A program made the translations under genes and the position numbers. Positions 1 to 64,000 of a stretch of DNA of 64,000 bases are shown piece after piece; position 1 is the first letter of the stretch; every line of letters starts with the position of its first letter. The stretch is from NCBI RefSeq assembly GCF_000246985.2, contig NC_022084.1, positions 305,994-369,993 on the forward strand. The letters are read 5' to 3'. The notes under the pieces were generated by a model, which had not been told where the DNA came from, ran no database searches, and saw only the letters and a program-made list of their open reading frames with translations. The DNA comes from Thermococcus litoralis DSM 5473. Lineage in GTDB: Archaea > Methanobacteriota_B > Thermococci > Thermococcales > Thermococcaceae.

Positions 1-599
1 GCCAATTGTTGTTTTAGTTCATTAAACTCATCTATACTCAACTTGCCTTCGTATAGTAAATTGAACACACCATCAATAAAATCAAATTTCGGAATAGAAA
101 TGCCTACCTTTTCCTCAATATTCTCTTTCACGAGTTCGAAATCCTGAACAACCTGTTCAATAGCCATCGTAAACTTTTTGTACAAATCCCTTGTAAATAC
201 ATTTCTTTCAAAATCACCATGACCAAATTTTTTCAATCCAACATTTGCTCTCTTGTTAAATACTGCAAATCTCTCTGGGTCAATACAGAACAAAATCTCA
301 GTAATACTCGCTGGTCCAAACCCCGGGATCTTTTCTTCTACCAACTTTTCTGGATCCTTCTTTACTACTTCGAGTTTTTCTGCAATATCCCCAACAGTAA
401 ATCCTCGGTTTATAATCCTTCTGTCAATTGCTTTGTCTATTGAACTGATAGCTTCTGAAGCCCATAAAGACCTCAATAGGGACTCTAAAGCAGTTTTATT
501 TCTTTTCTGTAGGAATCTTTCTAAATTTTGAAATACTTCTTCTCTGTGTCTTGCTCTCTCTATCCAATATCCTTTATCAAATAGAATGTCCGAGGCCAT
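1..599 (-). CDS. Partial protein with HhH-like motif (N-terminal part only)
   Basis: An open frame without stops reads leftwards from an ATG at 599 and leaves the window, so about 199 N-terminal residues are visible. Upstream on its strand are GGGGTG, a good ribosome site, and an AT-rich TATA-like stretch near 640. The protein is mostly helical and charged. Around residues 95-115 it has IPGFGPASITEIL followed by DPERFAVFN. This helix-hairpin-helix-like signature recurs in N-terminal parts of archaeal McrB-like and other restriction-associated proteins. That comparison is from memory and the catalytic part is outside the window, so no function is claimed. Its position next to a methylase/helicase cassette fits a defence island. 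Confidence 0.7.
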   Translation of the reverse strand, partial: MASDILFDKGYWIERARHREEVFQNLERFLQKRNKTALESLLRSLWASEAISSIDKAIDRRIINRGFTVGDIAEKLEVVKKDPEKLVEEKIPGFGPASITEILFCIDPERFAVFNKRANVGLKKFGHGDFERNVFTRDLYKKFTMAIEQVVQDFELVKENIEEKVGISIPKFDFIDGVFNLLYEGKLSIDEFNELKQQL

Positions 600-916
600 T
601 TTAGAACACCCCTACGTACAATATCTTTGTCGCGTTTTAGTATAATAGCTTTTCGTATGAACTAAATGTTGTACCAAGATATGAAGAAAAAATTTATTCG
701 ACAATATTGCCATTACTAGTATTGCTCGAGTCAGCTTCTGAAGATAAAAATAGATACATAAATACAATCACATACACAGCCGATAATATAAACTGATAAC
801 ATAATAATAACTGATAATAACAACGAAGAATATTGAGGAAACATTACTTCTCAAACTGGCAACATAGTGGAAAAGAGTTTTATTAAATTAGCAACTAAAA
901 TTATTTTGGATGGGCT
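600..916. other. Gene-poor AT-rich spacer between divergent genes
   Basis: About 317 bases lie between the start of the leftward partial gene and the small rightward membrane ORF. The left end must hold the promoter of the leftward gene. I see AT-rich sequence with repeated CTGATAA/ATAATAA words at 780-825 but no convincing ORF, RNA gene or inverted repeat. Confidence 0.5.
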
Positions 917-1051
917 ATGGAGTTGGACAATCCAAAAATCCTTGTTGCTTTCGTTAATTTCTTCTTTAGCATAGTAGTGTCCATATTATTTATTCCTATA
1001 CCAGAGGTAGCTCATCGAGAAGCCTATAGAACAAAATACCCACCGGGATGA
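917..1051 (+). CDS. 44-residue single-span membrane peptide, coupled to next gene
   Basis: A short frame starts at ATG 917 and ends at TGA 1049-1051. It encodes 44 residues: a short polar start, a hydrophobic stretch of about 18 residues (residues 8-26) rich in F, V and I, and a charged C-terminus ending YPPG. Its stop overlaps the ATG of the transglutaminase-like gene in the ATGA arrangement. That arrangement argues for translational coupling and therefore for a real gene. I do not recognise a family. It may be a subunit or assembly partner of the downstream membrane protein, but that is inference from position. Confidence 0.55.
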   Translation: MELDNPKILVAFVNFFFSIVVSILFIPIPEVAHREAYRTKYPPG

Positions 1052-2205
1052 GAATCATGTTCCCGAGAATAATGCACACGATTAGAACTTTGGATAAAAG
1101 ACAATATTTGCCTTCAGAAAAAGATATAGAGCGCAAAGACATCAAAGAACTTTCCTACATTTTAAAAGAGGATTCTGATGTAAAGACACTCACAAATATC
1201 CTCGAATGGCAAGAGCGTAATATTAGGTACTGGGACGAGCGAGGATACTTGCATGCATTGTTTTGGATAATAGCAATAATGCTAATTCTATTCATACCGA
1301 AATTAGAGCTGCAAATTAAAGGTATTCTGATACTGGTAATTGTTGTGATTCTCTATGCCGGAAACATATATTTATATCTTTTACCACAAATTATCTTGCT
1401 GAGTTGGCTTCTTTTCGTTCTATGGTCCATTTATATTACCAATCCACTAGTTAGCATACAGATAGTTTCTCTTGGTCAAATAATTGTGTTGGCTGTAATT
1501 TTAGGAGGGCTAATTTCCCCTATTATTTATTTGTGGGTAAAATACCGGACAATAAAATACTACTCTCCTCATTTCAAATTGAGCGATACTTTTGAAACGA
1601 GTTTACCAGTAGAAAAAATTTTGAGTTATCGCCTCGCGGTGTGTAGGGACTATGCAAAATTAACAGCTGCGTTATTATTTAATCTCTACCCTGAAAACGA
1701 AATATACTTTATTGAAATCCCTAATCACGTTGCGACTGGAATAAAAATTAGGGATAAAATCTATGTACTGGATCAAAAATTGCCAATAACTTCATTAGAC
1801 CAATGGATACATTATTGGAAGTCAAGATTAAATAAAAAGGCACTAGAGGTTACAATTCTGAAAGCAGTTTATCAGAAGGGTAAAATAAAAATAGAAAAAG
1901 TAGACCAGAAAAAAGTCAAAAATCTCAATATTCCCACGGTAGATGTGAACTCTCTCAATAGAAAACTACCAGAAGAACTAGGTATTGAAGAAACAACAAC
2001 ATCAAACAAGGTCGAGAAAATCAAGTCAATTCGACTAAAAGATATGGCTTTGAAATATGAAAAAGATGAAATTGTAGAGTATTCAATGGCACGTGCTTTT
2101 AAAAACAAAATACTAAATGAGTTCTGTGAGAATACAAAAAAGATTACAAAGATAGAAGTTCAACAAGATGGCAAGGATATTGTTTTGAGTATCTTTTACA
2201 TCTGA
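1048..2205 (+). CDS. Membrane protein with cytosolic transglutaminase-like domain
   Basis: The 385-residue protein has a polar N-terminus, about four hydrophobic segments (roughly residues 68-160), then a soluble domain. That domain carries a transglutaminase/cysteine-protease-like triad in the right order: Cys about 199 in AVCRDYAK, His about 226 in PNHVATG, and Asp about 241 in YVLDQKLP. Families of this fold include peptidases and cross-linking enzymes; the substrate cannot be told. The start overlaps the stop of the small membrane ORF by 4 nt. A later ATG at residue 4 is an alternative start. The gene converges on the defence-like operon, with about 100 bases between them. Confidence 0.75.
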   Translation: MRIMFPRIMHTIRTLDKRQYLPSEKDIERKDIKELSYILKEDSDVKTLTNILEWQERNIRYWDERGYLHALFWIIAIMLILFIPKLELQIKGILILVIVVILYAGNIYLYLLPQIILLSWLLFVLWSIYITNPLVSIQIVSLGQIIVLAVILGGLISPIIYLWVKYRTIKYYSPHFKLSDTFETSLPVEKILSYRLAVCRDYAKLTAALLFNLYPENEIYFIEIPNHVATGIKIRDKIYVLDQKLPITSLDQWIHYWKSRLNKKALEVTILKAVYQKGKIKIEKVDQKKVKNLNIPTVDVNSLNRKLPEELGIEETTTSNKVEKIKSIRLKDMALKYEKDEIVEYSMARAFKNKILNEFCENTKKITKIEVQQDGKDIVLSIFYI

Positions 2206-2304
2206 ACAGTTATGGTCCCTAGATCTTGCATTTAAAAGATCCTAGCTGGATTTATACATCAATTATCAATTCCAAGATTTAGATAAAGGATATTCTCTTG
2301 CTCT

Positions 2305-2613
2305 TTAAACTTGGAAATCATCAGGAAGTAGAGATGCTAATACTTCAGCTAATCGTTCTGGATTAGAGAGAACATATACAAGAATCTTTTCGATTAATGC
2401 AGACTTTGGGCAGTCGATCCCACTATTCTGTAAATTAGCACAGAGATAATGAATGAACTCCTCTACAGGCTCGGAGAGAGCAACTGTAATAGGAACTTGG
2501 CCGTACAATTCTAGTTTGTCCTTGTTTTTTAGAAAATTTTTATAAACAACCTCGAAATTCACAAGCAATTCTTCGAGACGTTGCACGATATTTTCTTTTT
2601 TAGCGCTTGGCAT
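2305..2613 (-). CDS. 102-residue hypothetical protein, last gene of the methylase/helicase operon
   Basis: This small acidic, mostly helical protein begins 12 bases after the helicase stop, preceded by a purine-rich GGGAG, so it is almost certainly co-transcribed. No signal peptide, membrane span or known motif is visible. The C-terminal half (residues about 50-100) looks like a compact helical domain rich in Leu and Glu. It could be an accessory or immunity subunit of the cassette; nothing in the sequence shows which. I do not recognise a family. Confidence 0.75.
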   Translation of the reverse strand: MPSAKKENIVQRLEELLVNFEVVYKNFLKNKDKLELYGQVPITVALSEPVEEFIHYLCANLQNSGIDCPKSALIEKILVYVLSNPERLAEVLASLLPDDFQV

Positions 2614-2625
2614 CTCCCGCCCCCA

Positions 2626-5559
2626 TCACATGGAAACGCCAATAACATACCTCCGCTTTTCATCTACCTTGAAATCTACCCGAGTAGTGATGTCTACTTC
2701 AAGACCATCTTTCAAGAGGAATACTCTTCTCTCCGCCCCATCGAAAAGATTGTGAATTCTCAAAATCACGGGCTTTGTCTTGATGTTAGCAACGAGATAA
2801 AGGACATAATCCTCTTTGTGTTGTTCTGCAAACTCCTTTTCCTTTTCGGTCAACTCAGCAAATAGTATCAGAGGACCATGCCCCTTCACTTCAATGTACT
2901 TCTCCTTCCGGACACCATTCTCAGTCCACCAAACATAAACATCATAATGCTCCCTCAAGGAAACATCCTCAACATCCCACAATTTGCCCCTGCTATCAGC
3001 ACCGAACTTCCTCGCGAGCCTCTCAGCCTCAAGGTTCATTACAATATCCATAGCCTTCTTCTCCATTCTGAATATCTCCTCCGTGGGCACAAAATTCCTC
3101 TCAAGTACCAGCAAGTCCTTGTCCCTCGGGGCAGCTATTTTTTCTTTATCCAAACCCAGAATGTCTAACAACCCGACAGGCACAACCTTGTAGAGGTTAA
3201 ACTCTTCGCGAGGAACATATTCCAAAACAGTGCCAAGTTCCACATCAACGTAAACCTCTCTAAAGAGCCGCCCCTGTTTTAAAGAACCCAACTGGCTTTC
3301 ATATGACTCCAAGTATTTTCTGACTATGGTAGAGTAGAATGTCTCCCTCCCAATTTTCTTCACAAGCCCCTCCATGCCGAAGGGCAATTCTTTCTGCCTC
3401 GGTTTAGGAGCAGGGAGGACTTCTCCGGAGAACAATTCCATCAGGTATTTAAAGACTTCAAAGCCCTTTTTCTTTACTACGGGCTTTCCATTCTCGATAC
3501 TCACTATTACTGGAAACCTGTACAACACATTTCCACTTGTATCCCTCAAGGCTACGAAGTACAAGTACTCCCGTTGTGGAACGTCAGAGGCTATAAACAA
3601 TCTCGGAGGGATTACTCCTCCTTTGTCCACAAATATAATCCTCAAAATGTTTTCATACTTTTTTGCGAGCTCCTCGATCTTGTCTTGTTTCAAATATTTC
3701 TCGTCAAAGAGTAGCTTTGAAAGCTCTTGGCGAATTTCCTCGGATTTTGCTGTTGGAAATACTTGGTTTCGCTCTAGTGCATTTTTCAAACTAGCTATAG
3801 TCCTAACTAGTGCCTCCGTATAGCTACCCAACTGCTTCTTTAGAGATGCGTAGATTAGATCATACTCTGAAACTTTCTTCCCTTTTTCATCCACTAGGTA
3901 AACATACTCTTCAAATTGTAGAGTGTCAAATATAGCACCAGTGCCCTCTTGAATATTCATTATTTTTGAATACAAGTTCTGTAAAACATCTCGATCCCCG
4001 CTTGTTGATAGGAACATAATATACGCCGTAGTTTCTCTTTCCTGTCCTAAACGCCAGACTCTTCCAATTCGTTGTTCAAGTTTAATTGGACTCCACGGAG
4101 CCTCATAGTTTATAACAACACTTGCCACTTGGAGGTTCAAACCCTCACTTGCCACATCAGTAGAAATTAAAACCATCGCATCCCTTTTTAGCCTCTCATT
4201 AATCTCTGAAAAGTCTCCTTTGTCCTTTCCAGAAATCGTGAGAATCTCGTCGTCCCTCAAATAAATCCCGTTCTCACGAAGGTATTTTGGCAATGCCTCC
4301 TTCAAGTGTTCAAGAGTATCAACATATTCGGTAAATACTACAACCTTCTCTCCATTTTTCAAGTGAGTGGCAATTATATTTGCTAGGGCTTTGACTTTGC
4401 TATCTTTCCCAGAGACCTTGTAGCCCAGTCTGATTATCTCTTCCAGGCTTTTCCTTTGACTTGTACTCAGTGCCCCCGAATATTTCTCGAGGATCGAATA
4501 AACAATGTTGTCAATTTCGTCCTCATATTCTTCGAGCTCGATCTCATCAAAACTCATGGCAAAAAGTTTGCTCAGATAATTGTTAATTTCATCTTGCGAG
4601 TACCTTGGGGGCTCGCTTGCAGTTCCCACGATTTTTGTTAAAGTCTTCAATGCTGCTTGGATACTCGAAGAAGCCCTTTTCCTCAAAAGAACAGCCAAGA
4701 GGGCTTGCACTGAGTATTTTTCTGAATCCCTAACCATTTCTTCCAAAACGCCTTCGAGTTTTTCATAGTATTCCTTCTCTTCAGGGTCAACATCCACGAC
4801 TACTGCCCTGAACTCGCAGCCTTTGAAAATTTCTTTGCCTTCTAGATTGTTAACTATCCTCTTTGTCCTCCTAAACAGGATTGTATCGTGGGTTCTTTTA
4901 TAGAACCCGGGCTTGTGAAGTTTTCCGTAGTCTTCAACGAGGGTTGGATCGATCAAGCGAAGTCTCGCAAGATAGTCTTTTGGATCCCCGCGGTGGGGTG
5001 TTGCGGATAGCAATAGTAGGTGTCTCTCTTTTTTCTCCGCGAGTTTTCTCACGAGTTCATACCTTTGCGTGCCAAGGGTTACGTTATGAGCCTCATCTAC
5101 AATCACGAGATCCCAGTCCACGTCAAGTATTTTTCTAGCGTGTTCAGTTCTTTTAGCGAGGTCTATTGAGATTATAATGTATTTTCCATTTGAGAAGCGC
5201 AACTCTCTCTCAAGGTCTGCACCGCTCTTTACAACCCGTGGAATTCCACCCACTCTTTTAACTTCAGACTCCCACTGCTTCAAAAGAATCTTGGGCACTA
5301 AAACAAGTATTCTTTTAACCTCGCCTCTCAGTTCAAGGTATCTCGCGATTGCCAAGGCTTCTATTGTTTTCCCCAAACCAATTTCATCTCCAATCAAAAG
5401 CCTCACGGGTCTAGTCATGACCGCATGATAAAGAAGGTGTATCTGGTGCAAGAAGGGCTTGATTTCCACGCCTGGATACCTATTCAGGGAATAGAAGAAA
5501 AGAGGAGGGGTCCCTAATACAACTTCTCGAAGCAATGCGTTCTTTGTTTCCTCGCTCAC
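2626..5559 (-). CDS. SNF2-type DNA helicase/translocase with C-terminal DUF3883-like domain
   Basis: The 977-residue SF2 protein has Walker A near residue 61 (GDEIGLGKT), DEAH near 155, the SATPH motif near 188 and the SNF2 motif VI QRIGRVWRLGQ near 500. A long middle region follows. A C-terminal domain around residues 870-960 contains YDVYVWW and KYIEVKG, which fits a DUF3883 (NOV C-terminal) domain with a PD-(D/E)XK-like D...EVK core. Related SNF2-DUF3883 proteins occur in DISARM-type and other phage-defence cassettes. The start is GTG, overlapping the stop of the 158-residue gene (GTGA). Likely role: ATP-driven translocation on, and possibly cleavage of, unmodified DNA. The nuclease activity is inferred, not shown. 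Confidence 0.88.
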   Translation of the reverse strand: MSEETKNALLREVVLGTPPLFFYSLNRYPGVEIKPFLHQIHLLYHAVMTRPVRLLIGDEIGLGKTIEALAIARYLELRGEVKRILVLVPKILLKQWESEVKRVGGIPRVVKSGADLERELRFSNGKYIIISIDLAKRTEHARKILDVDWDLVIVDEAHNVTLGTQRYELVRKLAEKKERHLLLLSATPHRGDPKDYLARLRLIDPTLVEDYGKLHKPGFYKRTHDTILFRRTKRIVNNLEGKEIFKGCEFRAVVVDVDPEEKEYYEKLEGVLEEMVRDSEKYSVQALLAVLLRKRASSSIQAALKTLTKIVGTASEPPRYSQDEINNYLSKLFAMSFDEIELEEYEDEIDNIVYSILEKYSGALSTSQRKSLEEIIRLGYKVSGKDSKVKALANIIATHLKNGEKVVVFTEYVDTLEHLKEALPKYLRENGIYLRDDEILTISGKDKGDFSEINERLKRDAMVLISTDVASEGLNLQVASVVINYEAPWSPIKLEQRIGRVWRLGQERETTAYIMFLSTSGDRDVLQNLYSKIMNIQEGTGAIFDTLQFEEYVYLVDEKGKKVSEYDLIYASLKKQLGSYTEALVRTIASLKNALERNQVFPTAKSEEIRQELSKLLFDEKYLKQDKIEELAKKYENILRIIFVDKGGVIPPRLFIASDVPQREYLYFVALRDTSGNVLYRFPVIVSIENGKPVVKKKGFEVFKYLMELFSGEVLPAPKPRQKELPFGMEGLVKKIGRETFYSTIVRKYLESYESQLGSLKQGRLFREVYVDVELGTVLEYVPREEFNLYKVVPVGLLDILGLDKEKIAAPRDKDLLVLERNFVPTEEIFRMEKKAMDIVMNLEAERLARKFGADSRGKLWDVEDVSLREHYDVYVWWTENGVRKEKYIEVKGHGPLILFAELTEKEKEFAEQHKEDYVLYLVANIKTKPVILRIHNLFDGAERRVFLLKDGLEVDITTRVDFKVDEKRRYVIGVSM

Positions 5560-6032
5560 TTCTGTATCACCCCTTCAACTTCAAGGAATAGCCGAGCCAG
5601 GTGCAATAGTTTCCTTCTATCCTCATGCTCCCACCAAGCATTCTTGAAAGTGGCTGCCCAGTAGCGTAGTGCAATTGGCTCCATCTGCAAAACATGATCT
5701 TCCAATCTGGCCCATTCTGAGGGTTTTCTGAGCACCTGCATGCCCATAGCATACAGGTATAGTCTGAGGTATGCGTAATCGTCTTGCCCGACTAGTGTTA
5801 GTCTCTTTTTGCCCTTTACTTCAAAGCCGAGTCTCTTTGCGAACTCTATGAACTCGGGTAAAAATATTCTGGCGACTCCTTCCGATTTTGCCTTCACGTA
5901 CTCGACGCCCTTTGAGGTCCTCAGCGGTACTATGGGGATAAACTCCGCGAGCTTGTGTTCGCGCTTTACTGGGGTTTGCACGGGCCTTGCATACTTTATT
6001 TTTATCATGTACTTGTTCTTGAGCTCCTCCAT
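5556..6032 (-). CDS. 158-residue unknown protein between DUF499 ATPase and SNF2 helicase
   Basis: The start ATG at 6032 lies 3 bases after the DUF499 stop, with a GGAGGGATGA ribosome site. The end overlaps the helicase start by 4 nt. The N-terminal third is basic. The C-terminal half is rich in aromatic residues (WARLEDHV, RYWAATFKNAWWEHED) and predicted helical. I do not recognise a family. Its fixed place in a tightly overlapped operon suggests an obligatory small subunit, perhaps bridging the ATPase and helicase. That is inference. Confidence 0.85.
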   Translation of the reverse strand: MEELKNKYMIKIKYARPVQTPVKREHKLAEFIPIVPLRTSKGVEYVKAKSEGVARIFLPEFIEFAKRLGFEVKGKKRLTLVGQDDYAYLRLYLYAMGMQVLRKPSEWARLEDHVLQMEPIALRYWAATFKNAWWEHEDRRKLLHLARLFLEVEGVIQK

Positions 6033-6035
6033 GCT

Positions 6036-9000
6036 TCATCCCTCCTTTTTGATCTTGAAAATGGCTTTTCTTGCCAGCGGCCGTAGTGCTTCAACCCACC
6101 ACTCGTCAATAGTGATCTCCTCCAATGGTTCGATGTCAATTTTTGTGCTAACTTCAAGGTTGAGAAGTGGTTTGAAGTCTTTCACGGGCTTGATGAGCTC
6201 TCTGAGCAAAGCTACGTCGAGATTTCTAAATGTAGCCTCATACTCATACGGTTCTGCGATTTCAACGTGTCCCGTTGCGATTCCTTCTAATGTTTCTGGG
6301 ATCCTTTCAAAGTCTTCAAGCGTTGATATATTCTTTATCTCAAGCAGCTTGCTTCCAATGTGTTCTTTTGTTATCTCAGGAACCTCAACCACGTCGGTTC
6401 TTGGGATCAGGGTGACTTCATCGGACTTTGAAAGCCCATCCGCCCTCACGGTTATTCTATAACGCCTCTTCTCTTTTGGAATTTCGAGCGTCCATGTTGT
6501 GCTAAACGGCACTTTACCACCTGTGGATTCAAGTTCTCCCTCTTCAACTTCTAATTCAACCTCAAACTCTTCTCCGCCCGTCAATGGGGTTACTTCTACT
6601 CTAATTTCTGCCAGGCTTCCCGGTTTTCCTTCAACTGACTTTGGATATAGTTTTACCAAAAAGTCTCTCTCCTCCTCGATGAGTATCTCCTCATATTTCC
6701 TCACAATATATCCGTAAAGCAGCGACTCATAATTGTCCTCTTTGATCCTATATCTCTCCCCTTCTTTCTCAACTAAATCTCTGAGCAATCGTGGTTCTGA
6801 AGTGGGCGTTTCATACACTTCAAACCATACTTTAATGAGTTTGTTGCCACGTACTTCTTCCTTTTCTTCAGGTAGGATGCTATTTATTTGCTCTTCAAGC
6901 GCCTCGCGAGCTGGAATAATTAGATCACCATCTCTGATGGAATCGATTTCGCCCCTCTCCTCGTGTAATGGCGGGCGTTCATTGTAAATTCTCTTGAATA
7001 TTACCCTGTCTCCCCTCTTGATACCGATTTTTAGGTTCACTACTCCATCTTTTATTGCGTCTTTCAGCTTCGAATCCTCCACCATTGGGAGCCTTGTGTT
7101 GGATTTAATTATCCTTCTCAGTTCTTCAAAAAGAATTCTCCTTCTTTCGAGGTTTATGTTGGCTTTGTCTTTTAGATATCTTGAAAGCCCATCGAAATTA
7201 ATATCCGTCTCAATCTTTCTAGCCTGAACAAGTGCGTCGTACACGTTTTGCACGATTGACTTCGATGCTGGGGATGCGTTGGTTGTTGAAACATCATCGT
7301 CCTCCGGATATGCAACAACGCCAAAAGCCTCTACTGAAGATTCTTCTAAATTCCCTAGGGCGGTTTCTTGAGTCCTCCTTGCTATGCTTGTTTGTACTTC
7401 TATGATCTGCTTTCTTTCAAGAGGATCCCTTCCATAATTTCCATATTTGACTTTAATTTCCTCTTTGACCTCATCACAAGCGATAATTTCTGCAGTATAG
7501 TCCATGAGCTTCTCAAGAGAGCCATTTTTCATATATGCAACCACGGTCGTGTTCTTGTACGTTTTTGTTCCCGTGCCTGACTTGTACAGGATATTCCTCA
7601 GAACATCCTTGCTCACAAAGTTTTCCTCTTTTAACAGTATTAGGAGCTTGTAATCCTCCGAGTCCACCAACTCCTCCTGCACTTCCCTGGTAACTATAAT
7701 GTTTTTCTCACTAAAGAAAGGTATTTTATGATCACTTCTCTTTCTACCTGTTACACTGCCCTTGAACACCATTTTCTCTATGTAATCCTCAAGTCTTGCG
7801 AGAACTTCTCCTTTACGCGATTCAAGTATTTCTTTTTTCTTTGAGTTAATCATTTCCCGCACGTTAGCTATGCGCCAAAACCAGAAACGACCATCATCGC
7901 TAGTGTTTAGGTAAATAAACTTTCCGGCTTTTGTTAACAGGCCAACCACATCTGCAATATCAGTTGGAAGCCATCCTTCTTTTTCGAACAGGTTGTGCTC
8001 ATATACCGCCTTTGCGATTGTCTGTCTTGTTGGGAACACTGGAAGCGGAGTTGGTTGGTCATAGGGGAATGTCTTCAAGAATATGTATGTGACTATTATC
8101 TTCCCAAGCTCCCCCTTCAACTCTTTTCCAAAGTTAGAATCCGCGAGGTCTTGGTCAACAACAACTCCATAACTGCTAAAGTCTATTTCAACATCAGACT
8201 TTCTTGCGAAAAATGAACCCCTAATGCGGTTGTCCTTGAGAGGAATGTGGTAGGGCATTATCAAGGAAGGTGCAAAGCCTGTCTCTTCGTATTGCCTCAC
8301 TAAATTCCTAACCACAATTCTAGTTATTCTGACCATATCCCTCGTCTTTTGCAAGCCAACCCTCTCAATGATGGTTCTCAAAACCGAGATGTACTCCGGA
8401 TGGAATGGATACGTATTCTGAATATCATTAATAACATCTGAAGCCATTCCAAAAACTTCCTCGTTGGACGTATAAACATCCCTGTAAATCGAGATTACTT
8501 CATCCTTTCCTTTTATAGTTTTGAATATCTTCTTTTTCAGAACTTCGGCAATTTCTCCGCCAGCTGGGCCTTCGGTACGAAGGGGAGAGAACGTTGCGTG
8601 CCCCGCGGACCTTGATAATCCTTGCCAGAGTGAAATTACAACTTCGTTATCATACTCTTTTTCAACTTTCAGGCTTTCACTGACCGGTAGAGTCACCACA
8701 AGGGCTGTGTTGCTCCCATAAATCGCAGTCGCCAAGACATCAAAAAACATTGCTCCATTCTTGGCATATCTCCTATCTCTCTCGTTGTCGCTGTTCTTTA
8801 AATGGCTGAAGTGGTGGGCGATCTCATCCACTAATAGGAGGACTTTTTTGTCCTCAAAGAGCTTTCTAATCGTGCTCACAGCAGGGACTGTCAAGTTATC
8901 ATCGTCGGCCCTAACTAAATAATACTTGCCAAGAACGTGGCCAAGGTATCCCCACACCGTCTGAACCTTGTATGCCCCAAAATCGAGAGGATTGCTTGGC

Positions 9001-9431
9001 TGTCCAATGTTCTCTTTTCCATAGATTACGACAATCTCGACGCTGGCATTCTCGAGCCTCTCAGCGATTGCCTTTATTCTCTGCACCTTCTCCTCGGGAT
9101 AACCTGCCAGAACTTCATCGTCTAGTAGTGCCTCAGGATTTCTAAACGCGTGGTAGAGTGCCAGCAATGTGTGGGTTTTACCACCACCAAAGAGAGAATA
9201 AACAAGATACACATTCTGTTTGGACTTGCCCTCGAAAGTATCAAGCAGCCTCTCGAAAATGTCGAGCATCGAGTCTGTGAAGTACGTCCTTCTAAAGAAC
9301 TCTACTGGGTCTGAGTAAATGTATGGAGACTGCCCAGTCACAACGTCGCCGATTTCGGGAGCAACTTGGCCGTCAAGACTCTCATCCATAACGTCCTCTC
9401 TAACTTCAAGAAACTGCCCCAACTTGGTCAT
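6036..9431 (-). CDS. Giant DUF499-type P-loop ATPase (BrxC/PglY-like)
   Basis: The 1131-residue protein shows Walker A near residue 82 (FGGGKTHTL) and Walker B near 200 (VLLLVDEIAHHF), the pattern of DUF499 ATPases (COG1483). These are distant relatives of the BREX ATPases BrxC/PglY. The middle is a long helical region with wHTH-like segments. Near residues 955-1010 a beta-rich Ig-like stretch is visible, with paired LTGGEEFEVEL and RRYRITVRADG strands. The start overlaps the methylase stop by 4 nt. DUF499 ATPases recur beside DUF1156 methylases in predicted anti-virus cassettes (established association). The exact biochemical role is not known to me. Confidence 0.88.
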   Translation of the reverse strand: MTKLGQFLEVREDVMDESLDGQVAPEIGDVVTGQSPYIYSDPVEFFRRTYFTDSMLDIFERLLDTFEGKSKQNVYLVYSLFGGGKTHTLLALYHAFRNPEALLDDEVLAGYPEEKVQRIKAIAERLENASVEIVVIYGKENIGQPSNPLDFGAYKVQTVWGYLGHVLGKYYLVRADDDNLTVPAVSTIRKLFEDKKVLLLVDEIAHHFSHLKNSDNERDRRYAKNGAMFFDVLATAIYGSNTALVVTLPVSESLKVEKEYDNEVVISLWQGLSRSAGHATFSPLRTEGPAGGEIAEVLKKKIFKTIKGKDEVISIYRDVYTSNEEVFGMASDVINDIQNTYPFHPEYISVLRTIIERVGLQKTRDMVRITRIVVRNLVRQYEETGFAPSLIMPYHIPLKDNRIRGSFFARKSDVEIDFSSYGVVVDQDLADSNFGKELKGELGKIIVTYIFLKTFPYDQPTPLPVFPTRQTIAKAVYEHNLFEKEGWLPTDIADVVGLLTKAGKFIYLNTSDDGRFWFWRIANVREMINSKKKEILESRKGEVLARLEDYIEKMVFKGSVTGRKRSDHKIPFFSEKNIIVTREVQEELVDSEDYKLLILLKEENFVSKDVLRNILYKSGTGTKTYKNTTVVAYMKNGSLEKLMDYTAEIIACDEVKEEIKVKYGNYGRDPLERKQIIEVQTSIARRTQETALGNLEESSVEAFGVVAYPEDDDVSTTNASPASKSIVQNVYDALVQARKIETDINFDGLSRYLKDKANINLERRRILFEELRRIIKSNTRLPMVEDSKLKDAIKDGVVNLKIGIKRGDRVIFKRIYNERPPLHEERGEIDSIRDGDLIIPAREALEEQINSILPEEKEEVRGNKLIKVWFEVYETPTSEPRLLRDLVEKEGERYRIKEDNYESLLYGYIVRKYEEILIEEERDFLVKLYPKSVEGKPGSLAEIRVEVTPLTGGEEFEVELEVEEGELESTGGKVPFSTTWTLEIPKEKRRYRITVRADGLSKSDEVTLIPRTDVVEVPEITKEHIGSKLLEIKNISTLEDFERIPETLEGIATGHVEIAEPYEYEATFRNLDVALLRELIKPVKDFKPLLNLEVSTKIDIEPLEEITIDEWWVEALRPLARKAIFKIKKEG

Positions 9432-12400
9432 ACAACAACACCCCCCGATAAAATACCCACGAGCCTATTAATTAAATAAAGCTCCAACAGTCCTTTGTCC
9501 TTCAATTCTCTTTCATATTCCCTAACGTCGCCCCCGAGCACTCTCCTGTAATACCTGTGTATCAAGAATGCCATGTTAATGGCTTCCTCAACTTCGGCTG
9601 GGGCTTTGGACTTCAATTCTTCAAGGATCCGGCTGAACTCCTCTTTTGGCAGGATGTATGCGTAGTACTCGAGCAAGTGCAATGCATCTACTGACGTCCT
9701 GATCTTGGGGTCTTTCATATTGATTCCCCGCTCGGAGAGAAGGGCTTGAATATCATATGGTTTGGGCAGTTCATTCTTTTTGGCTATCAAATCAACCGTG
9801 TAGAGTGTAAATTCTTTCTTGTCGGAACTACCGGTCTCTTTTAATACCGCAAGCCCTTTCTTCTTCTGTGATGCTGTAATCTTGTCTATATCAACACCCG
9901 TTGCAAGCCTCAGTAGCACGATGTCATTGGGGCTCAAACTCCTGCTACCAAAGAGTATCTTGTACGCAGTGTAGAATACACCATAATTCGATGAAACACT
10001 CCTTCCAGATTCACCCGTTGCAATAGCGTTTATTATGCTCAAAATTGTCGATGGGTACACGTACTTTTCTAGGAGCTCTTTTGTAGATATGCTGCCAGTG
10101 GACCCATAGACTTCCTCGTACTTCGTGACTTCTTCAAGGATACCGGCCATTGTTCCATACAACAAATCAAGCTCTTGATAACCGTGATCGATTAGCACTC
10201 TCGCGGTCTCCTCTCCTTTCACCCTCATCTTTTGGAGAAGATCCCTGATTGAGATTTCCCTCTCCTTCCGTTCAACATTTTTCCATACTGCGACGATTGA
10301 GGTATCTAGAGATAGCTTGCCCCTGCTGACTATATTAGTCTCTGACTCTGTCGTTAATGGAATCGCCCTCGTTATCTGGAGCCCAGCCCTCTTCCACCCA
10401 GCCTCTAAAAGGTTCGCCCACGAAGCCGGGTCGGTGTGGGCATAATACGTAACGATCAGCCCATCCTCTTTCAGGTGCTTTTTCATTGAGACAAAGGCTT
10501 GGCTAAAGAGATCTTCAAAGTGCTTCTCCGCCACTTCCTTCTTGTTTTCTTGATCCATGAATCTCCCCGGGTTCGTTGAGACTTCCTTCTTTGCGAATTC
10601 TTGCCACTGAGTAGGAATTTCTCTAAAGATACTCTTGCCCCCGATCTTTATCTCCTTGAAGAACGCTTTCTTGTGGAACCTCGGGACTAGCTTGCCGTTC
10701 TCAACGTCGCTCAAAGCCCTCTTCAGCCACACGTAGTAAAAGTCGCTCAGTTCAGTGTAGGGGACATCGTCGGCGTAGGGTGGATCCGTTACGATGACGT
10801 CGAACTTCTCGCCGAGGTTGAGCGAGGTCGCGTCGCCCTGGAGAACTCTGATGGAGTTGCCCGCGAAGTCCGCAAGGGTTCTTTGGGATGAAGAGAGGGT
10901 AGAAGTGAGATATTCAAGACCTCTCAGAATCGCAGGGAACGTTTTGATTATCCCTCCAAAATTACCGAACCAAGGACTTTCCGTCCAGTTCCAGTTCATT
11001 GCAATTCCACGTGTTGACATCGTCTCCCCAATTTTCCACCAAGTTGAATCCCAGCGAGTAACAATTGAATTGTAGTATGCATACTTCAACATTGCTATGC
11101 TCAAATACGTCGCCACGGCCTCCGCGTACTCGAAGGCTTTCTCTTTATCCCAGCCTTCCTTGAGCTTCTCTTCCTCAACGCGCTTCCCGACCTCGCGGAT
11201 GAGTTTTACAATTTTTATCAGCGTCAAGAGCTGGCGGGGGTTGAAGAACTGATACCATTTTTCTGCACTGAGTATTGGAGTAATACGACGGTTCTCGTAA
11301 AGAGGTATCGGTTCAGTCGGCACGTCAGGGTCTTTCTTTTCGAGCATTTCTTTGACCTTCTCCTTCGCCTTCAAGAGCTTCTCGTTGTCCTCTTCTGTGG
11401 CAGGCTCAAAGACTAAATCTCCATCTATTACCTTCACTCTAACGAGGATTCTCTGCCTCGCGAACCTCTCATCACCCTCGTGGTATTTTCTCAAAGCCCA
11501 CTTTACGTAGAAGTCAAAGTCATTCTTGTCCCCTCCCTTGGGCTTGGCAAGGTAATGATTGCCCTCACTATCGGCATATTTCACAAGGTTTCCACAGTAA
11601 AGACATGCCATTTGGTTCTTTTTTGCCTCAATGTTCGGCTTTGGAACCTCAAAGATCACTCTGTTACCTTCAACCCTAGCGATGTCGCTATCAAGCTCCC
11701 CGTTTTGGATCATTTGCTGAATTTCCTTCGCGGTTTTCTCGTCCTCAAAAATTATCTTGCCTGTGTTAGTGTTTACTTTTGCTTTTGAGACATCGCCCAC
11801 GATTTTGTTCAAGTCTATGATTTCAATCTCGATTTCATCTCCATTTTTCTTTGGCTTCATATATGCCAAACGCTGGTACTTGCCCTTGCTGTCTTTTACT
11901 CTTGCCAGCCAGTAGTTGCCGATTATCGGAGTCCACCTTCCACAGTGAGGGCACTTGGCTTCCCACGTGCCGATGTAAACGGCAACGTCATCATCGTAAA
12001 GCTCCCTGATTTCAGGGTCGTTCTTCAACTGTTCGGTAATCCAGTTGCCCCACTTTTCAACATCCTTCACGAGGGGTTTTCTAAACTTCTTGGGGTAATC
12101 GAGGACGGCTTTGAGAAAGACGTATGCTGTTGGTAATAGTTCAACGGCAGTAACGTCGAGACCAAGCCTCAGACCTTCGAGTGGAATTGATCCAAAACCT
12201 GCGAAGGGGTCGAGAAGTTTTTTCCCTCTGAAGTATTTCTCCCATTCTGGTGGGATTTTCGGGTTAACACGGTGGGGAGTCTTCTCATTGAGACCTATGG
12301 CTGTTTTGAATCTTTTGGGGTCTGTATTGTACGGGAGGAAGGCTCCGGTGATTACTCCTCTCGCACCGATTAGAGGTTTTCGTGTCCACCAGAATACCAT

Positions 12401-12499
12401 TTCCCAATATGGGGGTCTTCCGGGGCCTTTCTCTTTTTTACTGGCATCATTTATTTCTTTTGCTGGAAAGTCAGGGTTTTCAATAAAATACATATGCAT
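9428..12499 (-). CDS. DUF1156 adenine-type DNA methylase with zinc ribbons
   Basis: The 1023-residue protein opens with a DUF1156-like segment (GRPPYWEMVFWW, residues about 25-40). Motif I lies near residue 98 (LDPFAGFGSIP) and the catalytic DPPY near 572. That DPPY signature is typical of N6-adenine or N4-cytosine amino-methylases. The roughly 470 residues between them contain CPHCGRW and CLYCGNL half-ribbons. The C-terminal part is helical. ATG 12499 follows an AGGAGGGTG ribosome site, and a TTTATAATG TATA box sits about 35 bases upstream, so this is the first gene of the operon. Expected role: modifying host DNA at a specific site to mark it as self. Confidence 0.9.
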   Translation of the reverse strand: MHMYFIENPDFPAKEINDASKKEKGPGRPPYWEMVFWWTRKPLIGARGVITGAFLPYNTDPKRFKTAIGLNEKTPHRVNPKIPPEWEKYFRGKKLLDPFAGFGSIPLEGLRLGLDVTAVELLPTAYVFLKAVLDYPKKFRKPLVKDVEKWGNWITEQLKNDPEIRELYDDDVAVYIGTWEAKCPHCGRWTPIIGNYWLARVKDSKGKYQRLAYMKPKKNGDEIEIEIIDLNKIVGDVSKAKVNTNTGKIIFEDEKTAKEIQQMIQNGELDSDIARVEGNRVIFEVPKPNIEAKKNQMACLYCGNLVKYADSEGNHYLAKPKGGDKNDFDFYVKWALRKYHEGDERFARQRILVRVKVIDGDLVFEPATEEDNEKLLKAKEKVKEMLEKKDPDVPTEPIPLYENRRITPILSAEKWYQFFNPRQLLTLIKIVKLIREVGKRVEEEKLKEGWDKEKAFEYAEAVATYLSIAMLKYAYYNSIVTRWDSTWWKIGETMSTRGIAMNWNWTESPWFGNFGGIIKTFPAILRGLEYLTSTLSSSQRTLADFAGNSIRVLQGDATSLNLGEKFDVIVTDPPYADDVPYTELSDFYYVWLKRALSDVENGKLVPRFHKKAFFKEIKIGGKSIFREIPTQWQEFAKKEVSTNPGRFMDQENKKEVAEKHFEDLFSQAFVSMKKHLKEDGLIVTYYAHTDPASWANLLEAGWKRAGLQITRAIPLTTESETNIVSRGKLSLDTSIVAVWKNVERKEREISIRDLLQKMRVKGEETARVLIDHGYQELDLLYGTMAGILEEVTKYEEVYGSTGSISTKELLEKYVYPSTILSIINAIATGESGRSVSSNYGVFYTAYKILFGSRSLSPNDIVLLRLATGVDIDKITASQKKKGLAVLKETGSSDKKEFTLYTVDLIAKKNELPKPYDIQALLSERGINMKDPKIRTSVDALHLLEYYAYILPKEEFSRILEELKSKAPAEVEEAINMAFLIHRYYRRVLGGDVREYERELKDKGLLELYLINRLVGILSGGVVV

Positions 12500-12545
12500 A
12501 GTTACACCCTCCTATAGTATTCTATTAAAGAACATTATAAACCCT
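12500..12545 (-). promoter_or_regulatory. Promoter and ribosome site of the methylase-helicase operon
   Basis: On the minus strand, GGGTTTATAATG (about 12533-12544) has BRE/TATA character. A start about 25 bases downstream would leave a leader of about a dozen bases that holds the strong AGGAGGGTG ribosome site before ATG 12499. All five downstream genes are spaced by -4 to +12 bases with no other TATA box obvious, so this probably drives the whole cassette. Confidence 0.6.
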
Positions 12546-12596
12546 TCGTGGTTCTTGTGTCGCATATCAACCATTTTTTAGAAAGGGTTTTATTTG

Positions 12597-13082
12597 ATGG
12601 AGGGCATAATTAATACACCAATCATGGAGGGGATGCCTGTGGAAGATGTTGTTGGTGCAACGTTTCCCGTTCCAAAAAGCTTTTTGGAAAGAATCCTAGA
12701 TGGGAAGAAGGATGTCTTTGTAAAGCCTGCTACACTAACTAAACTGAAGAAGGGTATGAAGATTGTATTTTATGCTTCTCGTGAGGATCAGGGTTTTCAT
12801 GGGGAAGCAGAGGTAGAGAGTGTAGAGGTGTTTGATAACCCTCTAAAAATTCTGGAAAGATATGGGGATAGGTTATTTCTGACTGAGAAGGAGTTCAAGG
12901 AGTATGTTGCTTCTCAGAAGCGTTGGGGTCGGGAAAGACACAAGCCGTGGATGGCTATTGTGCTGAGAAATATTAGGAGGTATCCCAGGGTTGTAAAACC
13001 AAAGAGATTTGTAGCAGTATCTGGAAGATATGTGAGAGGGCAAGAATACGAGTGGATTCTGAAGAATGCTGGTGTTTTATAG
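12597..13082 (+). CDS. DUF365 family protein, divergent from the methylase operon
   Basis: This protein of about 161 residues carries GATFPVPKSFLERIL, then LKKGMKIVFYASREDQG with a beta-rich GEAEVESVEV, then a basic C-terminus. The pattern matches archaeal DUF365, whose layout resembles the ASCH/PUA/EVE nucleic-acid-reader fold (family knowledge plus inference). An ATG at 12624 in front of EGMPVEDVV is an alternative start. TTG at 12594 precedes the ATG and is less likely. There is no clear ribosome site, so a leaderless transcript is possible. Divergent placement against a DNA methylase suggests, without proof, a modified-base sensor or regulator. Confidence 0.75.
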   Translation: MEGIINTPIMEGMPVEDVVGATFPVPKSFLERILDGKKDVFVKPATLTKLKKGMKIVFYASREDQGFHGEAEVESVEVFDNPLKILERYGDRLFLTEKEFKEYVASQKRWGRERHKPWMAIVLRNIRRYPRVVKPKRFVAVSGRYVRGQEYEWILKNAGVL

Positions 13083-13146
13083 CTAAATGTTTTGAAATAA
13101 CTTTGTCTTTGCTTTTCTTTAGCATCTGTTTCTTTAGGGGGTGATG

Positions 13147-13293
13147 TCTCCACTCTCGGACCCCCACCTGCTCACCAAATATGCAGTGTTTTGGAGCACT
13201 ATTTCCACTCTCGAACCTCCGGGGGTTAATTACTACTATATTGGGTCGACTCACTACTACTGGGTTGTGGCTTTCCACTCTCTAACCCCCACC
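13147..13293. repeat. Three imperfect copies of a ~22-bp repeat (CRISPR-remnant-like)
   Basis: Copies begin at about 13147, 13201 and 13271 with a shared TCCACTCTC core followed by C-rich AACCCCCACC-type sequence. On the minus strand each ends with AGAGTGGAAA or AGAGTGGAGA. The third copy ends GTGGAAAG, the same eight bases that end a common Thermococcales CRISPR repeat. Spacing is irregular (about 55 and 70 bp) and only three copies exist. A decayed array or another dispersed repeat are both possible. No cas gene is in the window. Confidence 0.35.
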
Positions 13294-14000
13294 TTTCTTG
13301 TGAGTTGCCTTGTTTTGGGTTTTTTCTTTTTGTTTTTTAAAAGTCTGCCTGAATTCTCATTGTATTGGATCAACAAAATAAAATTCTAGCTCAAAATTTT
13401 AAAAGAAGTTATGTATATACCAGACTTTTAAATAAAGCAGAGTTAATTCTCTTGTGCCCGTGTAAAGGGAAATGTTGCTCTAAAGAAAGAGTCAGAGCTG
13501 GAAGATTGCCAAAGAGTTCAAGAAGAGGGGAGATAAAAAAGGAATAGGGAGAAAGAATATAATGCGCATGCATATCTGAGTGAAGGGAAAAATAGGTTTT
13601 CCTTGTCTCTTTCTGTTATGTTATATGAGAAGTTTCTCACATATAAATCATTGACACATAAAGGAAATTATTGACAAGTTGACAATGAGTATTTCGCTAT
13701 TTAGGGGAGAATTACAAACAAGGAATGATAGTGTGGACTAGCTCTGAGAAGTGTTTTATGATATTACATTGCCCTCCCTCAAAAATGAATCACAAAAAGA
13801 ATCGTTAGAGTCACATGTTCAAACTAATTCAAAAAAATTAAAAAGAAAAGGAACCACCAAAAACAAAATTCTAAATGGATTACAAATTCATGCTGAACTA
13901 TCGCATGGCGTGTCACCAATTGTAACAGTACCTGATGAAAAATTAAAGGTGACTAATTATTGTCATAAAAAGGTAAAATAAAAGGAGACACGTATGGAAA
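13294..14000. other. Gene-poor accessory DNA
   Basis: AT-rich DNA follows the repeat cluster. A frame of 76 codons at 13751-13981 and one of 60 codons at 13365-13547 exist, but neither shows a ribosome site, family motif or convincing composition. I see no RNA gene. The stretch is probably degraded mobile or defence DNA. Confidence 0.5.
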
Positions 14001-14201
14001 TCAAATTTCTGCAGTTAACAATCCATAATACATCCTTTTTAACATTTCTAGCTCTTCTTCTAATTTTTCAACCTTTTTTAGATCTTGGTACGAGTTCAGG
14101 GATAATTTTCTCCTTGAAAGTTCTGTTTCGAGCTCCTCTATCTTTTGTTTTACTTTCCACTCTAACATCTGGATCACCCATGAATGTGGGTTATCAAACA
14201 A
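14001..14201 (-). CDS. Small coiled-coil protein (up to 66 residues)
   Basis: The frame is dominated by Leu, Glu and Lys in heptad-like spacing (KIEELETELSRRK, VEKLEEELEMLKR), typical of a short coiled coil. The listed start is TTG at 14201. ATG at 14168 follows GGGTGATC, a near-perfect anti-16S match though only three bases away, and would give 55 residues. A 130-codon frame on the other strand overlaps it but looks like its shadow. The function is unknown; such proteins often act as small regulators in mobile elements. Confidence 0.4.
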   Translation of the reverse strand: MFDNPHSWVIQMLEWKVKQKIEELETELSRRKLSLNSYQDLKKVEKLEEELEMLKRMYYGLLTAEI

Positions 14202-14687
14202 AAATTAAAACTATCTTGGCTTTGGTGAGTTTAGTGTTTGTCCTCTCGGACGCTTTTCAGAGCCAGCACCCTGGCATTTTAATTAAAATGGAGGTTTTTG
14301 TTTGTTTGTTCAATGCTTGGTCAGTTCTAAATTCTTCATCCGGGAATAGGAGGCATTGGTACGCTTGGTCACATTATAATAAATAAATATACATCAAATA
14401 TACATATACAAGGAAAGGTATTCTTCTAAAGTGTGTTTGGAATTAAAGTATATCTCCGTGTGTTTTTATCTATATCTTTATCTTTTTAGGAGTATTATTG
14501 CGGAATTGGGAGTTTTGAGAATACCAGATCGTGACTAAACTGTACCAAAGCCTACTTTCGCAGAAAAAAGGTTTGTGTGTGTAAAATCATGCAAAAACAG
14601 TAAAAATTGACGATTTTTAAAACTGAATTTAATCACACAGCTAGGATTAATTATTCTCATCTAGTTAACATAGGTTGAGGTAGTGGT
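14202..14687. other. Intergenic DNA upstream of the wHTH/P-loop gene
   Basis: About 490 bases of AT-rich sequence. The right end must carry the promoter of the next gene, whose ribosome site is GAGGTAGTGGT. Repetitive ATATACAT words lie at about 14385-14410. No gene or structured RNA is evident. Confidence 0.5.
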
Positions 14688-15779
14688 ATGAGTAGGGAGG
14701 ACATAAAGTCAAAAATCATGTCCTACCTTGAAGAGGTGAAGTTAGCAACTAGGAACGAGATCTCCAAGCAAACTGGGATTACTGGGCGAGTTTTGACTCA
14801 AGCATTGAAAGAACTCGTTGATAAAGGTTATTTAGAAGTTGTTTCAAAAAATCCCCTCACATACAAATTCGTAGAAAAAAACTATGTCGAACTGGATTTC
14901 TCTAAAATTCGGGATTATTACAACCTAAAATACACTATCGCAAAAATCCTGAAAAATCACGGATGGAGATTATCAAAACATGAGATTGCAGCAGTTGCAT
15001 TGATATATTCGAAGTTTACTGGATTCAAAACACTAGTTTTTGGAAGCCAGGCGGTTGGGAAAACCTCAATAATTAGGAGTGTTTTTCAGGGAGTGAAAGA
15101 ACCTGTAATTCTTCAGGATCTGCATTTAAAGGACCTTTATGATGTAGTAGGCAGTATAAAAGAGAATACGAAAGTTATCGAACAACAATACAGGCACAAG
15201 TGGGGAAGAGAAACTCTTGAGAGATACGATGCATATAAAGTAGTCCCCCTGTCTCGTATTGGGCCTGCAGAGTTAATTTTTCGTTTTATCCCTGTTAGAA
15301 TAATACAGCCAAAAGGTAAACCAGAAAGACTGTTTGAGCAGGTGTACTTTGAGTTCTTGAATATTCCAAGAATTATTAATCCCCCTGAAGATGCTATAGA
15401 AGCACTTTACGAAGAGTTGTCACATATTGAGTATTTCACGATAGATACACAACAGCTAGAGGAGGCTCTGAAGAAAATAAAGGTTAATGAGGTCGTAGGT
15501 TTTACGGAGGATGTTACTGCTGAATTTTACCGTATAAACGAAAGATACAAAAAAATTACCCAAAATGACTTTTTCTTGGCAAACTTTAAAGAGTTCAAAG
15601 GCTGGGACTCACTTTATAACAAAATGAGTGATAATCTGCAAATAATTAACAATGCTCTAGAAGTGCTAAAATTTAACTTTTCATGGCTGCAAGAAAAGGA
15701 CGCGGCGGTAGAGCAGACGGTGGATTTCTTTAAAGATGTTTTCGAAACATTCACAATAGTTAAAAAAGAAAAATTGTAG
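14688..15779 (+). CDS. wHTH protein with P-loop (363 residues), unknown role
   Basis: Residues about 1-65 form a winged helix-turn-helix (ATRNEISKQTGITGRVLTQAL, KGYLEVV). A P-loop follows at about 118-126 (GSQAVGKTS). The expected Walker B acidic strand is not clear: PVILQDLHLKDLYD is the nearest candidate. The C-terminal 150 residues are helical. No family is recognised. Combining DNA binding with a nucleotide switch suggests a regulator or replication/partition protein of the accessory element, by inference. It stands alone on the plus strand between the defence operon and rmuC. Confidence 0.75.
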   Translation: MSREDIKSKIMSYLEEVKLATRNEISKQTGITGRVLTQALKELVDKGYLEVVSKNPLTYKFVEKNYVELDFSKIRDYYNLKYTIAKILKNHGWRLSKHEIAAVALIYSKFTGFKTLVFGSQAVGKTSIIRSVFQGVKEPVILQDLHLKDLYDVVGSIKENTKVIEQQYRHKWGRETLERYDAYKVVPLSRIGPAELIFRFIPVRIIQPKGKPERLFEQVYFEFLNIPRIINPPEDAIEALYEELSHIEYFTIDTQQLEEALKKIKVNEVVGFTEDVTAEFYRINERYKKITQNDFFLANFKEFKGWDSLYNKMSDNLQIINNALEVLKFNFSWLQEKDAAVEQTVDFFKDVFETFTIVKKEKL

Positions 15780-15860
15780 GTATTTTTCTTGCTCCTTTCA
15801 TTTGATCTGTCTTCTAAACTGTGAACATTCTCTTGAAGATTCTTTTTCTCCTGTTAGAGA

Positions 15861-16856
15861 TTATTCTTCTAGCTCGAAGGTAGTGAGCGACGAGTAATAG
15901 GTTTTTAATTCATTAATTGCTTGCTGAACTTTATGAACATTACTATTTGCATTGTTCAAGTGCCTAGTGAGAGTTCCAAATTTATCTTCAAGATCTTTTA
16001 TATAGGTTCCAAGGATGTTTATTTTTCTCTGGACTTCTTCAGCTCTCTTTGATATTTCTTCTGCTTTGATTTTTGTGAGAATCAAACTGATGTGGGCTGG
16101 AAGGAGAGATGGAGAAGTTAATATTACCCCCGATTTTGCGGCTTCAGATACAAGTTCGTGAGCTTCAGAAACAAGCTTGTAATATATCGCATCGGATGGA
16201 ATGAACATAAAAGCAAAGTCCATGGTATTCTCTTTTCCAACATATTTTTCTTTTATTGCCCGTACGTGGTTGTTAACATCCTTTAAAAAGTTCTTCCAAA
16301 ATTCTTCTTTTTTACTTGGGCTTTCTTCTTCAGTGTATTTTTTGAAATTTTCTAGTGGGAACTTTGAATCAATGCAAAGATACTTGTTTTCATCAACAAT
16401 GATGTAGGCATCAGGAATTTCGCGTCCAATGCTTTTTCGAATTCCTAGCCTCTGGGAGGGAATTATGTCTTTTAATATAGCCTCTAGCTGTAATTCTCCG
16501 AATTTTGCTCTCGCACTTTTTATTTCAAACATGGACTTTAGATCAGAAGTTATTTTTTTCAGGTCTCCTGAAGCTTCTTTCAACTTCCCTAGGTCTTCTT
16601 GGATTCCAAGCTCTTTTAGAGACTCTGCAAAAGCTCCCTTTATCACATTAGTATTTTTTGATATTGCCGAACCAAATACTTTCTCAAAAATATCCGTGGA
16701 GCCTTGGATTGTTTTCATTACTGAATATTCTACCATTTGTGGAAAATTCGTCTCTATCTGCTCCACTTTTGTTTTTAACTCTGTGAGGTGACTACTTTGT
16801 CTCCATAAAAGGAACCCTAGAATCAAAACAAGAATACCTAGCAAGTATTCAATCAT
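15861..16856 (-). CDS. rmuC: RmuC-family DNA recombination protein
   Basis: The protein of about 331 residues starts at ATG 16856 after GGGGGTGG; a GTG at 16877 is less favoured. It has an N-terminal membrane anchor (residues 1-18), a coiled coil, then the RmuC core: FGELQLEAIL, the PD-(D/E)XK-like IPDAYIIVDENKYLCIDSKFP, MDFAFMFIPSDAIYY, and a C-terminal coiled coil. RmuC limits DNA inversions and is a predicted nuclease. Archaeal copies are sporadic and often lie in mobile regions. The membrane anchor would place the nuclease at the cell membrane. Confidence 0.85.
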   Translation of the reverse strand: MIEYLLGILVLILGFLLWRQSSHLTELKTKVEQIETNFPQMVEYSVMKTIQGSTDIFEKVFGSAISKNTNVIKGAFAESLKELGIQEDLGKLKEASGDLKKITSDLKSMFEIKSARAKFGELQLEAILKDIIPSQRLGIRKSIGREIPDAYIIVDENKYLCIDSKFPLENFKKYTEEESPSKKEEFWKNFLKDVNNHVRAIKEKYVGKENTMDFAFMFIPSDAIYYKLVSEAHELVSEAAKSGVILTSPSLLPAHISLILTKIKAEEISKRAEEVQRKINILGTYIKDLEDKFGTLTRHLNNANSNVHKVQQAINELKTYYSSLTTFELEE

Positions 16857-17139
16857 GAATCCACCCCCAAATAGCACTTGCTCATATCATTTGTTCTATA
16901 ATAATGCCCAATGCTTTATTTAGTTTATTCTGATGCTCTCGCACCAGTACCAATATAGATTTTGTTCAATATGTTCATTTGAGATTTCTGCGAATGGAGC
17001 TTTCTTTTAGAAACCAAAAATAATGCAAGTGTTTCCTACTCATCACTTGAATAGTCGCCGAAAGGAGATTGTAAAATTAAAAGCTTTTCCGCAAATTTTT
17101 ATATTTTTACATCCTACTTTATTATTTTGAGGGGTGTGA

Positions 17140-18261
17140 ATGGAGGTTGTTGGACCAGAGGTAATCCAGGGAGGATATGTTGTTAGGGTTAGTATGAGGC
17201 CTAAAAGAGAGATTTACGTATTCTCCGAGGAGGATATAGAGTACTATATCCGGAACGAGATTTTAGAGAAAAATATTAGCGAAAAACAGAAAAAGAAAAA
17301 AGAAAAGTGGATATGGGAGTTTTTAGGAGAGTTACCAAAAAGAAATAACGAATATTACCTTTCTATAAATGAAATTGAGAAATATTTGAAAAAACTTGAA
17401 AAAATGAAACTAAAACCGCGCACTATGATAAAAAGAGTTAGACAACTAAAGAATTTTCTGCATCACTTTGATCCTTCAATAAAAGAATTTGACGATATAA
17501 TTGATAGGAAACTCGAGGAGCTTTCCAAGACGATTAATGCTGAAACGCGGCTGAAAGGGGTTACAGTATACAAAGACCATGTCACTGAATTCCTGAGAAG
17601 GCTGGAAAGACTCTATGAAGAGAGAAAAGTAACGGAGTACACGTACCAGAAGGCAGTAGCTTTTGTCCTTTTGGGAGTTTCAACTGGGAGGAGAGTAGAA
17701 GAAATTTCGGGCATGAAAGTAGAATGGCTAAACTTGGAGGAAGGATACATCATCCTACCCCTAAAGTACACAAAAGAAGGAAAAATATTAGGGGTCAAGG
17801 ATGGTTACAAGAGAATACCTCTGACAGAAGAAACGGTCGCTTGGTTAAAATTTTTCCTCAAAAAATACGGAAAATTTATCCAAGAAAAAAGAGATGGATA
17901 CCTTTTCTCATCCCCTGAAAGGAAAGCAGGAAATCCAATATTTTTACATAAACTAACAAAAAAGTTCAAGAAAGAGCTGAAATTCGACATTGGAGGTGCG
18001 CAATTCGAAATCAAGTACCTGCGAAAATTTTTTTCGCAGGAATGGGAGAGAAGGGGTGGAAACCTATATGTAAAATTTGAGCTAATGGGGCATTCCCCTC
18101 GAAACATAAACTATCTCCACTATACTAGATTAGGTTGGAAAGAAATCAACGAAGAATATCGCCGTGTATACTACAATCTCTCTGTTCTCACCCCAGATCA
18201 ACGAAAATTAATAGCAAAATATCTGTCAAGGAAAAAAAGAAAAAGGAAGAAAGGGAAATGA
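17140..18261 (+). CDS. Tyrosine recombinase (archaeal integrase)
   Basis: The 373-residue protein has a lysine-rich N-terminal half with a core-binding region and a C-terminal catalytic domain. Visible catalytic parts are Arg near 185 (STGRRVEE), the KxxR box near 295 (IKYLRKFFSQEW), GHS near 316 and LHY near 327. The same KFFSQEW and MGHS blocks occur in the second integrase 2-4 kb away, so the two are related. The C-terminus is extremely basic (RKKRKRKKGK). The ribosome site GGGGTGTGA fits ATG 17140. No tRNA fragment is seen inside or beside this gene. Confidence 0.88.
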   Translation: MEVVGPEVIQGGYVVRVSMRPKREIYVFSEEDIEYYIRNEILEKNISEKQKKKKEKWIWEFLGELPKRNNEYYLSINEIEKYLKKLEKMKLKPRTMIKRVRQLKNFLHHFDPSIKEFDDIIDRKLEELSKTINAETRLKGVTVYKDHVTEFLRRLERLYEERKVTEYTYQKAVAFVLLGVSTGRRVEEISGMKVEWLNLEEGYIILPLKYTKEGKILGVKDGYKRIPLTEETVAWLKFFLKKYGKFIQEKRDGYLFSSPERKAGNPIFLHKLTKKFKKELKFDIGGAQFEIKYLRKFFSQEWERRGGNLYVKFELMGHSPRNINYLHYTRLGWKEINEEYRRVYYNLSVLTPDQRKLIAKYLSRKKRKRKKGK

Positions 18262-18373
18262 GAAAAATGGCCTCAAAAACATTTCTTGTCCTTTAACATG
18301 CTTTTCAAACATGTGACAATAAACACTAGCTTGTTTGCTAGATTCGTGATTTGTTATGATTGCTCCGGCACTT

Positions 18374-19270
18374 CTAGTCAAATTGGGTTAAAGTATAGTT
18401 GCGTAACTTCTCCAAGAACTTTCTGAGGTCTTCCGTATTAAATGAGACATTCAATAAAAGCAATTCCTCTTCCGGTGTAGTAGCTTCGAGAAATGAAAGT
18501 GATTGTATAACCTCTTGGAGATTAATAGAATATTTTTCAAATTTTAGTGCAAATTGCATCTTCTGGGTTATTTCATCAGTATAATCCTCGATTTTCAAGC
18601 CTGCTTCTTTTTCAAGGTAGTACAAGTCATAAATGTCCCTAAACTTTACTTTCTTTCTAGTTAAAAGCGCCCTAACTTTCTCTGTTAGAATCTCTCGCAA
18701 ATTATATGCCCAGACAGGAATATCAGAATAACTATCAAGGAATTCTGAGAAATATATCCTCTCTTCATCATTCAATTGGATGTCTGAGAGTAGGGATTTA
18801 GCACTAACTCTTTTAGGTTCAAAAAGAAGTTTCTCCACCAAGTTGATTTGAATTTTTATCATTTCCCGCATTACTCCTTCAGGATAATACAGCTTGAAAG
18901 TAATCATCCTTGATCCTCCACCAAATTCCACGTAATTCCTATCTCTCAAATCTGCTTTAAATTCTAGACCCCTTTTACTGGCGATATTTTCAATTAGCCT
19001 TGCAAGTTTTGTAGCTTCAGCCTTGAGTTCCCGTTCTCGGCTTCGTCTTGAAAGTTCCATCCATATTTGAGGAGTTCTACTTGTAAAGTCTAAATCAACA
19101 CTGAAGCGATAGTAACCTATCCCTCCTTTGAAGAGGTAATTTGCTAGAAAAGTACTCATTTGAGTACAATTCTCTCAAAATGGAATGCAGAATAATATCC
19201 TTTCGTATGAGATTTCCCTTTTTAATTCCTGTTTTTGAATTATGAGCTCAACAAATTCCCTTTCGTTCAT
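18374..19270 (-). pseudogene. Decayed AbiEii-type nucleotidyltransferase toxin
   Basis: An intact frame from 19159 gives 261 residues with FKGG, RFSVDLDF and the KVKFRDIYDLYYLEKE block of AbiEii toxins. The real N-terminus starts at ATG 19270, overlapping the antitoxin gene by 23 nt. It reads MNEREFVELIIQK, then shifts frame near an A-run, continues as NLIRKDIILHSILREL, and shifts again at a T-run (TACTTTTC) near 19153. About eight residues also seem missing between FKGG and GYYRFS. At least two indels separate start from core, so the toxin is very probably inactive. Confidence 0.75.
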
Positions 19271-19890
19271 TCTTTAAAACCTCCTTCTGTACACTTCTTG
19301 GATATCTCTCTAGGTAACTGCATAAAATAGCCCAGTTAACCTTGTCTTGGTATTGTGTTAAAACCTCCTCCGCATGTGGTCTGAGCTGTTTGTTGTACCT
19401 TGAGAGATATATAAAGTCCAAGATTGTCTTTTCAGGGTCTGAAAACTTTACTTCGTTACTTTTGATTATTCCAAAAGAAGCTAAAGTTGGTTTTATCTTT
19501 ACGAATTTGACATTCTCTCCAAGAATTTCAATTGTTTTTGACCTGATTACTTTATCATTGAGGACGAAGATTATGTTAAAATATTCGTGAGTCATGCCAT
19601 TGAGTCTCAAGGCTGTAAATAGTCCATAGTACCATGTCAAGTTGAGCTTGTTGAGGCCCTTTGCAATTACTCTAAATACATCAGGCGCTTGTTTTAATCC
19701 AATTTCTTCAATCGTTTTAACGTAATATATGCCCCTGAGAATTCTAATTATATAACCCCTAGATAGCAAGTAATTGACAAAATACTCGATATCAATGTTA
19801 AACTTCTCACTAACCTCTTTTAATTCCTCTTTTGTAATAGCACTGCCCTCAAATTTTGAGAATTATATATCTGATTGCGAGTCGTCTCAT
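19248..19890 (-). pseudogene. AbiEi-type antitoxin, frameshifted near its start
   Basis: The main frame encodes FEGSAITKEELKEV as a winged-helix start, then GYIIRILRGIYYVK and VKFSDPEKTILDFIYLSRY, the AbiEi antitoxin pattern. The natural ATG at 19890 begins MRRLAIRYIILK and runs into a stop. One extra A in an AAAA run near 19850 separates it from the rest. A shorter product from TTG 19769 would lack the DNA-binding part. AbiEi normally neutralises AbiEii and represses its own operon. Confidence 0.7.
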
Positions 19891-19898
19891 GTTTCAAG

Positions 19899-19938
19899 TT
19901 GTTGAACAATCATATAAAAATTATTGGTTGTTCAACAA
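19899..19938. promoter_or_regulatory. Operator with inverted repeats flanking the abiE TATA box
   Basis: TTGTTGAACAA (19899-19909) and TTGTTCAACAA (19928-19938) are exact reverse complements, each nearly palindromic. They flank an 18-base gap that contains a TATA-like ATATAAAAAT on the way to ATG 19890. AbiEi-type antitoxins bind such inverted repeats to repress their own operon (known for the family). The operator is perfect although the genes are damaged. Confidence 0.65.
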
Positions 19939-19988
19939 ATCATGATTCAGTTACTATTAAAAGTTTAAAATAAAATGAGGAGATACCC

Positions 19989-21122
19989 CTAAACTCCGAA
20001 TTTTAGGTTTCCGAAGACTGTGTCGTATAGCTGCTTTAATTCTTCTGGAGTATGGTGGGAATAGTGAAGCACATTGATGTCTTCTCTGATAGAATGCCCC
20101 ATTAGAAGCTTTTTTACGGTACTATTTCCATTTTTACGATCCCACTCTTGGCTAAAGAACTTCCTCATATGTTTTGGCCGTATTGGCTGGGTCTTCAGCT
20201 CGTTTTTCTTGAGAAATGGTTTTTCTAGGGCAAAATATGTCACTATGTTATCCTCAGGCTTTAAATTGTATTTTTGCACATATCTCTTGAGAAGTTTTTG
20301 AACTTCTTTTGTGAAGAAAGTAACCCTCGCCCTGTTTGTCTTTGAGATGTTCTCATCGATAAATATTGTCCTATTCCGGATGTCTATATTCTTGAGTTTC
20401 AATCTAATTAGTTCGTGAGTTCTAATGCCACTGGTTGCCATCAGCAAGAGTGAAACAAGCATTCTATCTGCAGTTTTTTCTGCTAGTCTACCCTTTTCTC
20501 TGAGGCTTTTTATAATGTTGATCAGATTCTTGATGTCATCTACAGTAACTACTGTTCTGTCGACACCTACTATTCGTTTTGACTTTAGATAACTCTCCAA
20601 AGGGATTTGAGCGATTCTGAAAAGTTTCTTTATGTACGTTAATTGTTTACGATATGTTACTGGATGATACTCATTCTGGAGCTTCTCAAGGTACGAAATC
20701 AAGTCATTGAGTGTAAAAACGTAGTAATTTCCTTCTTGAGTTATGTAATCCAAAAATCTTTTAATTGAACGCTCCACAAATTTATAATGGTGTTCTTGAA
20801 CTCCTTTTGCTTTTAATTCTAGAAACAGCATGTTTAAATGCTCTTGTGTTATAAAATATTTGATTTCTTCCGATTGTTCTTGAGTTACGTTACTATTTTG
20901 TAATTTTCTGGAAAAAGCTATATAATGTCCGTATAGTTCATTTTTACCTATCTTTGGGTCGTTTTTTGGATTTAATAGTTTAGACGGCTGTGGATCCCCT
21001 AGCCCGGGTTCAAATCCCGGCCCCGGCCCCAGAATCACCCTTCTCCCAGAATAAAACGCTTTTAAAACTTCTTCCAGCAACCGCGACATGTTAATGCCTT
21101 CTCTCTTCGCAAACTCCACCAA
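19989..21122 (-). CDS. Tyrosine integrase with tRNA-derived att site inside its gene
   Basis: The 377-residue protein begins with a ribbon-helix-helix-like segment (AKREGINMSRLLEEVLKAFY). Next comes a stretch (GPGPGFEPGLGDPQPS) that is the antisense translation of a tRNA 3' end. The core-binding region and catalytic domain follow: Arg in TSGIRTHE, KHMRKFFSQEW, MGHS and LHYSHH. This is the layout of SSV-type Thermococcales integrases whose gene is normally cut in two by integration. Here the frame is unbroken across the att site. The start may lie at the later ATG in NMSRLL. Confidence 0.85.
   Translation of the reverse strand: MVEFAKREGINMSRLLEEVLKAFYSGRRVILGPGPGFEPGLGDPQPSKLLNPKNDPKIGKNELYGHYIAFSRKLQNSNVTQEQSEEIKYFITQEHLNMLFLELKAKGVQEHHYKFVERSIKRFLDYITQEGNYYVFTLNDLISYLEKLQNEYHPVTYRKQLTYIKKLFRIAQIPLESYLKSKRIVGVDRTVVTVDDIKNLINIIKSLREKGRLAEKTADRMLVSLLLMATSGIRTHELIRLKLKNIDIRNRTIFIDENISKTNRARVTFFTKEVQKLLKRYVQKYNLKPEDNIVTYFALEKPFLKKNELKTQPIRPKHMRKFFSQEWDRKNGNSTVKKLLMGHSIREDINVLHYSHHTPEELKQLYDTVFGNLKFGV
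20988..21031 (+). repeat. 44-bp 3' fragment of tRNA-His, putative att site
   Basis: The sequence from CTGTGGA to CCA matches the anticodon loop (GTG, His), the 3' anticodon stem TCCCC, the variable loop, the T arm around GGTTCAAATCC, the acceptor strand CCCCGGC, discriminator C and an encoded CCA. The 5' half is missing: upstream bases cannot form the GGGGA stem. Such fragments are attachment sites of elements that integrate into tRNA genes. It lies inside the integrase gene on the opposite strand. Confidence 0.8.
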
Positions 21123-21126
21123 ATCA

Positions 21127-21273
21127 GCCCATCTACCAGAGGAACAAAAACATCGGCGTTATCGCTCCCTTGCCCTTGAAGAGTACTGGGACGAAGAGGT
21201 CATAGAGAAATCGTTCAAGAAGGTTATTGAAACTCTTAAGGAGATTGGATTCAGGACAACTACCGGAATGTAA
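21127..21273 (+). pseudogene. Orphan C-terminal gene fragment
   Basis: An open stretch ending at TAA 21273 reads as a plausible charged protein tail (LEEYWDEEVIEKSFKKVIETLKEIGF). It has no start codon of its own clear of the integrase overlap. It looks like the remaining end of a host or element gene cut at the integrase junction. The family is not recognised, and chance remains possible. Confidence 0.3.
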
Positions 21274-21423
21274 AGGTCAAATTCTCTTCTTCTTTGAAAA
21301 TTTTTATGCCAGGTTTTTAGAGCTTACTTGGTCTAAATGTTTCCCCAATGATCCTGAAGAGAGAAAACTGTAATTACCATTATAGCGAAATTCAAATTAG
21401 TGGCTTTCGTCGTGGTGTTCATA

Positions 21424-22281
21424 ATGGATGAGGCAAAGATAACAGTCTTTGCATACTCAGAAGACAAATTTGAGGAAAAGAGGGTCAAAACGGTCAAAGA
21501 TGTCCTCAAATACAAAGATTACAAGGTAGTTTGGGTAAACATAGACGGAATCGCTTATCTCCAAGAGCTTAAAGAAATCTTCAACTTTCATGAAGTTGCT
21601 ATTAAGTCAATTCTTAGAGCAAAGACCCGGGCAAGGGTTTCCATTCTAAAAGACCATATTTTTGTTTTACTTCATCAGGTCTACGAGCTGAAAGGGGGCT
21701 TGAAAAAAGAGAGAACCGCGGTTTTTCTAAAAGATAACTTCGTCATAACAATGCAGGAACGGCCTGGTGATGCGTTTAACACAATTAGGGAAAGCATAAG
21801 GCACGGAGAAGGAATTTTTAGAAAAAAAGGCGCGGATTACCTACTCTTTGCACTTCTTGATGCGATAGTTGAAAACTACGTTCCAATTCTAGAGAACATC
21901 AGCTCACAAATGGAGGTCATAGAAACCAAAGTCCTAAAAGATGGAGACAAAGAAGTGCTTCGAAAGATACACGGAATTAGGAGAAGGATACTGTTTGTGA
22001 GAAGAACAATATTTCCTCTGTTGGAGATCTTTAGACGGCTAAGGTTGGAGGGAAAAGAATTCTTCGGTGAAGAAACGCAGAAATACCTGGAAGAACTCCA
22101 TGAGCACGTTATGGAAATCCTTGATATCATTGAAAACCACCGAGAAATGGCCAATGGTTTGATCGATATCTATTATTCCACTCTTTCCATGAAAACAAAC
22201 GACATCATAAGGATTCTCACAGTAGTATCCACAATATTCATACCCCTAACATTCATAACAGGTATATATGGAATGAACTTC
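21424..22281 (+). pseudogene. corA: corA Mg2+ transporter, 5' part, interrupted by IS element
   Basis: From ATG 21424 (ribosome site GTGGTG) the frame encodes the CorA cytoplasmic funnel and the first membrane helix (ILTVVSTIFIPLTFITGIYGMNF), ending exactly at the GMN pore motif. The next codons belong to the inserted element and the frame stops at 22314. The missing end, beginning MPELNWYYGYP, lies 1.45 kb downstream after the element. Without the second membrane helix the product should not form a channel. Confidence 0.85.
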
Positions 22282-22302
22282 AATACACATGTCTCCCGTT
22301 CT

Positions 22303-22350
22303 GGTCAGCCGTGATTTGTGTAAAGTTCGTAAACATCAGCACGGCTGACC
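22303..22350 (-). repeat. Subterminal hairpin at the right end of the IS
   Basis: GGTCAGCCGTG (22303-22313) and CACGGCTGACC (22340-22350) form a perfect 11-bp stem with a 26-base loop overlapping the last codons of tnpB. IS200/IS605 ends carry such hairpins for transposase recognition. The transcribed right end is also where omega RNA of TnpB is made (family knowledge). Confidence 0.6.
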
Positions 22351-23482
22351 TTCCCCACTCCCGTCTTCATTGGCTGGCTTTCGGGGGGAACGGAAACTCC
22401 CCACATCTTCAAGGCCCTCAAACGAATATTCCAACTCCCAACAACATCCCTATCAGCCTCAAAACCACACTCGCATTTCAAAACCCTGCGCCCATTCGGG
22501 CTTAAATTACCCCCACACACCGGGCACAGGGATGACGTGAAGGCAGGATTAACGAAGACAACTTTTATCCCTTTTAGCTTAGCCTTGTATTCGATTATGC
22601 TCTGGAGTTTTCTAAAACTCCAGCGGTGAAGACGACCATTCATTTCAGCCGAATACCTAATCGAATACCTGATTTCAGTTAAATCTTCCAGAGCAATACC
22701 ACCGTATTTTTCAGCTAATTCAACGATTTTGTTGGCCAATTTGTGGTAAAGGTCGTCCAGCCTGCTCTTCTCTCTTTGCCCATACTTTTCGAGAAGCTCT
22801 TCCCTCTTCTTTCCAGTTCTAAGTTTTTTCTGTATTTTTCTCCGCTTTACGAAGTAGCCAGCCCTAATATCCTTCTCGTGTGTAATAATCTGGACGAATT
22901 CGCCGTTTGGAAGGCTCAGCGTAACGTTGTTCTCGTTCAAGTCCACGCCGATGAAGGCCTCAGGCTCTCTCACTTCAACCTCTCTGGAAAAGACTACGTT
23001 GATGAAAACTCCTTTTGGCGTCCTCACCAACCACGCTTGCCCAACTTTCCAGTCCTTAAACTTCTCGTGATACTTTGCAGGATAAAACTCCAGCTCAATC
23101 CTTCCTTTTGGAGTGGAGAGTTTTACTATTCTTTTTTCAAGGTTGAGTTTAAAGAGATGGTCGTCGAGCATTATGGCGTCCTTCTTAAAAACGGGCTTCC
23201 CCTTAGTTTTACCCTTCTTTTTCCTCTTCCGATAACTCTTGTAAATTGCAGTAGCCATTTGGGTGGCCGTGTAGTGGTAGTGGCTTGTAACTCTGGATAC
23301 TCCTTGCGCAGGCTTTTGTACGTTTCCTTTTTAAGCCTGTAAAAGCTAGTAACGTTGTTCTCGAAAGCATAACCGATGAGGTAGTTCACAATCTCCCGAT
23401 AGGTGGAGAAGAGAACATCTAACCCATTAGGTATCTCCTTGAGTTTGAATTTTGCAGTGAGTTTGATTGTTTCACTCGGCAT
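22305..23482 (-). pseudogene. tnpB: TnpB RNA-guided nuclease, broken by one-base frameshift
   Basis: The N-terminal frame from ATG 23482 (about 60 correct residues, to YPEL) and the C-terminal frame ending at 22305 join if one C is restored near 23293 (expected PSHYHYTATQMATAIYKS). The rest is complete: RuvC Asp in GVDLNENN, Glu in IALEDLTEIR, the four-Cys ribbon CPVCGG...CECGF, and the last Asp in ADRDVVGSWN. Full length would be about 390 residues. As it stands, no full nuclease is made unless there is a recoding event or a sequence error. Confidence 0.82.
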
Positions 23483-23642
23483 TTTCTAGCTCCTTTTTGG
23501 TTTTTCTGATCCACGTTTTTATGGCCTCGCTTATTGCCGCTCCAAGAACCCCCTTTCGTGTCCCGTATTTTAGGGCAACAAGTCTTCTGAATTCTTCTTC
23601 TAAATCATCATCAATCACTATAGTCATCTTCCCCACATACAT
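23472..23642 (-). CDS. Small RHH (CopG-like) protein of the IS element
   Basis: The frame from ATG 23642 or 23627 gives about 52-57 residues: MTIVIDDDLEEEFRRLV as a ribbon and helix, then GAAISEAIKTWIRKTKKEL as a second helix, the ribbon-helix-helix pattern. A TTTATAAAC TATA box lies just upstream, so the leader is short or absent. Its stop overlaps the tnpB start by 11 nt. It probably represses the element promoter or helps TnpB expression; this is inferred. Confidence 0.65.
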   Translation of the reverse strand: MYVGKMTIVIDDDLEEEFRRLVALKYGTRKGVLGAAISEAIKTWIRKTKKELENAE

Positions 23643-23735
23643 CCACCGCCATACATATGGCTTTAGAAGTTTATAAACTTTTTGATGATACAAACCACCC
23701 AAACTTAACGCTTTCAACTATCTACGAAACAGCCC

Positions 23736-23822
23736 TACAACATGCCCGAGCTCAACTGGTACTATGGCTACCCGGCCACAATTGGAATGCGCTATTATTT
23801 CAAAAAGAAAGGATGGTTATAA
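23736..23822 (+). pseudogene. corA: corA 3' remnant
   Basis: The frame resumes with YNMPELNWYYGYPATIG and ends YYFKKKGWL, the typical CorA C-terminus. The second membrane helix is about a dozen residues shorter than usual, so a small in-frame deletion seems to have followed the insertion. Its stop overlaps the stop of the convergent racemase gene. Confidence 0.75.
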
Positions 23823-24502
23823 ACCAAGGGCAAGTTTCACGGCCTTTTCAGCCAGTATATCCATAGGATCTACGAGGGGGACGCTTAAATCTTCCGGCTT
23901 TAAAGCTACACTTACTTCCGTACATCCGGCTATTATAGCTTCAACTTCATTTTCAAGTTTTTTTGCGACCTCGAGAAGCAGTTTTCTTCCGAGTTCTATA
24001 TCACCTGCCTTTACTCCTTCATAGATAGCTTTCATGACTTTTCCTGATCCTTTTCTGAGGGAATGAGCGCTTCAATTCCTCTCTTTTTGAGGGCTTTCTG
24101 ATAGATCCCGCTCACTATCGTGCCCGTCGTTGCAAGGATGCCTACCCTTTTCACGCCCAAGGCTTCTACATAAGATGCGGTCTCCTCTATCATGTTTATC
24201 AGCGGTATCTTGATGGCTTTTTGAATCTCATCTGCAAAGTAATGAGCGGTATTGCAGGGCATGATTATAAAATCTGCCCCCCATTTCTCAAGTTTTTTTG
24301 CGCTGTCAATGAGTTCTGGAAGTGGATTTTCGCCTTTTCCGAGAATATAAGCAGTTCGATCGGGAATCTTGGGGTTGTTGTAGATAATTATTCTTGGATG
24401 GTCTTGATCCTTCTTTGCGGGAGTTTTGAGTACTATTCTCTTAAAGAGATCCACAGTGGCAAGAGGGCCCATCCCGCCTAAAATCCCTATGACCTTCTCC
24501 AT
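23817..24502 (-). pseudogene. Aspartate/glutamate racemase family protein, one-base frameshift
   Basis: The first frame (GILGGMGPLATVDLF, catalytic Cys in MPCNTAH, up to PSEKDQEK) and the second ([14 protein letters not shown], catalytic Cys in AGCTEV) join at about 24040 if one A is added to a run of four. Together they make the usual protein of about 228 residues. Both catalytic Cys are kept, so this is either a very recent inactivation or a sequence error. ATG 24502 is preferred. The gene follows the cobalamin adenosyltransferase with a short overlap. Confidence 0.75.
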
Positions 24503-24507
24503 ATCAA

Positions 24508-25023
24508 TCACTTTACGTACTTGATCTTTCCCTCTTTAAGCTCAACATAACGAGCCATTATAAAGAGCAGATCGCTCAGGCGGTTGAGATACTTCAAAAC
24601 ATCTTCGCCAATCCCATATTCCAAAACCACTTTGGAAACTCTCCTTTCGGCTCTTCTAGCAACTGTTCTGCAGATGTCAAGCTTTGCACTTGCTATTGTT
24701 GAACCAGGAACAACAAATCCTTCGAGCTTTATCTCGCCCTCAAACTTTTCAATGAGCTCCTCCAAACGCCTTATTTCCTCTTCTCCAACTTTTTTGTACT
24801 CTCCTTTGCTTGCAATTTCAGCCATGAGCGAATAGAGCTCAACCTGGATCTTCTCGAGGATTTCCTTCAATTCTTCATCGAGATAGTGCTTTACCTCCCC
24901 TAAAAAGGAGCTCAGCTCATCGATAGTGCCGTTGGCCTCTATTACCGGAGAGAACTTAGCTATTCTTTCTCCAGTAAAAATTCCCGTTGTTCCTTTATCT
25001 CCAGTTTTGGTCGTAATTGACAT
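24508..25023 (-). CDS. Cob(I)alamin adenosyltransferase, PduO type
   Basis: The 171-residue protein begins TKTGDKGTTG, the ATP-binding N-terminus of PduO-type ATR, with FTGERIAKFSPVIEANGTIDELSSFLG. The helical bundle carries CRTVARRAERRV and LNRLSDLLFIMARY. It attaches the 5'-deoxyadenosyl group of ATP to cob(I)alamin to make coenzyme B12 in the cytosol. It lies upstream of the racemase in a two-gene unit. Assignment is firm. Confidence 0.93.
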   Translation of the reverse strand: MSITTKTGDKGTTGIFTGERIAKFSPVIEANGTIDELSSFLGEVKHYLDEELKEILEKIQVELYSLMAEIASKGEYKKVGEEEIRRLEELIEKFEGEIKLEGFVVPGSTIASAKLDICRTVARRAERRVSKVVLEYGIGEDVLKYLNRLSDLLFIMARYVELKEGKIKYVK

Positions 25024-25148
25024 GCTACCACCCGAGTAAAATTGTAGTTTAATGTTTATCAGTTTTTCTCAATTCGCTTCAATGCACATCGAAACGATTT
25101 TATACTTCAAGGGAGCACTTTTATATGCATTAACTAGAGGTGATGTAC

Positions 25149-26567
25149 ATGCATGAGCTTGTTGAATTCGCCGTTGAAAAAGCCCAGGAGCTGGGTGCAA
25201 GTTATGCAGAAGCAAGGTTTGAGGAAAAGAGCGGAACAGAGATAGTCATGAAAAACGGCAACCCGGAAGGGCTTGGAATATTAGCCGATAGAGGTATAGG
25301 TATTAGAGTTCTTGTGAACGGCGGGATGGGATTTGCTTCTACAAACGTCTTAACAAAAGAAAGCGTGGAAGAGGCTGTTAAAAAAGCTGTAAAGCTCGCA
25401 AAAGCTGCGGCAAAACTAAGAAATAAGCCCATACAGTTCAGTGAGGAAGACTTCCACCAGGTTTTCTACGAAGTGAAGATGAAGAAGGACTTCAGAGACG
25501 TTAGTGCTGAAGAAAAGATGGAGTACCTCAAGCTCATTGAGGAAAGGGTAAAAGAGACTGGCGTAAACGTACCAATGCGCTTTTTGAGGTATGGGGACTT
25601 CATGTGGCACAAGGTTTTCATGAACAACGAGGGAGCACTTGTTGAGAGCCTTATCCCAAGGGTTTCCGTAACATACAACCTTGTTGTTTTTGAAGAAGGG
25701 CAAATGGAGCAGGCTCCCTTCGTCCAGAGGGCATTTTCCGGTGGGCTTGAGCTTATTGAGAAGGATAAGCCATGGGAGTGGGCTGTTAAAGACGTCAAAG
25801 CCCTCCAAAGACTTATAAAGGAAGGACAAAAGCCGCCGGAAGGAAAAGTCGATGTTGTCATAAGCCCAGAAGTTGCTGGTATAGCAGTTCACGAGAGCGT
25901 TGGGCACCCCTATGAGCTCGACAGAATAATGGGAAGAGAGGCAGCCCAAGCTGGAGAGAGCTTTGTGAAGCCGGAAATGCTTGGAGAGAGAATTGGAAGT
26001 GAAGCTGTAACTGTTATAGAGGATCCAACGATTCCAAACAGCTGGGGTTTCTACCTATACGATGACGAAGGTGTCAAAGCAAGACCAAGGTACCTCATTA
26101 GAGAGGGTATAATAAACGAGCTTCTCATGAACAGGGAATACGCCGCTTATCTTGGAATGAAATCAAACGCAGCTGCGAGGGCAATTAACTACAACCGCGA
26201 GCCAATAGTGAGAATGGCAAACACCTACTTAGCTCCGGGTGATTATTCCTTCGAGGAGCTTATTGAGGACGTTAAGTTAGGAGTTTACATGGTGAGCTTT
26301 AACGAGTGGAACATAGACGATAGGAGGTACCAGCAGAGGTACATTGGTAGAGAGGCTTATTTAATCGAGAACGGCGAGATAAAGCACCCCGTAAGGAGAC
26401 CAATTCTTGAGATAACCACCAAAGGGTTGTGGAGCAGTGTCGATGCCGTCGGAAAGGAAGTGGAATTTTACCCGGGCACATGTGGAAAAGGTGAACCCGG
26501 ACAGGGAGTCCCGGTATGGATGGGAGGAGCCCATGCGAGACTTAGGGATGTAGTGCTGAGGAGGTGA
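25149..26567 (+). CDS. tldD: TldD metalloprotease subunit
   Basis: The protein has about 472 residues from ATG 25149, chosen because GAGGTGAT lies just upstream; ATG 25143 falls within that site. It has the zinc motif HESVGH near residue 247 and the conserved glycine-rich C-terminus (GTCGKGEPGQGVPV). TldD is the catalytic partner of the TldD/TldE hetero-complex, which degrades unfolded peptides. tldE follows with a coupled start. A TATA box TTTATATG or TTTATACTT lies 25-50 bases upstream. Confidence 0.93.
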   Translation: MHELVEFAVEKAQELGASYAEARFEEKSGTEIVMKNGNPEGLGILADRGIGIRVLVNGGMGFASTNVLTKESVEEAVKKAVKLAKAAAKLRNKPIQFSEEDFHQVFYEVKMKKDFRDVSAEEKMEYLKLIEERVKETGVNVPMRFLRYGDFMWHKVFMNNEGALVESLIPRVSVTYNLVVFEEGQMEQAPFVQRAFSGGLELIEKDKPWEWAVKDVKALQRLIKEGQKPPEGKVDVVISPEVAGIAVHESVGHPYELDRIMGREAAQAGESFVKPEMLGERIGSEAVTVIEDPTIPNSWGFYLYDDEGVKARPRYLIREGIINELLMNREYAAYLGMKSNAAARAINYNREPIVRMANTYLAPGDYSFEELIEDVKLGVYMVSFNEWNIDDRRYQQRYIGREAYLIENGEIKHPVRRPILEITTKGLWSSVDAVGKEVEFYPGTCGKGEPGQGVPVWMGGAHARLRDVVLRR

Positions 26568-26572
26568 AAAAG

Positions 26573-27898
26573 ATGTTCGAGATTAACGAACTAATCCTGA
26601 AAAAGGCGAAAGAGCTCGGCTTTGGCGATGTTGTTGTATTGGCTTACGAGCAAAACAGAAGACAGGTGAGGTTTGCCAACAACGAAATAACGGTTGCAAA
26701 GAACTGGCATACGCAAAAGGTAAACCTTTTCGTTGAGTACCAGAAGAGATTGGCCTCAACAACTTTAACAGCTCTGGATGAGAAGACGATAGAAAAAACC
26801 CTTCAGATGTTGATGAAGAGCGTTAAAAACCTCGCTCCCAAAGAGGACTACTACGGAATAGCCGAGGGGCCTTTTGAGTACAAAGACATTCCAGAGACCT
26901 TCGATAAGGCAATAGTAGAGCTTGATGAGCCAAACGAATACGTTGAGGTCGCAATAAACGCTGCTCTTGAAGAGGGGGCAAAGAGAACCGCAGGTGTCCT
27001 TTACACAGATCACAATAAGCTCTACCTAACAACGAGCAACGGCGTCGAGGCTTTTGACGAGGGAACGGGAATAGAGATAAGCATAAGGGCATTTATAGGC
27101 GATGAAGAGAGCGGGCATGGGACTAATTCGGTAAGGGTTCTCAAAAAGTTTGATCCAGAAAGCGCGGGAAGAAAAGCTGGGGAAATTGCAAAGATGGCCG
27201 TTAATCCAGTCCAAGGCGAAGCTGGGACTTTTGATGTAATATTCGACCCGCTAGCATTCGCCAACCTAATGAGCTACATGAGCTTCATGGCCTCAGCTTT
27301 TGCCGTAGAGGCTGGGTTCAGCTTCTTGGTTGGCAAACTCGGACAGAAGGTTGCAAACGATATCGTAACAATCAAGGACGTTGGAAACATGCCAAACGCC
27401 TATGGCACAAGGAAATTTGATGATGAGGGTGTTCCTACAAGGGAAACCACAATCATTGAGAACGGAACTCTGAACACTTACCTCCTCAACACAAGCTTTG
27501 CAAGGAAATATAAGAGGGAAACCACGGCAAACGCAGGTTTATTGATGCCTGAAGCTTGGAACGTCTATGTAGAGCCCGGCGATTATTCAAAGGAGGAGCT
27601 CTTCAGCGAGGTTAAGCGTGGAATCTACATAACCAACGTATGGTACACAAGGTTCCAAAACTATGTTACCGGGGATTTCTCAACAATTCCAAGGGATGGA
27701 GCGTTTTTAATTGAGAACGGCGAAATAGTAAAGCCCATAAGAAATATAAGGGTAAGCGACAACTTCCAACACATACTTGAGAGCATTGAAGCATTAGGAA
27801 AAGATCTCTATCACATCCACTGGTGGGAAGTAGCTACCCCCGTGTTCACCCCCTACGTTCTCGTAAAGGATGTGGGAATAACAAAGGCTACAAAGTGA
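26573..27898 (+). CDS. tldE: TldE/PmbA partner subunit
   Basis: The protein has about 441 residues. ATG 26573 is preferred because GGAGGTGA, overlapping the tldD stop, is ideally placed; the GTG at 26564 is inside the site. The protein has the TldE fold (NRRQVRFANNEITVAKNWH, FDVIFDPLAFANLM, RDGAFLIENGEI) and lacks the HExxxH zinc motif, as expected. It forms the complex with TldD. Confidence 0.92.
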   Translation: MFEINELILKKAKELGFGDVVVLAYEQNRRQVRFANNEITVAKNWHTQKVNLFVEYQKRLASTTLTALDEKTIEKTLQMLMKSVKNLAPKEDYYGIAEGPFEYKDIPETFDKAIVELDEPNEYVEVAINAALEEGAKRTAGVLYTDHNKLYLTTSNGVEAFDEGTGIEISIRAFIGDEESGHGTNSVRVLKKFDPESAGRKAGEIAKMAVNPVQGEAGTFDVIFDPLAFANLMSYMSFMASAFAVEAGFSFLVGKLGQKVANDIVTIKDVGNMPNAYGTRKFDDEGVPTRETTIIENGTLNTYLLNTSFARKYKRETTANAGLLMPEAWNVYVEPGDYSKEELFSEVKRGIYITNVWYTRFQNYVTGDFSTIPRDGAFLIENGEIVKPIRNIRVSDNFQHILESIEALGKDLYHIHWWEVATPVFTPYVLVKDVGITKATK

Positions 27899-27920
27899 TT
27901 CTTCTTTGGCGAATTTCTTT

Positions 27921-28400
27921 TTAAATTATTTTTACCAGACCTAAGCTTGGTATGAGGGTTATCAAGATGCTCAAAAGCCCTCCAATTATCAGCGCAGGGA
28001 TTGTTTTTCTTTTTTCCATTCCAAATATGTAAGCCGCTAAGCTTCCCGTCCATACACCAGTTCCTGGAAGAGGTATGGCAACAAAAACAATTAGGCCTAA
28101 GAACCCCCACTTCTCCACGTAGGGATGAGCTTTCCTTCTAACTCTTTCCACATATTTCAAATAGAGCTCCGCAAACTTCCCTAAAGGGGTATCTTCAAGT
28201 TTAAGCATTACCCAGTCTATCAGATGCAGAAGGAGTGGTAAAGTTAAGGAGAGAAGCAGCACTCCAAGCGATGCCATGATTAAAGTGCCAGAGAGAGAGT
28301 AACCCCTACCAATCCCATAAACTATGGCATATCTTCCCTCAAATGTTGGAAGGAGTGAGAGTAAAAACACCTCAAGCAGACCGTTCACTTTTAACACCAA
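27921..28400 (-). CDS. Small multidrug export family membrane protein (COG2426)
   Basis: The 159-residue membrane protein has the family hallmark PTFEGRYAIVYGIGRGYS near its start and FVAIPLPGTGVWTGSLAAYIFGM in the middle, with four or five hydrophobic segments. This is the Sm_multidrug_ex family (PF06695). The transported substrate is not established. It converges on tldE, with about 20 bases between. Confidence 0.85.
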   Translation of the reverse strand: MVLKVNGLLEVFLLSLLPTFEGRYAIVYGIGRGYSLSGTLIMASLGVLLLSLTLPLLLHLIDWVMLKLEDTPLGKFAELYLKYVERVRRKAHPYVEKWGFLGLIVFVAIPLPGTGVWTGSLAAYIFGMEKRKTIPALIIGGLLSILITLIPSLGLVKII

Positions 28401-28428
28401 AAACGTAAATGGAGAGAAGTTAAAAAAC

Positions 28429-29688
28429 TTATCTCAAGCCAGCCTTTTGGTTCACCTTCCTCCATCTCATCCCATACAAAAAGGGGAACTTGCCGGGAAC
28501 AATAAGCTTCTCCCATTTTTTCACAAGCTCTTTTTCTCTTTCAAAAGCCCATTTTGTGAGTTCTGCAAGGCTTTCGTTCTCTTTAAGTTCCCTCGTCCTT
28601 CTTATTATCTCCCTCTGCAGCTCATCCCTTTCCTTTGAGAATTTCCCAATATACTTTTGATAGTTGGTCTGGAACAACCTGTGGAACTTTTCAATCCTCC
28701 ACCAGTAGTTTTTGGGATTATAGAGGTTCGTAGGTGATTCTGACTCTGGAATTCCACCCTCAAAAGATATTGGCTTGAAAATGCTTAAACATGGAAGCGA
28801 AGTCCCGGTAAACCAGTGTATATCCTTTCCAAGCTCCGAGATTTGGGATGAGGCGGTTTGAGAAGGCCTCGTTAAACCACCATAGTGCATGCATATATCC
28901 CTCATGGAGCCTTTTTCTGGGGAATACGGTTCAAAGCGGTGAGACCTCAGGATTTCCATCATGTACTCGAGAGTTATTTCGCCTTCTCTTTCTTTGAGTT
29001 TCCGATATGTGAAGGCTCTCCTCTCCCTTCCATGGGCGAAGTGGGTATAGAATCTATCAGAGAAATGCTTGGCAAAACTAAACTTTGGTCTCTTGGCAAG
29101 CCTCTCGACGCTCTCTGAAGCTAAGTCCCAGTCATTCTCTATCGTGAGAGCATTTGAAATAGAGTATACATCTTCAATTCTCTTTGCAACCCAGTGTTTG
29201 CCGGCAGTTTCTAGAACCCACGCCTCTTTTGGGTCCGCAATTATGAATGAGTTACTGTAGAGCAGTTTGTGCTCGTAGCTACCATTTCCTCCCTGCCCAT
29301 AGCTCTCGATTATATCAATTATGAAATGAAGAGCCTCTTTAGAGGTTTTTGTTCTTTCAAGGGCGAGCCTTATCATGTCCATTCCCAAGATACCTTTATC
29401 TGGAATCTTCTCCTTGGTGAAAACTGCAGTATTGCCTATAGCTAAACCAAATTCATTCACCCCCATCTCCACACCCCAGATCCACCAAGGGCGTGAGAGA
29501 ATTACCGCATAGGTTTCCTTGACTTGAGGAAATTCAACGTAGGTCAGCTTAACAGCATCTTCCTCATGTTTTTGTCTTGGAATAACCTCCAGAATCTGAG
29601 CCTCGTTTGGATCTCTATCGCTGTTTTTCGCAAAGAGCATAACCTTTTCTTTAGTTGCTTCGGGAATTGCAACGAGAATATCGCACAT
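28429..29688 (-). CDS. C69/secernin-like N-terminal-nucleophile hydrolase
   Basis: The start is set at ATG 29688, not 29697, because the next codon is Cys (MCDILVAIPEATKE). Removal of Met would expose the N-terminal nucleophile Cys of C69 dipeptidases/secernins. FAKNSDRDPNEAQ and GVNEFGLAIGNTAVFT are family blocks. The protein has about 419 residues and no signal peptide, so it is cytosolic. Likely activity: dipeptide or amide hydrolysis. It follows ndk on the same strand, about 55 bases downstream. Confidence 0.85.
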   Translation of the reverse strand: MCDILVAIPEATKEKVMLFAKNSDRDPNEAQILEVIPRQKHEEDAVKLTYVEFPQVKETYAVILSRPWWIWGVEMGVNEFGLAIGNTAVFTKEKIPDKGILGMDMIRLALERTKTSKEALHFIIDIIESYGQGGNGSYEHKLLYSNSFIIADPKEAWVLETAGKHWVAKRIEDVYSISNALTIENDWDLASESVERLAKRPKFSFAKHFSDRFYTHFAHGRERRAFTYRKLKEREGEITLEYMMEILRSHRFEPYSPEKGSMRDICMHYGGLTRPSQTASSQISELGKDIHWFTGTSLPCLSIFKPISFEGGIPESESPTNLYNPKNYWWRIEKFHRLFQTNYQKYIGKFSKERDELQREIIRRTRELKENESLAELTKWAFEREKELVKKWEKLIVPGKFPFLYGMRWRKVNQKAGLR

Positions 29689-29742
29689 CCACAGCACCTA
29701 AAAAAGATTAGAGGTAGATGTTTTTAACAATTTGGAAAAGCA

Positions 29743-30264
29743 TCAAAGCTTCAAGCAATCTGTGGAGTCTAAGTACTCCCCTTTCTCCTTGTCCCAGTGG
29801 GAGTGGTAGAACCACTCAGCAGCCTTGCAGTATTCAAAGAGCTCGTCCTCTTTAAAGTAGAGTGCTATTTCCCTCTTTGCGGTTTCCTCGCTGTCTGAGG
29901 CATGAACCACGTTGTAAATCGCATCTCCAACATCAAGACCGTAGTCGCCCCTTATGGTTCCCGGCTCTGCATCCTTGGGGTCAGTTGCACCGCACATTTT
30001 CCTAACGACGCTTATGGCATACCTGCCTTCGAGAACCATTACTACACTTGGCGCTTTGGTAATATAGTCTATCAGAGGCTCAAAGAAGGGCTTCCCCTTG
30101 TGTTCCTCATAGTGCTTCTCCGCTAATTCTCTATCAATGTGGATCATCTTCATCCCGATTATTTTAAGGCCTCTCTTTTCGAATCTGCTTATAATTTCAC
30201 CTATAAGACCCCTAACAACGGCATCGGGCTTTATAATCACAAGAGTCCTTTCCGTCTTGTTCAT
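29743..30264 (-). CDS. ndk: Nucleoside diphosphate kinase
   Basis: The protein of about 173 residues starts at ATG 30264 after GGTGTTG; the 19-codon extension upstream is not family-like. The sequence opens [21 protein letters not shown] and carries the catalytic His near residue 118 in NVVHASDS, with GTIRGDYG. It balances NTP pools through a phospho-His. The C-terminal extension ([19 protein letters not shown]) is typical of archaeal forms. Confidence 0.95.
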
Positions 30265-30362
30265 CGGCAACACCGAGAAGAATAAGTTTGAAGATTTAAA
30301 ATTCTTTTCAATCCCGCACAAGGTTTATAACTCATCTCTGCCTTTTTTCTCTGGTGAAGAAA

Positions 30363-32084
30363 ATGGAGTTAAGGGAAACAATACTCAAATATGCGCTCAT
30401 CAATGCGATTCAACACGATGGAAAGGCAAATCCAAAGGCTGTCATAGGGAAAATACTCGGCGAGAACCCAGAGCTGAGGCCAAGGGCGAGGGAAATAATC
30501 CCCCTTGTAAATGAGGTTGTTCAAGAAGTTAACTCCATGAGCAAGGAGGAGCAAGAGGCAAAACTCAAAGAGATTTATCCAGAGTTCTTTGAGGAGAAGA
30601 AGGAGAAAAAAGAAGAAAAGAAAGGTCTCCCACCGCTGCCAAAGGCAGAAAAGGGAAAAGTCGTCACGAGGTTTGCACCGAACCCGGATGGAGCTTTTCA
30701 CCTTGGAAACGCGAGGGCAGCTATCTTAAGCCACGAATATGCAAGGCTTTATGATGGAAAGTTCATTCTTAGGTTTGATGACACCGATCCGAAGGTCAAG
30801 AGACCTGAGCCCATATTCTACGAATGGATTATTGAAGATTTGAAGTGGCTTGGCTTTCAAATAGATGAGATTCACCACGCAAGCGACAGGTTGGAGATTT
30901 ATTATTCCTATGCAGAGAAGCTTCTTGAGATGGGGAAAGCTTACGTCTGCACCTGTGACCCAGAACACTTCAGAAAGCTCAGAGACGAAGGAAAAGCCTG
31001 TCCCCACAGAGACCTTCCTCCAGAAGTTCAGCTAAGAGAGTGGAAAAAGATGCTCAGCGGAGAGTACAAAGAGGGTGAAGCTGTTGTTAGAATTAAAACC
31101 GACCTAAATCACCCAAACCCTGCAGTTAGGGACTGGCCTGCCCTTAGGATAATTGATAACCCCAATCACCCAAGAACCGGAAACAAGTATCGCGTATGGC
31201 CTCTCTACAACTTTGCCTCCGCTATAGATGACCACGAGCTCGGTGTTACACACATCTTCAGAGGGCAAGAGCATGCCGAAAACGAGACAAGGCAGAGATA
31301 CATCTACGAATACTTTGGATGGGAATACCCAGAAACAGTTCATCATGGAAGGCTCTCCATCGAAGGAGTGATTCTAAGCAAGTCCAAGACAAGAAAAGGT
31401 ATTGAAGAGGGTAAGTACCTCGGATGGGACGACCCAAGACTTGGAACAATTAGGGCGTTGAGGAGGAGAGGCATTCAGCCGGAGGCTATTAGGGAGCTTA
31501 TAATCGAGGTCGGGCTCAAGAAGAGCGACACCACAATAAGCTGGGACAACCTAGCTGCAATAAACAGAAGGATAATCGAACCAATAGCGAACAGATACTT
31601 TTTCGTTGCTGACCCAATTCCAATGGAGATTAGAGGTTATGAAGAAGAGTTTACAGCGGAGATTCCTCTCCATCCAGATTACCCAGAGAGAGGGGTTAGG
31701 AAACTCAAGTTCATCCCCGGAAAGCCTATCTATGTCTCAAAGGACGACCTTGAGCTCTTGAAGAGCAACGAATACGTTAGGCTCAAGGACTTATTCAACG
31801 TCAGAATAGTCGAAGTTAGCGAAGAAAAAATCATAGCGGAGTTCGACAGCGTTGAATATGAGAAAGCTAGGGAGCACAGGTGGAGGATGATTCACTGGGT
31901 TCCCCAGGGCAAGCCGTGTGAAGTTCTCGTCCCAGAAGGAGATGAACTTATCGTGAGGAAGGGGCTACTTGAGAGGGATGCGGACTTAAAGGTCGATGAT
32001 ATCGTGCAGTTTGAACGCTTTGGTTTCGTAAGGGTGGACAAAGTTGAGGGAGACAAAGTGATAGCGATATTTGCTCACAAGTGA
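30363..32084 (+). CDS. gltX: Glutamyl-tRNA synthetase (archaeal type)
   Basis: The protein of about 573 residues starts at ATG 30363 after GGTGA (GTG 30354 is less likely). A helical N-terminal appendage ends in a Lys/Glu-rich linker. The catalytic domain follows with the HIGH equivalent HLGN near residue 113 and the KMSKS equivalent LSKSK near 337, then the beta-barrel anticodon-binding region typical of archaeal/eukaryotic GluRS. It charges tRNA-Glu and, in archaea using GatDE, also tRNA-Gln. A TTTATAACTC TATA box lies just upstream. Confidence 0.95.
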   Translation: MELRETILKYALINAIQHDGKANPKAVIGKILGENPELRPRAREIIPLVNEVVQEVNSMSKEEQEAKLKEIYPEFFEEKKEKKEEKKGLPPLPKAEKGKVVTRFAPNPDGAFHLGNARAAILSHEYARLYDGKFILRFDDTDPKVKRPEPIFYEWIIEDLKWLGFQIDEIHHASDRLEIYYSYAEKLLEMGKAYVCTCDPEHFRKLRDEGKACPHRDLPPEVQLREWKKMLSGEYKEGEAVVRIKTDLNHPNPAVRDWPALRIIDNPNHPRTGNKYRVWPLYNFASAIDDHELGVTHIFRGQEHAENETRQRYIYEYFGWEYPETVHHGRLSIEGVILSKSKTRKGIEEGKYLGWDDPRLGTIRALRRRGIQPEAIRELIIEVGLKKSDTTISWDNLAAINRRIIEPIANRYFFVADPIPMEIRGYEEEFTAEIPLHPDYPERGVRKLKFIPGKPIYVSKDDLELLKSNEYVRLKDLFNVRIVEVSEEKIIAEFDSVEYEKAREHRWRMIHWVPQGKPCEVLVPEGDELIVRKGLLERDADLKVDDIVQFERFGFVRVDKVEGDKVIAIFAHK

Positions 32085-32686
32085 CCCTTTTCTTTTTTCC
32101 ACCCCAATACCCTCGACTGCAGATGCTTTTTCGGAAAAATTGTGAGAGGATCTATCCCTTTTTCCCTTAAAAGATATCTCAGCTCCACTTCATAGTCGGA
32201 TTTCTCGAGCTTTTCGCTCTCTTTAAGCTCCACTACGAAAAGCTTATCCGTAAGTTCCCGTATCGTCCTATAACCCAAACCGAGAAGAGGTCTTATGTAC
32301 TGAACGTTAAATCTATCTTCAAGACTTCTCGTTTTTCTCTGATCAAGGAAGGGCACTCTGTCATCTCTTCTTGTTCCGTCGCTTATCCTCTCCACATGCC
32401 TAAGCTTTGCAACCTCTTCTAGAGCTTTTTCGTGGATAAACTGAATTGCATTGCTAGGATGAGAGTCCCTTATGCACATCTCAGCCGCTTCCTCAAGAAT
32501 CCCCCTGTCAAGGAAGATTACCTCATGAGAAAAGCCAAGAGCCTCAGCTGTTTCCTTAGCATATTTCCAGCTGTCGAGGATTCCAAAGTTAATAGTAATG
32601 AGTTTTACCTCGTATCCAATCTTTCTCAAAATATAAGCCGCAAGCGAAGAATCTTTCCCTCCGCTGTAGAGGTGATAAACCTCCAT
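32075..32686 (-). CDS. PP-loop ATPase (adenine nucleotide alpha-hydrolase fold)
   Basis: The protein has about 203 residues. ATG 32686 follows GGTGA (GTG 32695 starts inside it). The PP-loop SGGKDSS sits near residue 8, the signature of enzymes that adenylate a carbonyl or tRNA base. DGTRRDDRVPFLD is a second conserved block. The protein resembles an archaeal asparagine-synthase-like/QueC-like family; the substrate is unknown. Its end overlaps the gltX end by 10 bases in convergent orientation. Confidence 0.8.
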   Translation of the reverse strand: MEVYHLYSGGKDSSLAAYILRKIGYEVKLITINFGILDSWKYAKETAEALGFSHEVIFLDRGILEEAAEMCIRDSHPSNAIQFIHEKALEEVAKLRHVERISDGTRRDDRVPFLDQRKTRSLEDRFNVQYIRPLLGLGYRTIRELTDKLFVVELKESEKLEKSDYEVELRYLLREKGIDPLTIFPKKHLQSRVLGWKKEKGHL

Positions 32687-32717
32687 GGGGTTCACCAGCT
32701 GTTAAAAAAGGTTAAAA

Positions 32718-34511
32718 TCATAGGGCACTCCAAAATGGATCCTTTTGGGCCTTCACTTTTGCTGTTTCCTTTAGTGCCCTTATGTCGGTCTCATCCAACA
32801 TATCTCTGAGCTCCTTCACGAGTCTTATTGCATCATCCCTGCTTATATCGACGTAAAGTATCTCCCCAGGATGGATGTGCCTTCCGACTATTGCACCCTC
32901 AATGGCTATAGCAACCTGATCTCCCTTCTTTGCTTCCTGCAGGAAGTCTTCTTTGGATTTTATTGATTTTATAACCCCAATCCGCTCTCCATTTTGCTTC
33001 ATTAGTGGGTATCCCGGCTTTATCCTACCTTCAATAACCTCTATTCCAACTATTGCTGGATGGCTTCTCCGGAAGATGTAGCGTTCATCTGGGAATATCT
33101 TAATTACTCCTGGGAACTTTGTTTGAGCTAAAAGTTCTTTTTTCTTCTTTTCTTCCTCAGCCTTCACCCATGCTTCGTAGTCTTCTATGATTTTATAAAT
33201 AACGTTGCCGACAAATATCGGGATCTTCTTGGCCTTTGCAACTTCCTCTGCGTCTTCATTGACCTTCACATTAAAACCTATGACAACACCGTAAAGAGGT
33301 TCCTCCTCCTTTACGCTAAGTGCCTCCATAACATCCGTTTTGCTTATGTTTCCAACGTCTGCCTTTCTTATTGGAATATTCTTTTCCTGCAGTTCTTTGC
33401 TTAGCGCTTCGAGACTTCCTATTGTGTCGGCTTTTACAATAACGCCAACTTTGTCCGTGCTTATAATTACGCTCTTTATCTGCTCAAGGATTTCTCTCTT
33501 TGCTCTCTCTATTTCCTCTTCAGTTCTTGCCGCTATAACAGGAGAACCTGCGAGAGCTTCCTCTAAGTTTGGGGCGGCTATCTTAATTCCAGCTGCTGCA
33601 GAAACTTCCTCAACCTGATCAAAGCGATATCTTGGATCTCTTATCTCGTCGAGAGGCTTCGGTTTAAGGAGAGCCCTTATTTTTGTGACTATTGCCTTAT
33701 CCTTGCCACCCACAACTATTATATCGTCTTTTCTGAGTGTTCCATCATAAATTATCACGTCTATTGTTGTCCCAAAGCCTACTTCCTCCCTAACTTCCAA
33801 AATAGTTCCTCTCGCGGGACCTTCAACCTCTATCTTCAGCTTCTCTTCGAGATACTTCTGAGCCAAACCCGCTATAAGAACAAGCAATTCTGGAAGGCCT
33901 ATTCCATATTTGGCTGAAACGGGAATTATGGCGAGTTCCCTTCTGAAGTCCTGAACACGATCGAACCTATTGGCCTGGAAGCCAAGCTCATAGAATTTTC
34001 CTATTAGTTCCCAAAGCTTTGTCTCAAGCTCCTGAACTGCCCTTTGATCCTGTTTTTTAATGTTTACCAAGAAAGGCTCGTTTTCAACGATTTTCCATCC
34101 TTTAATACGGTCAATTTTATTTGCTGCGACAACAAAGGGAGTTCTGTATTTTCTCAAAATCTCTATGCTCTCAATGGTCTGGGGCTGGAAGCCCTCGTTT
34201 ATATCAACTACAAGGATTGCCAAATCGGCTAAACTGCCTCCTCTTGCTCTCAAGCTCGTAAAAGCCTCGTGGCCGGGAGTGTCTATAAAGAGCAATCCCG
34301 GAAGTTTAATTTCGCCTTTCCACAAACTTAAAAGGGGTCCAGCGAGTTGTTTAACCACTTCAATAGGAACCTCAGTCGCACCAATGTGCTGAGTAATTCC
34401 ACCCGCTTCTTTCTCAGCTACGCGGGTATTACGTATTCTATCAAGCATCGTGGTCTTCCCATGATCTACGTGTCCAAGAACCGCTATAATTGGCTGTCTA
34501 ATTTTTTTCAT
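32718..34511 (-). CDS. infB: Translation initiation factor aIF5B (IF2)
   Basis: The protein has about 597 residues from ATG 34511 after GTGTGAGAG. It has the GTPase motifs VLGHVDHGKTT (G1), DTPGHEAF (G3) and NKIDR (G4), followed by the beta-barrel and C-terminal domains of IF2/eIF5B (VSAAAGIKIAAP, GVVIGFNVKV). It promotes subunit joining. No intein interrupts the P-loop, unlike some relatives. Thirty-one bases separate its end from the PP-loop gene start on the same strand. Confidence 0.95.
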   Translation of the reverse strand: MKKIRQPIIAVLGHVDHGKTTMLDRIRNTRVAEKEAGGITQHIGATEVPIEVVKQLAGPLLSLWKGEIKLPGLLFIDTPGHEAFTSLRARGGSLADLAILVVDINEGFQPQTIESIEILRKYRTPFVVAANKIDRIKGWKIVENEPFLVNIKKQDQRAVQELETKLWELIGKFYELGFQANRFDRVQDFRRELAIIPVSAKYGIGLPELLVLIAGLAQKYLEEKLKIEVEGPARGTILEVREEVGFGTTIDVIIYDGTLRKDDIIVVGGKDKAIVTKIRALLKPKPLDEIRDPRYRFDQVEEVSAAAGIKIAAPNLEEALAGSPVIAARTEEEIERAKREILEQIKSVIISTDKVGVIVKADTIGSLEALSKELQEKNIPIRKADVGNISKTDVMEALSVKEEEPLYGVVIGFNVKVNEDAEEVAKAKKIPIFVGNVIYKIIEDYEAWVKAEEEKKKKELLAQTKFPGVIKIFPDERYIFRRSHPAIVGIEVIEGRIKPGYPLMKQNGERIGVIKSIKSKEDFLQEAKKGDQVAIAIEGAIVGRHIHPGEILYVDISRDDAIRLVKELRDMLDETDIRALKETAKVKAQKDPFWSAL

Positions 34512-34628
34512 ACTCTCACACTCCACAAAACTTTTGATGAGCGTTACGGGATTAACTAAAACGCCCGCTTTTTAAAGGTTAGGGATTAACCTTAAAAATC
34601 CCCATGCTTACCACATTTAGTGGTTATC

Positions 34629-35168
34629 ATGGAGAAGAAGACAATGCAAAAGGGTAAGAACTACTACAAGAAAGGAAAGGTTTTATGGGTTCTAAAATAC
34701 AAAGAAAAGCTGTTTTCCAAGGTTTTGGGCACTTATCCTTATTATGTGGAAGTTGACCTGGAAAGGAACTCCAGCAGGTGCACCTGTCCACAGGGAAAAG
34801 ACTGCAAGCATGCCGCTGCCACAATAATAGCCTTTGAAGAGGGATTCTACATAGAAAGCCACGAGCCAGTCTCAGAGTTTTTTCCAGAGGTGGCTTTAAA
34901 GAGATATCTGTTCCATGAGAATCCGGAATTAGGACTGGAGATTATTTTAAAGGAGCTTCACTACCAGATAAACAACGATGAAAGCGGTAGTGAAGTGGCC
35001 AGACTCTTGAGGGAGGCTTTGAAACTCTTCACTCTTGTCCCGTCTAAAGAAAGAGGTTTCCGAATATTGGAAATTTTTAAAGAATTCGAGAGGCTTTTCC
35101 CAGATTACAATTTAACCGGAGAGCTGGAAAGGGAAGTCAAAGAAACTCTAGAAGGGTGCTCTCTTTGA
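34629..35168 (+). CDS. SWIM zinc-finger protein
   Basis: The protein has about 179 residues from ATG 34629. A SWIM domain is clear at residues about 40-65: CTCPQGKDCKH, the CxCx(n)CxH zinc pattern. The rest is helical (ELHYQI, EVARLLREALKLF). SWIM proteins bind DNA or protein partners and in some archaea accompany recombination factors; no partner is next door here. A 7-bp inverted repeat (AAGGTTA/TAACCTT, 34575-34593) lies in the promoter region. The last 32 bases overlap the convergent downstream gene. Confidence 0.8.
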   Translation: MEKKTMQKGKNYYKKGKVLWVLKYKEKLFSKVLGTYPYYVEVDLERNSSRCTCPQGKDCKHAAATIIAFEEGFYIESHEPVSEFFPEVALKRYLFHENPELGLEIILKELHYQINNDESGSEVARLLREALKLFTLVPSKERGFRILEIFKEFERLFPDYNLTGELEREVKETLEGCSL

Positions 35169-35508
35169 GCTTTCTCCTTAAAGAATCATATACCTCATTC
35201 CCATCGAGGGTAAGGCTATAGTTAATCCCAGCTTCATCTAAAAGGGCTTTCATTATTTGAAGGGCATATTTTGCCTTAGTGCCCTCCATCTCAACTGAGA
35301 CGAAATAGCCCTTTCTCTTCCCAAGAATTATGTCAAAATTAAGTCTCTCGGCAAGCTCTACATCAAGAAAAGTTAATTTTTTCTGTGTTTTATACTCCCT
35401 CACCATAACGTTTGGGAACTTCTTCCTCAGCTTTTCCACTATCTCCCCTACCTTTTTGTACTCTTGTTCATTGAGCTCTGCAGTGAGTTTGAGTTTTTCC
35501 ACTATCAT
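35137..35508 (-). CDS. Conserved hypothetical protein (~123 residues)
   Basis: A small basic protein with alternating strands and helices ([54 protein letters not shown]). ATG 35508 follows GGTGGAG. Composition and codon pattern are those of Thermococcales genes. The last section suggests a two-layer alpha/beta domain like CYTH or ACT proteins, but no catalytic motif is visible. It is divergent from reverse gyrase and overlaps the SWIM gene end. Confidence 0.75.
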
Positions 35509-35585
35509 GTGCTCCACCGAAAAAGGCCTTCAAAAAAAGCCTTATAAAGTTTGCATCCCCTAAAAGAGCATTGGAAGGTGGTAAT

Positions 35586-38500
35586 ATGAAGGCCATATAC
35601 AGGGGCATGTGTCCTAACTGTGAGGACAGGATAGGTGATTTACGTTTATACAAGAAGCATCCTTGTGAGGTCTGCTTGGATGAGGAAATAAAAGCCGAAG
35701 TGTATTTTGATCTGATAAAAGGAATTAGGGATGCCCTAAAGCTCAGAGGAACTTTAAAACACTGGGAAGAGCTATATTCTCTTGAGAAAAAGCTGAATGA
35801 GGCTGAAGAACTTTTCAAGAAAGCTACCGGCTTCACGTTTTGGAGCGCCCAAAAAACTTGGGTTAAGCGTTTAGTGAGGGGAAAAAGTTTCTCTATAATC
35901 GCCCCTACTGGAATGGGAAAAAGCGTTTTTGGGGCTTTTATGTCGATTTACTATGCAAAAAAGGGTAAAAAATCATATATAATTTTGCCGACAACACCTC
36001 TGGTGATTCAAACAATCAAGAGAGTCCAGACATTTGCAGAAAAAGCCGGGGTAAGCGTTAACTTAGCTTACTACCACGGAAACATGAAGAAAAAAGAGAA
36101 GGAAGAAATGCTCCAAAAAATTCAGAATGGAGATTTTGACATCCTTATAACCTCCGCACAGTATTTAGCAAGGAATTTTGATCTCTTGAAGGATAAGAGG
36201 TTCGATTTTATATTTGTGGATGATGTTGATGCATTCCTCAAAGCCTCAAAGAACATAGACCGCTCCCTTATTCTCCTCGGTTTTACCGAAGAGATTATTC
36301 AGAAGGCTTGGGAGATTATAAAACTCAAAAAGCAGATGGCAAAATACCTCAACGGCAACAGTAAGGACAAAAATGAAAAGCTAAAAGAGCTGAACAAGCA
36401 GATAAATGCAGTTGAGAGGGAGATTAGAAAGTTTAAGCGAGAAAACAAAATTGGAGTTCTAATCGTAGCTTCCGCCACTGGAAGTGGTAGAGGAGATAGA
36501 ATAAAGCTTTACCGTGAGCTTTTGGATTTCGAGGTGGGAAGCGGCAGATCTGCGTTGAGAAACGTCGTGGACAGCTATATCTTCCCCGAAAAGCCAATAG
36601 AGGAGCACGTCAAAGAGCTGTTAAAAGCTTTAGGCTCGGGAGGACTCATATTCGTCCCAATTGACCAAGGAATAGTGTATGCAGAGAAACTAACGAATTA
36701 CCTGCAGGATTTAGGATTTAAGGTGGAGTTAGTTTCGGCAAGGAACAAAAAGGGGCTTGAAAGATTCGAGAAGGGAGAGGTTGACTACCTAATAGGGGTT
36801 GCTACATATTATGGCTCTATTGTTAGGGGATTAGACTTGCCCCATCTAATAAGATATGCCATATTTACTGGAGTTCCAAAGTTCCGGTTCAGCATAGACC
36901 TCGAACAGCCCACCATATATAGGGTTTTAGGACTGATGAGTGAGGTCATGGAATTCCTCGAAAATGAGGATAGGAGAAACGCCGAAAAGCTGTACGCTAG
37001 GCTAAGGAGGCTCATAAGGAATATCCCGCAGTTTGAAATCTTAAAAATAGAAGAAGCACTGGCAGAAGGGCTACCCCTAGAGGGGTTCTCGAATCACGTT
37101 CTTGAAGTTTTTAAGGAAGCCGTTGAGTTCCTTAGAAGCGTATTAAAGAAGCCCGAAGTCCTAAAAAGAATAGAAGAAGATCCTTTTGTTAGCCTCAAAA
37201 AAGAGGAAGGAAAATGGTACATAGAGATCCCTGACGTGAGGACGTATATACAGGCCACAGGAAGAACTTCGAGACTTTTTGCTGGAGGTATTACAAGGGG
37301 ACTCAGCGTTGTGATAGTGGACAATGAGAAGGTTTTCAATGGCTTGAAGAGGCAGATGCGCTGGCGCTTTGCGGAGTTTGATATGAAGCCCTTCAATGAG
37401 CTCAATTTGGAAGAGTTACTGAAAGAGATTGACGCTGATAGGGAGAAAGTCAGGCTCATCATGGAGGGTAAAATAGCAGAAAAGACAAAAGACCTTGTAA
37501 AATCTGCCCTTATGATAGTAGAATCACCAAACAAAGCCAGAACTATTGCGAGTTTCTTTGGACAGCCAAGCAAGAGGCGTATTGGTGATTTGGTAGCGTA
37601 TGAAGTAAGCATAGGAGAACTAATGCTCACCATATTGGCAAGCGGAGGACATATGTTCGATCTCGTTACAAACGAAGGTTACCATGGAGTTTTGATAAAG
37701 GAAAACGACGGAAAGCTCTACTTTATCCCGGTTTACGATACCTTAAAGCGCTGTAGAGAGTGCGGACATCAATTTGTGGACTGGGAAAAGAAAGGGGTAT
37801 GTCCTAGATGTGGTTCAAGAGACGTGAGGGATGCCCTCGAAAATGTGATTGCAATGAGGGAAATCGCTCAGGAAGTTGACGAAATACTGATTGGAACGGA
37901 TCCCGATGTTGAGGGTGAAAAGATTGCATGGGACATAAGAAACGTCCTCTCTCCGTATACTCCAACCATAAAGAGGATAGAGTTCCATGAGGTTACGAGG
38001 CCCGCTATTCTAAAGGCCCTTAAAGAGGCAAGAGACGTAAACGAGGCAAGGGTAAATGCCCAGCTTGTGAGGAGAATAGAGGACAGGTGGATAGGATTTG
38101 AGCTCAGCCAGAAGCTCTGGGAGGTTTTTGAGAACACTTACCTTTCAGCTGGAAGAGTTCAAACCCCCGTTCTAGGCTGGGTCATAGAGAGATACAGAGA
38201 ATTCGTGGAAAGTGAAACCGATTTCATGAGGCTGACACTCGAAAACGACTTGGAAGTGACACTGGAGGGAGTTAAGGAAGAAGTTCAAGAAGTTATCGTG
38301 GAAGAAGTCCAGCTGGAAGAGAGAGACCTAAATCCCCTCCCACCGTATACCACCGATACAATGCTCCAGGATGCCTCAAGATTCCTAGGATTTTCAACCG
38401 ACTACACTATGAGACTTGCCCAAGACCTCTTCGAACTCGGTCTGGTAACTTACATAAGAACAGATTCCACCCATGTGAGCAACGTTGGTATTGAAGTTGC

Positions 38501-39230
38501 CAAGGAATACATCACCGAAGAGGTCGGTGAGGATTACTTTGCTCCGAGGAAGTGGGGTGAAGAGGGAGCACACGAGTGTATAAGACCTACAAGACCCATA
38601 GACACTGGAAGACTCATGCAGCTGCTGAGGGATGGAATAATAACCCTTGCAAGGGGTCTAACAAGAGACCACTTCAGACTCTACGATATGATATTCAAGC
38701 GCTTTATGACCTCTCAAATGAAAGCGGCAAAAATACTTTATGAAAAGGCAGTTATTGATGCAAAGGTAGCAAAAGCGGAAATAGAGGGTTACGTGGAGAT
38801 ACTCTTCGATGGATGGACAAGACTTAGGAATCCTCCACTAAGACAGCTTCCCAAACTTGAAAAAGGACAAAGGATTAAGGTTAAGGACATCAAGAAATGG
38901 AGGGCTCCAAAAGTACCCCTGTTTACTCAAGGAGACATAATTGCCCTAATGAAGGAGCGCAAAATCGGTAGGCCTTCTACGTATGCAAAGATAGTCAAAA
39001 CTCTCTTGGACAGGCACTACGTTATCGAAACGAAGGGAAGGAAGAAGTTAGTGCCAACGGAACTAGGCACGAAGGTTTACCACTACCTAATCACAAAATA
39101 CAAGGAGCTTGTGAGTGAGGAAAGAACCAGGCAGCTGGAAGAGCTCATGGATCTTGTGGAGGAAAACAAGATAGATTACCAAGAAGTGCTGAACGATATG
39201 TACGAGGAGATAAGAAAGTACATTGCCTAA
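35586..39230 (+). CDS. rgy: Reverse gyrase
   Basis: The protein has about 1214 residues from ATG 35586 (AAGGTGGT ribosome site, TTATAAAG TATA box 40 bases upstream). An N-terminal zinc finger (CPNC...CEVC) is followed by a helicase-like module with APTGMGKS near residue 106 and DDVD. A topoisomerase IA module follows, with its own CRECG/CPRCG finger near 722, DPDVEGE metal ligands, and the active Tyr near 956 in TYIRTDS. It introduces positive supercoils and is the hallmark of hyperthermophiles. No intein. Confidence 0.97.
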
Positions 39231-39269
39231 TCTCTCTTTTTTCTATTAATGAAAAAGAAGAGAAGGAAA

Positions 39270-40658
39270 TCACTCTTTCTTATGCTTCATTTTCCAGTTG
39301 TGCCATCTGTATAAAGCCGCAAGTGACCTAATAGCCCTTTCGGGCTCTGGATACGCTGGGATGCCGTTCTCGTTGAGCATGTCAATTGCTTCTTTAGCCT
39401 CAACGCCACCAACTATGGCAACCACTATTGGCTTCTTCCTTCCGCTTGCCTCATATTCCTTGATGACTATCTTTGCGAGGTCTCTTGGATCAAGAACAGC
39501 TGTCTGGCAGTAGAGGACTGCTATGGCGTGCATCTCTGGATGGGCTAATGCGTCTCTAACTGCACCTTCGTAAGCCTCAGCTCCGGCCATACCCGTTAAG
39601 TCCACTGGATTCTTATAGCTTCCAAAGGGTGGCATGTGGTTTGCAAAGATCTTAAGCTCCTCAAGGTTGTCATAGAGCTTCAATCCTTCTTCCTCAGCAG
39701 CGTCAGTGGCCATAACGCCTATTCCACCACCGTTTGTGAGGATTACAACGTTATCTCCCTCGGGCTCTGGGAGGTTTGAAAGGGTTCTTGCCCAGTCGAA
39801 AGCCTCGCCAATTGTTAATGCTCTTAAAACACCGCTCTGCTTGAATGCGGCTGTATAAATGCTATCTGCACCAGCAAGTGAACCCGTATGAGATGCAGCA
39901 GCCTTGGCTCCCCTCTCGCTCCTTCCAGCTTTGATAACTATGATCGGCTTCTTCATTGAAACCCTCTTCGCAACTTCCATGAATCTTCTTCCGTCCTTCA
40001 CACCTTCCATGTAGATTAAGATTGCCCCCGTGTTTTCGTCGGTCTCAAAGTATTCGAGCATGTCTGCATCGTCAAGATCGCTCTTGTTTCCAATGCTAAC
40101 AACAGCCGAAAGACCGACCTTCTCAAGTATTGTCCATCCCATAAGGGCTATTCCGAGGGCACCGCTTTGAGAGACAAGTGCAAGCTTTCCGGGCATTACA
40201 TCTGTCGGACCAAAGGTTGCATTAAGCTTGGCTGGGGTGTAAACAACACCGAAGATGTTTGGACCGAGTATCCTCATTCCGTACTTGTGGGCTGTCTCAA
40301 CTAATTGCTGCTCAACTTTCTTTCCTTCCTCGCCAAGTTCTCCAAAACCCGAGCTGATAATCGGAAGTACTTTTACTCCCTTCTTTCCACATTCCTCTAC
40401 AACCTGTGGGACAAACTTAGCTGGAACAACTATAACTGCCATGTCTACTTCATCCGGGACATCGAGGATGCTCTTGTATACTGGGAACTTTTTTCCGCTG
40501 ATCTCTATCTCCCCACCCTTAACGTTAACTGCGTAGATTTTGCCCTCGTAGCCGTAATCGACAAGGTTCTTCATGATAGCGTATCCTATCTTCCCAGGCT
40601 TACCAGAAGCGCCTATAACGGCAACGCTCTTTGGTTTGAAAAGTGCTTCTATGCTCAT
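39270..40658 (-). CDS. acdA: ADP-forming acetyl-CoA synthetase, alpha subunit
   Basis: The protein has about 462 residues. ATG 40658 follows GAGGTGAAGG. A CoA-binding Rossmann domain (VAVIGASGKPGKIGYAI) is followed by succinyl-CoA-synthetase-like domains, with the phospho-His at about residue 257 in ASHTGSLAG. It converts acetyl-CoA, ADP and Pi to acetate, CoA and ATP, the main substrate-level ATP step of peptide and sugar fermentation in Thermococcales. The beta subunit is not in the window. AAAAGTTATAACT upstream is the likely TATA box. Confidence 0.93.
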   Translation of the reverse strand: MSIEALFKPKSVAVIGASGKPGKIGYAIMKNLVDYGYEGKIYAVNVKGGEIEISGKKFPVYKSILDVPDEVDMAVIVVPAKFVPQVVEECGKKGVKVLPIISSGFGELGEEGKKVEQQLVETAHKYGMRILGPNIFGVVYTPAKLNATFGPTDVMPGKLALVSQSGALGIALMGWTILEKVGLSAVVSIGNKSDLDDADMLEYFETDENTGAILIYMEGVKDGRRFMEVAKRVSMKKPIIVIKAGRSERGAKAAASHTGSLAGADSIYTAAFKQSGVLRALTIGEAFDWARTLSNLPEPEGDNVVILTNGGGIGVMATDAAEEEGLKLYDNLEELKIFANHMPPFGSYKNPVDLTGMAGAEAYEGAVRDALAHPEMHAIAVLYCQTAVLDPRDLAKIVIKEYEASGRKKPIVVAIVGGVEAKEAIDMLNENGIPAYPEPERAIRSLAALYRWHNWKMKHKKE

Positions 40659-40869
40659 TTCCTTCACCTCATGAACTTTACAAAGGTTAATGCGAAAGAG
40701 GAGTTATAACTTTTCTCTTATTCATTTGACGACTTGGATATCGGCGTTTGTTAAAGGAACCAATGGTTTTGAACGATAATTGAAGAATGATCATGCATCC
40801 TGCAGTTGTCGTATCTACCCAAAGATGCTAAAGGAGCAATGCTTTAAAGCCATGAAGAGAAAATAGAAA

Positions 40870-40927
40870 ATGGTGATGACCCTTCCCCTCCCTGAGAGGG
40901 TGATGAACACACCGGTAGGCTGATAAA
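40870..40927 (+). ncRNA. C/D box sRNA (2'-O-methylation guide)
   Basis: A complete box set is present in order: C box GTGATGA (40873-40879), D' CTGA (40892-40895), C' GTGATGA (40900-40906), D CTGA (40920-40923). Spacers of 12 and 13 bases act as guides. A TATA-like GCTTTAAAGC centred near 40846 sits about 25 bases before the C box, giving it its own start. The targets were not identified: the D guide would direct the C in CCTACCGG. The sRNA ends just before the psiE start codon. Confidence 0.8.
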
Positions 40928-40928
40928 G

Positions 40929-41348
40929 ATGACGAGGATGGAGGATGAAAAAACAGCCCAATATACCCAAATTCACAAACTTTTCAGGAAAGCCTTAGAG
41001 ATTTCCTTTGATACAGTTGTTATGGTGTTCCTGTTTTTCATACTCTACCTCACCCTATACTCCATCTACCTCAACTTTAAGCTAACTTACAAAACCAACG
41101 ACCCAAAACTTCTGATTGCGAACATACTGGTGACGATTATCCTAATAGAAACCTACAGAATCTTGATAATCTATTTAAGGCAGCACCGTGTGAGCATATC
41201 TCATATTCTTGAGGTTGGAATTGTTGCACTTGTCCAAAAGCTCATCGTTGCCTCGGATTTTAAGGAGCTCGATGCCTTAAAGCTCTTTGCTGTTGGTGGA
41301 TTGCTTTTTATACTTGGTCACCTATACATTAGGATAGGTGGTGAGTAA
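40929..41348 (+). CDS. PsiE-family membrane protein
   Basis: The 139-residue protein has about four membrane segments ([40 protein letters not shown], then two more). [25 protein letters not shown] matches the PsiE family (phosphate-starvation-inducible E, PF06146), whose function is unknown. ATG 40938 is an alternative start. Its stop shares one base with the FEN-1 start (TAATG), so the genes are co-translated. The C/D sRNA lies immediately upstream. Confidence 0.8.
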
Positions 41349-42370
41349 TGGGAGTCCAGATTGGTGAGCTTTTACCAAGAAAAGAGCTTGAGCTTGAAAA
41401 TTTAAATGGGAGAAAAGTTGCGATAGATGCATTTAACGCTATTTACCAGTTTCTCTCAACAATAAGACAACGAGATGGGACTCCTTTAATGGATTCCAAG
41501 GGAAGAATAACGTCCCATCTTTCAGGGCTTTTTTACAGGACTATAAACCTAATGGAAGCGGGAATAAAGCCTGCGTATGTATTCGATGGGAAGCCTCCAG
41601 AGTTCAAGAAAAAAGAGCTTGAAAAAAGAGCTGAGGCTAGGGAGGAAGCGCAGGAAAAATGGGAGGAAGCCCTAGCAAGGGGAGACTTAGAAGAGGCGAA
41701 GAAATATGCACAGCGGGCGAGCAAAGTAAATGAGATGCTTATCGAGGATGCTAAGAAGCTTTTGGAGCTTATGGGCATCCCATGGGTGCAGGCTCCTAGC
41801 GAAGGTGAAGCGCAGGCAGCTTATATGGCATCTAAAGGGCACGTTTGGGCCTCGGCGAGCCAGGACTACGACTCGCTCCTCTTCGGAACACCAAGGCTAG
41901 TGAGAAACCTCACCATAACTGGAAAGAGAAAGCTTCCTGGGAAGGATATTTACGTAGAAGTTAAACCGGAGCTCATAGTTCTTGAAGAGGTGTTAAAGGA
42001 GCTTAAGATAACGAGGGAGAAGTTGGTAGAGCTTGCAATTCTCGTGGGAACGGACTACAATCCTGGAGGCATAAAAGGGATTGGACCAAAAAAGGCCCTT
42101 GAAATAGTCAAATACTCCAAAGATCCTCTGGCAAAGTACCAAAAAATGAGCGATGTTGATCTCTATGCAATAAAGGAGTTCTTCCTAAACCCGCCGACAA
42201 CAGACGAATACAAGCTCGAATGGAAAATGCCCGATGAAGAAGGAATACTGAAGTTTCTCTGTGATGAGCACGATTTCAGTGAAGAAAGAGTTAAAAACGG
42301 CTTAGAAAGGCTTAAAAAAGCGGTTAAGGCAGGAAGACAGTTTACGCTGGACAGCTGGTTTAAAAAGTGA
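41348..42370 (+). CDS. fen: Flap endonuclease FEN-1
   Basis: The 340-residue protein is the usual archaeal length. It starts [10 protein letters not shown], with catalytic acidic clusters in [44 protein letters not shown] and VGTDYN, an H2TH block ([13 protein letters not shown]), and a C-terminal PCNA-binding box ([11 protein letters not shown]). It removes 5' flaps during Okazaki fragment maturation and repair. It is coupled to the psiE gene by a one-base overlap. Confidence 0.96.
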
Positions 42371-42394
42371 AAAGCGGATTTCCAGAAAATATAC

Positions 42395-43294
42395 TCAAAG
42401 CGGGAGCTTTAGCCCTAGTTTTTCTACCATTTCTTTGTATCTGTTTCTTACTGTGACTTCTGTTACTCTTGCAACTTCGGCAACTTCCCTCTGAGTCCTC
42501 TTCTCACCCTCTAGAAGACCGGCAATGTACAAGGCTGCAGCAACAAGGCCAGCAGGGCTTTTACCACTCGTCAAGCCCATCCCGTAAGCTTTCTCAAGGA
42601 GCTCTATTGCCCTTCTCCTCGTCCTCTCGCTCAGGCCAAGCTCATCGGCAAACTTGTTCACATAATCCGTCGGCTTCACGAAGAGCTTCTTGGGAGTCAA
42701 GTTCAAATTCCTCGCAATGAACCTGAAGCTCCTGCCAATTTCTTTCTTGTCAACCTTGGCAATATCGGCAATCTCATCAAGAGTCCTTGGAATCTTCAAG
42801 AGCCTGCAGGCGGCGTAAACACAAGCCGCAATAACGCTCTCAATCGACTTTCCCCTGATAAGCCCCTTTCTAACAGCCTCTCTGTAAAGCCTCGCCGCTT
42901 CCTCCTCAACGTGCTTTGGAAGGTTTAACCTCGCACCAAGCCTGTCAAGCTCACTCAAGGCAAAAGCAAGGTTTCTCTCGGCGGCATCGCTAACTCTCAG
43001 CCTGCTCTGCCACTTCCTGAGACGATAAATTTTCTCCCTCATCAAGCCCTTAACATTCCTGTCATAACCAATATCCGTCGAAAGACCCTTATCGTGCAGC
43101 AGAATGCTCTCAGGCGCGCCAGTCCTAGAACGCTTCTCCCTCTGAGAAGCATCAAATGCCCTCCACTCGGGACCCATATCAATCATGTTTTCCTGAATTA
43201 CAAAACCGCAATTTGCACAGATTACTTCTCCCCTTTCGGGGTCATAAACAAACTTATCGGAACCGCAAACTGGGCAAACCCTATGCTTAGTCAC
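42395..43294 (-). CDS. tfb: Transcription initiation factor TFB
   Basis: The protein has about 299 residues from GTG 43294. An upstream ATG at 43333 lies inside the TATA box (GATTTATATATG), which predicts a transcript start near 43311. A short leader then holds GGGGGTGT before GTG. A zinc ribbon (Cys 7, 10, 26 and 29) is followed by the B-reader/linker and two cyclin repeats ending with the BRE-recognising helix (EVTVRNRYKEMVEKLG). It recruits RNA polymerase to TBP-bound promoters. Confidence 0.96.
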   Translation of the reverse strand: MTKHRVCPVCGSDKFVYDPERGEVICANCGFVIQENMIDMGPEWRAFDASQREKRSRTGAPESILLHDKGLSTDIGYDRNVKGLMREKIYRLRKWQSRLRVSDAAERNLAFALSELDRLGARLNLPKHVEEEAARLYREAVRKGLIRGKSIESVIAACVYAACRLLKIPRTLDEIADIAKVDKKEIGRSFRFIARNLNLTPKKLFVKPTDYVNKFADELGLSERTRRRAIELLEKAYGMGLTSGKSPAGLVAAALYIAGLLEGEKRTQREVAEVARVTEVTVRNRYKEMVEKLGLKLPL

Positions 43295-43342
43295 AATTAC
43301 ACCCCCACGGTCAGTAAACTTGTCAATCCCCATATATAAATC

Positions 43343-43612
43343 TTAAGTTTTTCCAAACTTTGATATTGAATTTGTTATCCAGTTTACATGCTCTTTTTTA
43401 AAGGTGATCTTCTCAAGCACTCTGACATCGTCTTCAAGGACGTTGACATACACCCAAAGGAAAACTGGATCTTTCTCACTTCCAACAACAAGGTTGCGGT
43501 AAAGAATGTCAAGAGTCCCATCACTACTCTTTCTTGCCGATAATGGCTTCCAGATATCCAAACTAACCTCGCCCTTTTCATTTAGTATCCTGATGACGTC
43601 TTTAATTTTCAC
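43343..43612 (-). CDS. Small conserved hypothetical downstream of PDCD5
   Basis: GTG 43612 is preferred: GGTGAC, which overlaps the PDCD5 stop, is correctly spaced, giving about 89 residues beginning VKIKDVIRILNEKGEV. Strands such as TLDILYRNLVVG and PVFLWVYVNVLEDDV suggest a small alpha/beta domain. No family or catalytic motif is recognised. It forms a two-gene unit with PDCD5. Confidence 0.7.
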   Translation of the reverse strand: MKIKDVIRILNEKGEVSLDIWKPLSARKSSDGTLDILYRNLVVGSEKDPVFLWVYVNVLEDDVRVLEKITFKKEHVNWITNSISKFGKT

Positions 43613-43619
43613 GTTTTTG

Positions 43620-43958
43620 TCACCATTTAATCCTAAATTCTCTTCTCGTTCTGGCATCTATTTGAGCTAAAATCTTTTTAAGTTTTTCATCCGTGATTCT
43701 CTCGGTTATCTGGCCGGCTTGGTATAACTGAACGAGAATTAACTCTACTTGTCTCGCAAGCTCAGGCCTCACAAGCTTAACCCTCGCGAGCCTTTCCCTC
43801 GCCTCAGGTGTGAGAATTTGCTTCATTATGGCATTTAGCTGAGCTTCTAATTCCATCTCCTGCCTTACCCTTTCTTCTTCCTCTTTCTGCTGCTCTGCAA
43901 GTCTCTTCTGAAGCTCCAAAAGTTTTTTCTTTCTAATCTCCTCTATGTCCTCAGCCAT
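43620..43958 (-). CDS. PDCD5-family DNA-binding protein
   Basis: The 112-residue protein has a charged helical N-terminus (EIRKKKLLELQKRLAEQQ) and the triple-helix core LTPEARERLARVKLVRPELARQVE, the PDCD5/TFAR19 signature. It ends in a basic tail (DARTRREFRIKW). Archaeal members bind DNA and are normally linked to the S19e ribosomal gene. Here S19e lies on the same strand 1.8 kb upstream, separated by one opposite-strand gene. Confidence 0.92.
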   Translation of the reverse strand: MAEDIEEIRKKKLLELQKRLAEQQKEEEERVRQEMELEAQLNAIMKQILTPEARERLARVKLVRPELARQVELILVQLYQAGQITERITDEKLKKILAQIDARTRREFRIKW

Positions 43959-44038
43959 TTTTCTCTCACCCCGCCGAGTGAATTTATGATATGGCAGTTA
44001 AAAAGTTATTGCAGAGATTGCAAAAAGTTTAAAGAACT

Positions 44039-44055
44039 AGTGTATACTATACACT
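44039..44055. promoter_or_regulatory. 17-bp perfect palindrome at the promoter of the secreted-protein gene
   Basis: AGTGTATA-C-TATACACT is a perfect palindrome directly followed by the GGAGG ribosome site of the gene at 44066. It is preceded by a TATA-like AAGTTTAAAG about 25 bases upstream, so it covers the expected transcription start. This is an ideal position for a repressor. Confidence 0.6.
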
Positions 44056-44065
44056 GGAGGTAGAA

Positions 44066-45718
44066 ATGAAAAACAAGATGATAGTAAGCCAGTGCATCAT
44101 GGCACTTCTATTTTTCACGGTATTGTTGCCCCCAATAAATGCCTCTTCAACGGCATGGTGTGAAAGTTGTTCTCAAGTTGTAATTGCAAATGAAGGTATC
44201 TTCGCTTACAACGGCAGTGATTTTATCGACTTAACATGGCACTTAAAAACTGGGATAACTGATCCCTCTGACCTTCGAGAATTTATCTCAAATGTTGAAG
44301 TTGTCACCCTTGGAAATCTGGTTCTAGTGTACTCCAACTATCACGACTCTATCTATATGGGAATTTACAATGGTAGTGTTCCAATTAAAATGAGCCCTGT
44401 TGTGGAGTGGTACTCTTGGGGCCCAAAAGATATAATAGTTTACAATGGCAGTATCTTCTTTGTCGCTGAGAGCGGTGGTGGTCCTCATTATGCAAGTGAT
44501 GTTGTGTTTCAGCTGGATCCACAAACACTTAAAGTTGAGAAAAAATGGGATCTCGCTTGGGATGCCAGAGAAGCAATAGCTCCAGATAACGCTGGCAATA
44601 CGCCCTATGCTTGGGTTAATCTTGGGTTAGATAAAAAAGGAATGCTGTGGGCAAAAGTGGACATGATATTTCCAAACACAACTCTTTACTATCTATACAA
44701 TGGAACTGATTTCATCATGACTAATAAAACTCCAAAAATCCATCCATATACGGCACCTTATGGAACGTTTAAAATTGAGATCAATCGTGGTTTAATGTAT
44801 CATCTTCCTACATTTTATTCTCTGTATGTTCCGACTCGCTATATCCTCGTAGAGAACAAAAGAAGGAAAGATGTTACAGACGAGATAAAAAGGCTCGCCA
44901 GAAGTGTTGAGCCATTATACCCGATTATGGGTTTCTGGGACGAGAGTAGAGGGGAGTGGATTGTTACTTACCTTCTCTATGGCCTTCCCTTGGCTTATAG
45001 GGTCAATAAAACTTGTGCTACACCTCTTGATATCGATTATTTGCCCCTCGCCAGTTATCTGGGAGATTATGTTGTTTTGGGCAATGGAACACTAAGATGG
45101 AAAAATTATACGGTGGAAATTCCAACAATAAGACAGTCTGGAGACACTTATTATCCCTGGCAGGAAGGATATGTTTCGTTGGAACTTTATCAAAAGAATG
45201 GACACCCTGTAATAGCACTTCCCTGGGAAGTACGACAAAATGAAAGTAGAAGATCAAAAAAGGGATATCTTGCTTACGAGGTCACCGAAAAAGGCTTCTT
45301 AATACTCAATACAACTGACGAAAGAAAACTGGGCAAAAACCTAATCCCACCAAGAGTGTTTATGGGCAAATGGAACAATATGACAGGAGTACTTATAGTT
45401 AGTATCTCAAATAAAACAGCTTTTCTTATAACAGAGAATGGAAAAATCCCAGTAAACTTCACCGTAGCAAAAAGAACCAGCCACGTTGTGGTTGGAAATG
45501 ATACCTTTTTATTTATGACGTATCATGAAGCGTATGTTCTACCGCCATGGACGGAGCCAATAGATGTAAACAAAATACTTGAACAATCTCGCAAATTGAA
45601 CTGGGAATGTCCAAAAGAAAAAGAAGATGAATGGATAAAAAAGGTTACTCCCTTTGCAGGAGTTGTCACAATTGCAGTTTTCATAACGCTATTAATATTT
45701 TTGGAGAAAAGGAAATGA
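44066..45718 (+). CDS. Secreted, membrane-anchored, N-glycosylation-rich protein
   Basis: The 550-residue protein has a signal peptide (residues about 1-26, ending INASS) and a C-terminal membrane helix (GVVTIAVFITLLIFLEKRK), so the body faces outward. More than a dozen N-x-S/T sequons are visible (NGSD, NTTL, NKTC, NFTV and others). Repeated strand patterns suggest a beta-propeller or similar all-beta body. The early Cys pair CESC may form a disulfide. No enzyme motif is recognised. It sits in reverse orientation between S19e and PDCD5, with its own palindromic operator. Confidence 0.75.
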   Translation: MKNKMIVSQCIMALLFFTVLLPPINASSTAWCESCSQVVIANEGIFAYNGSDFIDLTWHLKTGITDPSDLREFISNVEVVTLGNLVLVYSNYHDSIYMGIYNGSVPIKMSPVVEWYSWGPKDIIVYNGSIFFVAESGGGPHYASDVVFQLDPQTLKVEKKWDLAWDAREAIAPDNAGNTPYAWVNLGLDKKGMLWAKVDMIFPNTTLYYLYNGTDFIMTNKTPKIHPYTAPYGTFKIEINRGLMYHLPTFYSLYVPTRYILVENKRRKDVTDEIKRLARSVEPLYPIMGFWDESRGEWIVTYLLYGLPLAYRVNKTCATPLDIDYLPLASYLGDYVVLGNGTLRWKNYTVEIPTIRQSGDTYYPWQEGYVSLELYQKNGHPVIALPWEVRQNESRRSKKGYLAYEVTEKGFLILNTTDERKLGKNLIPPRVFMGKWNNMTGVLIVSISNKTAFLITENGKIPVNFTVAKRTSHVVVGNDTFLFMTYHEAYVLPPWTEPIDVNKILEQSRKLNWECPKEKEDEWIKKVTPFAGVVTIAVFITLLIFLEKRK

Positions 45719-45728
45719 GAGTTTACAT

Positions 45729-46181
45729 TCAGTACTTCTTAAGCTCTGGGATTACCTCTTCGAGCTCCTTCTTGAGCTCTGTAGCTGCTTTGTCAAGGAA
45801 GCTCCTTCCCTTTGGTGTAACTACCCTTCCCTCTCCAGGTACCTTTGTGACAAACCCTGCCGCTTCAAGCTGCTGAAGGGCTTTCCTAATTATGCTTCCG
45901 CTTCCCTTGTAGAAGTGCTCTGGAGCGTGTCCTCTGTTCTTCCTTCCACCGTACCAAGTCCTTAGCCTTTCAATACCAACTGGCCCGTCAATGTATATCT
46001 TTCTGAAGACTGAAGCCACTCTATAATACCACCAATCGTCTTGCTCTGGGAGTCTCTCCTTATGCCTGCCGGTTTTAACGAAGGGTGCCCACTCAGGTGG
46101 CTTTATTTCGGGAATCTCTTTCAATTTTTGAGCTACCCTCTCAACGAGTAAATCACCGGGAACGTCATAAACTGTTGCCAT
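45729..46181 (-). CDS. rps19e: Ribosomal protein S19e
   Basis: The 150-residue protein starts [17 protein letters not shown] and carries [20 protein letters not shown] and the [26 protein letters not shown]-type block of S19e (motif parts seen). It is a winged-helix-like small-subunit protein. It starts 3 bases after the YhbY stop, so the two genes are co-transcribed. Confidence 0.96.
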
Positions 46182-46184
46182 TCT

Positions 46185-46601
46185 TCACTCCCTCCCTTTC
46201 TTGAACTTTTTCCTAAATTGAGCAATGTCGAGCTTGACTTTCTTAACGGGTTTTTCCTCCCGTCTCTCTTTCGAGAGTTCCTTAAGCTTGAGCTTCTTTA
46301 AATACTTTTCCCATCCCTCTCTGGGACGGAACAATATAAACCTTTTGCCCCTCACGTCAATAAGTTCACTATCTGTAAGCTCCGCAACTTTTTCTGCTAT
46401 CGCTTTTCTGTCCATCTGGGTTGATATTAAAGCACCTTTTTTTATTTCAACTTTTAATATCCCGTCTTTCTTAAGCTGAGTATTGATCTCGTCAATGACG
46501 CTATCATCTAACCCTCTCTTACCAACCCACGCTTTAGGTTCAATATCGTAATATTTAGCCCTTATAGCCCTTCTCACCTTTCCAGGTAAGCGCTTTTCCA
46601 T
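46185..46601 (-). CDS. YhbY/CRM-domain RNA-binding protein
   Basis: The protein has about 138 residues from ATG 46601 with GAGGTGA upstream. The CRM signature is present (WVGKRGLDDSVIDEINTQLKK, LKVEIKKGAL, VDVRGKRFILFRP-type end). A basic, Lys-rich tail follows. YhbY proteins bind pre-ribosomal RNA, consistent with the linked S19e gene. Confidence 0.88.
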   Translation of the reverse strand: MEKRLPGKVRRAIRAKYYDIEPKAWVGKRGLDDSVIDEINTQLKKDGILKVEIKKGALISTQMDRKAIAEKVAELTDSELIDVRGKRFILFRPREGWEKYLKKLKLKELSKERREEKPVKKVKLDIAQFRKKFKKGRE

Positions 46602-46747
46602 CTCTCTCACCTCAAGTAATCTCGCCCTTACTCACGGACGCGAAGTTTTTTAGGAGAGGCCCTTTTTAAACCTTGCTTAAGGTATTGCACACCTTTGATC
46701 AAAAACCCTTATTAAGTTTTGGTCTTAACGTTATATTGGTGATTGCA

Positions 46748-47248
46748 ATGAAAGTGCTGTTTTTAAGTGCGGATGGATTTGAGGATTTGGAGTTAATATA
46801 CCCCCTCCATCGCATAAAAGAGGAAGGACATGAGGTATACGTGGCAAGCAACAAGAAGGACACCATAACCGGAAAGCATGGCTACTCTGTAAAGGTTGAC
46901 CTGCTGTTTGACGAAGTAGATCCAGATGAGTTTGATGCACTCGTATTGCCCGGCGGAAGAGCTCCAGAGATAGTTAGGATAAACCCAAAGGCCGTTGAGA
47001 TAGCTAAAAAGATGTTTGAGGCTGGAAAGCCAGTAGCGACAATATGCCACGGCCCGCAGATACTAATCTCTGCCGGAGTTTTAAAGGGAAGAAAAGGAAC
47101 ATGTGTTGTCACAATAAAAGACGACCTCATAAACGCGGGTGCAGAGTACATTGACAAGGAAGTTGTCGTTGATGGGAACTGGGTAAGTTCAAGACATCCC
47201 GGGGATTTATACGCCTGGATGAGAGAATTTGTAAAGCTTTTGAAGTGA
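46748..47248 (+). CDS. pfpI: PfpI-family protease/deglycase (DJ-1 superfamily)
   Basis: ATG 46748 (after GGTGATTGC) gives 166 residues, the length of the Pyrococcus enzyme; the 25-codon upstream extension is not family-like. The nucleophile is Cys 100 with His 101 (ATICHGPQ), with Glu in SADGFEDLE. The enzyme forms ring oligomers and is described as intracellular protease and as protein deglycase. Confidence 0.94.
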   Translation: MKVLFLSADGFEDLELIYPLHRIKEEGHEVYVASNKKDTITGKHGYSVKVDLLFDEVDPDEFDALVLPGGRAPEIVRINPKAVEIAKKMFEAGKPVATICHGPQILISAGVLKGRKGTCVVTIKDDLINAGAEYIDKEVVVDGNWVSSRHPGDLYAWMREFVKLLK

Positions 47249-47640
47249 ATTTTTCCTTCACTTTTATTTTTAGGTTTAAGCTTACAAGTAACAATTCCGT
47301 TTGGCATGTTTTGAAAAAAGAATCTGGATTAATAAAGATAGATTTTAAGTTCGAATTTTCGATGAACACCTTGCAGAGCTTTCTATAAACGTTGATAAAC
47401 TCTCAAAAACAATATTGGCTCCTAGATAAGAAGCAAATTTGAGAAATTGGAGACTTTTGAACAAACAGAAACCAAACAGAATGATTTCATGAAAAAAGCT
47501 TAAATAGGAGTTTTTCATTAATTAGAAACAAGTAAATAGATTAGATACATTAGTGGGAAGTTATGGAACTCCATGAAGCTTAGAGGTTTCACAGCTTCCC
47601 TAAAATATGAAGAACCCAATAGTTAGTATGGTGGTTGAAT
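47249..47640. other. Intergenic region with a possible hairpin
   Basis: About 390 bases hold no convincing ORF. Near the right end GGGAAG (47555-47560) can pair with CTTCCC (47595-47600), with a smaller TGGA-AC-TCCA palindrome inside. This may be a leader structure, operator or small RNA. The left part is T-rich and suits the terminator of pfpI. Confidence 0.35.
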
Positions 47641-48336
47641 ATGAAAGAAGATTTTGAGACCTCTGTATGGAATTACTTGAAAAGCCTAAAATGGGGAGAA
47701 TATGTAATAGTGGAGCACAGTTCCAGTGATCCCACACATCTACTTTTTTACGTTATAATCAACCAACTGAAGAAAAGCGATGTTCCGTTTGTAGTTATAG
47801 ACGTGCTTGATAAGTACTACCTCCTTAGAATGCATTTAGCAAGTGCCGGGATTGATACGAACATACTGGATGATATTCCGGTGATTAAACTAGGAGGAGT
47901 GCGCCACGTTGGGAAGATTACAAGTCTAGTCGAGAGAGTTGAAATTTCTCAAGATGCTCCGGTGTGGATACGACACTATCGGGATGCCCTTCGCAGAGTC
48001 GAAGAAAAGCTCGGCAGATATGTCAAGCTAATAGTGGGGATAGATTCACTGTTGCAACTCTACGAAGATAACATCTGGGAGCTTAATGCCTTAATGCTTG
48101 CAGGATTTGCTAGTATGATGGGAGACAAAGCTAGCAAGGGAATTGTGTTCCTAAATTCATCCGTACTTAACCCAAAGACAGTTTTAAAGCTTGAGGAGAT
48201 ATTCCCTCGGGTTTTAAAGCTAGAACTAAAAGAAGGGCAGCTAATCCTTAGGGTAGAAAAATCCGTTGATTTTGACGAGTACGGGCAAGAAATCAAAGTG
48301 AATGCCCAAAAACTGCAGGATGAACTGAGAACGTGA
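47641..48336 (+). CDS. DUF257 family protein (RecA-like fold)
   Basis: The protein has about 231 residues from ATG 47641 (GGTGGT ribosome site). The pattern WGEYVIVEHSSSDPTHLLFYVI, VPFVVIDVLDKYYLL, LIVGIDSLLQLYED and KGIVFLNSSVL matches DUF257 (PF03192), a family almost restricted to Thermococcales. It has a RecA/KaiC-like core whose P-loop is degenerate or absent. The function is unknown. Confidence 0.82.
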   Translation: MKEDFETSVWNYLKSLKWGEYVIVEHSSSDPTHLLFYVIINQLKKSDVPFVVIDVLDKYYLLRMHLASAGIDTNILDDIPVIKLGGVRHVGKITSLVERVEISQDAPVWIRHYRDALRRVEEKLGRYVKLIVGIDSLLQLYEDNIWELNALMLAGFASMMGDKASKGIVFLNSSVLNPKTVLKLEEIFPRVLKLELKEGQLILRVEKSVDFDEYGQEIKVNAQKLQDELRT

Positions 48337-48370
48337 ATTAAAAATCAGAAAATCAAAATATCAAAGGAGA

Positions 48371-50803
48371 TCAGAGAACTCCCCTGTCTCTGTTCTCCCC
48401 TCTAGTTAATTCAGCTCTGCCTTTGCTGAACATTTCCTCTATTTTCTTGTAGTACTCTATCGTCTCCTTGCTAACACTTGGGCCGACCTTCTTGAGTGCT
48501 TCCTCAAAGTCTTTCATTGTAACTTTGACTTTCTGCCTAATCTCGCTTGCCCTTGTGCCGGGCTTGATAATGCCCTCTGCTATTGCCCTTCTCATGGCAT
48601 TTAATGCCGCCTCTCTCACAACTGCTTCAATGTCAGCACCTGTGTATCCTTCGGTTCTCTTTGCTAGCTCCTCCAAGCTAACGTCCTCTGCCAGTGGAAC
48701 GTTCCTTGTGTGGACTTTGAAGATCTCAAGCCTTGCCTTCTCATCCGGTGCTGGAACAAGGATGAGCCTATCGAACCTTCCCGGTCTAAGTAAAGCCGGA
48801 TCAAGAATGTCAGGCCTGTTTGTGGCAGCAATAACCACAACACCACTGTTCTCCTCAATCCCGTCCATCTCCGTGAGCAGCTGGTTAATAAGCCTATCTG
48901 TAACTCTATTGACGTCTGTACCCCTTCTTGGGGCTATAGCGTCAATTTCGTCAATGAACACCACCGTAGGAGCAGCTTGTCTTGCCTTCCTAAAGATCTC
49001 CCTTATGTTCTTCTCGCTCTCTCCAACCCACTTGCTAAGAACTTCTGGCCCTCTAATGCCTATGAAGTTAGCTTCGCTCTCTGTTGCCACTGCCTTAGCT
49101 AGCAGGGTCTTACCAGTTCCTGGGGGACCATATAGGAGGATTCCCTTCGGTGGAGTGATTCCCATGGCCATAAACGCCTCAGGATACTTGAGGGGCCACT
49201 CCACAGCTTCTCTGAGCTGTTGCTTGACATCTTCAAGGCCTCCAATGTCTTCCCACCTAACGTTGGGAACCTCTAAGAGTACTTCTCTTAGAGCTGAAGG
49301 CTCAACCATCTTTAGAGCTTCGTAAAAGTCCCTCCTGGTTACCTTGAGCTCTTCAAGTACCTCCTTTGGAATGCTCTCTGCCTCGAAGTCTATCTTGCCC
49401 TCCTCGATGAGTCTTCTTAACGCAGCCATTGCGGCTTCTCTCGCTAATGCTGCCAAGTCAGCACCAACGAAGCCATGAGTCTTCTCAGCAAGCTCCTCAA
49501 GGAGAAGGTCAATCAAACGATGCCTAACTTCTTCATAGAGCCTCTCGTCAATCTCGCTGAGTAATCTCTTAATGTCCTCGTCCTTGTCGGGAGTTTTGTC
49601 TATCTTCTTAAGAGCCATCTCGGCAGATTCTCTGAACCTATCGTCCTGCTTAAGCTCCTCAAGGATTCTCTTAACGTCTCCTTTCCTGAAGTCAGGTTCA
49701 ATTGGCATTCCCCTTGTGTGGATTTGGAGTATTTCCTTTCTTCCCTGCTTGTCTGGAACACCAACTTCAATCTCCCTATCAAACCTACCAGGCCTTCTAA
49801 GAGCTGGATCCACTGCATCCGGCCTGTTAGTTGCACCAATGACTATTACCTTGCCCCTGCTCTTTAAGCCGTCCATTAGGGTAAGCAACTGAGCGACAAC
49901 TCTCTTCTCGACTTCACCTGTAACTTCTTCTCTCTTTGGTGCTATTGCATCAATCTCGTCAATGAAGATTATGCTCGGAGCGTTTTCCTCTGCCTCCTTG
50001 AAGACTTCTCTGAGTCTTTCTTCGCTTTCTCCGTAGTACTTGCTCATGATTTCTGGACCGTTAATTGCTATGAAGTGAGCATTAGCCTCATTAGCCACAG
50101 CCTTAGCTAGCAAAGTCTTACCAGTACCAGGAGGACCATAAAGCAAAACACCCTTAGGCGGCTCAATGCCGAGCTTTTCAAAGACTTCTGGGTGCTTGAG
50201 TGGAAGCTCAATCATCTCTCTGATTTTCTGTATAACATCTTTGAGACCACCAATGTCTTCGTAGGTAACTCCTAGGGCTGGTGTCTTTGCAACCTCCTTT
50301 ACGGGCTTCTCTGAGATCGTAAACTCGGTAAACTCCGTTATTTGTACTACTCCAGAAGGTGTAGTTGCCGTAACAACAAAAGTAAGCTCTTGTCCAAGAA
50401 CGCCTATTCTAATGTAGTCTCCCCTAACCACTGGTCTACCAACTAGCCTTGAGTGAAGCCAGTCGACAAAGTCTTGACCAAATCTAATGGGCTCTGTAGG
50501 AGCTAAAACAACTCTCTGTGCTTCTTTGACCTCTGCCTTTCTTATGGTCACCTCATCTCCAAGACCAACGCCGGCGTTCTTTCTTATTGTACCGTCCATT
50601 CTAATTATGTCAAGCCCCTCGTCCTCTGGATATGCGGGCCAAACCACTGCAGCTGTGTTTTTGGTACCGATAATCTCCACTATGTCACCAGGTTGAACGC
50701 CAATTTTTCTCATTGCACTCCTATCAATCCTAACAATCCCCCTACCAACATCCCTCTGGTAAGCGGAAGCAACTTTAAGCTTGATTTCTCTCTTTTCTGC
50801 CAT
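48371..50803 (-). CDS. CDC48/VAT AAA+ ATPase
   Basis: The 810-residue protein has an N-terminal double-psi barrel ([17 protein letters not shown]) followed by two AAA modules. Walker A GPPGTGKT occurs near residues 226 and 561, with a Walker [11 protein letters not shown] in each. It unfolds ubiquitin-like-tagged or damaged proteins and feeds the proteasome. GGAGGTGGTG precedes the start. No intein is present. Confidence 0.96.
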
Positions 50804-50881
50804 TTACACCACCTCCATATTTTTAGCAGATGATCGTGATATCACTTATTTAAGCAAAAATTCAAAAAATAACGAAAGGGA

Positions 50882-51391
50882 TCACTCAATCTTAACCTCA
50901 AATCCTTCTTTTTCTTCCTTCTTTGTCGGGTGCTTCTTGGGAACCCTTATCTCAAGGACACCATTGTTGTACTTGGCCTTTGCCTTCTCTGGGATGACTT
51001 CCTCTGGCAATCTGATAACCCTTCTGTAGCCGCTGTAGTATCTCTCTATCCTTACTGCACCTTCTCTTTCAAGTTCTTGTTCTCTTTTGACCTGGGCTTC
51101 GATGTAGATTGTATCACTGGTTACCCTTACTTTGATGTCCTCTTTTCTGACTCCTGGAAGCTCAGCGGTAATAACGAACTCTTCACCGGTGTCAAAGATG
51201 TCAACGAATGGCTCTCTCCATACGCCCTCGCTTCTCATTTCAAATTCTTCCCTTGGCTCGCCGAATCTTCTGTAGCTCCAGAGTCTGGGACCCCTGAAGA
51301 ATTCATTGAATATCTCATCGATCTCTTCCTGAATCTCTCTCATTATGTCAAACGGGTCCCATATGTCTCTTCTCCACCATCTCCTTGCCAT
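50882..51391 (-). CDS. hsp20: Small heat-shock protein (Hsp20)
   Basis: The protein has about 169 residues. ATG 51391 (MARRWWRRDIWDPF) follows GGGAGGTGA. An alpha-crystallin domain spans residues about 60-150 (ELPGVRKEDIKVRV, GVLEIRVPK). The N-terminus is aromatic-rich as in archaeal sHsps. It is an ATP-independent holdase. The promoter has a strong TATA box and a palindrome over the start site, fitting heat-shock repression by a Phr-like factor. Confidence 0.94.
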   Translation of the reverse strand: MARRWWRRDIWDPFDIMREIQEEIDEIFNEFFRGPRLWSYRRFGEPREEFEMRSEGVWREPFVDIFDTGEEFVITAELPGVRKEDIKVRVTSDTIYIEAQVKREQELEREGAVRIERYYSGYRRVIRLPEEVIPEKAKAKYNNGVLEIRVPKKHPTKKEEKEGFEVKIE

Positions 51392-51425
51392 TTCCCTCAC
51401 CTCCCACCGCTTTTGGTTACCAATA

Positions 51426-51442
51426 GTTATTAAAATAATAAC
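51426..51442. promoter_or_regulatory. Palindrome downstream of the hsp20 TATA box
   Basis: GTTATTA-AAA-TAATAAC is perfect and lies between the minus-strand TATA box (GTTTATAAAGGG, 51442-51453) and the ribosome site, covering the expected transcription start. In Pyrococcus the repressor Phr blocks hsp20 from such a position. The match to the exact Phr consensus was not tested. Confidence 0.55.
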
Positions 51443-51535
51443 CCTTTATAAACTTTTCGATTTTAGTATAAAAGGGTAAGATTAACCTCACCGCAAGATT
51501 TATAAAGCGGGTTTAACCTTCTATAGTTTGAGTGC

Positions 51536-51612
51536 GGGGCGGTAGCTCAGCCTGGGAGAGCGCCGGACTGAAGATCCGGGTGTCGGGGGTTCAAATCCCC
51601 CTCGCCCCACCA
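51536..51612 (+). tRNA. tRNA-Phe (GAA)
   Basis: The cloverleaf is complete: acceptor GGGGCGG pairs with TCGCCCC (one G-U), D arm GCTC/GAGC, anticodon stem CCGGA/TCCGG around loop CTGAAGA (anticodon GAA), T arm GGGGG/CCCCC around TTCAAAT, discriminator A and encoded CCA. No intron. A TTTATAAAG TATA box lies about 35 bases upstream. Confidence 0.95.
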
Positions 51613-51681
51613 CGTTTTTCCTGTTCTGCGGAAACATAAAAATTTAAAAGTCTCATTCCATAGTGAGTTTCGGTGATGATA

Positions 51682-51939
51682 ATGAAGGGCATCGTATTGA
51701 GCTACATGAGAAGTAAAGAGAACCAGCACAACAACCACATGATTATCAAACCTATCGGAATTGACAGCAGAGAGCAGGCATCAGGGCTAATAGGGAAGAA
51801 GGTAATATGGAAGAGCCCAAGCGGAAAGCTCCTTGTTGGCAAGATTACAAGAACCCACGGCACAAGAGGGGAAGTAAAGGTAAGGTTCGAGAGGCCTTTG
51901 CCCGGCCAAGCTCTAGGAGACTATGTTGAAATAAAGTGA
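51682..51939 (+). CDS. rpl35ae: Ribosomal protein L35Ae
   Basis: The protein has about 85 residues. ATG 51682 follows GGTGATGAT; earlier GTG/ATG codons lie in the site. [35 protein letters not shown] and [13 protein letters not shown] are diagnostic. It follows tRNA-Phe and precedes trm1 on the same strand. Confidence 0.95.
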
Positions 51940-51970
51940 ACCCTCTTTCCTCTTTTTTGGAGGCAACTTA

Positions 51971-53107
51971 ATGGAGCTAATCAAACTCAAAGAAGGGAAA
52001 GCTGAGATTCTTGTGCCTAAAGCAGAGCGTATTTACGACGCTCCCGTATTTTACAATCCGGTAATGGCATTAAACAGAGACTTGAGCGTTCTCCTCCTAA
52101 AGGTTGTAAAAGCAGAGAGAGTTTTAGACGCTTTATCCGCCACAGGTATTAGGGGAATAAGATACGCCTTGGAAACCGAAGCGGATGAAATCTGGCTCAA
52201 CGATATAAATCCCGAGGCGTTTAAGCTGATAATTGAGAATTTAAAGCTCAATTTTGAAGGAGAACTAAAGATTAATGAGAGATCCGCAACTTTAAAGGAC
52301 AAAAAAACGTTAATAGCCACAAACAAAGATGCAAACCTTTTAATGGCCGAAAAGTTCAGGTACTTTGACTTCCTTGACCTCGATCCTTTTGGCTCTCCAG
52401 TGGAGTTCCTAGATTCTTCCCTTAGGAGTTTAAAGAGAAAAGGAGTCCTTGCACTGACGGCAACAGACACAGCTCCCCTTTGCGGAGCTCATCCAAAGGC
52501 ATGTCTGCGAAAGTATAATGCAAAGCCAGTAAGGGGAGAATTATGCCACGAAAGCGGTTTGAGGATTCTAATTGGAACTGTTGTCAGGTATGCGGCAAAA
52601 TACGATCTTGGTGTTGAGGTTCTCTTTGCCTACTATAAAGACCACTACTTCAGAGCGTTCTTAAGGCTAAAAGATGGTGCAAAGGAAGGAGATAAGGCCC
52701 TCAAAAACCTTGGATATCTCTACTTCGATACAAAGGCGGGAGAGTTTGAAGTTGAGAGGGCTTTCTTGCCAAGTAAACCGGATGCCTTCGGACCGCTGTG
52801 GCTTGGCCCCCTTAAGAACCAGGAAATCGTGGAAAAGATGAACGCCGAGGATAAAGGCGAACTGGCTGAGAAAAAGAAAGTCTCCAAATTTTTGAACGTT
52901 GTTGTTGAAGAGCTCGACGTGCCCTTTTTCTACGATATCCACGCTCTGGCAAGGAGAAACTCCCTTGAGGTGAGAAAGCTTTCAGATATAGCGGCTATGC
53001 TCCAAGAAAAGGGATATAGGGTTAGTAGAACGCACTTTTCTCCCACGGCAATAAAAACCGACGCTCCTTTTGAAGAGGTTCTGGAGGCATTAAAAGCCCT
53101 TCAGTAG
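51971..53107 (+). CDS. trm1: tRNA (guanine26-N2)-dimethyltransferase Trm1
   Basis: The 378-residue class I methyltransferase has the AdoMet motif [16 protein letters not shown] and the catalytic LDPFGSP near residue 138, then [17 protein letters not shown]. The C-terminal domain is winged-helix-like. It dimethylates G26 of tRNAs. GGAGGC precedes ATG 51971. The gene abuts the convergent MATE gene with no gap. Confidence 0.95.
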
Positions 53108-54472
53108 CTAAACCTTTATGTACTTCCATTTTCCCCCCTTAAATATCCACCAGAAGAAGAGCGCCGTTGTGAATGTCTCCAGCGTCATTGCAAGCCATGC
53201 CGCAATAACCCCCATTCCCCTAATGTGGATTATCCAGAAGGAGATTCCAAAGCCGAGAATGTAGGAAGGTATTATTCTAAACAAGAGCTTGCTTATTGCC
53301 GTTACGTACATCGGGCTCTTCGTGTCTCCAGCACCTCTGAGGGCACCACTGAGGACAAAAATCCATCCAAGGGGAATCTCACTTATCCCCACGATTATGA
53401 GATAAATGCTTGCGAGCCTAAGAACTTCAGCATAGTTCGGGTCGCTCTTTGTGACAAACGGCATGACAAGGTATTTGGGAAAGACCACCAAAATTATCGC
53501 CATGACCCCCATAAACACAGAGACCATTTTTAATGCCTCATAGACCACTTTTTCAGCCTTTTCTGGATTTCCCTCTCCAAGGCTCTGGCCAACCAAAGCC
53601 GATGCAGCAACGTTAAACCCAAAAGCCGGCATATAAGCAATGCTCTCCACCCTAAGTCCAACTTGGTGGGCTGCTAGTGCTATGGTACCAAAACGCGTGA
53701 CGATGCTAATGTAGAGGAAGTTGTAAAAGCTGAATATAACCCTCTCAATGGTTGCAGGGATTCCTATTCTTAAGATTCTCTTTATGGTTTCGAATTCAGG
53801 TTTAAACGATGGTCTAAACTTTAAAACGAGAGAACCCTTTAGAAAGAGAACCAATCCCACTATAAAGGCAATGAGAATTGACAAGCCTGAAGCTAACGCC
53901 GCTCCAACGACCTCAAGTCTTGGAAGACCAAAATGCCCGAATATTAAACCGTAGTTTAAGAAAACGTTTGCCCCGTTGGTCAGGAGGCTCAGCTTCATTG
54001 GGGTTTTTGTATCTCCAGCACCTCTAAGGGCACTAAAAGCTGCAAATGCCATAAAATTCACAGGATAAAACAGGAAGAATACACGTATGTACGAGTACCC
54101 AAGTCTCACAACCTCTTCACTCGCACCCATTATTCTCAACGCATCATCTCCAAAGAAAAGACCGAACAGCATCACCGGAATGCTCATTATAAATGCCAGA
54201 TATATGCTCTGCTCAAGCACCTTCTCAGCGGTTTCAATGTCCTTAGCCCCCACAAATCTGGCAACCAGTGCAAGAGTTCCAGTAGAGATTGCAAACATGA
54301 GTGGCATCATAAACCAAGAAAACTGCCCTCCAAGGCCAACGCTTGCTATAGCCAAAGAGCCGAGCTGTCCTACCATTATCATATCCACTAGGTTTACCAG
54401 AGTTTGGCCTATATTAGCGAGGATAGCAGGCCATGCCAGTGACCATAGCTTTTTTCTTAGTTCGCCGTCCAT
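53108..54472 (-). CDS. MATE-family efflux transporter
   Basis: The protein has about 454 residues and twelve membrane segments in two similar halves. The first half carries PAILANIGQTLVNLVDMIMVG and ALRGAGDTKTPM; the second repeats GALRGAGDTKSPM. These are MATE signatures. It exports organic cations in exchange for H+ or Na+. GTG 54481, three codons earlier, is an alternative start. Confidence 0.92.
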   Translation of the reverse strand: MDGELRKKLWSLAWPAILANIGQTLVNLVDMIMVGQLGSLAIASVGLGGQFSWFMMPLMFAISTGTLALVARFVGAKDIETAEKVLEQSIYLAFIMSIPVMLFGLFFGDDALRIMGASEEVVRLGYSYIRVFFLFYPVNFMAFAAFSALRGAGDTKTPMKLSLLTNGANVFLNYGLIFGHFGLPRLEVVGAALASGLSILIAFIVGLVLFLKGSLVLKFRPSFKPEFETIKRILRIGIPATIERVIFSFYNFLYISIVTRFGTIALAAHQVGLRVESIAYMPAFGFNVAASALVGQSLGEGNPEKAEKVVYEALKMVSVFMGVMAIILVVFPKYLVMPFVTKSDPNYAEVLRLASIYLIIVGISEIPLGWIFVLSGALRGAGDTKSPMYVTAISKLLFRIIPSYILGFGISFWIIHIRGMGVIAAWLAMTLETFTTALFFWWIFKGGKWKYIKV

Positions 54473-54532
54473 GGTGCTCACTTAGATTGTTGTCTTAACG
54501 ATTAGAGACAGAATAAAAAGAAGCATAGGGGG

Positions 54533-55537
54533 TTAAAAATCTTTTGCTAGAATGGAATCAAGGTTGAAGACCTTAAGACCAAAACGCTCCAAGGTTGATT
54601 CTATCTGCTCTTCGCTCAATCTGTAATCAAAAACAAATCCTTTTAACCCCGCTTTTGCTTCTTCTTTGCTAAATCCAAAGAGGCTAACCATTATCTCCAA
54701 AGCTTCTTTCTTCCTTTCCTCTAACCTTTCGGTGTTCTCCCTGTACAACTCCATAAATTCTTTGAAGATCTCCCCGTTAGTTTTTAGAAACTCTCGGTTT
54801 ACCCCCAAAGTACAGCAGGGGAATAACCCAAACTTTTCCGTGTACCTATACACCTTAAACCCTTTCTTCTCCAGCTTGCTCAGATAGGGCTCCCATATGC
54901 TCAGACCGTCGATCTCCCCTTCCAGAAATGATTTCATAATCTCCTCCGGCTTCTTGAAATAGACCACGTTCACCTTGCCAATGAGATCGTGCTTTTCCAG
55001 AAAGAGCTTCAGCATCGTTTCCATCGTGGAGAGCTCGGACGAGCCTATGGTTATCCCCTCTTTGAGTTCTTTCCTAACAACAAGGCCACTTCCCCCGAAA
55101 CCACAGCCCGCAGCGATTTTCAAGCTCTTGGTCAAAAGTCCAAAAAGTACTTGGGTCACTAATGGTGAACATGCCAGATCAACTTTGCCCAATGCTAAAG
55201 CATTTGTAAGCTCCAAGGCGCTGCTGTAAACGATTACCCTAACATCGTGCTTTTTTTCAAGATCTCTGGCTGTCAAAAGGGCATGAGGATACTCAGCGGC
55301 CTTTAACACCCCAAGTCTGAGAAGCCCCTTAATAGGAAATGGTGCTTCTTCAACAAGCCATATCCTATAGGCTTTTTTTCCTATCTCTCTTCTTACAATC
55401 ATTTTTTCAGATTCCAGGCTTTCAATCGCCTCGGCTATTGTGGATCTGGAGTAACCGAGTTCGTAGAGTTCACTTTGAAGTGCCCCTTCATGAGATTTTT
55501 CCCTAAGATACTCCAAAATATCATCTTTAGCACTCAT
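54533..55537 (-). CDS. wHTH regulator fused to NMT1-like solute-binding domain
   Basis: The protein has about 334 residues from ATG 55537. A TATA-like ATTATAAAAGC about 30 bases upstream makes the transcript almost leaderless. Residues 1-75 are a winged helix (ALQSELYELGYSRSTIAEAIESLESEKMIVRRE). Residues about 80-330 resemble NMT1/SsuA-type periplasmic binding proteins (LGKVDLACSPLVTQVL, GEIDGLSIWEPYLSKL), but no signal peptide exists. It is therefore likely a cytosolic one-component sensor of a small metabolite such as a thiamine precursor or sulfonate. The ligand is inferred only at the family level. Confidence 0.75.
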   Translation of the reverse strand: MSAKDDILEYLREKSHEGALQSELYELGYSRSTIAEAIESLESEKMIVRREIGKKAYRIWLVEEAPFPIKGLLRLGVLKAAEYPHALLTARDLEKKHDVRVIVYSSALELTNALALGKVDLACSPLVTQVLFGLLTKSLKIAAGCGFGGSGLVVRKELKEGITIGSSELSTMETMLKLFLEKHDLIGKVNVVYFKKPEEIMKSFLEGEIDGLSIWEPYLSKLEKKGFKVYRYTEKFGLFPCCTLGVNREFLKTNGEIFKEFMELYRENTERLEERKKEALEIMVSLFGFSKEEAKAGLKGFVFDYRLSEEQIESTLERFGLKVFNLDSILAKDF

Positions 55538-55591
55538 GAGAAAGGATAAGAATGCAGTGCTTTTATAATTTATCTCCAAAAAGAAAGAAAA

Positions 55592-55780
55592 TCAGAGGAC
55601 GTTCTTTGCCTTCTTCCACTTGTGACTCCAGCTGTATTTCCTTAGTCGCCTGCTTCTTCCAAAACCGCAAGCTGCACAGTAGCCTTTTCTAACGTTGAAG
55701 GCTTTTCTCCCGCATCTTCTGCACTTTATGTGAGTGGGAGTTCTGTTTCTTTTTCCATGAGGAGCTGTTCCACTTCCCAC
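55592..55780 (-). CDS. rpl37e: Ribosomal protein L37e
   Basis: The 62-residue basic protein has the zinc pattern CRRCG...CAACG and [13 protein letters not shown] 55780 follows GAGAGGTGAGG. It lies 17 bases after the LSm gene on the same strand, the usual archaeal LSm-L37e operon. Confidence 0.95.
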
Positions 55781-55797
55781 GAAGCCTCACCTCTCGC

Positions 55798-56028
55798 TCA
55801 TTCTATCTCAACCGGGGAGATAGCCAACACATTGTCCCCTCTAATAACGATCTTGCCATAATTCTTCTTTGGCTCACCATCTTCAATAAGCTGGGCATCA
55901 GCCAAAACAACGTTCAGGTGGATATCATAACCGATGAGTCTTCCTCTAAACTCGGCTCCTCTCTTGAGGATCACCAAAACTTCCTTATCAAGTGACTTGT
56001 GTATAACATCGAGTGGTCTTTCCGCCAT
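55798..56028 (-). CDS. LSm (Sm-like archaeal) RNA-binding protein
   Basis: The 76-residue protein starts MAERPLDVIHKSLDKEV. Sm1 is seen in LKRGAEFRGRLIGYDIHLNVVL and Sm2 in IVIRGDNVLAIS. It forms a heptameric ring that binds U-rich RNA. A GGAGGG ribosome site precedes the ATG. It is co-transcribed with L37e. Confidence 0.95.
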   Translation of the reverse strand: MAERPLDVIHKSLDKEVLVILKRGAEFRGRLIGYDIHLNVVLADAQLIEDGEPKKNYGKIVIRGDNVLAISPVEIE

Positions 56029-56156
56029 TTTTCTTCCCTCCTAAATAATCAAAGATAGAGTTCACAGTGATAACGGGAAGCTTGCTTTATAACTCTTTCC
56101 CTTCTTGAGCATAAGTCTAATTAAGGGGAGAAGCAAAAGAGAGTGAGGGTGAAAAA

Positions 56157-56234
56157 ATGAAGCTAATTGATGTATCAAGAACGGTCATGGAGCAGGTCTT
56201 AGGAGTTGAAAAGGGAGAATTCACAATACGCTGA
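56157..56234 (+). CDS. 25-codon ORF coupled to ychF
   Basis: ATG 56157 is preceded by GAGGGTGAAAAA, a strong ribosome site. The frame encodes 25 residues (MKLIDVSRTVMEQVLGVEKG and five more) and ends in TGA inside CTGAGGTGAT, the ribosome site of ychF. It may be a regulatory leader peptide, a true microprotein, or the remaining start of a longer deleted gene. No family is recognised. Confidence 0.5.
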   Translation: MKLIDVSRTVMEQVLGVEKGEFTIR

Positions 56235-56243
56235 GGTGATAGC

Positions 56244-57437
56244 ATGGAAATTGGGGTTGTAGGAAAACCAAACGTGGGGAAGTCTACATTTTTCGCCGCT
56301 GCTACGCTTGTGGATGTGCAAATAGCGAATTATCCTTTCACAACAATAGAAGCCAACATAGGAGTTAGCTACGCAACCGCGGAGCATCCATGCAAAGAGC
56401 TCAACTGCACTCCAAATCCACAGAACTACCAGTACAAAGACGGAATTGCCCTAATTCCAATAAAGATGATAGACGTTGCTGGATTAGTGCCCGGAGCTCA
56501 TGAAGGAAGGGGTTTGGGGAACAAGTTCTTAGACGACTTAAGGATGGCATCCGCTCTAATACATGTGGTTGATGCAACTGGAAAAACCGATGCCGAGGGA
56601 CAACCAACTGATTACCACGATCCCGTCGAGGATATAGAATTTTTGGAGAAAGAAATAGACTACTGGATATATGGAATTCTAAGAAAAAACTGGGAGAAGT
56701 TTGCCAAGAGAATAAAAATGCAGGGTTTAAAGCTTTCTAAGGCAATAGCTGAGCAGCTTACTGGAATTGGGGTTAGCGAAGATAACGTACTCGATGCCAT
56801 GCACAGGGTAAATTTAAGCGATGATCCAACAAAATGGAGCGATGAGGAGTTGTTTAACTTTGTGCGAGAGCTCAGGAAGATAAACAAGCCCATAATCATA
56901 GCCGCAAACAAAGCCGACGCTGCCGATGATGAGCAGATAAAGCGATTAATAGGAGAAGGTGAGAAAAGGGGATACATCGTAATGCCGACATCGGCCGCTG
57001 CCGAGCTAACACTCAGAAAAGCCGCTAAAGCAGGCTACATTGACTACATCCCAGGATCGGGAGATTTCAAGATCTTAAAGCCTTTGAACGAAAAGCAAAA
57101 GCACGGGTTGGAGCTAATTAGGGAGAAGGTGCTCAACAGATTTGGCTCAACAGGAGTTCAAGAGGTGATAAACAGAGCAGTTTTTGAGCTCCTTCAGCTA
57201 ATTCCAGTTTATCCCGTGGAGGATGAGCACAAGCTAACAGATCAATTTGGAAACGTTCTGCCGCATGTGTTCTTAATGAAGAAGGGCTCAACGCCGAGAG
57301 ACCTTGCGTTTAAAGTGCACACCGATTTGGGAAGGACCTTCCTTTATGCCATCAATGCTAAAACCCACAGAAGAGTGGGAGAAGACTACGAGCTTCAGTT
57401 CAACGACATCATAAAGATAGTTGCCATCGCTAGGTAG
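56244..57437 (+). CDS. ychF: YchF/OLA1-type P-loop NTPase
   Basis: The 397-residue protein has G1 GKPNVGKST, G3 DVAGLVPGAHEGRGLGNKF and the NKAD block typical of Obg-family members, and a C-terminal TGS-like domain (RDLAFKVHTDLGRTFLYAINAKT). YchF proteins prefer ATP and associate with ribosomes. GAGGTGAT sits before ATG 56244. Its end overlaps the convergent CYTH gene by 8 bases. Confidence 0.93.
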   Translation: MEIGVVGKPNVGKSTFFAAATLVDVQIANYPFTTIEANIGVSYATAEHPCKELNCTPNPQNYQYKDGIALIPIKMIDVAGLVPGAHEGRGLGNKFLDDLRMASALIHVVDATGKTDAEGQPTDYHDPVEDIEFLEKEIDYWIYGILRKNWEKFAKRIKMQGLKLSKAIAEQLTGIGVSEDNVLDAMHRVNLSDDPTKWSDEELFNFVRELRKINKPIIIAANKADAADDEQIKRLIGEGEKRGYIVMPTSAAAELTLRKAAKAGYIDYIPGSGDFKILKPLNEKQKHGLELIREKVLNRFGSTGVQEVINRAVFELLQLIPVYPVEDEHKLTDQFGNVLPHVFLMKKGSTPRDLAFKVHTDLGRTFLYAINAKTHRRVGEDYELQFNDIIKIVAIAR

Positions 57438-57939
57438 ATCCTTTTTCTTTTATAAGCTCCTGGTAAAGCCTTGGCTCAACATCTTCCTCCTTTAGTCCAA
57501 GTCTCCTCGCAACTTTCCATATCTCCCTTTTAGCATCTTCCACGTTATCGCTTATGACCTCTATATCCAGAAAATCCCCAAGTCCCTCAACCCGGTTTAG
57601 CTCAAAAGTAACGTTGCCAAGCCTGTACACATGTCGGTGTTTCTTAACCCATATATCCTCTTTAAATCCTAAACGCTTTAAAATATCCCTAATTTTGTCA
57701 AAATCCTTCACTTCTACCTCTATTTCATCAAACTCCTCATTTCTCTTGTCTTTGATCTCCTTGTATCCCAAGATTACTTCACCTGTATTTACAATACGCC
57801 TAATGCGAAGAAGGTTGGGGAGAGGAATATCAAAGTAGAGATCCTCCTGAACTTCCTCTCTAACCAGTTCAGCTCCTAGTCTCTCTATCTTCTCCTTTAT
57901 TTCATCGAAGAGGACTTTGAATTTCACTTCAACTTCCAT
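57430..57939 (-). CDS. CYTH-domain protein (CyaB/thiamine-triphosphatase-like)
   Basis: The 169-residue protein starts with the ExExK motif (EVEVKFKV) and has strands LYFDIP, LLRIRRI and VTFELNRVEGLGDFLDIEV with acidic metal ligands, the triphosphate-tunnel fold. It acts on a nucleotide or inorganic triphosphate; the substrate is not readable. It is the last gene of a ubiX-lrp-CYTH unit with 1-base spacing. Confidence 0.88.
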   Translation of the reverse strand: MEVEVKFKVLFDEIKEKIERLGAELVREEVQEDLYFDIPLPNLLRIRRIVNTGEVILGYKEIKDKRNEEFDEIEVEVKDFDKIRDILKRLGFKEDIWVKKHRHVYRLGNVTFELNRVEGLGDFLDIEVISDNVEDAKREIWKVARRLGLKEEDVEPRLYQELIKEKGST

Positions 57940-57940
57940 A

Positions 57941-58423
57941 CTAGATCCCTAGAAGCAATCCCTTAATTTCCTCTCCCTTCTTGAACTCTTCTATTGGATA
58001 AACTACAATCTCCCGTACGCTTGGTATGCTTTTTATATTTTCCTCAATGAACTCATTTAACTCCTTTTTTGTTTCCGCCCCAACGAGAGCCACTATCCGC
58101 TCATCCTCAGTTTTTGCCACCAAGAGAACATTGGGGAGGTTTGCCAGGTTTTTTGATACATACTCGAGGTATCTGCCTAGGAACTCCTCTATAACTGGTT
58201 TTTCTATCCCTAAGACTATGAAGGCAACCTCCTTAGGCCTTGCGGCTTCACCCAGGACTATCGTGTATTTTTCTATAACTCCCCTCTCAATGAGCTTCTT
58301 TATTCTAAAGTGTATGGTGGACTCTGGCTTACCCAACCTCTCGCTAATTTCTGAAATTGTTACCCGGGCATCTTCCTTGAGCACCTTCAAAATCGCTCTA
58401 TCCAGATCATCTAAATATATCAC
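57941..58423 (-). CDS. Lrp/AsnC-family transcription regulator
   Basis: The protein has about 160 residues from GTG 58423, placed directly after the ubiX stop with GGGGAG upstream; a longer frame from 58471 lies inside ubiX. An N-terminal HTH (LDRAILKVLKEDARVTISEISERLGKPESTIHFRIKKL region) is followed by a RAM-like effector domain. Effector and targets are unknown, but it may control its own operon. Confidence 0.85.
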   Translation of the reverse strand: MIYLDDLDRAILKVLKEDARVTISEISERLGKPESTIHFRIKKLIERGVIEKYTIVLGEAARPKEVAFIVLGIEKPVIEEFLGRYLEYVSKNLANLPNVLLVAKTEDERIVALVGAETKKELNEFIEENIKSIPSVREIVVYPIEEFKKGEEIKGLLLGI

Positions 58424-58424
58424 C

Positions 58425-58958
58425 TTACTCCCCCCACCGCCTGTACAAATTATGGGATATGCTGAGAACATCTAAAATTTTTCCAATTATAAAATTAACG
58501 ATGTCGTCTAAATTTTTAGGCTTATGGTAATAACCTGGAGATGCTGGCATAACAATAGCTCCTGCTTGGGTAACCTTTAACATGTTTTGGATATGCACCA
58601 AGTTTAAAGGGGTCTCCCTTATCAGCAATACTACCTTCCTTCGTTCTTTTAGAGCAACGTCTGCAGCCCTCGTAATAAGGTTATCAGCATACCCATTAGC
58701 TATAGCACTCAGTGTTTTCATTGAACACGGAGCCACAACAAGGGCATCAAACCCATAAGAACCAGAGGCTATTGGTGCAAAGAGATCATTCTCCCTGAAA
58801 TCAGGCTTAAATTCAATGCCTAGTTCATACTCTATAACCTTCAAAGCCGTCTCCGAGGCAACGCTAACGACCTCATGCCCCAACTCTTTTAGAACCTCAA
58901 CTAATCGAATCCCATAAATAACTCCACTCGCCCCAGTAATGGCAACCACGATTCTCAT
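58425..58958 (-). CDS. ubiX: Flavin prenyltransferase UbiX
   Basis: The 177-residue flavoprotein starts [18 protein letters not shown]. It has [32 protein letters not shown] (parts seen) and [10 protein letters not shown]. It joins dimethylallyl phosphate to FMN to make the prenylated flavin used by UbiD decarboxylases. It is the first gene of the three-gene unit and divergent from dacZ. Confidence 0.93.
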
Positions 58959-59089
58959 AGCTCTTCACCATTTCGCGTACTTTTATGTTTAGGTACTTAA
59001 AATACTTTGTGAAGTTCGCAAGGGATGCATTGTTTTTCGAAACAATGTTTATAAGGTTAAGTTGCTCATATTTACACTCAGGTGTGAAG

Positions 59090-59887
59090 ATGAAGGGAAA
59101 TGACTACGCAGAGGTTCTTCTCAAAAAAGCCCTAGAGCTCACAAGGCTCTTGGACATTAAAGCCTTAGTTGTAATTGGCATAGAACTAAAAAAGCCCCCC
59201 AAAGTGGACATACCAATCCTTCTAGTGGGGAGAGAAACAAGCAGACAACATAACCTTAAAACCCTTCCCCTTCCCCTCTCAATGGGAACCAAAAATCTCG
59301 TAAATTTAGCTTCGAGCTTTATGATAGCCGAGGGGATAATCAAAGAGGGGGAAACGTTCATATACGTGACCCCATCCACGTTGGGCATTAGAAAAGCTAA
59401 AAAAGCAGTAGAGGTCGAAGATGAGTTTTTCTCCCAAATTGAACACATTTTCCAGGAAGTTCTTGAGCTTGCCATAGAGCTTAGCCTTGAGGGCAGGGAA
59501 GGAAAGCCAATAGGGACGATATTCGTAATAGGAGATACAAAAAACGTTATCAAACATTCCCATCAGATGGTGCCAAATCCCTTTAAGGGATACAAAATAA
59601 ACATCTTTGATAAGGGGAGTAAAGAGATCATAAAGGAATTTGCCTTTTTAGATGGAGCTTTTGTTATAAGCAAGTCGGGTAGAGTATTATGCGCAGGAAG
59701 GTATTTGGATATTGATTTTAAGAAGGTAAGTGTGAACATTCCTTCTGGATTAGGGAGCAGGCACTTGGCAGCAGCAGGAATTTCAAAAGTTACCAAAGCA
59801 ATAGCGATAACGGTCTCAGAGAGTGGGATAGTGAGGGTCTTCAAAGATGGAAAGATAATCTTCGAGTACAACCCAAGACTGCATTAA
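59090..59887 (+). CDS. dacZ: Diadenylate cyclase (DacZ type)
   Basis: The protein has about 265 residues from ATG 59090 (CAGGTG upstream); the 35-codon upstream extension is rejected. The N-terminal alpha/beta domain resembles archaeal DacZ. The DAC domain has LDGAFVISKSGRV (DGA near residue 188) and GLGSRHLAAAGISKVT (RHR equivalent near 223), then VSESGIVRVFKDG. It makes c-di-AMP from two ATP; in Thermococcales this messenger is tied to osmotic control. Confidence 0.92.
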   Translation: MKGNDYAEVLLKKALELTRLLDIKALVVIGIELKKPPKVDIPILLVGRETSRQHNLKTLPLPLSMGTKNLVNLASSFMIAEGIIKEGETFIYVTPSTLGIRKAKKAVEVEDEFFSQIEHIFQEVLELAIELSLEGREGKPIGTIFVIGDTKNVIKHSHQMVPNPFKGYKINIFDKGSKEIIKEFAFLDGAFVISKSGRVLCAGRYLDIDFKKVSVNIPSGLGSRHLAAAGISKVTKAIAITVSESGIVRVFKDGKIIFEYNPRLH

Positions 59888-59902
59888 ATAAAAAATAAAG
59901 GA

Positions 59903-61144
59903 TCAGAAGAGCCATTGGTTTTCTATACACTCATCACATGGCGGCTTTTCTGCTGCTATTGCCTTGAACTTTGAGTATATACACTCCGGCAGTCCCAGAG
60001 GGCATCTTTCCGGGGTAAGTTCTGGCCTTACCTTAGTCGGGTCAAGCTTTATCTTTAGATACGCCTCGTACTCCTCAACTTTCTTCCATGGGAGTACTTT
60101 GGCACCGTATATTACGAGATTGTCATGAATTCTTGCGTAGTCTCCAATTACTGCGTTCTCTTTTAGGATAACGTTTCTGCCAACTACGACACCTTCTCCA
60201 AGAATTGAGTCCTTCAGCTCACTTCTCTCCCTTATTATATCGTGTCCCAGGAGTATTGACCTCTTGAGGTATGCCTTGTCCTCAATAATAGTGTTTGGCC
60301 CTATGTAAGTGTAGGCTTTGATTTTGACTCCATGTCCTATCTTGACACCTCTGTCAATGTATACCGGCCCTTGTATCTCAACATCCTCTGGCACTTCAGC
60401 TCCTTCTTTTACTGTATAATAGCCATTGTTTTTAGCTATCTCATCTAGCGCAACTTGGTGAGCATAGAAGAAATCTTCTGGAGTTCCCAAGTCGACCCAA
60501 TAGTTTTCTCTTGGCATCATGTATCCATAAACTTGTCCCTGACTTACAAGTCTTGGAAGGATTTCTCTCTCAAAGTATATTTCTTTTCCTTTGGGTATTT
60601 CCTTCAAAACTTCTTTGTTGACCATGTAAATTCCCGCATCTACTATGTTGCTCTTAGGCTTTAGAGGCTTTTCTTCAAAATCAATTATCTTTCCTTCTTC
60701 GTCTGTAACGACGACACCGTATTTCTCTGGATCATAGACCTTTGTAAGTGCTACCGTTACAAGCCCCTCGTTTTCTCTGTGTGCTTTTATAAGCTCCTCA
60801 AAGTTGAAGTTAGTAAAGACGTCTCCGTAAATAACTAAGAACTCCTCACCTACAAACTCTTCAATGTTCTTAAGGGCTCCTCCTGTTTCTAAGGGCATTG
60901 GATCATTGACAAACCTAATATCCTTTGGATAATCGCTCATCTTGTCCTCTATAAATTCCCTAATCTCCCCTCTCATGTAGTGTACTGAAAGGATAACCTC
61001 GTCGATCTCCTTTATCTTCTCCAAGTTTTCGAGTATGTACTGGAGATTTGGCTTGCCAAGAACCGGGATCATGGGCTTTGGTCTAGTTGAAGAGAGTGGC
61101 CTTAATCTTGTTCCAAAACCACCAGCAAGAATAACCGCTTTCAT
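59903..61144 (-). CDS. Sugar-1-phosphate nucleotidyltransferase with left-handed beta-helix
   Basis: The 413-residue protein starts MKAVILAGGFGTRLRPLSS, with KPMIPVLGKP and the metal-binding YGDVF, then a hexapeptide-repeat domain (IGHGVKIKAYTYIG, GVVVGRNVILKENAVIG). It activates a sugar phosphate, probably mannose- or glucose-1-phosphate. The last 35 residues hold four Cys (CPLGLPEC...CDEC), unusual for the family and possibly metal-binding. Confidence 0.9.
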   Translation of the reverse strand: MKAVILAGGFGTRLRPLSSTRPKPMIPVLGKPNLQYILENLEKIKEIDEVILSVHYMRGEIREFIEDKMSDYPKDIRFVNDPMPLETGGALKNIEEFVGEEFLVIYGDVFTNFNFEELIKAHRENEGLVTVALTKVYDPEKYGVVVTDEEGKIIDFEEKPLKPKSNIVDAGIYMVNKEVLKEIPKGKEIYFEREILPRLVSQGQVYGYMMPRENYWVDLGTPEDFFYAHQVALDEIAKNNGYYTVKEGAEVPEDVEIQGPVYIDRGVKIGHGVKIKAYTYIGPNTIIEDKAYLKRSILLGHDIIRERSELKDSILGEGVVVGRNVILKENAVIGDYARIHDNLVIYGAKVLPWKKVEEYEAYLKIKLDPTKVRPELTPERCPLGLPECIYSKFKAIAAEKPPCDECIENQWLF

Positions 61145-61271
61145 AGTATCACCAATAATACATTAGGCTATCGCCTTAAATATTTTACGTGGATTAAATA
61201 TTCCCTCAATGAACAGATTTTCAGCCTATGTATTCTTCTTGTCATCCTTCTTGAGCTCATAGAGGCTGCCT

Positions 61272-61478
61272 TTAAACACAACTGCCCGGACAAATTTTCT
61301 TTAGAGGACAATTCTGGCACGAAGAGCCCATCTCGACTTTTTCCACGTAGCCCAGGCTTTCTAGGATTTTTATAATTCCTTCAACCTCATCAACCGTAAG
61401 ATCTAACCTCTCAGCTATTTCCTTGGATGTTCTCACTCCACTCTTTATCAATTCCAGCACATCATCAAGTTTCCCCAT
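61272..61478 (-). CDS. feoC: FeoC-like winged-helix protein with Cys cluster
   Basis: The 68-residue protein has a winged helix (TSKEIAERLDLTVDEVEGIIKILESLGYV) and a C-terminal CQNCPLKKICPGSC cluster fit for an Fe-S centre. It starts 12 bases after the feoB stop. FeoC-type proteins regulate or stabilise FeoB. The protein stops right after the cluster, and another frame continues with GSLYELKKDDKKN, hinting at a recent frameshift. Confidence 0.85.
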   Translation of the reverse strand: MGKLDDVLELIKSGVRTSKEIAERLDLTVDEVEGIIKILESLGYVEKVEMGSSCQNCPLKKICPGSCV

Positions 61479-61490
61479 CTACTTCACCCA

Positions 61491-63536
61491 TCAAAACCCA
61501 AGCAAGAGACCAATGTTGTAAACGAGTATGCCAACTAAGCTCGCAAGCAAAAGGTTGTAGAGAGAGGCTACCAAAGCCCACTTATTCCCTCCTTCGGCTC
61601 TTATTGCCCCTATTGTGGCTATACAAGGAATATACAAAGTGGTTACCAAGGCTAAGACAAATGCCTGTAGTGGAGTCATAGCACTCTGCATCAGCGATAT
61701 GAGAGCCTCTTCGCTTTCTCCTATGCCGTATATTATGCCATATGTTGCAATAACGTTCTCCTTGGCTATTATCCCAAAGATCAAACTTACCGCAGCTTTC
61801 CAGTCAAGACCCATGAGCAGTGTAAAAGGCTCAAAAACTTTTCCAAGCTTTTCTGCATAACTCAAGCCGCTACCTATGGGTTCAGGATAAGTGCTTAGAT
61901 ACCATATCGCCACAGAGCCAAGTAGAATTACTGTACCAGCTTTCCTTAAAAATTCCTTGCTTCTCTCCCATGAATGCACTACCGCGACTTTCCATGATGG
62001 AAGAGAATACTCGGGAAGTTCTATTACGAACGGGCTCTCCTCTCCTTTAACAACAAATTTTCCAAGGATTAGAGCCGAAAGTAAAGCGAGAAAGAGGGAA
62101 ATTGCATATATGCCCACTGCCACAAGGGCTTTATAGTCGCTAAAGAATGCCCCGGCTAGGAAAGTTATAACGACCATTCTTGCACTGCAGGGCACGAGTG
62201 GATTTATCAGCATGGTTAATATTCTGTCCCTTTCATCTTCTAACGTTCTTGTTGCCATTATAGCTGGAACGTTGCATCCAAATGCCAAAACCATCGGGAT
62301 AAAGCTCTTTCCTGGAAGACCAAACTTTCTCATTATCCTTTCCATGACGACAGCCGCTCTAGCCATATACCCACTGTCTTCAAGAATTGACATTGCAATA
62401 AACAGCAAGAAAACCAATGGGAAAAAGCTTAACACTGAGCCAACACCGCCTATGATCCCATCAACAATAAGACCCCTCGCGGTTTCATTACCTATAAATG
62501 GCGCAACAAATTCACCGAATGATGCAAAAGCATTGTCCAGGAACTCCTGCATGGGAGTGCCTATTGTGAACACAAACTTGAACAGAACGTAGAATACTCC
62601 CAAAAGCCCCAAGAGTCCGTAAACTGGATGAGTGAGAATTCTATCTATCTGGTCGCTGAAAGTTTCTTTGACTTCTCCAAAGTGAGTGACGAATTGATGC
62701 ATAAGCCGATCTATAAACTCGTACTTTTGATTTGCTATTACGATGTCAAGGGAGCGCTTATAGTAAACCTCCAGCTCGCTTATATGCTTAAGTATTTCAT
62801 CCATTTTTTCCGGGCCGAGATAGTTCAAAACGAGCTTTATTACCTCTTGATCTCTGGCGAGGAGCTTTATTGCCAGCCATCTGATGTTGTACATCTCCTC
62901 CAATGGAGTCTCTCTCAAAAGGTTGGAGATGTGCTCTATCTCCCTTTCTATCGGTTCCTCGTATACGGGGATTATGGGACTTGCAGTTATTCTCCCCTCC
63001 GCCATGCTAGCTATTGTTCTTTTCAATTCTTCCAGCCCCTCACCCTCTTTGGCATTTGTTGGAACTACCGGAACCCCCAGAACCTTTTCCATTTTCTTAA
63101 CATCAAAGCGAACTCCCCTTTTTCTTGCGATGTCGATCTTATTTAAGGCAATGACAACGTTTTTGACTCCCATCTCGAATATCTCCATCGTCAAAAAGAG
63201 GTTCCTCATAAGACAAGAGGCATCGACTATATCCACAATAACATCCGCATTCCCACTGAGAATAAAATTTCTCGCAATGAGTTCGTCTATAGAATCTGCG
63301 GTAAGAGAATACGTCCCCGGGAGATCTACTACCAAAAACTCCTTTTCGCGGTATTTCATTATCCCTTCTTTCTTTTCAACCGTTACTCCAGGCCAGTTCC
63401 CCACGTGCTGTCTAAGGCCAGTTAGGGCATTGAAGATCGTGGTTTTCCCTACATTTGGATTGCCCGCTAATGCAACGACTTTTAGACCATTTTTCTTTTC
63501 CTCGGGAACTTTTTCAGCACTGCAACAAGAGCTCAT
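61491..63536 (-). CDS. feoB: Ferrous iron transporter FeoB
   Basis: The protein has about 681 residues from ATG 63536, overlapping the feoA stop by one base (TGATG). The cytosolic G domain has G1 GNPNVGKTT, the iron-linked NWPGVTVEKKEG, G3 DLPGTYSL and G4 NKID. A helical spacer and the membrane part with two gate repeats follow (PMVLAFGCNVPAIMATRTLEDERDR, PCSARMVV). It imports Fe2+. Confidence 0.95.
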   Translation of the reverse strand: MSSCCSAEKVPEEKKNGLKVVALAGNPNVGKTTIFNALTGLRQHVGNWPGVTVEKKEGIMKYREKEFLVVDLPGTYSLTADSIDELIARNFILSGNADVIVDIVDASCLMRNLFLTMEIFEMGVKNVVIALNKIDIARKRGVRFDVKKMEKVLGVPVVPTNAKEGEGLEELKRTIASMAEGRITASPIIPVYEEPIEREIEHISNLLRETPLEEMYNIRWLAIKLLARDQEVIKLVLNYLGPEKMDEILKHISELEVYYKRSLDIVIANQKYEFIDRLMHQFVTHFGEVKETFSDQIDRILTHPVYGLLGLLGVFYVLFKFVFTIGTPMQEFLDNAFASFGEFVAPFIGNETARGLIVDGIIGGVGSVLSFFPLVFLLFIAMSILEDSGYMARAAVVMERIMRKFGLPGKSFIPMVLAFGCNVPAIMATRTLEDERDRILTMLINPLVPCSARMVVITFLAGAFFSDYKALVAVGIYAISLFLALLSALILGKFVVKGEESPFVIELPEYSLPSWKVAVVHSWERSKEFLRKAGTVILLGSVAIWYLSTYPEPIGSGLSYAEKLGKVFEPFTLLMGLDWKAAVSLIFGIIAKENVIATYGIIYGIGESEEALISLMQSAMTPLQAFVLALVTTLYIPCIATIGAIRAEGGNKWALVASLYNLLLASLVGILVYNIGLLLGF

Positions 63537-63766
63537 CAAAGCTCCCTCCTAACTATGATCTTCTCTGCCACACCTTTTCCCAGAGCTATCCGAGTATTCC
63601 CAATAGCGATTATATAAGGCCCCGGGTTGCCTGATTTGACCACAAAAATCTTTGTCCCGGGGGCTATTCCCATCCCCAAGAGCCTCTGCCTAGCCCTATG
63701 CCCCCCTTGGATGTCAACCACAATACCTTTCTCTCCCTCGCGCATCTGAGTTAACCGCACATACAT
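63536..63766 (-). CDS. feoA: FeoA, SH3-like iron transport accessory protein
   Basis: ATG 63766 (MYVRLTQMREGEKG) follows GGTGAT; longer starts lie inside the ribosome site. The 76 residues form the SH3-like FeoA fold (RARQRLLGMGIAPGTKI, YIIAIGNTRIALGKGVAEKIIV). It is the first gene of feoABC. A palindrome in the promoter suggests iron control. Confidence 0.93.
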   Translation of the reverse strand: MYVRLTQMREGEKGIVVDIQGGHRARQRLLGMGIAPGTKIFVVKSGNPGPYIIAIGNTRIALGKGVAEKIIVRREL

Positions 63767-63776
63767 GAGCATCACC

Positions 63777-63792
63777 ATTAGGCAAACCTAAT
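63777..63792. promoter_or_regulatory. Palindromic operator of feoABC (DtxR-like)
   Basis: ATTAGG-CAAA-CCTAAT is perfect with 6-bp arms, the core of DtxR/IdeR-type boxes (TTAGG...CCTAA). It lies about 10 bases before the feoA start and about 20 bases after a minus-strand TATA box (CTATATATC near 63804-63812), so it covers the expected transcription start. Iron-dependent repression is inferred. Confidence 0.6.
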
Positions 63793-63982
63793 TCCGTTTA
63801 TGAGATATATAGACTACCTTAAAAAGATTTGGTGGGTCTAAAACTCCAAAAAAGTTTGAACATCAAAGAGAAATGGTTCTAGTATGCTCTCTCCATGGTG
63901 CTATTGTTACATACAAAAAGGCAAAGTATTTAAGGACAAAAATACAAAATATTACTGGAATAATTTCAAAGGAGGACATGAA

Positions 63983-64000
63983 ATGGAAGAAGAAAAGAAA
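63983..64000 (+). CDS. Start of an unidentified gene cut by the window edge
   Basis: ATG 63983 sits 7 bases after a GGAGG ribosome site and reads MEEEKK before the window ends. A second ATG at 63978 is too close to the site. A TATA-like AGTATTTAAGG lies about 60 bases upstream. The product cannot be told. Confidence 0.5.

Follow-up and report, generated by a model that had tools for sequence, protein, structure and literature searches.

A probable DUF499-centred, BREX-related antiviral cassette with a conserved small subunit in Thermococcus litoralis and other archaea

BREX-related (BR) systems centred on DUF499 were named in 2026 and divided into Types 1 to 3 (PMC12839542). The Type-1 helicase carries a C-terminal PD-(D/E)XK domain and an N-terminal TUDOR domain, Type 2 combines DUF3780 with an HKD helicase, and Type 3 has PglZ and iSTAND (PMC12839542). 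The gene set itself was described earlier. Passages of PMC12839542 trace the methylase-DUF499-SNF2-nuclease combination to a HEPN survey of 2013, passages of Bell et al. 2020 describe an archaeal operon of COG1743, DUF499 and SNF2-nuclease genes with EVE proteins and place DUF499 as ORC/Cdc6-like (PMC7641849), and PADLOC has carried these systems under the name Hma since 2021 (PMC8565338). Antiphage activity of relatives is likewise cited in passages of PMC12839542. Because such genes were described in 2013, 2020, 2021 and 2026, the three large genes of the locus analysed here are not of an uncharacterised kind. A preliminary description of this DNA, which had seen in it a little characterised five-part unit, was overtaken in this respect by the accounts of the methylase-DUF499-SNF2-nuclease set in passages of these sources (PMC12839542, PMC8565338, PMC7641849); it was right about the BREX-like kinship and the DUF1156-DUF499 association.

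Gene content and conservation of the cassette

We analysed a cassette of five ORFs in a 64,000-nucleotide stretch of the Thermococcus litoralis genome (the window; Table 1), which lies within one contig of 2,215,172 bases. The ORFs are separated by exactly -4, +3, -4 and +12 bases, and coordinates, spacing and Pfam all agree with the ORFs and domain calls first given for them. A DUF499 ATPase, a DUF1156 N6-methylase and an SNF2 helicase are found together at this one locus, the combination that defines BR systems in general. The nearest gene on the left side (1048-2205) runs convergently to the cassette, which places the end of the operon within the window, where it is complete. The preliminary description had also reported no PglZ, BrxL, DUF1998 or PLD gene at the locus; this holds, and a search of the whole 2.2-Mb genome at E<=1 returned no PglZ.

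Table 1. Features of the cassette and of the adjoining divergent unit (window coordinates)
Feature	Position	Strand	Remark
DUF1156 methylase	9428-12499	minus	1023 aa ORF
DUF499 ATPase	6036-9431	minus	1131 aa ORF
sm158 (158-residue protein)	5556-6032	minus	small core subunit, no family match
SNF2+NOV_C helicase	2626-5559	minus	977 aa, GTG start
102-aa ORF	2305-2613	minus	local add-on, not system component
DUF365 protein, EVE/ASCH superfamily	12594-13082	plus	divergently transcribed from cassette
Intergenic region between cassette and DUF365 units	12500-12593		putative promoters of both divergent units; sequence read

The large proteins retain their active-site motifs. The methylase, with an N-terminal DUF1156 domain (Pfam, 36.6 bits, cut-off 24), is an amino-methyltransferase of the alpha type, with FxGxG at residues 99-103, DPPY at 572-575 and two CxxC pairs (C183/C186 and C299/C302) that form zinc sites, all invariant across 11 diverse relatives. 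It aligns over all 1023 residues with the PADLOC profile MTase_II PDLC03352 (2465 bits), which means that a near-identical methylase had already been catalogued. The DUF499 protein (Pfam, 896 bits) is an ORC/Cdc6-like AAA+ ATPase whose Walker residues, GGGKTH at 82-87 and DE at 202-203, show little or no variation among 11 relatives. The profiles HmaA (188 bits), HmaB (181 bits, methylase) and HmaC (150 bits, DUF499) each match over part of their length, with PADLOC thresholds left aside.

The helicase matches Pfam SNF2/Helicase_C and ends in NOV_C, the current name of DUF3883 (48 bits). Its motifs, DExH among them, and residues D873, E890 and K892 of the tail do not vary among 11 relatives, in keeping with the nuclease-like tail first proposed. 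In a low-confidence model (pLDDT 50 overall, about 55-80 in this part) the elements of the tail follow each other as alpha-beta-beta-beta-alpha-beta, and D and ExK lie on adjacent strands; a fold search with it listed Holliday-junction resolvases, none significantly. Together these features predict a PD-(D/E)XK-like nuclease. Pfam finds no PLD/HKD domain in this helicase. The SNF2 core starts at about residue 44, compared with 120-126 in Type-1 helicases, and, judged by this start position, the roughly 75 residues before the core that hold the TUDOR domain in Type 1 are therefore absent. A BREX or DISARM remnant was considered and rejected, as PglZ, DUF1998 and PLD are missing and the top score of the helicase, to the DrmD equivalog, reaches 272 bits where the cut-off is 610. 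In one relative (L052:4786-7790) the helicase is present as two ORFs with a 4-base overlap between motor and nuclease tail, a gene fission or frameshift.

Four of the five genes form the core of the system. In each of the 19 loci for which the neighbouring genes were read (the window, L050-L062, L070 and L092-L095), methylase, DUF499 ATPase, sm158 and helicase-nuclease follow each other in this order. These loci come from Thermococcales, Methanocaldococcaceae and further archaeal families, and some carry an insertion between methylase and DUF499. By eye, this is an AbiE-like pair in L059 and L060; in L093 it is an archaeal ATPase_2 (tested), with an ORF of the same size in L092. L093 also has type III CRISPR-like genes downstream, again by eye. 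In L063, inspected by eye for PglZ between methylase and DUF499, an AAA-type ATPase ORF stands there instead. Strong matches to sm158 occur in 18 of 396 related genomes, and a 19th (E=0.002) is doubtful; a weak collection-wide scan gave two loci, and the range is that known from the 396 genomes searched. The cassette is patchy, present in 12 of 111 related genomes, and every first-survey genome with this DUF499 clade (12/12) also has sm158.

The preliminary description had treated all five genes as one unit and suggested checking how well its two small proteins of unknown kind are conserved. Neither has a family match, as claimed, and sm158 is kept in 19 of 19 loci, but 111 related genomes contain no homologue of the 102-aa protein, and 17 relatives have no counterpart of it 3' of the helicase. 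With four genes conserved together and the fifth unique to T. litoralis among the genomes searched, we rejected the five-gene unit; by sequence comparison, the 102-aa gene is a local one that the system does not need. By eye, its product, which has no Pfam match, is possibly ribbon-helix-helix-like.

The first reading also missed the divergent DUF365 gene. Its product matches Pfam DUF365 (140 bits) and EVE (14 bits), is related to PDB 2kku and resembles ASCH-like proteins at E=0.01. Of the 14 Thermococcales loci, 10 have DUF365 next to the cassette; it occurs in 19 of 111 genomes, among them 8 of the 12 with a cassette (Fisher p=6e-5). Because of its resemblance to EVE/ASCH proteins, it is likely an accessory reader of modified bases. 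Seven DUF365 genes apart from a cassette were examined: six stand beside an SNF2-type helicase of about 1,130-1,157 aa, with an N-terminal PLD domain in the three tested, and one beside an Eco57I-type methylase. Thermococcales DUF365 genes thus adjoin defence-type genes (window, L121, L122 and L124-L128), and the PLD-SNF2 helicases there often come with an AbiE pair.

Beyond the cassette, window positions 13000-21122 have 35% G+C, compared with 42-47% in the cassette, and hold two tyrosine integrases (17140-18261 and 19989-21122), RmuC and an AbiE pair (18374-19769); this is likely an integrated-element or defence-island region. Further on, an IS605-type TnpB element (22305-23485) splits a CorA-type gene (21400-22304, with its tail near 23709-23822) just after the part that encodes the GMN motif. 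A 363-aa winged-helix/P-loop protein is found near the cassette in two loci (window 14688-15779 and L059:2449-3534, 57% identical); it has no PADLOC match.

The small subunit sm158 and its viral copy

The small protein sm158 is a conserved subunit of the system that had not been listed as a part of it before and is the new element here. It has no match in Pfam, NCBIfam, PDB or Foldseek and no similar solved or viral structure. Across 14 sequences, 26 residues are invariant, and in every copy the gene overlaps or closely abuts both neighbours. The AF2 model (pLDDT 88) has a four-stranded sheet followed by five helices, or in detail four strands, one helix, a pair of short strands and a further four helices. 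The published account of DUF3780 gives it five helices and an antiparallel sheet of four strands (PMC12839542), and the predicted fold of sm158 agrees with that description, which is what it was compared with.

Related DUF499 systems have DUF3780 or DUF7680 directly behind DUF499, and sm158, DUF7680 and DUF3780 probably share this one slot. Aligned with DUF7680, an sm158 profile that includes two divergent members outscores every one of 100 column shuffles (E=0.012), and the two divergent members alone reach E=0.001; the main set without them gives no significant match. Very distant common ancestry with DUF7680, as distinct from family membership, is thus possible at the sequence level. Against DUF3780 the sm158 profile is not significant, with 46 of 100 shuffles scoring as high. 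We rejected the idea that sm158 can be recognised as DUF3780 or DUF7680, as the protein has no Pfam match and the profile signal is weak; Pfam DUF7680 has no match in the T. litoralis genome even at E=10. In systems with a PLD-type helicase, either DUF7680 or a similarly sized unnamed protein lies directly behind DUF499 (L097, L101 and L104, tested; same slot in L105-L108, L115 and L116). None of the papers searched mentions DUF7680.

Viruses also encode sm158. An IMG/VR contig (L072:7403-7867) has an intact 154-residue sm158, 56% identical to the L055 copy, and a related viral contig (L096:2-115) has one truncated at the contig end. L072 is a tailed-virus contig with genes for a terminase, a Holliday-junction resolvase, a RecT-like protein, a helicase and a DNA-methylase, and sm158 is the sole cassette gene found on it. 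In the tree the viral branch sits, moderately supported, among the copies from Thermococcus. No sm158 was found on plasmids or in the named phages searched, a viral scan for DUF3780 found none, and the short CRISPR spacer matches examined for a tie between L072 and a Thermococcales host lay in no repeat array. A stand-alone subunit of the system in a virus suggests a decoy, and the viral sm158 may possibly be a counter-defence protein of this kind or may have a different viral use.

Lineage and proposed working

Maximum-likelihood trees were built with our own typed reference systems (Type-1/HEPN, DUF3780, DUF7680 and PglZ). In the DUF499, methylase and helicase trees alike, the sm158-bearing group forms one clade with 100/100 support, apart from the Type-1-, DUF3780- and DUF7680-type systems. 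On this reference set, as distinct from the published BR tree, the sm158-bearing systems are a candidate fourth BR lineage in sequence terms.

The trees bear on two other assignments. The cassette could be a plain Type-1 BR (Hma) system in which sm158 is a passenger, conserved yet not needed: its helicases form the sister clade of the Type-1 helicases, which share the NOV_C tail, and there is weak support (81/83) for the methylases as the sister clade of Type 1. We consider this unlikely, given the presence of sm158 in every copy, tightly packed between its neighbours and rich in invariant residues, the long stem branches of DUF499 and methylase (1.0 and 1.4 changes per site) and the stretch before the SNF2 core that Type-1 helicases have and these lack. 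Even less probable is a divergent branch of Type 2, in which sm158 would be a DUF3780 beyond sequence recognition and the HKD nuclease would have been swapped for NOV_C. The shared slot, the same described fold and the lack, in both, of the N-terminal TUDOR of Type 1 would fit such a branch; the shuffle test gives no DUF3780 sequence signal, none of the three trees groups the cassette with the DUF3780 set, and the gene order differs, with the methylase first here.

We therefore regard the cassette as most likely a DUF499-centred, BREX-related antiviral system of the restriction-modification kind, from a separate archaeal lineage with a four-gene core. From gene content, order, conservation, intact motifs, the separate clade and the fold prediction, we infer defence activity, an order of events and a role for sm158. 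The DUF1156 methylase would mark an amino base in a host recognition sequence, and the ORC/Cdc6-like ATPase would load on DNA with sm158, in the place held by DUF3780 or DUF7680 in related systems, as a small adaptor or reader subunit and check whether the mark is present. Where viral DNA lacks it, DUF499 would recruit or activate the SNF2 motor, and the PD-(D/E)XK tail would cut. DUF365, which accompanies most but not all copies, would probably add modified-base recognition.

The ORC/Cdc6-like nature of DUF499 (PMC7641849) would also suit a modification-dependent restriction system, or an epigenetic one, that mainly serves a purpose other than virus defence, such as replication or gene control through the ATPase. 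This is very improbable in view of the conserved nuclease tail, the patchy spread, which is as for defence genes, the neighbouring AbiE pair (with the similar pair in L059/L060 and the type III CRISPR-like genes of L093, both by eye) and the antiphage activity of relatives cited in passages of PMC12839542. An extension of the antiviral reading, which we put forward as a tentative idea, is that in a fourth BR lineage sm158 is a dedicated subunit which licenses or reads target DNA on behalf of the ORC-like ATPase, and that tailed viruses counter it with a stand-alone sm158 decoy.

With the cassette, a family with an unexplained recognition step gains a conserved subunit and a distinct lineage in archaea. 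It also raises the possibility that sm158, DUF7680 and DUF3780, the small proteins encoded behind DUF499, fill a single functional slot. Since Thermococcales include genetically tractable strains, the role of sm158 and the effect of the viral copy are directly testable.

Comparison with known systems

BREX type 3 and DISARM share a methylase and an SNF2 helicase with the cassette, and BREX also a BrxC-like ATPase, but the cassette lacks PglZ, BrxL, DrmA/B and DrmC. The genome-wide absence of PglZ likewise sets it apart from Type-3 BR and BREX. Type-1 BR (Hma) has the same DUF1156 N6-methylase, DUF499 ATPase and SNF2 helicase with C-terminal PD-(D/E)XK (NOV_C). It differs in having three core genes, whereas here sm158 is an extra one, the helicase has no N-terminal extension, HEPN is absent, all three large proteins form a separate clade and the order is methylase-DUF499-sm158-helicase. 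Type-2 BR (DUF499-DUF3780-DUF1156-HKD helicase) also has one small alpha+beta protein directly behind DUF499; the nuclease here is NOV_C, with no HKD/PLD, and sm158 has no detectable sequence relation to DUF3780. The systems of haloarchaea, Aminobacter, Nostoc and Rhodococcus with the order DUF499-DUF7680-DUF1156-PLD-type helicase differ in that helicase and form their own clade, but carry a small protein in the same slot with a weak profile match to sm158. The archaeal system of Bell et al. 2020 (PMC7641849), whose describing passages do not mention the small protein and whose reader is an EVE protein where the one here is a divergent DUF365, is very probably the same class of locus, with a modified-base reader.
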